Virus record (IMG/VR): IMGVR_UViG_3300021437_000071
Coordinates: 1 to 27,534 of that record
DNA length: 27,534 nt
Strand: one strand, 5' to 3'
Origin: a virus
Below, in pieces: positions 1 through 27,534 of this stretch (its first letter is position 1; every line of letters begins with the position of its first letter). Under the pieces are notes generated by a model. The model ran no database searches. It was given only the letters and a program-made list of their open reading frames with translations, and had not been told where the DNA came from. Both the position numbers and the translations under genes were made by a program.

Positions 1-2
1 CG

Positions 3-896
3 CCCGTGAGCAAGCCCGACACCGGCGCGCGCACGGCCGCGCGCGCGAGCGCGGTCCGCGTCGCGGCGCGCGCCGCGCTGGAGCGCGACCTGAGCCTGAA
101 GGATGTGCGGGACTTTGCCGCGAGCGCGAACCTCAAGACGCTGGACCGGATCGTGACCGACCTCCGCGAGTTGAACGGGACGATCTCCACAGCGCTCGCC
201 GTCCCGGCGCGGTTCGCGCACCAGATCTCGGACATCGCAGACCAGACCGTGACGCTGATTCAAGCGCCGGGCGAGCTGTTTGACACGCTCTCGGACGCAA
301 TGGCGCTGGTGTTCGCCAGCGTGACCAAGGTGGCCGGCGCCGCGGCCGACGAGGTCCGGCCCGAGTCCGAGGCCGCCGAGGCCCTGGACGCAGTGCGCGC
401 GAGCGCGCGCGGGTTCGGCGCAGCGCTTCTGGGTGCGCCAGGCCTGGGCGCCGACGCGGACCCTGCGATCAGCGCAACGAACGCCGCGCAGCGCCGCAAC
501 CACGCCGCTCTGAAACACAACCTGCGCGCCGCCGCGGTCTCGCACCTGGCCGACGCCGCCGCCGAACAGACCTACGACTCGGCCCAGGATGCGCGCGCGG
601 CGCGCGACCGCCTGACCGAGGCGCTGGAGCGCGCGAGCGCGGCCGTGATCTCGGGCTACGAGTGCGACGCCTCGGTCCTGGACGCGCTCCAGGAGTTGCG
701 CGGCGCCGTGTTCGCGCACCTGTCCGCGCTGGAGCTGGCCCAGCTTACGACCGTGTCCGCGGTCGAGATCGCGTCCTCGCTGACCCTGGCTTATGAGCTG
801 TACGGCGACGCCGCGCGCGCGGGCGAGATCGAGGCGCGGAACAACCTCCCGCACCCAGGGTTTGTGACCGGGACCGTGGAGGTCCTGAGTGTCTGA
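3..896 (+). CDS. DNA circularisation protein (Mu gp43/N-like), 5'-truncated
   Basis: This is the C-terminal part of a Mu-type DNA circularisation/tail-associated protein. Such proteins are usually well over 400 residues and have an N-terminal DNA_circ_N domain, which is absent here. The frame is open to the window edge, so the gene very probably starts upstream. A GTG at 6 gives 296 residues but is likely internal. The C-terminus is diagnostic: LAYELYGDAARAGEI followed by ARNNLPHPGF matches the end of the family. The body is alanine-rich and helical. It overlaps the next gene by 8 bases and opens the tail/baseplate operon in Mu order. The role in DNA circularisation or tail assembly is known only by family assignment. 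Confidence 0.85.
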   Translation, partial: PVSKPDTGARTAARASAVRVAARAALERDLSLKDVRDFAASANLKTLDRIVTDLRELNGTISTALAVPARFAHQISDIADQTVTLIQAPGELFDTLSDAMALVFASVTKVAGAAADEVRPESEAAEALDAVRASARGFGAALLGAPGLGADADPAISATNAAQRRNHAALKHNLRAAAVSHLADAAAEQTYDSAQDARAARDRLTEALERASAAVISGYECDASVLDALQELRGAVFAHLSALELAQLTTVSAVEIASSLTLAYELYGDAARAGEIEARNNLPHPGFVTGTVEVLSV

Positions 897-1950
897 CCTT
901 CCACTCTACATGTCGCTGGACGGCCAGCGGTTCACAGGCTGGAGCGAGGCCACGGTCACGCGATCGCTGGACTCGCTCGCGGACTCTTTTACGGTCGCCT
1001 ACTCAGGACTACCGAGCGCGATCGGCCTGGGCGTCGGCTCGGCGTGCGGGCTCGCCCTCGGCTCTCATCCACTGGCGACGGGCTACGTCAACCAGGTGGA
1101 CGTGCACGTCGAGGCCGAGAGCGCGAACACCACATGCTCGGGTAGGAGCAAGGCCGGCGACCTGGCAGACTGCGCCGCGGTCCACAAGACAGGCCAGTGG
1201 CTCCGCCAGAGCATGCTCCAGATCGTGACCGACCTCGCGGCGCCGTTCGGGATCGCGGTCTCCGCCGACGCCCAGATCGCGGCCGATTCGTTCCGGTTCG
1301 AGCGGTTCGAGATCGACGAGGGCGAGCGTGTCTACGACGCCATGGAACGCCTCCTCCGCGCGACAGGGACGATCGCGGTCAGCCAGGCGGACGGCTCGAT
1401 CAAGCTGGTGCGTATCAGTCGCCTGGCCGGGCTCCGCGCCGTCCAGCTCCCGGTCCAGCTCGCCGCGCGGCGCGGCCTCACGCATGTGGACCAGGACACC
1501 TACTCGGTCTATCGGCTGCGCAACCAGACCATGCGCGCGAACCCGACCGAGAGCCCGCGACACGCGGCGCTTGAGAAGTTCGAGATCGCGGACGAGAACG
1601 TGCGCCGGTACCGCCCCTTTGTCCTGGGCTCGGACACACACGCGCGTGTCGAGGAGCTACGGACCCAGGCGACGTGGGAGCGGAACACGCGCGCAGGAAA
1701 GGCACTGTCCATTACTTACACCATGCCTGGCGGCCTCGCGCCTGACGGCCGGCCCTGGGAGCCCGGGATGCTGGTCGGGGTCCAGGACCCGCAACTCGCG
1801 ATAAATGAAACACTGCTGGTGGTGTCCGCGAGCGTCAAAATCAGCAATACCGACCTTGATACCGAACTTGTGCTATCTTTGCCCGAGGCCTACTCGCTCC
1901 TACCTCTCCCGGTCCGATTGCTGAACAAAGGCGTGTCCTTGCGTGGCTGA
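889..1950 (+). CDS. Baseplate hub protein (Mu gpP/gp44-like)
   Basis: A 353-residue protein of the Mu gpP / late-control D hub family, which forms the central baseplate ring at the base of the tail tube. The N-terminus (SDLPLYMSLDGQRFTGW) fits the family, as does the GRSKAGDLADC segment, which matches the conserved GRSKTADLVDCSA-like block of gpP proteins. The start is GTG at 889, inside the end of the upstream gene, so translation is probably coupled. The downstream spike gene overlaps its end in turn. Identity rests on motif recall and on gene order (N, P, 45, 46, 47, 48). Confidence 0.87.
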   Translation: MSDLPLYMSLDGQRFTGWSEATVTRSLDSLADSFTVAYSGLPSAIGLGVGSACGLALGSHPLATGYVNQVDVHVEAESANTTCSGRSKAGDLADCAAVHKTGQWLRQSMLQIVTDLAAPFGIAVSADAQIAADSFRFERFEIDEGERVYDAMERLLRATGTIAVSQADGSIKLVRISRLAGLRAVQLPVQLAARRGLTHVDQDTYSVYRLRNQTMRANPTESPRHAALEKFEIADENVRRYRPFVLGSDTHARVEELRTQATWERNTRAGKALSITYTMPGGLAPDGRPWEPGMLVGVQDPQLAINETLLVVSASVKISNTDLDTELVLSLPEAYSLLPLPVRLLNKGVSLRG

Positions 1951-2506
1951 GTTTATGGAACATGTCCGGCGGCTGCGCGTCCTGGTCCAGAACCTGGTGA
2001 CGCGCGTGGTCGTGGACCGTTCGGAAGGCTCCGGCACCTACCAGGTCCTCTGGGGCGGCGGACGCGTCTCCAGCGGCCTGGAGCACCTGGAGCCCCAAGG
2101 GATGCACTTCCGCGCGCCCGCGGACGCCGGCGGCGTCGTGGTGTCAGCGGGAGGCCAGCGCGAGGCCGGTGTCCTGGTGGTCGCTGGCGGGATCGTGCCG
2201 AACGACGCGATCGGCGAGGGCGAGGGCGGGCTCCACTACCTGGGCGAGTGGCGGGTGTTCTTGCGCTCGGACGGCGGCGTGTGTCTCGGTCAAAAGACCC
2301 CGGCGGACTGGGTCGCGCTCGCTAGCCTGACCGACGCCCGGATCGAGGCGCTCCAGAGCAAGCTGGACGCGCTCATCTCCGCCTACAACGCGCACGTTCA
2401 CGGCGGCGTCACGAGTGGTAGCAGCTCCAGCGGGACGCCGCCGACCGGCGCCAGTCCTGTGGGCTCTCTCGCGAGCGTGGCGAGTGAAAAGGTCCGGTGC
2501 GTATGA
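1943..2506 (+). CDS. Baseplate spike protein (Mu gp45 / gpV-like)
   Basis: A 187-residue protein of the Mu gp45 / phage baseplate V family, the membrane-piercing spike under the hub. An N-terminal OB-like part (VQNLVTRVVVDRSEGSGTYQ) is followed by a beta-rich middle. The C-terminus has the sequence NAHVHGG. His151 and His153 form an HxH motif like the one that binds an apical metal ion in P2/Mu-type spikes; metal binding here is inference. GTG at 1943 is chosen because it overlaps the stop of the hub gene. An in-frame ATG at 1955 is possible. It overlaps the gp46-like gene by ATGA. Confidence 0.85.
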   Translation: MAEFMEHVRRLRVLVQNLVTRVVVDRSEGSGTYQVLWGGGRVSSGLEHLEPQGMHFRAPADAGGVVVSAGGQREAGVLVVAGGIVPNDAIGEGEGGLHYLGEWRVFLRSDGGVCLGQKTPADWVALASLTDARIEALQSKLDALISAYNAHVHGGVTSGSSSSGTPPTGASPVGSLASVASEKVRCV

Positions 2507-2934
2507 TCGGCGTTTTCGGCGCGGCCGGCGGCGGGTTCGACCTCGCGCGCAACACCACCGGGCACCTGGTCTCGGACCCGTCGCTGCGAACGACCGTCCT
2601 CCTCCTGCTCCTGACCGAGGGTCGAGCGCTGGTCGAGGACGTGCGCACGTCCGAGCCGCGCGGCGGCTGGTGGGGCAACAGCTATCCTGACGTGGACGGC
2701 CGGGAGCTGGGCTCTCGCCTGCACATCCTGACCCGAGGCAAGGCCACGGCCCAGACCGCCGCCCTGATAGAGCAGGAGATCCGCCTACGCCTCCAGTGCC
2801 TGATCGACGACGGTATCGCTGTCTCGCTGGATGTGGACGTGAGCTGGTCCGGCGACCGCTGGACCGCGCTCGTAGGTGTGCGCCAGGACCAGTCCCGGGT
2901 CGAATGGGTCCCGCTCTGGGAGGAGACGATCTGA
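2503..2934 (+). CDS. Baseplate protein (Mu gp46-like)
   Basis: A 143-residue member of the phage GP46 family, a T4 gp25-like baseplate wedge component. The central RGGWWGNSYPDVDG followed by GSRLHIL matches the conserved GWWGDxYP...GSRLWLL core. The start is the ATG at 2503, which overlaps the upstream stop as ATGA. A GTG six bases earlier is possible but less likely. It sits between the spike and the J-like gene exactly as in Mu. The role in baseplate assembly is family knowledge. Confidence 0.88.
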   Translation: MIGVFGAAGGGFDLARNTTGHLVSDPSLRTTVLLLLLTEGRALVEDVRTSEPRGGWWGNSYPDVDGRELGSRLHILTRGKATAQTAALIEQEIRLRLQCLIDDGIAVSLDVDVSWSGDRWTALVGVRQDQSRVEWVPLWEETI

Positions 2935-2935
2935 C

Positions 2936-3988
2936 ATGGCCTTTCCTATCCCCACGCTCCGCGACCTCCTGACCCGCACCCAGACAGATCTCGGCTCCGC
3001 CGCGGACGGCACCAGCCCGCCGGCCTCGCCTGAGTACGCGATCGCGCGCGCCATGGCCGGCCTGAGCAAGCACCTGTTCTCGGCCGTCCAGTACGTTCTC
3101 CGCCAGACCAACCCGCTCACGGCCGACGAGGTCTACGGTTGGCGCTGGGGCGCCCCGTTCGGTATCGCCCAGACCGGCGCCGTGAGCTGGCGCGGGACCG
3201 CCACGGCCACCGGCGACAACGGGACGCTGATCCCGGCCGGGACCGAGTATCAGCGGGCCGACGGCCTGCTGTACACGACCGACGCGGCCGTGACGATCGG
3301 CGTGTCCGAGTCCGCCGAGGTCGCGCTCACGGCCACGACCGCCGGCGACGCGGCGAACAACGCCGACGGCCAGCTCCTATCGCTGACAGGCCCGGTCACG
3401 GGCCTGGACACCGACGCGACCGTGACGGGCTCGACCCAGTCCGGCGCCGATGTGGAGGACTGGGAGAGCGGAGGGCTGACCAGGCTCCTCCGCCGGGCGC
3501 GCAACCCGCCCAAGGGCGGCGGGCCGGGCGACTACGAGGGCTGGGCGCTGGAGGTCGCGGGCGTGACCCGCGCCTGGGAATTCCCCCTCCTGGAGGGCGA
3601 GAACACGGTCTCGGTCGCGTTCGCGCGCGACCGCGACGCCGACCCGATCCCGGACTCGGGCGAGCGCGCGACCGTCCTGGCCCACCTCCAGAGCAAGGCG
3701 CCGGTCACGACCACGCCCCTGGTCATCACACTGACCGCCAAGCCTGTAGCCGTCACGTTCTCGGCCCTGAGCCCGAACACGTCCGCTGTGCGTTCTGCGA
3801 TCGAGGCCTCGATCGCTGACCTGTTCCTGCGCGAGGGCGAGCCCGGCGGGACCATACCGCTCTCCCGCCTGGAGGACGCAATCAACTCCGCCGTGGGCGA
3901 GGTCTCGCACACCCTGAGCGCGCCCAACTCCGCGATCGTGATCCCCACCAACCAACTCCCGACGCTCGGGACTGTGACGTACCCGTGA
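2936..3988 (+). CDS. Baseplate J-like protein (Mu gp47-like)
   Basis: A 350-residue baseplate J / Mu gp47-family protein, the structural wedge that connects hub and fibres. The N-terminal helix region (TLRDLLTRTQTDL) is followed by the typical PLTADEVYGWRWG block. The J-like core comes next (GTLIPAGTEYQRADGLLYTT), then the DWESGG...RRARNPPKGGG segment seen in these proteins. The ATG at 2936 is preceded by a strong ribosome binding site, GGGAGGAG, at about 2919-2925. It is one base after the previous stop. The next gene overlaps its stop by GTGA. Confidence 0.9.
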   Translation: MAFPIPTLRDLLTRTQTDLGSAADGTSPPASPEYAIARAMAGLSKHLFSAVQYVLRQTNPLTADEVYGWRWGAPFGIAQTGAVSWRGTATATGDNGTLIPAGTEYQRADGLLYTTDAAVTIGVSESAEVALTATTAGDAANNADGQLLSLTGPVTGLDTDATVTGSTQSGADVEDWESGGLTRLLRRARNPPKGGGPGDYEGWALEVAGVTRAWEFPLLEGENTVSVAFARDRDADPIPDSGERATVLAHLQSKAPVTTTPLVITLTAKPVAVTFSALSPNTSAVRSAIEASIADLFLREGEPGGTIPLSRLEDAINSAVGEVSHTLSAPNSAIVIPTNQLPTLGTVTYP

Positions 3989-4524
3989 TCTACACCGCTG
4001 CCGACTACAAGGACTGGTGGTATCGGCACATGCCCAAGGGGCCCGTGTGGCCCGTGGACGCGTCGATCACGCCCGTGTGGGACTCGCTCCTGGACGCCCT
4101 GAGCCAGGAGCCCGCGCGCCTGAGCGCGGTCCTGGGCCAGATCCTGGACGCCCTGATCCCGAGCGCGACCATGCGCGCGGAGCTGCTCCCTGAGTGGGAG
4201 GCGTTCCTGGGTCTGACCCCGCAAGCCGCCGACTCGACCGCGACCCGAGCGACCGCGATCGTCGCCAAGCTGGGCGAGTACCTGTCCCCGAGCCTCCCCG
4301 AACTCCAGGCGCGAGCGACCGCGCTCAAGCCTGGCGCCACCGTGACGCACCACGAATACAAGCGTTTTCGCATGGGTGTGTCAGTCATGGGCGAGCCCTT
4401 GAACGGCCTCCAGTTCCTGGTGACCTGGCACGTGACCTACACCGGCCCAGCCGATGCGACGTTTGAGGCCGCGATGCGCGCGGTCAGCCCCGACCACACA
4501 ACCCTCCTGTTCACGGTGCTCTGA
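3985..4524 (+). CDS. Tail/baseplate protein (Mu gp48, YmfQ-like)
   Basis: A 179-residue protein of the Mu gp48 / DUF2313 family, baseplate-peripheral proteins encoded just before the tail fibres. Recognisable parts are the LLPEWEAFLGL block and the following ATAIVAKLGEYLSPS segment. The C-terminus (GPADATFEAAMRAVSPDHTT) matches the family's ending. The start is GTG at 3985, overlapping the upstream stop as GTGA. Its place between the J-like gene and the fibre agrees with Mu gene order. Confidence 0.85.
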   Translation: MIYTAADYKDWWYRHMPKGPVWPVDASITPVWDSLLDALSQEPARLSAVLGQILDALIPSATMRAELLPEWEAFLGLTPQAADSTATRATAIVAKLGEYLSPSLPELQARATALKPGATVTHHEYKRFRMGVSVMGEPLNGLQFLVTWHVTYTGPADATFEAAMRAVSPDHTTLLFTVL

Positions 4525-4525
4525 C

Positions 4526-5734
4526 ATGCAACGTATCAATACCGCTAATAAATCCGCGAACCTGTTCGGGACTGGCAAGCACGGCTACAAGGACGGCTCG
4601 CCCGGGCTCACCGGCGCCACAGAGCTGGACTCCGCCGCCATGAACGCGATTCAGGAGGAGGTCTCGCGTGCGGTAGAGACCGTGGGCGCCGTGGCACTGG
4701 ACGGGGCCAACTACGGCCAGCTCGCGGACGCGATCCTGGCCGGTATCCAGGCCCGGCGCGAACAGGAGGTCATGCTCTCGCTCCCCGCCGGGTTCGTCTC
4801 GCACGGGTCGGGGGCGTGGATGGACGCCGCCACGGACGGCGCCGGCAAGATCGTGATAGTGGGCTCCTCGGGCAAGGTCTCTACGGCGGGGTTCGAGACC
4901 GGCTCGTTCACTGCACGCACGCCCGCGGCCTCGTTCGCTGGTGGGTTCACCCGTGTCATTTGGGTGGCCAGCTTGGGTCTGTTCGTCGCGACGGGCGCGG
5001 GCCCGAGCAACGCTGGCACGATTCAGACCAGCCCCGACGGGGTCACCTGGACCCAGCGGTCCAGCGCCATGGCCTTTTACTGGGTCGTGAACCTGGGCGG
5101 TACGCTGGTGGCCTACGGCTACGACGGGACCACGAACTACAGCTACACCAGCACGAACGGGACGGGCTGGACCCAGCACGCGCTCGCGGTCGCGCTCTCG
5201 CGGAACGGCGCCGCGAGCGCCAGCGCCAGCATGCTGGTGTGCGGCGGCGGCGGGTTCGGGACCAGCACATCGGTCTACTCCAGCACGGACGGGATCACGT
5301 TCACCGCCCGGACGCTGGGGAGCTCGGACGACATGACCACCTACTCGCTGGCCTACTGCTCGGCGGGTTTCTTCGTTGCCGCCGGCCGGGACTCCACAGA
5401 CGCGGACGCGATCGTCCAGGTCAGCACGAACGGGACGACCTGGACCCGCGCCGTGCGCATCACCGGCGCCAACTCGACCAGCTACGCGCCGCTGGCCCTG
5501 GCCTCGGCCGTGGCCGTGCATGTCGTGAGCTGGCCGGCGGCCGCGTCCTCGTCGCTCGGGGAGCACACGATCACGCTGCGCGGCGCGGCGCTCTCGGGGA
5601 CTGGGTTCTACACCTCGTCCGGGACGCACACACCAGGCGCCCAGGCCCAGATCCTGAAGTGGCACGGCCGGCGCTCGGTCGTGTTCGTCCCGAGCGCCAG
5701 CGGCTTCTACGTCTCGTCCGCGTTCCTGACCTGA
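4526..5734 (+). CDS. Tail fibre with beta-propeller-like repeats
   Basis: A 402-residue tail fibre or tip protein. The N-terminal ~80 residues (KHGYKDGSPG, then TELDSAAMNAIQEEV and DGANYGQLADAI) resemble the baseplate-attachment segment of phage tail fibres. The rest is a string of sialidase/BNR-like blades with SPDGVTWTQ, SSTDGITFTA and VSTNGTTWTR turns (Asp-box-like S/T-x-DG-x-TW). This suggests a beta-propeller that touches the host surface. The ATG at 4526 is one base after the upstream stop. The gene ends one base before a convergent lipoprotein gene. It may be a receptor-binding or a decorating fibre; which of the two is not visible. Confidence 0.75.
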   Translation: MQRINTANKSANLFGTGKHGYKDGSPGLTGATELDSAAMNAIQEEVSRAVETVGAVALDGANYGQLADAILAGIQARREQEVMLSLPAGFVSHGSGAWMDAATDGAGKIVIVGSSGKVSTAGFETGSFTARTPAASFAGGFTRVIWVASLGLFVATGAGPSNAGTIQTSPDGVTWTQRSSAMAFYWVVNLGGTLVAYGYDGTTNYSYTSTNGTGWTQHALAVALSRNGAASASASMLVCGGGGFGTSTSVYSSTDGITFTARTLGSSDDMTTYSLAYCSAGFFVAAGRDSTDADAIVQVSTNGTTWTRAVRITGANSTSYAPLALASAVAVHVVSWPAAASSSLGEHTITLRGAALSGTGFYTSSGTHTPGAQAQILKWHGRRSVVFVPSASGFYVSSAFLT

Positions 5735-5735
5735 T

Positions 5736-6215
5736 TCAGTGGTGGTGCATCGCACCCAGCGCGCCGCGCGCGGTCCAGATCTCCGCGCGCGCGTGCTCTG
5801 TGTCCATGTCGCCCGCCGTGCAATCCGCCCACACGTGGTAGGTCTCGTGGGCCTGGAGCACAGACTCGGGCTCCCACTGAACAGCCTTGCGGCCGGTCTC
5901 GGGGACCTCGCCTGCAAAGTAGGCCACGGACAGAGTGTCCGAGAGCCAGACAGTACAGGCGTGCGCGCACTTGCCGGCCTCGGGGAGCTCCGCGCAGGAC
6001 GGGCGCGGACAGACCTCGCGGAACTCCTCGACCGAGACCCGGAGCCAGGCCGGCGCCGCGCACCGCTCGCCCGAGGGCGTGGTCAGGCCCTGAGCCAGCC
6101 AGGCCTCGCGCGCCTCGACCAGCACGGCCGCCGGGATCGGCTCCGCGCCCGCCGGCAAGACAGGTTGCGTGCATGCTGTTGCCAGCAAGGCCAGGAGGAG
6201 GACTGCGGAGCGCAT
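5736..6215 (-). CDS. Lipoprotein with an HExxH motif (possible phage moron)
   Basis: A 159-residue predicted lipoprotein on the strand opposite the surrounding late genes. The hydrophobic N-terminus ends in the lipobox LATAC, with Cys15 as the lipidated residue. Six more cysteines (52, 69, 74, 83, 87, 132) suggest disulfides in the envelope. Residues 123-127 are HETYH, a zinc-peptidase HExxH signature, and acidic or His candidates for a third ligand follow (D138, E140, H141, E145). Metal binding and peptidase activity are inference; I recognise no family. The single reversed gene next to AT-rich DNA looks like lysogenic-conversion cargo. An anchored lysis or superinfection-exclusion factor is an alternative. 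Lipoprotein call firm, enzyme call weak. Confidence 0.7.
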   Translation of the reverse strand: MRSAVLLLALLATACTQPVLPAGAEPIPAAVLVEAREAWLAQGLTTPSGERCAAPAWLRVSVEEFREVCPRPSCAELPEAGKCAHACTVWLSDTLSVAYFAGEVPETGRKAVQWEPESVLQAHETYHVWADCTAGDMDTEHARAEIWTARGALGAMHHH

Positions 6216-6315
6216 GCTTTATGATACGGCTGCGCGAATCAGAACGTTAGCCAAATATATAAATCAAAAATAGATTTTGCGCGAATTGTAGGTATCGGGT
6301 ATGCTCACGAGCATC
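6216..6315. promoter_or_regulatory. AT-rich divergent promoter region
   Basis: An AT-rich gap between two divergent genes, in sharp contrast to the G/C-rich surroundings. Rightward, TTGCGC (6277-6282) and TATGCT (6300-6305) are 17 bases apart, a weak sigma70-like pair. If it is used, translation would begin at the ATG at 6316. Leftward, TATCAT (6224-6229 on the reverse strand) matches the -10 consensus in five of six bases. It has no clear -35, and lies only about eight bases from the lipoprotein ATG. The region probably lets the lipoprotein be expressed from its own promoter, as for moron genes. Exact promoters are uncertain. Confidence 0.4.
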
Positions 6316-6921
6316 ATGTCAGACACTACGCCCGAGATTCCCGCACCGGCACCCGAGCTCGCCCCGTCCGTCCTCGTGACCCCGGCTCAGGTGTGGTCTG
6401 CGGCCGCCCAGAACATCGCGATCGTGGCGGCTATCACGGCGGCCTACTTCATGGGCAAGTGCCCCCTGGAGCTCTGGATTGCGGCGCTCTCGTACGTGGC
6501 GGGCGTGGACCTCTACGGTCGCAAGCTGGCGAGTCGGTCCGGCGCCCTGGCGCTGGCCATCGGTGCTACCGGCGCGTTCTCGGGCCTCGGTCGGCTCCTC
6601 CTGGTCCTGGTCGCGGCCGCGGGCGTGAGCCTCGGCTCAGGCTGCGGTCACGTGAACGAGACCCTGGAAAAGGCCGCGCCCACGATCGGCGCCGTGCTGG
6701 TCAGCGCACAGGCTGCGCACTCGGACGTGGTCGAGGCCCGCAAGGCCGCGGAGGAGGTCGTGGCCAGGCTTTGCGCCGCTCCCCCCGAGGACCTGGTTCA
6801 GGTGTGCGCCAAGGCCGCCCAGCTCCTGGTCAAGGCTCACGAGGCCACGAACGCCGCGGCCGATGCGGGGAACGTGGCCAAGTCCCTCTACGACACCCTG
6901 AACGCGGAGCTGAAACAGTGA
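6301..6921 (+). CDS. Membrane protein with holin-like N-terminus and lipobox-like segment
   Basis: A 206-residue protein of unknown family. After a Pro/Ala-rich start there are hydrophobic segments at about 38-52, 57-68 and 82-113. The last ends in LGSGC (Cys115), which resembles a lipobox. Residues 120-206 are a hydrophilic helical region with two Cys (138, 149), like small phage lipoproteins encoded near tail or lysis genes. It therefore looks like a holin-like membrane part joined to a lipoprotein or spanin-like part. No internal start codon was seen that would split them. ATG at 6301 or 6316 could be used. A lysis role is inference. It overlaps the following 37-aa gene by GTGA. Confidence 0.6.
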   Translation: MLTSIMSDTTPEIPAPAPELAPSVLVTPAQVWSAAAQNIAIVAAITAAYFMGKCPLELWIAALSYVAGVDLYGRKLASRSGALALAIGATGAFSGLGRLLLVLVAAAGVSLGSGCGHVNETLEKAAPTIGAVLVSAQAAHSDVVEARKAAEEVVARLCAAPPEDLVQVCAKAAQLLVKAHEATNAAADAGNVAKSLYDTLNAELKQ

Positions 6922-7031
6922 ACGCCCTTGCCCAGATCGCTATCCGCCTCGCCCTGGCCGCGCTCAAGCTGATCCCCGGCGCACCCAAGCCCAAGCCTGG
7001 CCCCGAGGTCCCGACCTTCCGCAAGGACTGA
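6918..7031 (+). CDS. Small amphipathic peptide, 37 aa
   Basis: A short gene starting with GTG at 6918, overlapping the upstream stop as GTGA, the coupling seen throughout this phage. The product begins with an amphipathic helix (NALAQIAIRLALAALKLIPG). It ends in a Pro/Lys-rich tail (APKPKPGPEVPTFRKD). No family is recognised. The position after a membrane protein would suit a small lysis accessory or membrane-associated peptide, but this is a guess. The evidence for coding is the exact overlap and the filling of the gap before the next fibre gene. Confidence 0.5.
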   Translation: MNALAQIAIRLALAALKLIPGAPKPKPGPEVPTFRKD

Positions 7032-7036
7032 TCCCC

Positions 7037-8455
7037 GTGAACCAGCGGCGGCGCGGTACAGACGTGGCGCCGGTCGGGGTGAACGGACCGGCCATCCATT
7101 CGGGCGACGGCGCGCCCTCGGACACCCTCGGCCTGAGCCAGGACCTGTACATCGATCTGACCACGGGCGGCCTGTGGCGCAAGAACGACGGGACCTGGGA
7201 CCTTGAGCTGGTGCTGGGCGGCGTTCTGACCGTGAACTACGGCGGGGGCGGTGGCGGCGCCGGAACACTGACCGAGGTGGCGGTCAGCGGGACCGGTATC
7301 CTGGTCGCGAGCGGCACGGGACCGATCCCGACTCTGTCCCTGGACTTCGGCACGGTCTCGGGCAAGGTCGCGGACGGCGGGAGTCTCGCCACGACCGAGG
7401 CCGCGCGCGCCGCGCACGCGAGCAACACGTCTAACCCGCACACCACGACCAAGGCCCAGGTAGGCCTCGGGAACGTGACCAATGACGCCCAGTGGGCGAG
7501 CACGCTTTCCGCGCAGATCAGCGCGCTGACAGCTAAGACTTCGGTGGCTGATGCAGACGTGCTGCCGATCGAGGACAGCGCCGCCTCCAACACGAAGAAG
7601 AAAGTCGCATTCAGCGATCTGCGCACGTCGCTGGGCATCGCTGCGGCGTTTACGCCTGCGAGCCTGAGCCCAAAGCACCGCTGGACCGCCGGCACGACCG
7701 TTCAGAGCGGCGGCCTCGTGGATACCATCACGGACCTGGGCTCGGGCGGCAAGAACATGACCGCGGCTGGCGCGGCGCGCGTCGCGACCGCTACCGACGC
7801 GAACGGCAAGACCTACCTATCGTTCGGAGGGTCTGGCATCTACACCGCGGGGGTCGCGGCCGACTGGGCATTTCTGCACAACGCGCTGGCCACCTACACA
7901 GTGTTCGTGGTGTACGCGGACGCGACGCCCACGGCCGTTGCTACAGAGACGATCCTATCGTCCATGAACTGGAGCGGCTCTGGGACCGGGATGAATATCG
8001 TCCACGGATTCAACACCGGGCACGGCTTTGACTTCGCGATATTCGGCGGCACCCTGAACGCTGGTATGTCAGCTGGTCGTCTCAAGTCGGCCTACAACAC
8101 CGGCGCGGAGGTGTGGGCGTTCACGTTCCATGGTCCGTTCAGAGCAGCCGGTGGAGGCTCCAACAATTTTGGCGGATTCAGCTCATCCCCTACATGGGGC
8201 ACTGGCACAACGCTGCAAGCCATAACGCTGAATTGTGGCGGATGTCAGGTCGGGGGTAACTTCAGCTCCGGTACATTCAGCACCGCCAATCCGAACGGCG
8301 CGCTGACCATGGGCTCCATGGCGGACGGCAACGTCAAACTGTCCGGACGCATTTACGAGATCATGATCACGCCGCGCGCGTGCCGGCCCTACGAGATCCA
8401 GCAATACGCGGACTGGGCCGCCGCGAACTACAGCGTGAACCTGGCCGCGTGGTAG
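7037..8455 (+). CDS. Tail fibre with lectin-like C-terminal domain
   Basis: A 472-residue fibre protein. The N-terminus carries the GDGAPSDTLG...DLYIDLTTGGLW element common in phage fibre and collar proteins. A Gly-rich linker follows at about 70-77. Residues near 130-150 hold NPHTTTKAQVGLGNVTN, a classic tail-fibre shaft motif. The C-terminal ~250 residues look like a laminin G/concanavalin-type sandwich (KHRWTAG, then TYLSFGGSG). They end in GRIYEIMITPRACRPYEIQ, typical of LamG-like lectin domains, and this part probably binds the host receptor. The GTG at 7037 follows the previous stop by five bases. Base composition drops over the tip region, suggesting exchange of that domain. Confidence 0.78.
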   Translation: MNQRRRGTDVAPVGVNGPAIHSGDGAPSDTLGLSQDLYIDLTTGGLWRKNDGTWDLELVLGGVLTVNYGGGGGGAGTLTEVAVSGTGILVASGTGPIPTLSLDFGTVSGKVADGGSLATTEAARAAHASNTSNPHTTTKAQVGLGNVTNDAQWASTLSAQISALTAKTSVADADVLPIEDSAASNTKKKVAFSDLRTSLGIAAAFTPASLSPKHRWTAGTTVQSGGLVDTITDLGSGGKNMTAAGAARVATATDANGKTYLSFGGSGIYTAGVAADWAFLHNALATYTVFVVYADATPTAVATETILSSMNWSGSGTGMNIVHGFNTGHGFDFAIFGGTLNAGMSAGRLKSAYNTGAEVWAFTFHGPFRAAGGGSNNFGGFSSSPTWGTGTTLQAITLNCGGCQVGGNFSSGTFSTANPNGALTMGSMADGNVKLSGRIYEIMITPRACRPYEIQQYADWAAANYSVNLAAW

Positions 8456-8481
8456 CCCCTGACCCGTATTTGCCCCAGGGA

Positions 8482-8504
8482 CCGGGCCCGTGTCGTGGGC
8501 CCGG
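8482..8504. terminator. Strong hairpin between convergent tail and integrase genes
   Basis: A perfect 8-bp inverted repeat, CCGGGCCC (8482-8489) and GGGCCCGG (8497-8504), encloses a 7-base loop. Outer AGGG/CCCT bases could extend the stem across a small bulge. It lies between the convergent tail-fibre and integrase genes, where a two-way terminator is expected. There is no proper U-tract on either side, so the terminator call rests on stem strength and position. Confidence 0.6.
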
Positions 8505-8522
8505 AAAACCCTAGTTATTTCG

Positions 8523-8564
8523 TGGAGCTGAGGGGGATCGAACCCCTGACCTCTGCATTGCGAA
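8523..8564 (-). other. attP: attP core: 3' half of tRNA-Ala(CGC)
   Basis: On the reverse strand this 42-bp block reads as the 3' part of a tRNA. It has an anticodon loop TTCGCAA with anticodon CGC (Ala), the 3' anticodon stem TGCAG and the variable loop AGGTC. The T arm follows, AGGGG-TTCGATC-CCCCT, then the acceptor strand CAGCTCC and discriminator A. The bases 5' of the anticodon loop do not pair with TGCAG, so no complete tRNA is present. CCA is not encoded. A tRNA 3' end next to an integrase gene is the classic layout of a phage attachment site. The flanks on both sides are phage genes. Confidence 0.85.
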
Positions 8565-8581
8565 GGAAGTGTGTCCCCAGG

Positions 8582-9664
8582 CTAGGACGCCGGCGGGCTT
8601 GAATTCCCTACGTTTTCGGCGGCTGGAGCTGGCTCGGGCTGGCCCGACGGGCTGGAGTTTTGACACACTGCTGACTCACCCAGAGCGCCCAGCGCGGCCA
8701 GGTCCTCGGCGGTCACATCCACGCTCCTGAGTCTCGCGTAGCGGCGCTCGACCATGCGCGTGGACTTGTGGCCGAGGAGCGCCGCGATCCTCGCGTGCGG
8801 TACGTCCGCCAGGAGTAACAGCGTGGCTGTGCTGGCGCGGAGGTCGTTCCAGGTCACTCGGCCGAGATTGGCCGCGGCGGCGTAGGCCTTGAGGTCGCGC
8901 CCAGCGTTGTGCCAGGGCTCCAGCGGCCCGGCGGCCAGGATCTCCTCCGCGATCGGTGTGAGCGGGATCGTCCGGGCGCCGGTCTTGAGCCCGTCCTCGC
9001 CCTCGCCCGCCACGCCCTCGACCAGCCGCCCGAGCCCGGGCGCGATGCGTCGGAGCGCCCAGACCTCGGCCTTACGCAGCCCGGTCTGGAGCGCGAGCAT
9101 GATGGCCCGCGCGCGCTTTGGCGGCGCCGCCGCCAGGAGCCGCAAGGCCTCGTCGGCCGAGAGCCAGCGCTCGATCACGCGCGGGCGCGGTAACTCGGGC
9201 AACTGCGGGCACGGGACGCCCAGCGCCCCGCACGCCGCGCGCAGGTCCGCCAGCTCCCGACGCACGGTGTCAGCGCTCGCGCCCGCGTCCATGCGGGCCG
9301 AGGCGTAGGCGGTCAGGACCTGTGTGTTGAGGGCGTCTACGGCGGTATCGGGGCCCAGGACCTCGAACACGTGATCGGCACTGTAGCCCGAGCGCTCGCG
9401 CGTGGACGCGGGCGCGGCGCGAACGATCAGGGCTTTTTCTCGGGCCGTGAATGCGTCCTCCAGCGTCGCGCGCGCTCCGCGATCGAGGCCGGCCGCGAGC
9501 CGCCGCTCGATCTCGGCGGCGACGATCTCCGCGCGGCGTTTGGCGCCGGCGCCGGCGGTCTTGATCCCTGTGGAGCGCCGGACGCGGACGCGCGCGTCGG
9601 CCTCGGCGTCGTAGTAATAGGCGACGGCGTACCACACGCCGCCGCGCGCCTTGACTTCTGGCAC
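8582..9664 (-). CDS. int: Tyrosine recombinase integrase
   Basis: A 360-residue site-specific recombinase of the phage integrase family. The N-terminal arm-binding part (GVWYAVAYYYDAEADARVRV) and a SAM-like core-binding domain precede the catalytic domain. Catalytic residues are Arg197 (TGLRKAEVW), Lys227 (LKTGARTIPL), Arg276 in NDLR, His299 (LLGHKS) and the nucleophile Tyr309 (ERRYARL). The first His of the usual HxxR box is Asn273. The C-terminal ~45 residues are a disordered Ser/Pro/Ala tail. The GTG at 9664 is the first start after an in-frame stop. The gene ends 17 bases from the tRNA fragment, so it should catalyse integration there. Confidence 0.93.
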   Translation of the reverse strand: MPEVKARGGVWYAVAYYYDAEADARVRVRRSTGIKTAGAGAKRRAEIVAAEIERRLAAGLDRGARATLEDAFTAREKALIVRAAPASTRERSGYSADHVFEVLGPDTAVDALNTQVLTAYASARMDAGASADTVRRELADLRAACGALGVPCPQLPELPRPRVIERWLSADEALRLLAAAPPKRARAIMLALQTGLRKAEVWALRRIAPGLGRLVEGVAGEGEDGLKTGARTIPLTPIAEEILAAGPLEPWHNAGRDLKAYAAAANLGRVTWNDLRASTATLLLLADVPHARIAALLGHKSTRMVERRYARLRSVDVTAEDLAALGALGESAVCQNSSPSGQPEPAPAAENVGNSSPPAS

Positions 9665-9834
9665 GCCTGCACTTGTGCCGTACGTTGCAGGTAGGCGTCA
9701 AGGTCCGCCTCCCGCACGCGTAGGCGGCGCATGATCACGAACCCGCCCGCGTCGTGCATGAGGTCGCGCGCGGCATCGATTGAGAGCTGGCAGCGCTCCG
9801 CCACGTCCTCGGGCGTGAGGAGGCGATAGGTCAC
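9427..9834 (-). CDS. Excisionase-like helix-turn-helix protein
   Basis: The first ~60 residues form a MerR/excisionase-type HTH of the helix-turn-helix 17 kind. They read LLTPEDVAERCQLSIDAARD, then a short wing and READLDAYLQR. GTG at 9834 overlaps the upstream stop as GTGA, which fixes the start. The frame stays open to 9427 (135 aa), running 238 bases into the integrase gene in another frame. Residues beyond about 65 are low-complexity Pro/Arg/Ser and look like alternate-frame translation rather than a selected domain. Probable role: directionality factor for excision beside int. HTH assignment solid, C-terminal extent doubtful. Confidence 0.65.
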   Translation of the reverse strand: MTYRLLTPEDVAERCQLSIDAARDLMHDAGGFVIMRRLRVREADLDAYLQRTAQVQACQKSRRAAACGTPSPITTTPRPTRASASGAPQGSRPPAPAPNAARRSSPPRSSGGSRPASIAERARRWRTHSRPEKKP

Positions 9835-10040
9835 GCTGCGCGGCTCCGCCGGGCGTAGTCCGCGGCGCACTCCTGCCAACTCGCGGCCTGGCGCTCGAAC
9901 ACAGCTACCATGATCGCGGCGTCGTAGTCGCCCGCGCCGAGGTTCGTGCGCTCCAGCGCGGCCTGGTCCATACACCAGCGCGCCTCGGCGTAGGCCGCGC
10001 TCGCGTGCCGCTGGAAGCGCATGCGTTGCTGGGGGCTCAC
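9831..10040 (-). CDS. Hypothetical protein, 69 aa
   Basis: A small protein beginning SPQQRMRFQRHASAAYAEAR and largely helical. It has Cys and Trp residues at WCMDQAALERTN and SWQECAADYARR. No family is recognised. The GTG at 10040 and the TGA at its end both overlap neighbouring genes by four bases, so it is translated as part of a coupled chain from the cupin gene to the HTH gene. Coding is supported by that spacing and by normal residue composition. Confidence 0.6.
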   Translation of the reverse strand: MSPQQRMRFQRHASAAYAEARWCMDQAALERTNLGAGDYDAAIMVAVFERQAASWQECAADYARRSRAA

Positions 10041-10447
10041 GCCGCCGCTCCGCGTAGCGCGCGGACCGCCTCGCGGCCGTTGGTCAGGACCTGGAAGCCC
10101 TGGGCCTCGGTCCACTCCAGCCACTCGTCCGCCCAGGGCCCGCGCACGGTCGCGACGTAGGAGCGCCCGACGCTGACCACCTTGTGGAACGTGTTCTTGC
10201 GCGTGACGAACACGCACGGCGCCCGATACACGAACACGCCGCCGAACAGGTGGTGTTCGTGTAGCTCGCCCTCCAGGAGGACCGACACACAGTCGAACGC
10301 GTGCGAGTGGTAGGCCTCGCGCGAGCCGTCCTCGAATCTGAGGAGCGCGACCGTGGCCAGGCGTTTCGCCTCCACGAACCAGCCCCAGACCGTGGACTCC
10401 TCGCCGCCATCCTTGCCGAACCCGATCTTGATACCAGCGATTTTCAC
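10037..10447 (-). CDS. Cupin-fold protein
   Basis: A 136-residue protein with a single cupin-like barrel. The HSHAFDCVSVLLEGELHEHH stretch resembles the cupin metal-binding motif 1 (HxH...E...H). A later FVTRKNTFHKVVSV stretch could supply the last His of motif 2. The Trp-rich C-terminus (GPWADEWLEWTEAQG) is unusual. Substrate and role are unknown; similar small cupins occur in phages without a known function. GTG at 10447 overlaps the upstream small gene's stop, and its own stop overlaps the next start. Confidence 0.65.
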   Translation of the reverse strand: MKIAGIKIGFGKDGGEESTVWGWFVEAKRLATVALLRFEDGSREAYHSHAFDCVSVLLEGELHEHHLFGGVFVYRAPCVFVTRKNTFHKVVSVGRSYVATVRGPWADEWLEWTEAQGFQVLTNGREAVRALRGAAA

Positions 10448-10617
10448 TTGCTTTTCTCCCTGCGACCGTAAACGACCGCTGAAATGGCCTTGGTGTCCGA
10501 GAGCTGGGTCCGGCCGCGGCGCTGGTTGCGCCAGGCGACCAGCGCCGCCAGGAGCGCGACCCGTTCGTGGTGTGTCAGCAGGGACTTGTCCGAGGGCGGG
10601 CGGCGGATATCAGCCAC
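10444..10617 (-). CDS. Hypothetical basic protein, 57 aa
   Basis: A short gene from GTG at 10617 to the TGA at 10444, which overlaps the cupin start as GTGA. The product is basic and helical (HHERVALLAALVAWRNQRRG; ISAVVYGRREKSK). It has a DNA-binding look but no recognisable motif. Its start overlaps the end of the upstream 59-aa gene by 8 bases. Coding is supported by tight overlaps at both ends, in a segment that would otherwise be an unexplained gap. Confidence 0.55.
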   Translation of the reverse strand: MADIRRPPSDKSLLTHHERVALLAALVAWRNQRRGRTQLSDTKAISAVVYGRREKSK

Positions 10618-10789
10618 GCTCCGACTCCTCGCGCTTGCGGACCGCCGGGATCATGACCGTGTCGGTCCGGGGGCGTGGCGGGAGCCCGCTCCGATAGGTC
10701 CCGTTCGCGTGGCGGCACCCGTAAGGACAGGTCTCGTAGCGGACGCGTCGCGGGCGCTCAGGCTTGGTCTCAGGCTGTGTCTTGGTCAT
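10610..10789 (-). CDS. Hypothetical protein with CPYGC motif, 59 aa
   Basis: ATG at 10789, stop at 10610. The product is charged and contains CPYGCRHANG near residue 25, where two Cys and a His could bind zinc. No family is recognised. The start codon lies in the left arm of a 9-bp inverted repeat, and no good ribosome binding site precedes it. Its expression may therefore depend on that structure or on a leaderless transcript. It overlaps the next gene by 8 bases. Confidence 0.5.
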   Translation of the reverse strand: MTKTQPETKPERPRRVRYETCPYGCRHANGTYRSGLPPRPRTDTVMIPAVRKREESERG

Positions 10790-10811
10790 AAACTAAAAAT
10801 GATTTATGACC
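10784..10811. promoter_or_regulatory. 9-bp perfect inverted repeat over a gene start
   Basis: GGTCATAAA (10784-10792) and TTTATGACC (10803-10811) are perfect inverted repeats with a 10-base A/T-rich spacer. The repeat sits in the 43-base gap between the SPFH gene and the 59-aa gene and covers the latter's ATG. It could be a repressor operator or an RNA hairpin that hides the start codon. It is strikingly AT-rich for this genome. Confidence 0.5.
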
Positions 10812-10832
10812 GTTCCGCGCGCAATGCGACGG

Positions 10833-11369
10833 TCAAAGATCAGTGGGCTTGTGTCCCACCAGACAGATCGGGCGGGCCTTGGACAGGTGGACCAGCTGGA
10901 CGCGGAGAGCCTCCAGACCCCACTCGCGTGACGCCACGTCTACGGCAGCGGTCAGCTCGCGCGCGAATTTGGGCGTGGTCAGCTCGGACCAGCGGGTCGC
11001 GGCTACGTGCGTAGCGATCGTGCCGCCGGCCGAGTCCAGGATCGCGGCCTCATGGCCGCCGCTCAGGCACACCAGTTTGCGCGCGTCCACACACCGGGTC
11101 GTGACCACGGCGGTCACCACGACCTGGACACCGTCGGCGGTCGTGAGCGGTTGTGGCGCCAGCTGGCGCGGGTAGGGCACGGTCCACTCCGCCGCCACGC
11201 TCTCGATATGGAACGGCAGAACGAAGTGGAGACCGGGCCCGAGCGTGCGGTGATACTTCCCCAGGCGAAGCACCACCGCCACCTCCCAAGCCTTCACGAT
11301 CTTCAGAAAACGAAAACTGTCCAGAAACTGGATCAATAAATCGAAGATCTGGCCGATGGCTGGGAGCAT
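10833..11369 (-). CDS. SPFH/Band 7 (stomatin-prohibitin-like) protein
   Basis: A 178-residue SPFH-domain protein. An N-terminal hydrophobic hairpin (IGQIFDLLIQFLDSFRFLKI) would attach it to the inner membrane. The SPFH start follows (EVAVVLRLGKYHRTLGPGLH, then FVLPF). Next come the TTADGVQVVVTAVVTTRCVD strand block and helices (RELTAAVDVASREWGLEALR). It is shorter than bacterial stomatins, as it lacks a long C-terminal coiled coil. The role is not predictable. SPFH proteins form membrane oligomers and regulate proteases, and phage versions may interfere with host membrane quality control. The upstream neighbour is a one-TM acidic protein, a possible partner. Confidence 0.85.
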   Translation of the reverse strand: MLPAIGQIFDLLIQFLDSFRFLKIVKAWEVAVVLRLGKYHRTLGPGLHFVLPFHIESVAAEWTVPYPRQLAPQPLTTADGVQVVVTAVVTTRCVDARKLVCLSGGHEAAILDSAGGTIATHVAATRWSELTTPKFARELTAAVDVASREWGLEALRVQLVHLSKARPICLVGHKPTDL

Positions 11370-11455
11370 GGCGGTAGGTTAGCACGAAAGCTCACCCGCG
11401 CGCGGGTGCTGCGGCGGGCGCGGAGCTGGGCGGCTCCTCGTCCTCGTCCTCGTAC

Positions 11456-11737
11456 TCAGGCCCGCCCGCGTCCGGGTCGAGGCCCGCCCGCGTCCGGGTC
11501 GAGGCCGGCCTCGCCCTCCCAGTCCGAGCCATCCGGGTTACAGAGGTCCACGCCCGAGTCCTCGTCCTCGTCGGTCAGCTCCTGATCGTCGGCCATTTCG
11601 CGGCACGCCAGGTCGTAGCCCTCGGCGCGCCCCTCCTCCAGGCCCTGGTCGAATCCGCGGAACGAGCCGTGGGCCTTGCCGATCACGTAGCTCATGCCAG
11701 CGGTCGCACACACACCGAGAATATATAGAATATCCAT
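11456..11737 (-). CDS. Acidic single-TM protein with frameshifted C-terminus
   Basis: A 93-residue protein with one N-terminal membrane segment (ILGVCATAGMSYVIG) and an acidic tail (DDQELTDEDEDSGVDLC). ATG at 11737 overlaps the upstream TAA. A 22-bp tandem duplication near the 3' end moves translation into another frame, giving the basic ending PRPGRGRA. With one repeat copy the frame would instead continue as PEYEDEDEEPPSS and stop at 11392, keeping the acidic character. The gene therefore appears recently altered, unless the duplication is an assembly error. Function unknown; it lies beside the SPFH membrane protein. Confidence 0.65.
   Translation of the reverse strand: MDILYILGVCATAGMSYVIGKAHGSFRGFDQGLEEGRAEGYDLACREMADDQELTDEDEDSGVDLCNPDGSDWEGEAGLDPDAGGPRPGRGRA
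11461..11504. repeat. 22-bp exact tandem duplication
   Basis: Two adjacent identical copies occupy 11461-11482 and 11483-11504, beginning CCCGCCCGCGTCCGGG. The unit is 22 bp, not a multiple of three, and it lies inside the acidic membrane protein gene. It therefore shifts that gene's reading frame. Confidence 0.9.
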
Positions 11738-12156
11738 TACTTGCTCTCGTTCTTTCTGGCGGCGCGGGCCGCCTTGACATCGTCCTGCATGCGCGCGCTC
11801 GCGCCGGTCTTGGGCGGGCGGTTGTCGATCAGGGTTCCGGCCTGGCGCGCGTCCTCCAGAATGGAGCAGCACGCCTTGATGGCGCCGAGGTTCGGGACCT
11901 CTGTGTCTGTGGTCAGCTCATCGCCATCCACCCAGGCGTCCAGGTGTCTCCTGATGGCAGCCACGTAGGTCATGGCCTCGATCGAGGAGACCCGCCAGTT
12001 GAACGCGCCGTATTTGCGCGCGCCGTCCTCCAGGGCCAAGGCCTCGATCACGTTGCCCGAGCCCGGGATCAAGGCCAGGTTCGGTTTTTGCGCGCCGAAG
12101 GCGGCCTTGGGGTTCGTCGGCCGATCGGCCGGGGTCTTGGTCTTGGGTTCGCTCAC
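11737..12156 (-). CDS. dATP/dGTP diphosphohydrolase-like protein (DUF5664/MazZ-like)
   Basis: A 139-residue all-helical protein of the phage family formerly DUF5664 (dATP/dGTP diphosphohydrolase N-terminal domain). The core is LALEDGARKYGAFNWR, then AAIRRHLDAWVDGDEL and LGAIKACCSILEDA. These match the family's G-A-K-K-Y-G-x-x-N-W and R-H-L-x-A-W-x-D-G-E/D blocks. Relatives cleave dNTPs to dNMP and pyrophosphate; in 2-aminoadenine phages MazZ supplies dGMP. GTG at 12156 overlaps the HD-hydrolase stop as GTGA, so the two nucleotide enzymes are coupled. Substrate is not determined by the sequence. The C-terminus is basic. Confidence 0.72.
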   Translation of the reverse strand: MSEPKTKTPADRPTNPKAAFGAQKPNLALIPGSGNVIEALALEDGARKYGAFNWRVSSIEAMTYVAAIRRHLDAWVDGDELTTDTEVPNLGAIKACCSILEDARQAGTLIDNRPPKTGASARMQDDVKAARAARKNESK

Positions 12157-12770
12157 TTGGTCAGCTCCTCGTAACGAATGAGAAAAAGCTCCCGGGTTTG
12201 CCACCAGTGCAGCTCCCTCGTGAGGTAGACCTGTGCGAGCGCGTGTTCGTGTGCCGAGACCGGCGCCGGCGGCTCCTCGTCCCCTCCACGCCACGGGTCC
12301 GGCCAGCGCCCGCGCAGATACTTGCACTCCAGCTGGTAGGCGCGCTCATCGGCGGTCTTGACCTCGGGCGCGCTGTGCGCGGCCAGGTCCGGGAACGAGG
12401 GGAGGAGCTGCGACACGATCCGGTCCTCCAGCTCCCGAATACCTGGCACCAGGCGCTTGATCGGGAGGATCACGTCCCCGATCCCGAACGCCTCGGGTAT
12501 GTCGTGGAGGAGCCCGGCCAGCGCCATTTCGGGCGAGGTCAGGCGAGAGACCAGGACCGAGTGAGTGGCCACGCTGTAGGGCCAGCGCGTGGCGCCCGCG
12601 TAGCGGTTCACGCGCGAGAGGCGGCCGGCGATCGGGCCGATGGACATGTCCTCGGGCGCCAGGGCCAGGAGGTCGCGCACGCGCCCGTCCTCCAGGCCCT
12701 GGGGAATGCTCGCCGGTAGCGAGCCGCGGGCGGCGTGGGTCGCGGGCGGCGTGAGGGTCGCGCGAGTCAT
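12153..12770 (-). CDS. HD-domain phosphohydrolase (YfdR/YfbR/DatZ-like)
   Basis: A 205-residue HD hydrolase. The metal-binding set is visible: His70 (VATHSVLVSRL), His89-Asp90 (AGLLHDIPEAF) and Asp141 (KTADERAYQLE). The GDVILPIKR stretch after the HD is typical of the YfdR/YfbR group, which dephosphorylates deoxynucleotides. DatZ, the dATP triphosphohydrolase of 2-aminoadenine phages, belongs to related proteins. The C-terminal ~45 residues (residue 160 onward) are an extension beyond the core. ATG at 12770 overlaps the upstream stop as ATGA. It is coupled to the diphosphohydrolase-like gene, suggesting joint control of the dNTP pool during replication. Confidence 0.82.
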   Translation of the reverse strand: MTRATLTPPATHAARGSLPASIPQGLEDGRVRDLLALAPEDMSIGPIAGRLSRVNRYAGATRWPYSVATHSVLVSRLTSPEMALAGLLHDIPEAFGIGDVILPIKRLVPGIRELEDRIVSQLLPSFPDLAAHSAPEVKTADERAYQLECKYLRGRWPDPWRGGDEEPPAPVSAHEHALAQVYLTRELHWWQTRELFLIRYEELTK

Positions 12771-13654
12771 GCCTTGCCGCCGTTCCGCCGCGGCGCCGTG
12801 GCCGAGGCCTGAATCGAGACCTTGAGCCCCGGGACGCTGGCCTGGTTCTTGGCCTCGCGTGCGTAGGCGCCCAGGGCTTTGGTGTTGAGGGTCAGGAGGT
12901 CGTTCGGCGCGACCGCATCCACGCCCAGGGCCTGGACCAGCACCTGGAGCACGGCGTTCGCCTGGTCGGCCGGGAGAGCGGGCTCCATGCCCTGGAGCGC
13001 GGTCACCAGCTCGCCCAGCGCGACCGCACGGCGGAGCTTGGTCTCGTCCTGGACCTCGTAGACCCAGACCTCGCGCACGCCCATACCGACCGGCAAGGCC
13101 ACGTTCTCGCGCCCGTGTGCGAGCACCAGTGTGTGCTCGTCCACGCTCCCGCCGGCGGCCTCGACCGCGAGCCGCGCGGCGTCCTGAGCCGCCACGTCCG
13201 CGCGCATCTTGGCGTTGATGCGATCGCGGAGGAGCGCCTCGGCCTCGGCGTAGATCTTGTCGACCGGCTGGTAGAGCAGCTTTTGCTGTTCCATGGCGGT
13301 CTTGAGCGGCTCCAGGGCCGCGTTCATGCGCGCTTTTATCGAGCGCCGCGCCTCCAGCACGCCGTCCAGGAACTTGCCGGCCGTGTCCATGGCCGCCTGG
13401 GTCGTGATCTCCATTTCGCGGATCAGCGAGAGCGCGTTCTCGGCCGAGGACTTCTCCTCGGCCAGCGCCTCGCGCGTCCCGTAGGTGACCAGGTTATTCC
13501 CGGTCAGCGGCGTGCCGCCCTCCGCGAACGCGGGCGAGCCCGCGGCCCGCCACTCGGCCAGGTCCTTTTCGCACAGCCCGTTTTCGACGGCCGGCCGGCT
13601 ACAGCGGCGGCGCTTGCAAACGCCGGGCTTCGGCGTGTGTGTGATGTTGAACAC
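12767..13654 (-). CDS. Coiled-coil phage protein with N-terminal Cys motif
   Basis: A 295-residue protein. The N-terminus holds a Cys cluster (GVCKRRRCSRPAVENGLCEK) that could bind zinc. Residues about 70-165 form a long helix or coiled coil (SIKARMNAALEPLKTAMEQQ). The C-terminal half has a VWVYEVQDETKLRRA segment and ends AREAKNQASVPGLKVSIQ. This layout, with W-x-V-x-D followed by a terminal IPGV/VPGL motif, recalls uncharacterised proteins encoded in phage recombination modules. Function unknown. GTG at 13654 has a strong site, GGAGGG, upstream. It is the first gene after a promoter-like gap and heads the HD/diphosphohydrolase cluster. Confidence 0.65.
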   Translation of the reverse strand: MFNITHTPKPGVCKRRRCSRPAVENGLCEKDLAEWRAAGSPAFAEGGTPLTGNNLVTYGTREALAEEKSSAENALSLIREMEITTQAAMDTAGKFLDGVLEARRSIKARMNAALEPLKTAMEQQKLLYQPVDKIYAEAEALLRDRINAKMRADVAAQDAARLAVEAAGGSVDEHTLVLAHGRENVALPVGMGVREVWVYEVQDETKLRRAVALGELVTALQGMEPALPADQANAVLQVLVQALGVDAVAPNDLLTLNTKALGAYAREAKNQASVPGLKVSIQASATAPRRNGGKA

Positions 13655-13692
13655 TAACTGACCCTCCTCGAAAAACTAAAAACCCTGTATCT

Positions 13693-13720
13693 AGTATGCT
13701 GTTTTTGCCGCCCCTGGCAA
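13693..13720 (-). promoter_or_regulatory. Probable leftward sigma70-like promoter
   Basis: On the reverse strand TTGCCA (13715-13720, five of six matches to -35) is 16 bases from CATACT (13693-13698, four of six matches to -10). It lies in an AT-rich gap just past the resolvase stop. Transcription would start near 13686, about 30 bases before the coiled-coil gene's GTG, with a GGAGGG binding site between. It would drive the nucleotide-enzyme, SPFH, cupin and int operon. Confidence 0.5.
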
Positions 13721-13725
13721 GCGCC

Positions 13726-14160
13726 CTACAGCCGCCCGAGGTAGCGCAGGACGATCCCGCACGCGTCAACCACGTGACCGCGCTCGGTCTTTCGCACCGG
13801 CAAAATCGAAAGCTCCGCGCAGGTCATGCGCGAGAGAATGCGCGCCTGGTGGATCGGCTTGGGGACCTGGCCTTTCCACTCGCGCGGCTCCCACAGGAGC
13901 GTCCGGGGCGCGCTCACGTAGGCCTTGACCTCGCCCGCCGAGAGCGTGAGGTCGGTCACGTCGCGGCGGCGGGCCTTGCTCGCGGCGTACTGCTGTGGTT
14001 TTTCGATTATGCACACATCGGGGGCGTGCGCGCGGAGCTGAGCGGCGTCCTCGATCCGCCCGAGGTAACCACACGCGATCAGTCGTGTGCCCTGGGCGAA
14101 CGCCCAGCCCAGGTACTTGACGCCCGGGTCGATCCCGAGGACGCGCGAGGACTCAACCAT
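13726..14160 (-). CDS. RuvC-like Holliday junction resolvase
   Basis: A 144-residue RuvC/RNase H-fold nuclease, slightly shorter than bacterial RuvC. Catalytic acids are visible: Asp11 (VLGIDPGVKYLGWA), Glu53 (VCIIEKPQQY) and Asp132 (GHVVDACGIVLRYL). The middle carries a SAGEVKAYV helix and a Lys-rich WKGQVPKPIHQ loop, as in RuvC. It should cut four-way junctions made during replication or before packaging. The ATG at 14160 overlaps the methyltransferase stop by 8 bases. An earlier in-frame start would lie deep in that gene and is less likely. Confidence 0.82.
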   Translation of the reverse strand: MVESSRVLGIDPGVKYLGWAFAQGTRLIACGYLGRIEDAAQLRAHAPDVCIIEKPQQYAASKARRRDVTDLTLSAGEVKAYVSAPRTLLWEPREWKGQVPKPIHQARILSRMTCAELSILPVRKTERGHVVDACGIVLRYLGRL

Positions 14161-14836
14161 GGACGCGGACCTCGGCGTCACCCAGGCCGGCCTCCTCACA
14201 CAGGAGCTTGAACATGTGCGCGCTGGGTCCCCAGTAGACCAGGACCAGCGGCGCCGGGAAGCTCTGATCGTAGCCCAGAAACGTGACCGGGTTCAGCCAG
14301 CACACGGCGTCGGCGCGGTCGAGGACGGCGGCGCGGAACCACGCCCGGTGCGTGCGCACCGGAACCAGGCCGGCGATCTCGTAACCGAGCCCGGCCTCCT
14401 CCACGGCCTTGGCCAGCCAGTCCTCCAGCGCGTTGTATGGCGGATTGAAGTAGGTCCCGTCGCACCAGGGCGAGGTCAGGCCTGGGCCCGTCCACTCCAG
14501 GATCGGCTGGCCGTTTTTCTTGCGCCGGCCGGTGTCGACCTGTTCGCCGTAGTAGGCGCGCTCGGGCGCCAGGATCGAGTCGGGTCCGGCGCACGGGTCG
14601 AGGCGGATAGCGCCCCAGAGCTTGACCAGGAGATCCCGGATCTCGGCGGGCGTGTAGACCTCCTGGGGCCGGTCGGTGTCCGGGCTCCCGATCGGGGTCT
14701 TGACCGTCGCCTGGACGCCCGAGACCTCCTCGGCCGGAAAGCTGGCGCGCTGGCGGTCGCTCGCGCCGTAGAACGCGCGGAGCGCCTTGGTCGAGGGGTC
14801 ATAGACCAGCGTCGGCTCGGACGCCGTCGCGGTCAA
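14153..14836 (-). CDS. Phage DNA N6-adenine methyltransferase (Dam family)
   Basis: A 227-residue protein of the phage-type N6-adenine methyltransferase family. It shows TPAEIRDLLVKLWGAIRLDP, with the DPCAG cofactor-site block at 80-84. The catalytic motif is NPPY at 131-134 (GTYFNPPYNALEDW). A family-typical LVPVRTHRAWF stretch and FPAPLVLVYWG complete it. It would methylate adenines in phage DNA, probably against host restriction. The chosen start is a rare TTG at 14836, which overlaps the cold-shock stop as TTGA, the same coupling as elsewhere. The frame is open further upstream, but a longer N-terminus would run through the cold-shock gene. Target site unknown. Confidence 0.82.
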   Translation of the reverse strand: MTATASEPTLVYDPSTKALRAFYGASDRQRASFPAEEVSGVQATVKTPIGSPDTDRPQEVYTPAEIRDLLVKLWGAIRLDPCAGPDSILAPERAYYGEQVDTGRRKKNGQPILEWTGPGLTSPWCDGTYFNPPYNALEDWLAKAVEEAGLGYEIAGLVPVRTHRAWFRAAVLDRADAVCWLNPVTFLGYDQSFPAPLVLVYWGPSAHMFKLLCEEAGLGDAEVRVHG

Positions 14837-15057
14837 GACACCACCTCCAGGTCCGAACAGTAGGGCCCGCGCGGCCCGACACAGGGCACGAACGATACGA
14901 GATCGCCAGCGTCCACGGCTCGGTAGTCCTCCATACGGATCTGGGTGTAGTGAATGAAGTGCTGGACCTCGTTGTACAGCACGAACCCGTAGCCCTTGGG
15001 TGCGTCGAACCACAGCACAGTCCCCTTGACTCGGTCGCCTAACACTTGCTCTGACAC
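14833..15057 (-). CDS. Cold-shock (CspA-like) nucleic-acid-binding protein
   Basis: A 74-residue single cold-shock domain. RNP1 is KGYGFVLY after the KGTVLWFDAP strand, and RNP2 is HFIHYTQI. The C-terminal strands (LVSFVPCVGPRGPYCSDLEV) close the OB barrel. It binds single-stranded RNA or DNA and may act as an RNA chaperone or antiterminator. GTG at 15057 has the binding site AGGTGG six bases upstream. It is the first gene of a leftward unit with the methyltransferase and the RuvC-like gene. Confidence 0.88.
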   Translation of the reverse strand: MSEQVLGDRVKGTVLWFDAPKGYGFVLYNEVQHFIHYTQIRMEDYRAVDAGDLVSFVPCVGPRGPYCSDLEVVS

Positions 15058-15129
15058 TTCGGACCACCTATTTATGAAATATGACTGTTCGAGACTTCTC
15101 GTCCAGCCGAAAACCTGAAACGGTCGGAT
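15058..15129 (-). promoter_or_regulatory. AT-rich leader of the cold-shock operon
   Basis: A 72-base gap upstream of the cold-shock gene. It contains an AT-rich stretch (CATATTTCATAAATAGG on the reverse strand) with CATATT and CATAAA as possible -10 elements. An interrupted palindrome CGAGA-AG-TCTCG lies just upstream. No convincing -35 is seen. A promoter with an operator is likely but not located precisely. Confidence 0.35.
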
Positions 15130-16176
15130 CTAGAGTGATACCTCGTAGCGCGCGACCTTACCCTTGGCGCGATCGAGCACATCCACGATCGCGCGCTGGC
15201 GCGAGCGGTAGCCCTGGCCCGCGTGCCACGCATCCTGGGGCGCGAGCGTGCCGAAAGTCTCGACCACGCAGCCCGGGTGCTCCTTCACGCTCTCATGATG
15301 GACGTGGCCGCAGTACCAGCGCCGGTGACGGGTCTTGGCCCACAGCTGCGGGCGGTCGGTCGCCATGAGGAGCGGGAGGTCCTTGGCCTTGGTCTTGTCG
15401 CCGTGGTGGAACCCGAGGAGGTTCGATTCCCAGCGCACATACAGGTGCGCTGCGGTGTTCTCTTTCACCACCACGCGCGGATCGTTCCGGTAGTGAGCGG
15501 CCAGGACCTCGCGCACGGCCACGGCACTGGTCGTGTCATGGTTCCCGGGAGGCATGACCAGCGTCACGCGCTGGTGGTGACCGAGGAGCTGGTCCACGCC
15601 GCTGATCAGCATGGCCACGGCCGCGCGCAGCATCTTGGGATAGCGCACATCCACGTCCACGCGCGTCCCGGCGGTCGTGGTGTTGCCGTAGCCGTCGCCG
15701 TGCATGTTGTCACCCAGCGGCGCGAACACGGCGTGGTCGCTCGCGGGTGCGTGCGAGATCAGCTCCGACATGGCCGAGGCGTGCGCCTGTGTCGCCAGCT
15801 TCAGGTCCCAGTTCTTGCCGGTCTCCCGGTGCCAGGCGAGCATACCCATGTGCGGGTCGCCCAGCGGATAGACCGCGAGGACCTGGTCCGAGGTCGCGAC
15901 CGGTGCGCGTCTGGCGCGGCGCGCGGGCGCACTCACCAGCTTGAGCGCGTCGTGGTAGACGCTGCGCAGCTCATCGGGCGTGACCTGGCGCCGCTGGGTC
16001 TTGACCCACTTCCCCTTGACGTTCCCGGCGCCGTCCAGGAGCGTGGACACGCCGCGCAGCATGTAATGCTGGGGCGCTCCCTGTTCGTGTAGCTCCGGGT
16101 TCGAGGTCGGGTCCGCGCTCGGGTTCTTGCGGGCGCCGCGGCGCTTGATCGGTCCGTTGTCGAGTTGATTTATCAT
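15130..16176 (-). CDS. Calcineurin-like metallophosphoesterase
   Basis: A 348-residue phosphoesterase. All signature blocks of the two-metal calcineurin/Mre11 superfamily appear in order: GDPHMG, GDNMHGDG, PPGNHD, FHHGD and CGHVHHE. An N-terminal ~95-residue extension is basic and probably disordered (KRRGARKNPSADP). The phage homologues I can recall are uncharacterised. Possible roles are DNA end processing (Mre11/SbcD-like) or nucleotide turnover. ATG at 16176 begins two bases after the polymerase stop, and the genes are probably cotranscribed. Confidence 0.85.
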   Translation of the reverse strand: MINQLDNGPIKRRGARKNPSADPTSNPELHEQGAPQHYMLRGVSTLLDGAGNVKGKWVKTQRRQVTPDELRSVYHDALKLVSAPARRARRAPVATSDQVLAVYPLGDPHMGMLAWHRETGKNWDLKLATQAHASAMSELISHAPASDHAVFAPLGDNMHGDGYGNTTTAGTRVDVDVRYPKMLRAAVAMLISGVDQLLGHHQRVTLVMPPGNHDTTSAVAVREVLAAHYRNDPRVVVKENTAAHLYVRWESNLLGFHHGDKTKAKDLPLLMATDRPQLWAKTRHRRWYCGHVHHESVKEHPGCVVETFGTLAPQDAWHAGQGYRSRQRAIVDVLDRAKGKVARYEVSL

Positions 16177-16177
16177 T

Positions 16178-18415
16178 TTATGCGGCTCGGTCGGTATCAG
16201 CGGGGAGATCCCAAGGTAGCAGGTTTCCGGCGGAGTCGTAGATCGGGGCGGCGTCCTTGCTCCAGCACAGCATGACTGTGGGTTCCATTTTCTCGGCCTT
16301 GATCGGGACCTGGTCGACCCACTGATTGTAGGTGTGGAGCGCGAGGTCGCTCATACGCTTTGCAGCGTCGCTGCAGCGATCGAGCGGCCCCTCCATGATC
16401 AGCTCATCGTGCACGTAGTTGACCAGGTGAAAGCCGTAGAGAGGACTGCGGGGCTGGAAGGTCTCGCGCGTGACCACGCGGACGACGTCCAGCATGGCGT
16501 CGGCCATGCGGCCTTGAAAGTAGCCGTTGCACTTGGCGGTGTAGGTCGCTCCGCCGCGCCAGCGCTCGGACTTGAACTGGCGGATCGCGCCGCCGTGCTG
16601 GTGCTCGGACGAGGAGATCCAATCGAAATAGAGCTGGTTCTCGTCGTAGTGCTCCAGCCACTCGCCGCGGAGGACACCGGCCTCCTCCAGGGTAAAGATC
16701 GTGTCCCACTGGGCGCGCGAGTAGAGGACGAATTTCTCGTTCCCCATGCCGCCCGGGAACCCGTATAGCGCGGGCTTGGACCGGCCACGGGCGTCCTTGA
16801 AGCGCGCCTCTTTCTTGTGCGCGAGCGCGTACTCGTAGGTGACGCCCAGCTTTTTGATCCCGAACGCGAGGAGCGGGTCAATACCAGCGTTCAACTCCTG
16901 AGCTAGACGCGAATACTTGAACAACTCCACACAGTTCTGGGCGTGAGCGTGCAGTTCCGCGCCAGGCATGTCGACCTGGATAAACCCGTTCCCGTCACGC
17001 GGTATGCAGCACTCGCGCACGCCCGCGGCCTTGGCGAAGTTCTGGAGCTGCTTGCCGCGCAGCGGGCTCTTTTTGCCTGGCTTGAAGCTGGAGGTCCGGC
17101 CCGTCGCCTTGAGCGCGTCGAACCCGGCCTGGAGCGGGAGCACGAACCCCTCGGCCAGGTCCTCCACGCCCGTGAGGAGGTTGCCGGCGGAGCCGTAGTC
17201 GCACAGGAGGATCAGGGACTGGTCGCCCGAGAGAACGGCCGCGTCCGCGTCACAGCACGTGTATTTGACCTGCTCCTCGTCGGTCAGGTACTGGCGGAGG
17301 TCGCCCGCGCGGCGCCCGGACTTGCCCTGTTCCTTGGCTCGCTCGCGGGCCTTTTCCTCGCCGGTCTTGGTGAGCTTGCGCGCGGCCGGCCGGCCGGCCG
17401 TGGCCTGGAGCATGCGCGCGAGGCGCGGCGCGCGCGGCGCGCTCGGGTCGGGGTCGGTGTACTGGCGGACCTCCTCGGGCGTGAGCGAGGACAGCAGGCC
17501 GGCGTCCGAGATCAAGTCCACGCGTTGCTTCTCGGCCGGGTCCTTGGGCTTGAGCTTGAGCCCGCGCCGAGAGAGCGCGAGCGAGCGTCCGCGGTCGGTC
17601 AGGATTCGCACCAGCCCGGCCGCCTGGAGGTCGCGGCGCCAGGTCTCGATCTGGGCCTTGGTCTCGCGCATGAGCCGCTCCACGCGCCCCCGGTGCGTCC
17701 GCAAGCCCCAGCACGTGGCCAGGTGTAGATCGAGCGCGGACTCGGTCCGGCGCGCGCACTCGCCCACGCCGCCGCCGGCGTAGAGGATCGAGGACCCGTG
17801 CGCGCGGGCCCAGGCCTGGTCGCAAAACTCCTGACCGAGCCACACCTGGACGGCGCCCTCGGGATCGTGCTGCGCATAGGCCACGGCCTCGGGCGGCCAG
17901 GCGGCCACGGGAACGTCCGCCAGCTCCGCGTATCGCTTACGCCACGGGTCGGCGCCGTCCTTGGTCACGCCGTAACCGGCGGCGACCGCCTGTAGGCTGT
18001 AGTCCTCGTCGGTCCAGCCGTCCTCTTGCAGCGCGCCGCGCGCGTTGTCCAGGAGCTTCTGACGCATGACCGTGCAGTGGATCTCGCCGCGCGCCAGCTT
18101 GGCCAGGATACGCAGCGCCAGGTCCGGCCACTCCACGATCAGCGCCGCCAGGTCGTGCGCTGCGTTGTGGAGGACGAGTATCACATCGGAATCTAACCAT
18201 TTTTCAAAAATGGCCCGAGCGGTCTCGCGGTCCGGCGAGAGCCGCAAGTGGAGCACGCGTCCGCGCGCGGCCGTGCGCGCGGCGTCGGCCGGGACCTGGA
18301 GCGGGACCTCGATCGGGTCGGCGTGCTGGAGGCACACCAGCGGCGGCGCGACCAGAGCGCGATCGATGCACCAGCCTTCCGTGTCCAGGCCGACTATGTG
18401 GCGCGTGCCCGACAT
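16178..18415 (-). CDS. Family A DNA polymerase with proofreading exonuclease
   Basis: A 745-residue replicative polymerase. The 3'-5' exonuclease domain has ExoI GLDTEG (Asp11, Glu13), ExoII LHNAAHD (Asn84, Asp88) and ExoIII YAQHD (Tyr180, Asp184), so proofreading should be active. Polymerase motif A is VDMPGAEL (Asp482), motif B is RGRSKPALYGFPGG (Arg543, Lys547) and motif C is VHDE (His669-Glu671). Motif B has GFPGG where bacterial Pol I has a Tyr-Gly pair, as in a phage branch of family A. A ~300-residue segment between the domains includes charged, possibly disordered sequence. No 5'-nuclease domain. ATG at 18415, three bases after the upstream gene. Confidence 0.93.
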   Translation of the reverse strand: MSGTRHIVGLDTEGWCIDRALVAPPLVCLQHADPIEVPLQVPADAARTAARGRVLHLRLSPDRETARAIFEKWLDSDVILVLHNAAHDLAALIVEWPDLALRILAKLARGEIHCTVMRQKLLDNARGALQEDGWTDEDYSLQAVAAGYGVTKDGADPWRKRYAELADVPVAAWPPEAVAYAQHDPEGAVQVWLGQEFCDQAWARAHGSSILYAGGGVGECARRTESALDLHLATCWGLRTHRGRVERLMRETKAQIETWRRDLQAAGLVRILTDRGRSLALSRRGLKLKPKDPAEKQRVDLISDAGLLSSLTPEEVRQYTDPDPSAPRAPRLARMLQATAGRPAARKLTKTGEEKARERAKEQGKSGRRAGDLRQYLTDEEQVKYTCCDADAAVLSGDQSLILLCDYGSAGNLLTGVEDLAEGFVLPLQAGFDALKATGRTSSFKPGKKSPLRGKQLQNFAKAAGVRECCIPRDGNGFIQVDMPGAELHAHAQNCVELFKYSRLAQELNAGIDPLLAFGIKKLGVTYEYALAHKKEARFKDARGRSKPALYGFPGGMGNEKFVLYSRAQWDTIFTLEEAGVLRGEWLEHYDENQLYFDWISSSEHQHGGAIRQFKSERWRGGATYTAKCNGYFQGRMADAMLDVVRVVTRETFQPRSPLYGFHLVNYVHDELIMEGPLDRCSDAAKRMSDLALHTYNQWVDQVPIKAEKMEPTVMLCWSKDAAPIYDSAGNLLPWDLPADTDRAA

Positions 18416-18418
18416 GGT

Positions 18419-18931
18419 TCAGCTCGCCGCCTGGAGCTGGGCCACGATCGCCGCGAGCGTGCGCTGGTTGTCGGGGTGCGAGCGGTAGCTGTGCTTGATG
18501 AACTTGAAGCGCTTCGCATCCTTGTCCTTGGGATTGGTCTCGCTGGTCTGGGCGGTGTCGCAGTAAAGCGCGCCCTTGAGGAGCCCGTGCGAGACGACCA
18601 TGGTCGCGAGCCCGACCCAGTCTTGCTGACTCTCGGGATCGAGCCCGAGCGCGGCCGCCAAGAACCCCTTGAGGTTGCCCATGGCGATCTGTTTCTTGGT
18701 CTTGTTGTCGGAGCGGAGCCCGTTGATCGTGATCGAGGAGCGCGTCCCCTCCGCAAAGTCCTCGTTCGTGCTGGCGCGGATCATGTTCTCGACCACGAAC
18801 GAGAGACCGTTCTGGCCGTCCACGATCTTGACCTCGTCCACCTCCAGAACGAAGTCGCCGTCGGTGTGCTTCGGGAGCTGGTCGCTGACCGAGGCCTCAT
18901 CCAGTCCGCTGAAAAGTGCTGCGTAGTCCAT
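18419..18931 (-). CDS. Single-stranded DNA-binding-like protein (DUF669-like)
   Basis: A 170-residue protein that fits the OB-fold, SSB-like phage family DUF669. A beta-rich first half (GDFVLEVDEVKIVDGQNGLS) leads into NGLRSDNKTKKQIAMGNLKG. A helical FLAAALGLDPES follows, then a hydrophobic strand and FIKHSYRSH near the end. It probably coats single-stranded DNA at the phage fork. Its position directly upstream of the polymerase and downstream of a helicase supports this. ATG at 18931 has AAGGA seven bases upstream. The leader contains a hairpin. Confidence 0.65.
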   Translation of the reverse strand: MDYAALFSGLDEASVSDQLPKHTDGDFVLEVDEVKIVDGQNGLSFVVENMIRASTNEDFAEGTRSSITINGLRSDNKTKKQIAMGNLKGFLAAALGLDPESQQDWVGLATMVVSHGLLKGALYCDTAQTSETNPKDKDAKRFKFIKHSYRSHPDNQRTLAAIVAQLQAAS

Positions 18932-18958
18932 GTGCTTGTCCTTGTTCTTGTTCCTAAC

Positions 18959-18979
18959 GGGACCTGACTATCAGGGCCC
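18959..18979. promoter_or_regulatory. Imperfect 9-bp hairpin in the leader of the SSB-like gene
   Basis: GGGACCTGA (18959-18967) and TCAGGGCCC (18971-18979) pair with one mismatch around a CTA loop. It lies between the helicase stop and the SSB-like gene. No U-tract follows on the reverse strand, so it may be an RNA-processing or attenuation hairpin rather than a full terminator. Confidence 0.4.
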
Positions 18980-18988
18980 GAGAGCTTG

Positions 18989-20809
18989 TTAGAGGAGCTG
19001 ACCCGAGCGGATCGCCTCGTCCAGGTTCGGGAGGCTCTTATCGGCGTACACCAGCTTTTGCGGCATCTTGGTTGTGTGCTGGGTGTATTCCGCGTCGCGG
19101 ATCGCTTGCTGTAGCGCGAGGTACTGTTCGCGGATCATGAGAGGGATCTCACACGTGACCTCGTCCGCCTCCTGGCCGTCGCGGTGTGTGCGCCCCAGGA
19201 GCTGCTCCCACCAGGAGCCGACGGTCGGAGGTACAAGCACCAGGTTCGCATTGAACCGCTGGAGGTTCCGACCCTCGCGACAGCTATGCACTGAGACTAT
19301 AGCAGAGGTCTTGCATAAATCCACCAGCTCGCCTTTATCATTTTCGGCCTTGGCGTGGTAGTAAGGGACCCCACTCATCTCCTGTAAGCGCCGGCCTGTG
19401 TACCTGTGAGACACCCACACCAGGCCCTCGCCCTTGTGATGCTTCAACCACTCGCACGCATACTCCAGGGTCGTGTCGTCGATCGAGACCGCGACGGTAT
19501 TGGGCTCGAACGTGGGCTTGATGTCCAGCCACTCCTGATAGGCGCCGCCGTCGTCCACGTGGCCCGAGCGGATAGCCTGGACCACGTGCATGGGTGTGAA
19601 CAGGTTCTTGTGGTCGGCCAGGGCCTCGCGACACACCTTGGCCCAGGCCTTGCGCTTCTCCAGCCACGGGCGTGGCGGGCGCGGGTCCCACACGTGACAG
19701 AACCCGCCGCCGGCCATTTCGTTGGCGTGCTGCCACAGCTCGATCGTGGACTCGAACGGCCACTCGTCGATCGGCGAGCACCAGGTCTCGCGCATGGTCT
19801 GGAGCGCCTCGCGGATCTTGGGCGGAGCGTCCACGTGGACGGCGGTCAGCGTGAGCCCGACCTTGGGTATGTCCTCCTTGGTCGTGATCACGCCGTAGGA
19901 GTGGACCAGGCGGAGCCCGTAGGCGACGCGTGCGCGCTCCAGGGCGTCCTTGCCGGCGAGCTGGCTCTCCAGCTGCATCGCGCCTGTGATCAGGGTCTCC
20001 AGCGGTCCTGGGTCGGCGCGCTGGTCCGGGTCCACTTTCTCGTCGATTGCGAGGCCCCAGATCATGGCCTCGAAGGCGTCGCGAGGCACCGGCGAGTGCT
20101 CGCCCAGGCACCACACCAGGATGTGGCGATAGTCGCGAATCCCGCGGGCTGTGATGGACCCCGACATGGCCACGAACGGGACGTGAGCCTCGCCCTTGTC
20201 GGGCGTGTGGCGGCGCATGAACGCGCGCATAGCCTTGGTGCACCCGGCCGAGGTGGACTTGAGCTTGTGACACTCGTCCGCGATGATACAGTCCGGCGGG
20301 AGCCCGTCACAGCACGTGTCCAGCCAGCCAGGCTTGGCGCGCGAGAGTTGCTCGTAGCTGAAAATCCGAATGTTGAGGGCCACTTGCCAGTGATAGGCCA
20401 GCTTGCGCGCCTCGATCTTGGTCTTCTCGCGGAGCGCCGCTGGCACGAACAGGACCGGGCGGGTCGCGTCCAGGATGAGCGGGTGCGCAGCGAGGAGCGA
20501 GATCAGCGTCTTGCCGCCGCCGACGCGGATCGGCAAAAAGCCGCCGCGGAGGTTGTGGATCTCGCGGAGCGCCGCGGCCTGGACCGGGCGGAGGAGCTGC
20601 TGACCGATCTCGGTGCGTAGCGCGGCGCTGACCGCCTCGATCCCGGCCTCCAGGTCGGGCGCGGCCATCCAGTCCCGGACCGGGAGCTTCTGAATGCGCA
20701 GAAACTCGGGCGTCACGCGGACCTTCCGGTCCTCGCTGGTGCGCGGGATGCGCGGGCCCTTGGGCTCGCCGAACTTCTCTACCAGGGCGGAGTATAAATC
20801 TTTACTCAT
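18989..20809 (-). CDS. SNF2-like SF2 helicase/ATPase
   Basis: A 606-residue superfamily 2 helicase. Motif I is VGGGKT (97-101), motif II is ADECHK (DECH at 178-181), motif III is MSGSI, and motif VI is LLGRTHRDGQ near residue 545, the SNF2/RapA form. A Q-motif-like RPVQAAALREI precedes the Walker A. Such phage proteins are DNA translocases linked to replication or recombination. It lies in the operon before the SSB-like and polymerase genes. ATG at 20809 has AAAGG six bases upstream. Confidence 0.88.
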   Translation of the reverse strand: MSKDLYSALVEKFGEPKGPRIPRTSEDRKVRVTPEFLRIQKLPVRDWMAAPDLEAGIEAVSAALRTEIGQQLLRPVQAAALREIHNLRGGFLPIRVGGGKTLISLLAAHPLILDATRPVLFVPAALREKTKIEARKLAYHWQVALNIRIFSYEQLSRAKPGWLDTCCDGLPPDCIIADECHKLKSTSAGCTKAMRAFMRRHTPDKGEAHVPFVAMSGSITARGIRDYRHILVWCLGEHSPVPRDAFEAMIWGLAIDEKVDPDQRADPGPLETLITGAMQLESQLAGKDALERARVAYGLRLVHSYGVITTKEDIPKVGLTLTAVHVDAPPKIREALQTMRETWCSPIDEWPFESTIELWQHANEMAGGGFCHVWDPRPPRPWLEKRKAWAKVCREALADHKNLFTPMHVVQAIRSGHVDDGGAYQEWLDIKPTFEPNTVAVSIDDTTLEYACEWLKHHKGEGLVWVSHRYTGRRLQEMSGVPYYHAKAENDKGELVDLCKTSAIVSVHSCREGRNLQRFNANLVLVPPTVGSWWEQLLGRTHRDGQEADEVTCEIPLMIREQYLALQQAIRDAEYTQHTTKMPQKLVYADKSLPNLDEAIRSGQLL

Positions 20810-20818
20810 TTCGAGCCT

Positions 20819-21016
20819 TTACGTCATTCGGTCAGGCGCTCGGGTGAGGGCTGGTTGCGGACCTGTTACGCGTCTCACGGGCGTGTGCGCCCTGCTCCAG
20901 CCCTCGCCCGGGCGCCGGCCCGGGATCGTGTCAGAAAAGTGCCTGGTCCCGCCGCCGCCCGAGTGGGAGTTGGGTTCAGCTGTGGTGCTTATGCAGACCT
21001 CTCGGGCGGTCCCCAT
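20819..21016 (-). CDS. Doubtful small protein, 65 aa
   Basis: The gap between the helicase and the Cas4-like nuclease is about 240 bases, large for this packed operon. It holds one leftward reading frame with an ATG at 21016 and a TAA nine bases before the helicase ATG. The product (GTAREVCISTTAEP..., Gly/Arg/Pro-rich) matches nothing and has the composition of a chance frame in G/C-rich DNA. There is no convincing binding site. The stretch also has a CCCGGG-loop-CCCGGG inverted repeat near 20905-20925. It may be regulatory rather than coding. Confidence 0.3.
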   Translation of the reverse strand: MGTAREVCISTTAEPNSHSGGGGTRHFSDTIPGRRPGEGWSRAHTPVRRVTGPQPALTRAPDRMT

Positions 21017-21051
21017 TCCACAGCGTGCCGCCAGGCCGGCACCAGAGCATA

Positions 21052-22578
21052 TCAGAACGAGACCTTACCGCCGGCCTGGAGGACGACGCGGATCGCGCGG
21101 CCCAGCTCCTCGTCCGAGATCGAGCCCGCGGACGGTACCGGGGTCGGGTTCGGCGGGATCGCCAGCGCGGCGTCCAGCTTGGCCTTGGACTTCTCCACGG
21201 CCGTGGGCGCCTTGGTGCTGCGCGCGGTCGTGGGCGTCGGGTCGGCCTTGGGCTCGGGCTTGGGCTCGCCGCCCGCCTGGGCTCCGGTCGGGCCCATGGC
21301 GGACTCCGCACCCGCGAGCGCGGTCTCGACCTGGGCCTGGTCCTCGGGCTTGAGCGCGCCGCTGGCGGCCACGGCCTTGAGGTGAGCCGTGAGGTCGCCG
21401 CCCTTGGCCGGGCTCGCCACGGTCGCGGGCCGCTCGGGCGCGTTGACCGGGTCGTTCTTGGGTGCTCCGCCGCCCGTCGCAGCCTTGAGCGCGGCCAGGG
21501 CGTCGGTCTTGCTACCTCCCTGGCTCCCGCCCGCGATCGCGCCCTTGAGGGCGGCCAGCGCGTCCGGGGCCACGACCGTGGCGCCGCCCTGGACGACCGC
21601 CGGCGGGCGCGCGCTCGGCGTCTTGGGCTTGCTCTCGGTCTTGGCGGCGCCCAGGCCCGCGCTCAGTTTCGCGAACAGATCCACTTTGTTGTCGGCCACT
21701 CTACCCTCCACTACCGGCGCGGCGCGCTCGGGTTCGAGCCGCGAGGGCTCGGGTTTGTCTATTTTGATTTTTGCAGTATCCAGCCCGCTTACGCAAGCCG
21801 AGAATTTCTCCAGGGCGGTCAGCTGGCACGCGCCCGAGCGCTCGTACTCACAACCGCCGTAGGCGCCGCAAGCGTCGGTGTTCGCGGGGAGCGTGTTCGC
21901 CCAGGCCAGGCGCACGGCCTCGGGCGCCTCGTGCGGGGGGCACTGGTTCTGCAGCTCGATCAGACGCACGGCGGCGGGGTGCACGATGCGTCCGAACGCC
22001 TCCACGACCGCGCCGCGCTCCATGGTCGAGTCCGAGGGGAGCGCCTTGGACTTGCGCCTGGTGTCGTAGTAGAGCCAGCGCGCGAACACGCTCGCGGCGT
22101 CGCGGTACTTGACCAGCGCGCGGGCCGCGTAGGTCAGCGCCTGTGGGTCGGCCAGGAAGGCGGCGTCACCCCACAGACCGTACTGGGCCGGGTCCGAGCT
22201 GGTCTTGTGGTCAAGCGTGGCCGGGAGCCCCGGCGGCGCTCCCGGTAGGAGGTCGCTCGGGCCCTCGTAGTCCACGATCGTGACGTAGTTGATACCCGAG
22301 ATCCGGATCTCGGACTCGCCCTCGGCGCGACCGCTCCTCGGCGGCGGCATGTACGGGAGCCCGGCCATGGCCATTCGTCCGGCCTTGTCGTTCCGGTCGT
22401 GGGCCTTGCCGGTGTTGAGGTAGTCCTGCTGGACCTTGTGCACGGCCGTCCCCAGCCGCTGTTTCTCGGTCTCCTCGCGACGCGGCGTCACCCAGTTGAG
22501 CCCGCACTTGCGCTCGCAACCCTTGTCGCCCGTGATCGAGGCGCACGCGCTGGGGCTGATTCTCCAGAGCTGGCGCAT
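21052..22578 (-). CDS. Cas4/RecB-like PD-(D/E)XK nuclease with Fe-S cysteines and disordered tail
   Basis: A 508-residue protein. Residues 1-260 are a RecB/Cas4-type nuclease: GTAVH with His47, IVDYEG with Asp103, LDHKT with Asp123 and Lys125, and QALTY. Cys21/Cys25 at the start and Cys227, Cys233 and Cys241 after the core suggest a [4Fe-4S] cluster, as in Cas4 and AddB. From about 270 on the protein is Ala/Pro/Lys-rich and probably disordered, with a DALAALK motif twice. It ends in a short helix (DEELGRAIRVVLQAGGKVSF). It may resect DNA ends in phage recombination, and the tail may bind partners. ATG at 22578 overlaps the upstream stop as TGATG. Confidence 0.78.
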   Translation of the reverse strand: MRQLWRISPSACASITGDKGCERKCGLNWVTPRREETEKQRLGTAVHKVQQDYLNTGKAHDRNDKAGRMAMAGLPYMPPPRSGRAEGESEIRISGINYVTIVDYEGPSDLLPGAPPGLPATLDHKTSSDPAQYGLWGDAAFLADPQALTYAARALVKYRDAASVFARWLYYDTRRKSKALPSDSTMERGAVVEAFGRIVHPAAVRLIELQNQCPPHEAPEAVRLAWANTLPANTDACGAYGGCEYERSGACQLTALEKFSACVSGLDTAKIKIDKPEPSRLEPERAAPVVEGRVADNKVDLFAKLSAGLGAAKTESKPKTPSARPPAVVQGGATVVAPDALAALKGAIAGGSQGGSKTDALAALKAATGGGAPKNDPVNAPERPATVASPAKGGDLTAHLKAVAASGALKPEDQAQVETALAGAESAMGPTGAQAGGEPKPEPKADPTPTTARSTKAPTAVEKSKAKLDAALAIPPNPTPVPSAGSISDEELGRAIRVVLQAGGKVSF

Positions 22579-23018
22579 CACAACCCTCGCTTGCGACGCA
22601 GGTAGTGCGCGGCAGCAATCAAGATCTCGGGATCGTCCTCGGCCGCGCCCAGCAGGACGTTGCACTGGATGCAGAGCAGCCCGCGCACACGACCAGTTGT
22701 GTGGTCGTGATCCAGGCACGTCCGCTTGCCGTGTACGGACCGCGGCGCAGCGCAGATCTCGCAAGGCGTGTCGGGGTCCTGAAGCAGCGCGAGCGCGCGC
22801 TCGGTCTGACCCGGCGCCCAGGGCTTGCCGCGACCACGCGCGCTGGCCTTAGCGATCGAGACCTTGGCTCGCGGATCGATCCGGCGCCGGCGCTTGATGT
22901 AGTCCAGACGTTTCGCGCGTTCTACCGGGTTGTGGTGGTAGCGATCGCGGGATCGTCGGCGGTCTACCTCGCGCGCCATATCCTGCCGTGTCAGCGGCTG
23001 AAGGTTGATCCGGATCAC
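22578..23018 (-). CDS. Recombination endonuclease VII-like HNH nuclease
   Basis: A 146-residue protein with a basic N-terminus and a C-terminal endonuclease VII domain. CEICAAP and CIQCNVLLG give the four zinc cysteines. LDHDHTTGRVRGLLC carries the His/Asp catalytic core. The ending DPEILIAAAHYLRR matches the family. It should resolve branched DNA, next to the Cas4-like gene and separate from the RuvC-like resolvase further down. GTG at 23018 overlaps the upstream stop as GTGA; the frame is open further upstream, but that part is not conserved-looking. Confidence 0.87.
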   Translation of the reverse strand: MIRINLQPLTRQDMAREVDRRRSRDRYHHNPVERAKRLDYIKRRRRIDPRAKVSIAKASARGRGKPWAPGQTERALALLQDPDTPCEICAAPRSVHGKRTCLDHDHTTGRVRGLLCIQCNVLLGAAEDDPEILIAAAHYLRRKRGL

Positions 23019-23278
23019 GACCGGACCCCCAGGACGAGATCCACCAGGCGCGAGGCCCGCAGCTCGGTCGTGGTCGACCGCCGGCCGCGGCGGATCGCGT
23101 CGCGCTGCGCGGCGTCGGCCTCGGGCGGGAGCGGATAGCGCCGGCGCTCCGCGCGTTCCAGCGCCTCGGGCCCCAACCACGCCTTGAACGTGTCCGAGCC
23201 CGTGACCTCGCGGACCTCGCGCGCGGCGTTCTCCAGGGCGGCGCGCAGCGCGATCTCGCTATCTTTCATTTTTGACAC
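23015..23278 (-). CDS. Hypothetical helical protein, 87 aa
   Basis: A small protein, helical in its first half (SEIALRAALENAAREVREVT), with a TFKAWLGPEALERAE segment and a basic middle. No family is recognised. GTG at 23278 follows GAGGAGG by six or seven bases; an ATG at 23269 is also possible. It lies between the primase-helicase and the endonuclease VII-like gene and is coupled to the latter by GTGA. Confidence 0.6.
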   Translation of the reverse strand: MSKMKDSEIALRAALENAAREVREVTGSDTFKAWLGPEALERAERRRYPLPPEADAAQRDAIRRGRRSTTTELRASRLVDLVLGVRS

Positions 23279-23290
23279 GACCGACCTCCT

Positions 23291-25693
23291 CTACTTCAGG
23301 GCTCCGCCCGCGCTGACCGCGGTGTGCAGCTCCTCCAGGGTCTCGAACTGACCCCAGGTGTGCTGGGCGGCAAACTGGCTCAGGTCATCCAGTCTAACAC
23401 GAACGAGACCTGGTATCACGTCACGTTCGCTGATCTCGTAGAGGGCGGCCGTGAGCTGTGGTAGCTCCAGAGCACGCTCGCCCTCCATGTAGGTCCCCCA
23501 CGTAGCGTGGAGCAGACGCGGCGCAACGAACAGGCCCTCGGCGTCCATGCGCCAGCGCTTCTGGTGCTGGAGCGCAAGCTTGGGGTTCTCCACGAACTTG
23601 AGAAGCCACTGACACACGGCGGCACGATGGCGCCCGCGCGTGCGCAGCGCTCTGTGGAGCGGCGAGTCCACGCCCGAGACCCACAGGCGGCCATCGGCCT
23701 GGACCTTACGGGTCGCCTCCAACCACAGGATGTGGTCGGCCAGCTCCTCGGTCGGTAGGTGCTCCGCGGTCCGCGCGCCCGCGTTGACGTAGAACACGCG
23801 CTCGCACAGGGCCTCGATATCCCACTGGTCCAGTGTCTCGCCCGGCGAGTAGAGGAGCCCGAGGTTGTTCGCCGCGAGGATCACGCGCAAGGCGCCGTCA
23901 AGGCTCCGGTTGTCCTGGTATTTCTGGCGTAGGCTGTGTGTAGTCGCCGTGACCAGGCGGCGTAGTTTACCCGAGTCCTGTTTCCACTCGAAAGGTAGGC
24001 TCTCGTCCGCGAACACGACCGGTGACTTGGCGACGTGATCGTTGAACGCGCTCCCGACCTCCTCCAGCTCGGTCGGGCGCTGGCCCCAGACCAGGGCGAG
24101 GCCGTTCGCGAGCGTAGACTTGCCGGTCCGCCGCGCGCCGTGGAGGTAGAGAGCCGAGGTCGCGCGCTCCAGGCGCGGCGCGGTCGCGAGCCAGTCCAGG
24201 AGCCTCTCGCTGGTGGCCGCGTCGCCCGCCAGGCGCTGGAGCCAGGCCTCGGCGCGGACGCTGTACTGCGCGACCCGCCGGCGGTCCCTGGGCGCCGTGG
24301 CGACCACCAGGCGGGTTGGGCGCGCCAGCAGCTCCAGGTGGGTGGATGCTGCCGTAAGCGAGGCCGAGACCTCCTCTACGGGCGTCCCGTAGTCGCGGAG
24401 GAGCTTGGCAAAGGTCTTTTCCGCTATCCCTTTGGGGCCGACCTCCTGGAGCGTGACACCCGGGAGCGTGACCGCGACCTGGAGCCTGTGGCGGACCAGC
24501 TCCTCGGCGTTGTCTTTCGAGCCCGCGTAGTAGTAGCGCCCCTCATAGAACACATAGAGGGTCCCGCGACACGACACGATCAGCTGCATGCGCAGTTGAT
24601 CGGCGTCGCGGAGCCCGAGTTGGAACACATACTCGCGGATCTCGGCCTCGGTGTAGGGCCCCTCGCGCCCGAGCTGGTCCAGGCGCGCCTGGCGCTCGCC
24701 CTCGCCGCGCTCGCCGCGCTGGCCCTGGAGGCGCTCGATCTTGGCCTCCAGCTCCGCGGCGCCGTCGCCCTCGGCCCAGCGCTCGTTCTCGGTCTGTTTC
24801 AGCAGCTCCGCGCGGACCAGGTCCACCAGGAGCGCGGGCGCGCTGTGCGGGTACTTGTCCGCGAGGATCGCGGCCATCTGAAACAGCGCGGTGTCGCGCT
24901 GGCCCTCGGGCGCGAACGGTTCCTGGTCCAGGAGCGCGAGCATGGCTCGCCCGCCGATGGCACGGGCCGCTGACATCCCGTTCGCGTGGGTCTCTCCCAG
25001 GCGACGCCAGGCGCGCTCGGTCGGGGCGTCGCCCACGACCGAGAGCTGGGGGCCCTGGAGGGCTGCGCGCTGGATCAGCGCGTCCACGTCCACGGTCTGG
25101 CCGCCGGCGTACGAGCCCGCGTCCCAAGGCGTCCCCTCGCGCCGACCCGGCACGAAATAGAGACGCGTCGGGTCCTTGCATGCGGGATCGATGCGCGGCG
25201 CGACGTGCGCGAGCCCGGCCCAGACCTTGAGCCAGTCCGCTGGCGCGACCGGGCGCGACAGGCGCAACACAAAGCGATACTTCGGGATTTTCTCGGCGTC
25301 GCACCAGTCAGGGCACTCGGCGGGCGTGTCCTGGCCGCGCGCGCCAGCGGCCTTGCGCGCGGTCTTGTTGTGCGCGACGCACGTGCGCCCGTGCGTGTAG
25401 GACGTGTGCCAGATGTAGTCCAGCTGGAGCGCGCGGAGCCTGTCGTGTAGCTCCTCTATGTCGGCATCGGTCACGTGATCGAGATCGATCACGCCCACGG
25501 TCACGTGCTTGACGTTGTCGTTACCGCGCGCGGCGCCGTTGAATTCCGCCGGTATCCAGCCCGGGAGCGTGTCCTTCGGCCCGTTGTGGATGTGGTCCTC
25601 GGTCAGCCACGCCACCAGCTCATCCCAGGCGAGGACGGCGGGCGCCACTTTCGTGGCCGTGACCGATCGAACGAGACTGACAGGGATGGACAC
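23291..25693 (-). CDS. Primase-polymerase / SF3 helicase fusion
   Basis: An 800-residue replication protein. The N-terminal ~200 residues resemble an archaeo-eukaryotic primase: an acidic DxD in GVIDLDH (Asp70, Asp72), TSYTHG with His101, and Arg140 in KYRFVLRLSRPV. DPTRLYFVPGR follows near 174-184. The C-terminal half is an SF3/D5-like helicase: Walker A GARRTGKST (519-527), Walker B VVFADE (Asp563, Glu564) and sensor AANN (609-610). A charged coiled stretch lies near 315-345. It would prime and unwind the phage origin. GTG at 25693; the binding site is weak. An 18-bp repeated motif lies 19 bases upstream. Confidence 0.88.
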   Translation of the reverse strand: MSIPVSLVRSVTATKVAPAVLAWDELVAWLTEDHIHNGPKDTLPGWIPAEFNGAARGNDNVKHVTVGVIDLDHVTDADIEELHDRLRALQLDYIWHTSYTHGRTCVAHNKTARKAAGARGQDTPAECPDWCDAEKIPKYRFVLRLSRPVAPADWLKVWAGLAHVAPRIDPACKDPTRLYFVPGRREGTPWDAGSYAGGQTVDVDALIQRAALQGPQLSVVGDAPTERAWRRLGETHANGMSAARAIGGRAMLALLDQEPFAPEGQRDTALFQMAAILADKYPHSAPALLVDLVRAELLKQTENERWAEGDGAAELEAKIERLQGQRGERGEGERQARLDQLGREGPYTEAEIREYVFQLGLRDADQLRMQLIVSCRGTLYVFYEGRYYYAGSKDNAEELVRHRLQVAVTLPGVTLQEVGPKGIAEKTFAKLLRDYGTPVEEVSASLTAASTHLELLARPTRLVVATAPRDRRRVAQYSVRAEAWLQRLAGDAATSERLLDWLATAPRLERATSALYLHGARRTGKSTLANGLALVWGQRPTELEEVGSAFNDHVAKSPVVFADESLPFEWKQDSGKLRRLVTATTHSLRQKYQDNRSLDGALRVILAANNLGLLYSPGETLDQWDIEALCERVFYVNAGARTAEHLPTEELADHILWLEATRKVQADGRLWVSGVDSPLHRALRTRGRHRAAVCQWLLKFVENPKLALQHQKRWRMDAEGLFVAPRLLHATWGTYMEGERALELPQLTAALYEISERDVIPGLVRVRLDDLSQFAAQHTWGQFETLEELHTAVSAGGALK

Positions 25694-25712
25694 CGGGTCT
25701 TACTCTGCGGGG

Positions 25713-25730
25713 GATTTTTGATAGATGCAA
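25713..25730 (-). promoter_or_regulatory. Repeated 18-bp AT-rich motif, copy 1
   Basis: GATTTTTGATAGATGCAA on the forward strand, 19 bases upstream of the primase-helicase start. It matches the copy at 27243-27260 in 16 of 18 bases. The core has short inverted ends (TTG...CAA). Position and conservation suggest a regulator site or a promoter element of the leftward early genes. Confidence 0.5.
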
Positions 25731-25732
25731 GA

Positions 25733-25966
25733 TCAGAGGTCACGCGAGGCCGCGCGCAACGCACGCTCCAGCGCGGCCATATCCTCGAATCTCCTACGAG
25801 AGTAGCGCGACATGGCCACGATCGAGCACGGCAACCAGAGCGCGCCGATCATGAGCGCGAGCACCAGGCGCGAGCCGAGAGAGTGCCAGGTCCGCGGCTG
25901 GGCGCGGAGCACGACCGCGGTGTAGAGCCAGGCGAGGAGGACATAGGCGTAAAGCAGCTGCATCAT
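25733..25966 (-). CDS. Small two-TM membrane protein, 77 aa
   Basis: Two hydrophobic helices (about 3-21, LLYAYVLLAWLYTAVVL; and 33-54, ALMIGALWLPCSIVAMS) are followed by a basic then charged tail (RYSRRRFEDMAALERALRAA). The size and topology are holin-like, but a place in the early operon argues for another membrane role, such as superinfection exclusion. No family recognised. ATG at 25966 overlaps the zinc-ribbon gene's stop as ATGA. Confidence 0.6.
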   Translation of the reverse strand: MMQLLYAYVLLAWLYTAVVLRAQPRTWHSLGSRLVLALMIGALWLPCSIVAMSRYSRRRFEDMAALERALRAASRDL

Positions 25967-26367
25967 GGTGCAATTCTCCAGGTCCAGGTTTCGTAGCCGC
26001 GGAGCGTGTCGAACCGCGGATCGTGAGGGTCGAGGACCAGCGCGTCGCCCTCGGGCGAGACCAGCTCGACCAGCAGCCCGCGGTCGCGCTGCACACGGGC
26101 CCAGGCCAAGGACCCTGCGCGAGGCGCCGTAGACGGCGGCGCGGGCTGGGGGGCGCGGTAGTTCGGGCACGCGGGCACGCTGACCGTACGTGTGTGACCC
26201 GGATAGAGCGGGTGTGGGTGCGGCTGTCTCTCGGTCCTCGGGCGGCCCAGGCACTCGATCGAGGAGAATCCGCGGTAAGAGACCGCGGAGCCGCACAGAG
26301 GACACCCGCCCCAGCGGGAGCGTGGTTTGCCGGAGACGCTCGCGGCGTCGCGCTGTAGCTTGTTCAT
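25963..26367 (-). CDS. Zinc-ribbon protein, 134 aa
   Basis: The N-terminal half has GGCPLCGSAVSYRG, then SSIECLG and VPACPNY, giving four cysteines that could bind one zinc. The CPLCGS start resembles Lar-type restriction-alleviation and similar small phage zinc proteins, but the rest does not match well. The C-terminal half has a WARVQRDRGLLVELVSPEG strand region. Function unknown. ATG at 26367 follows GGAGGAG closely. The start overlaps the upstream 39-aa gene's stop as ATGA. Confidence 0.6.
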   Translation of the reverse strand: MNKLQRDAASVSGKPRSRWGGCPLCGSAVSYRGFSSIECLGRPRTERQPHPHPLYPGHTRTVSVPACPNYRAPQPAPPSTAPRAGSLAWARVQRDRGLLVELVSPEGDALVLDPHDPRFDTLRGYETWTWRIAP

Positions 26368-26483
26368 GGCTCCTCCAGCACGTGAACCTCAGCGCCCGGT
26401 CCGCGACATGAGTACGGGAGCTTGAACAGGATCGCGATCGCCACCCTGAATCGGACCCGCAGCGGGACGCGACGAAAGTCCAT
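26364..26483 (-). CDS. Small basic peptide, 39 aa
   Basis: ATG at 26483, stop overlapping the zinc-ribbon start as ATGA. The product starts basic and hydrophobic (DFRRVPLRVRFRVAIAILFK) and ends acidic (GAEVHVLEEP). No family recognised. Its last codons include the ribosome binding site of the next gene. Coding is supported by the exact overlap and the otherwise empty 130-base gap. Confidence 0.45.
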   Translation of the reverse strand: MDFRRVPLRVRFRVAIAILFKLPYSCRGPGAEVHVLEEP

Positions 26484-26494
26484 GTTTACTATGC

Positions 26495-26779
26495 TCACTG
26501 GGCGGCCTCGGCTGGTAGGGGATGACGCGCCAGGAGGCGGAGCCGCGCTCGGTCCGCCGGCGGCAGCTCACGCGCGCCGCGCGCTGTGTTGCAGTTGCGG
26601 CACGCGGTCACCAGGTTCGTGGGGCGGTGCGAGCCGCCGCGCGACGCGGGTGTGATGTGGTCGAGGGTCAGCTCGCGGTCGTTCCCACAGTGGACGCACG
26701 CCCAGCCATCGCGCTCGTAGATCTTGCGGCGGGTCGCCGGCCAGATCCACTTTGACCCGTTGTGGTGCGCGCGGCTCAT
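26495..26779 (-). CDS. HNH endonuclease, 94 aa
   Basis: A compact HNH nuclease. WPATRRKIYERDGWACVHCG is followed by LTLDHITPASRGG and LVTACRNCNTARG. The two CxxC pairs bind zinc, and the His of LDHI, the Asn of TNLV and the region around CRNCN form the ββα-metal site. Small free-standing HNH proteins in phages act in packaging or as homing nucleases; this one lies far from late genes. ATG at 26779 overlaps the upstream stop as ATGA. Confidence 0.88.
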   Translation of the reverse strand: MSRAHHNGSKWIWPATRRKIYERDGWACVHCGNDRELTLDHITPASRGGSHRPTNLVTACRNCNTARGARELPPADRARLRLLARHPLPAEAAQ

Positions 26780-27033
26780 GCGTCGCTCCATTCCTGTTCG
26801 TGGTCGGCGGCCGGGAGGTCGCTGTTGGTGAGCGCCGCGCGGTATCCCGCTGCGAACCCGGCGGCGTACGCCTGGTCCACGACCTTGACCCTCGGGAGCG
26901 GTCGCCCGCGGAGCGTCTCCCAGGCGTCGCTCGCGCGGCGGCGCACGGCCTCGACCTCGGGCCTGAGCGCCCGCAGCTCCCAGACCAGATCGTCGGCCAG
27001 GTCCAGGGCTCGATCTTTGATTTTCTCGAACAT
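26776..27033 (-). CDS. Hypothetical helical protein, 85 aa
   Basis: A charged helical N-terminus (FEKIKDRALDLADDLVWELR, then EVEAVRRRASDAWETL) is followed by VKVVDQAYAAGFAAGYRAAL and an acidic end. No family recognised. ATG at 27033 has GAGGAG five bases upstream. It is coupled to the HNH gene by ATGA. Confidence 0.6.
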   Translation of the reverse strand: MFEKIKDRALDLADDLVWELRALRPEVEAVRRRASDAWETLRGRPLPRVKVVDQAYAAGFAAGYRAALTNSDLPAADHEQEWSDA

Positions 27034-27057
27034 GACAACTCCTCTCGATCTGTCAGA

Positions 27058-27225
27058 TCAGGCGACGCGCTCCAGGCGGCGGAGCCGCGCCGTGATCGCC
27101 TCGGCCTCGGGCTCGCTCGCGGCCTGTGCGCGCTCGCGCTCCAGGCGCGCGCGGCGCTCCTCGTAGGCCTTGGCGTAGTAGCTGGCGGCGTCGCGACTCG
27201 CGGTCTGGTTTACTGCTCGGTCCAT
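27058..27225 (-). CDS. Small coiled-coil protein, 55 aa
   Basis: ATG at 27225, TGA at 27058. The product is almost all charged helix (YYAKAYEERRARLERERAQA; ITARLRRLERVA), probably a coiled coil. No family recognised. There is no clear ribosome binding site. The repeated 18-bp motif lies 17 bases upstream of the start. It precedes the 85-aa gene by 24 bases. Confidence 0.5.
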   Translation of the reverse strand: MDRAVNQTASRDAASYYAKAYEERRARLERERAQAASEPEAEAITARLRRLERVA

Positions 27226-27242
27226 GAAAAAAGCTTGGGCCG

Positions 27243-27260
27243 GATCTTTGATAAATGCAA
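27243..27260 (-). promoter_or_regulatory. Repeated 18-bp AT-rich motif, copy 2
   Basis: GATCTTTGATAAATGCAA on the forward strand, 17 bases upstream of the 55-aa gene's ATG. It matches the copy upstream of the primase-helicase in 16 of 18 bases and at nearly the same distance from a start codon. With the next bases it forms an inverted repeat CTTTG-N7-CAAAG (27246-27262), as expected for a dimeric regulator. Confidence 0.5.
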
Positions 27261-27315
27261 AGCGCCCGACCCCGGATCGCTATTTTTCGTGGGCTCAGGT
27301 GGGAGCGAGCGCCGG

Positions 27316-27534
27316 TCACGCGTCGCGCAACGCCTGGCGAAGGTCCTCTACCTCGGCGCGCAATTCCGCGTTCTCCGCGCGGAGCGCGGTCAGGTTGTGC
27401 GTCTGCTTTACCAGAAGCGCCTTGAAGTCCTCGCACGCGGTCAGGAGCGTGCCGATCTGCTCCCCAGCGGTCTCGGGCGCGGTCTCGGGCGCGGTCTCGG
27501 GCGCGGTCTCGGGCGCGGTCTCGGGCGCGGTCTA
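27316..27534 (-). CDS. Coiled-coil protein with (APET)n repeat, incomplete
   Basis: The leftward frame ending in TGA at 27316 encodes a leucine-zipper-like helix (HNLTALRAENAELRAEVEDL, then RQALRDA). Before it lies an Ala-Pro-Glu-Thr repeat. No ATG or GTG occurs in frame upstream of the helix, so the gene must begin outside or use a rare start. The final triplet of the window reads TAG in this frame, but only because the last base departs from the repeat. A missing 5' end caused by an assembly break is the simplest reading. Function unknown. Confidence 0.4.
27469..27534. repeat. 12-bp tandem repeat at the window edge
   Basis: GGTCTCGGGCGC occurs five times head to tail (27469-27528), followed by GGTCTA. 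The period is a multiple of three and encodes Ala-Pro-Glu-Thr on the reverse strand. Copy number is uncertain because the array touches the window end. Confidence 0.9.

Follow-up and report, generated by a model that had tools for sequence, protein, structure and literature searches.

A tRNA-Ala(CGC) 3' fragment beside a tyrosine integrase gene as the probable attachment site of an uncultured temperate phage

The 42-bp block at positions 8523-8564 of the IMG/VR record IMGVR_UViG_3300021437_000071 is very probably (about 93%) the identity segment of attP in an uncultured phage that is temperate, has Mu-like baseplate genes and would integrate at a tRNA-Ala(CGC) gene. A tRNA half beside an integrase gene is the usual route by which a temperate phage enters a tRNA gene without breaking it. 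The whole stretch of 27,534 nucleotides was analysed and is referred to here as the window.

The attP block and its neighbouring genes

Read on the minus strand, the block is TTCGCAATGCAGAGGTCAGGGGTTCGATCCCCCTCAGCTCCA (42 bp) and corresponds to positions 32-73 of tRNA-Ala(CGC). It comprises the anticodon loop (7 nt), the 3' side of the anticodon stem (5 nt), the variable region (5 nt), the T arm (17 nt), the 3' acceptor strand (7 nt) and the discriminator A (1 nt). It therefore covers the 3' part of the tRNA from its anticodon loop onward, as is expected of a tDNA attP. No chance copy was observed in 100 shuffles of the window when up to 3 mismatches were allowed. ARAGORN detected no tRNA gene in the whole 27.5-kb window, so the 5' half of the tRNA is absent. 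The original prediction of a tRNA-Ala(CGC) 3' half serving as attP, with the anticodon loop, T arm and acceptor strand present and the 5' half missing, is supported by this exact tDNA fragment, by the adjoining integrase gene with its catalytic residues and, as described below, by the point at which the identity with the host copies ends, by the in silico restoration and by the place of the integrase gene in two related phages. A full tRNA-Ala on the contig, which had been named as the finding that would speak against it, was absent from the window by the same ARAGORN search.

Only 17 bp separate the block from the stop codon of a tyrosine integrase gene (8582-9664, minus strand, 360 aa), which reads toward attP and matches PHROG 1 (E=4.5e-33) and PF00589 (E=9.9e-10), as expected from the earlier claim that the block abuts such a gene. 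Its sequence contains the catalytic residues R, K, R, H and Y, with Asn in place of the box II His (NDLR). Most aligned homologues also have Asn here, and it is therefore not a sign of decay. Directly upstream, an ORF on the minus strand (9427-9975) carries an excisionase-like HTH_17 match (PF12728, E=2.8e-5) that is sub-threshold, with 24.7 bits against a cut-off of 27. In another frame, this ORF remains open over some 240 nt of the beginning of the integrase gene (9664), which probably reflects a high-GC open frame or overlapping genes.

The block separates two gene groups, as had been claimed, with the tail genes on one side (6-8455) and the integrase and replication genes on the other (8582-25693). 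The baseplate and tail block lies for most of its genes on the plus strand. It begins with Mu-like baseplate genes (hub, gp45-like, baseplate J and wedge; 6-4524, plus strand), which were identified by profile matches and are syntenic in two related phages, and it ends with a tail fibre-like gene (7037-8455, plus strand, PHROG tail matches) that converges on attP and whose first 57 aa are conserved in both relatives. The xis-like, integrase and replication genes lie on the minus strand and include a replication and DNA metabolism block (DNA polymerase, helicase, primase and others; 12767-25693), again with profile matches and synteny in both relatives.

Between the stop codon of the tail gene and attP, a GC-rich hairpin (8482-8504) forms a stable fold with z-scores of -2.4 on the plus and -3.2 on the minus strand. 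It has no T-run and is therefore not a consensus terminator. A scan for sigma-70 promoter and intrinsic-terminator consensus sequences around attP was negative, and a search for arm-type integrase sites gave short two-copy repeats alone, which were unconvincing. A 12-bp unit is repeated perfectly in tandem (GCGGTCTCGGGC x 5.6) where the contig ends (27467-27533). This repeat is likely the reason why the assembly stopped.

Host copies of the block and the predicted integration

When 84,980 species genomes were scanned for exact matches, the 42-mer was found at 25 places, one per genome. ARAGORN called a complete tRNA-Ala(CGC) gene at 24 of these, and the 25th is cut by a contig end. The base preceding the block is G in all 25 host copies and C in the phage, so the identity between phage and host ends precisely at position 32, which forms the 5' edge of the anticodon loop. 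When the host 5' half (locus L012) was joined to the phage block in silico, a complete tRNA-Ala(CGC) was obtained with ARAGORN, whereas attP itself and the predicted far junction gave no tRNA call.

For the integration we propose that the tyrosine integrase recombines attP with the single tRNA-Ala(CGC) gene of the host. Strand exchange would most likely take place in the 7-bp anticodon loop TTCGCAA (8558-8564, minus strand), where the identity with all 25 host genes starts. The in silico restoration, the integrase homologues beside tRNA genes and the known class of anticodon sites all point to this crossover region. The phage block would replace the displaced 3' half and so rebuild the tRNA at that end of the prophage where the tail genes lie, and the original 3' half of the host gene would be left at the integrase end. 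The lysogen junction is predicted to show GGGGCTGTAGCTCAGCTGGGAGAGCGCTGCG ahead of the block. Integration would place the hairpin at 8482-8504 immediately behind the restored tRNA, and the hairpin may insulate or terminate the tRNA transcript.

No lysogen or attL/attR pair was found for this phage. The 25 genomes with the exact site contained neither a second exact copy of the block nor a close integrase homologue; the sites look empty, and hence no lysogen was seen among them. The exact 42-mer was also not found in the viral contigs. A search of bacterial genomes for complete tRNA-Ala(CGC) genes ending in the block and flanked by a prophage had been proposed at the outset; it yielded 24 complete genes of this kind, with no lysogen seen among the 25 genomes.

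Related phages and the state of the DNA

Two relatives were identified in IMG/VR, IMGVR_UViG_3300046681_000082 and IMGVR_UViG_3300024286_000008, with sizes of 45.7 and 46.4 kb. They belong to the same lineage, with 69% identity in the helicase, 58% in the polymerase and 60% in baseplate J, and both have the same order of replication genes, integrase, short gap and tail genes, with the integrase at the same junction. They differ in that both encode an unrelated tyrosine integrase, the gap is without tRNA sequence and the GC content is 57%, compared with 69% here. The other integrase and the tRNA-free gap indicate that integrase and site are exchanged as a cassette. An alignment scan of the viral contigs with the helicase returned the two known relatives and nothing further. 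In the relatives, the conserved gap after their own integrase (L030 13733-14021, L033 12397-12636) holds an inverted repeat, ACGCCTGGTGGTTT ... AAACYACCAGGCGT, without a tRNA match, which is possibly an attachment site of another kind.

The ends of both relatives overlap, in one by an exact end repeat of 127 bp and in the other inside the primase gene, and both are therefore circular or circularly permuted. Together with their sizes, this shows that the window is a fragment of about 60% of such a genome (about 27.5 of ~46 kb). The phage genes continue on both sides of attP, and the stretch of tail genes, attP and integrase corresponds to the map expected for free phage DNA, which supports the reading that the window is an unintegrated fragment. 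This agrees with the original prediction of virion or episomal DNA or of tandem copies, although tandem prophages would look identical. If the contig came from two tandem prophages at tRNA-Ala(CGC), their internal junction would have the same sequence as attP and would mimic it in integrated DNA. Tandem islands in tDNAs are on record (PMC4383910), and the contig is linear and incomplete. We consider this origin unlikely, since host genes were identified nowhere in the window, including the sequence beyond the block, where they had been named as contrary evidence, and since the overlapping ends of the relatives are those of free circular or permuted phage DNA.

The integrase itself had no relatives in the viral contigs or in the named phages, and a search for near DNA matches in phages gave no match. 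Two bacterial groups were sampled with the integrase: Myxococcota gave homologues in 8 of 379 genomes and Gemmatimonadota in 0 of 395. Most of those in Myxococcota adjoin complete genes for tRNA-Phe, tRNA-Met or tRNA-Lys, and several of their reading frames extend into tRNA sequence. The nearest ones (L036, L038, L039, L041, L043 and L044) share the NDLR box II where it is readable. They differ from the phage integrase by their other target tRNAs, by their identity of about 26-34% and by the orientation of the core: there the 3' end of the integrase gene faces the 3' end of the tRNA, whereas here the integrase gene and the tRNA sense lie on the same strand. This inverted core is a difference of geometry only. 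We regard it as improbable that lysogeny alters the maturation of the host's single tRNA-Ala(CGC), as might be imagined from the inverted core, with the restored tRNA at the tail end and the integrase gene by the displaced fragment, from the loss of any encoded CCA and from the gain of the phage hairpin.

The different core orientation and the swapping of cassettes, seen in the unlike integrase of the two relatives, would also fit a captured leftover of host tDNA that is unused while the integrase targets another site. This is very improbable, because a decaying fragment would carry mismatches, whereas the 42-bp copy is perfect, starts precisely with the anticodon loop and has the integrase gene 17 bp away. 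An origin of the block from the 3' end of a tmRNA, to which the best Rfam hit points (tmRNA_permuted, a weak local match with E=0.022, below the gathering score, explained by the T-arm/acceptor domain that tmRNA and tRNA-Ala share), is refuted by the CGC anticodon loop and stem strand in the block and by its exact genomic copies, every readable one of which is a complete tRNA-Ala(CGC) gene (24 of 25, the 25th being unreadable at its contig end).

Host range and comparison with known systems

The 42-mer is present in at least four bacterial lineages, Gammaproteobacteria, Gemmatimonadota, Hydrogenedentota and Myxococcota, and the host is therefore not fixed by the block alone. The lineages were taken from the record titles, and two MAG titles reading Klebsiella were disregarded. 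Of the host target named originally, the tRNA-Ala(CGC) gene stood, with a single copy of the 42-mer per genome, and the host taxon did not follow from it. Helicase homologues were detected in 5 of 379 Myxococcota genomes, in 0 of 395 Gemmatimonadota, in 0 of 229 genomes of the class of the Rhodanobacteraceae MAG G021 and in 0 of 68 Hydrogenedentota. The homologues found are distant, at about 28-39%. Their distribution favours Myxococcota or a relative, which is somewhat the likelier host. A Gemmatimonadota host was considered because the copies there are without an encoded CCA, like the phage block. This argument is weakened, since many Myxococcota tRNA-Ala(CGC) genes also lack the CCA and since neither a helicase nor an integrase homologue was detected in the 395 Gemmatimonadota genomes. 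The candidate phyla could not be told apart by comparing tetranucleotides. In the Myxococcota genome G206:C1, at about 640-661 kb (L072-L073), an integrase homologue adjoins tRNA-Phe, and a helicase homologue (38%) is found ~19 kb from this integrase homologue. This region is possibly a distant prophage relative.

In the Islander collection, a 3' tDNA fragment is present in 3760 of 3919 islands and an anticodon-centred site in 2083. Sites in which attP is centred on the anticodon and holds the 3' part of the tDNA form the most frequent class there (PMC4383910). Members of this class usually have the anticodon loop as their 7-bp overlap (PMC4383910, PMC8371274). Together with its stem, the 7-bp loop agrees with the overlap and core sites that tyrosine integrases use (PMC8371274). 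Like the anticodon-subsite (class A) sites of Islander, the phage block starts at the anticodon loop, takes in the 3' part of the tDNA, lies beside an integrase gene and restores the tRNA. In Islander the sites are attL/attR, whereas here an attP is seen in free phage sequence with no integrant known (PMC4383910). The phages with tRNA-dependent lysogeny likewise have a tyrosine integrase and an attB that overlaps a host tRNA gene, but their identity with the host spans only ~10 bp, and a complete tRNA is encoded on the phage (PMC10865867). This mode was rejected here: in place of a short core that does not rebuild the tRNA, 42 bp of identity restore it, and a complete tRNA of the disrupted isotype was not found in the 27.5-kb window of the ~46-kb genome. 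The Myxococcus phage Mx8, which infects Myxococcota, is likewise temperate and has its attP beside or inside the integrase gene. In Mx8, attP is located inside int and integration changes the C-terminus, whereas here attP follows the integrase stop codon (PMC6070905).

Taken together, the block is a textbook example of an attP whose tyrosine integrase targets tDNA at the anticodon subsite, of an ordinary and very common kind, and the general picture of tRNA-targeting integration is unchanged. The comparison of the related phages shows that integrase and attachment site are exchanged between them. In conclusion, the block marks this lineage of uncultured phages as temperate, points to the host gene that is most likely entered and narrows the host candidates.
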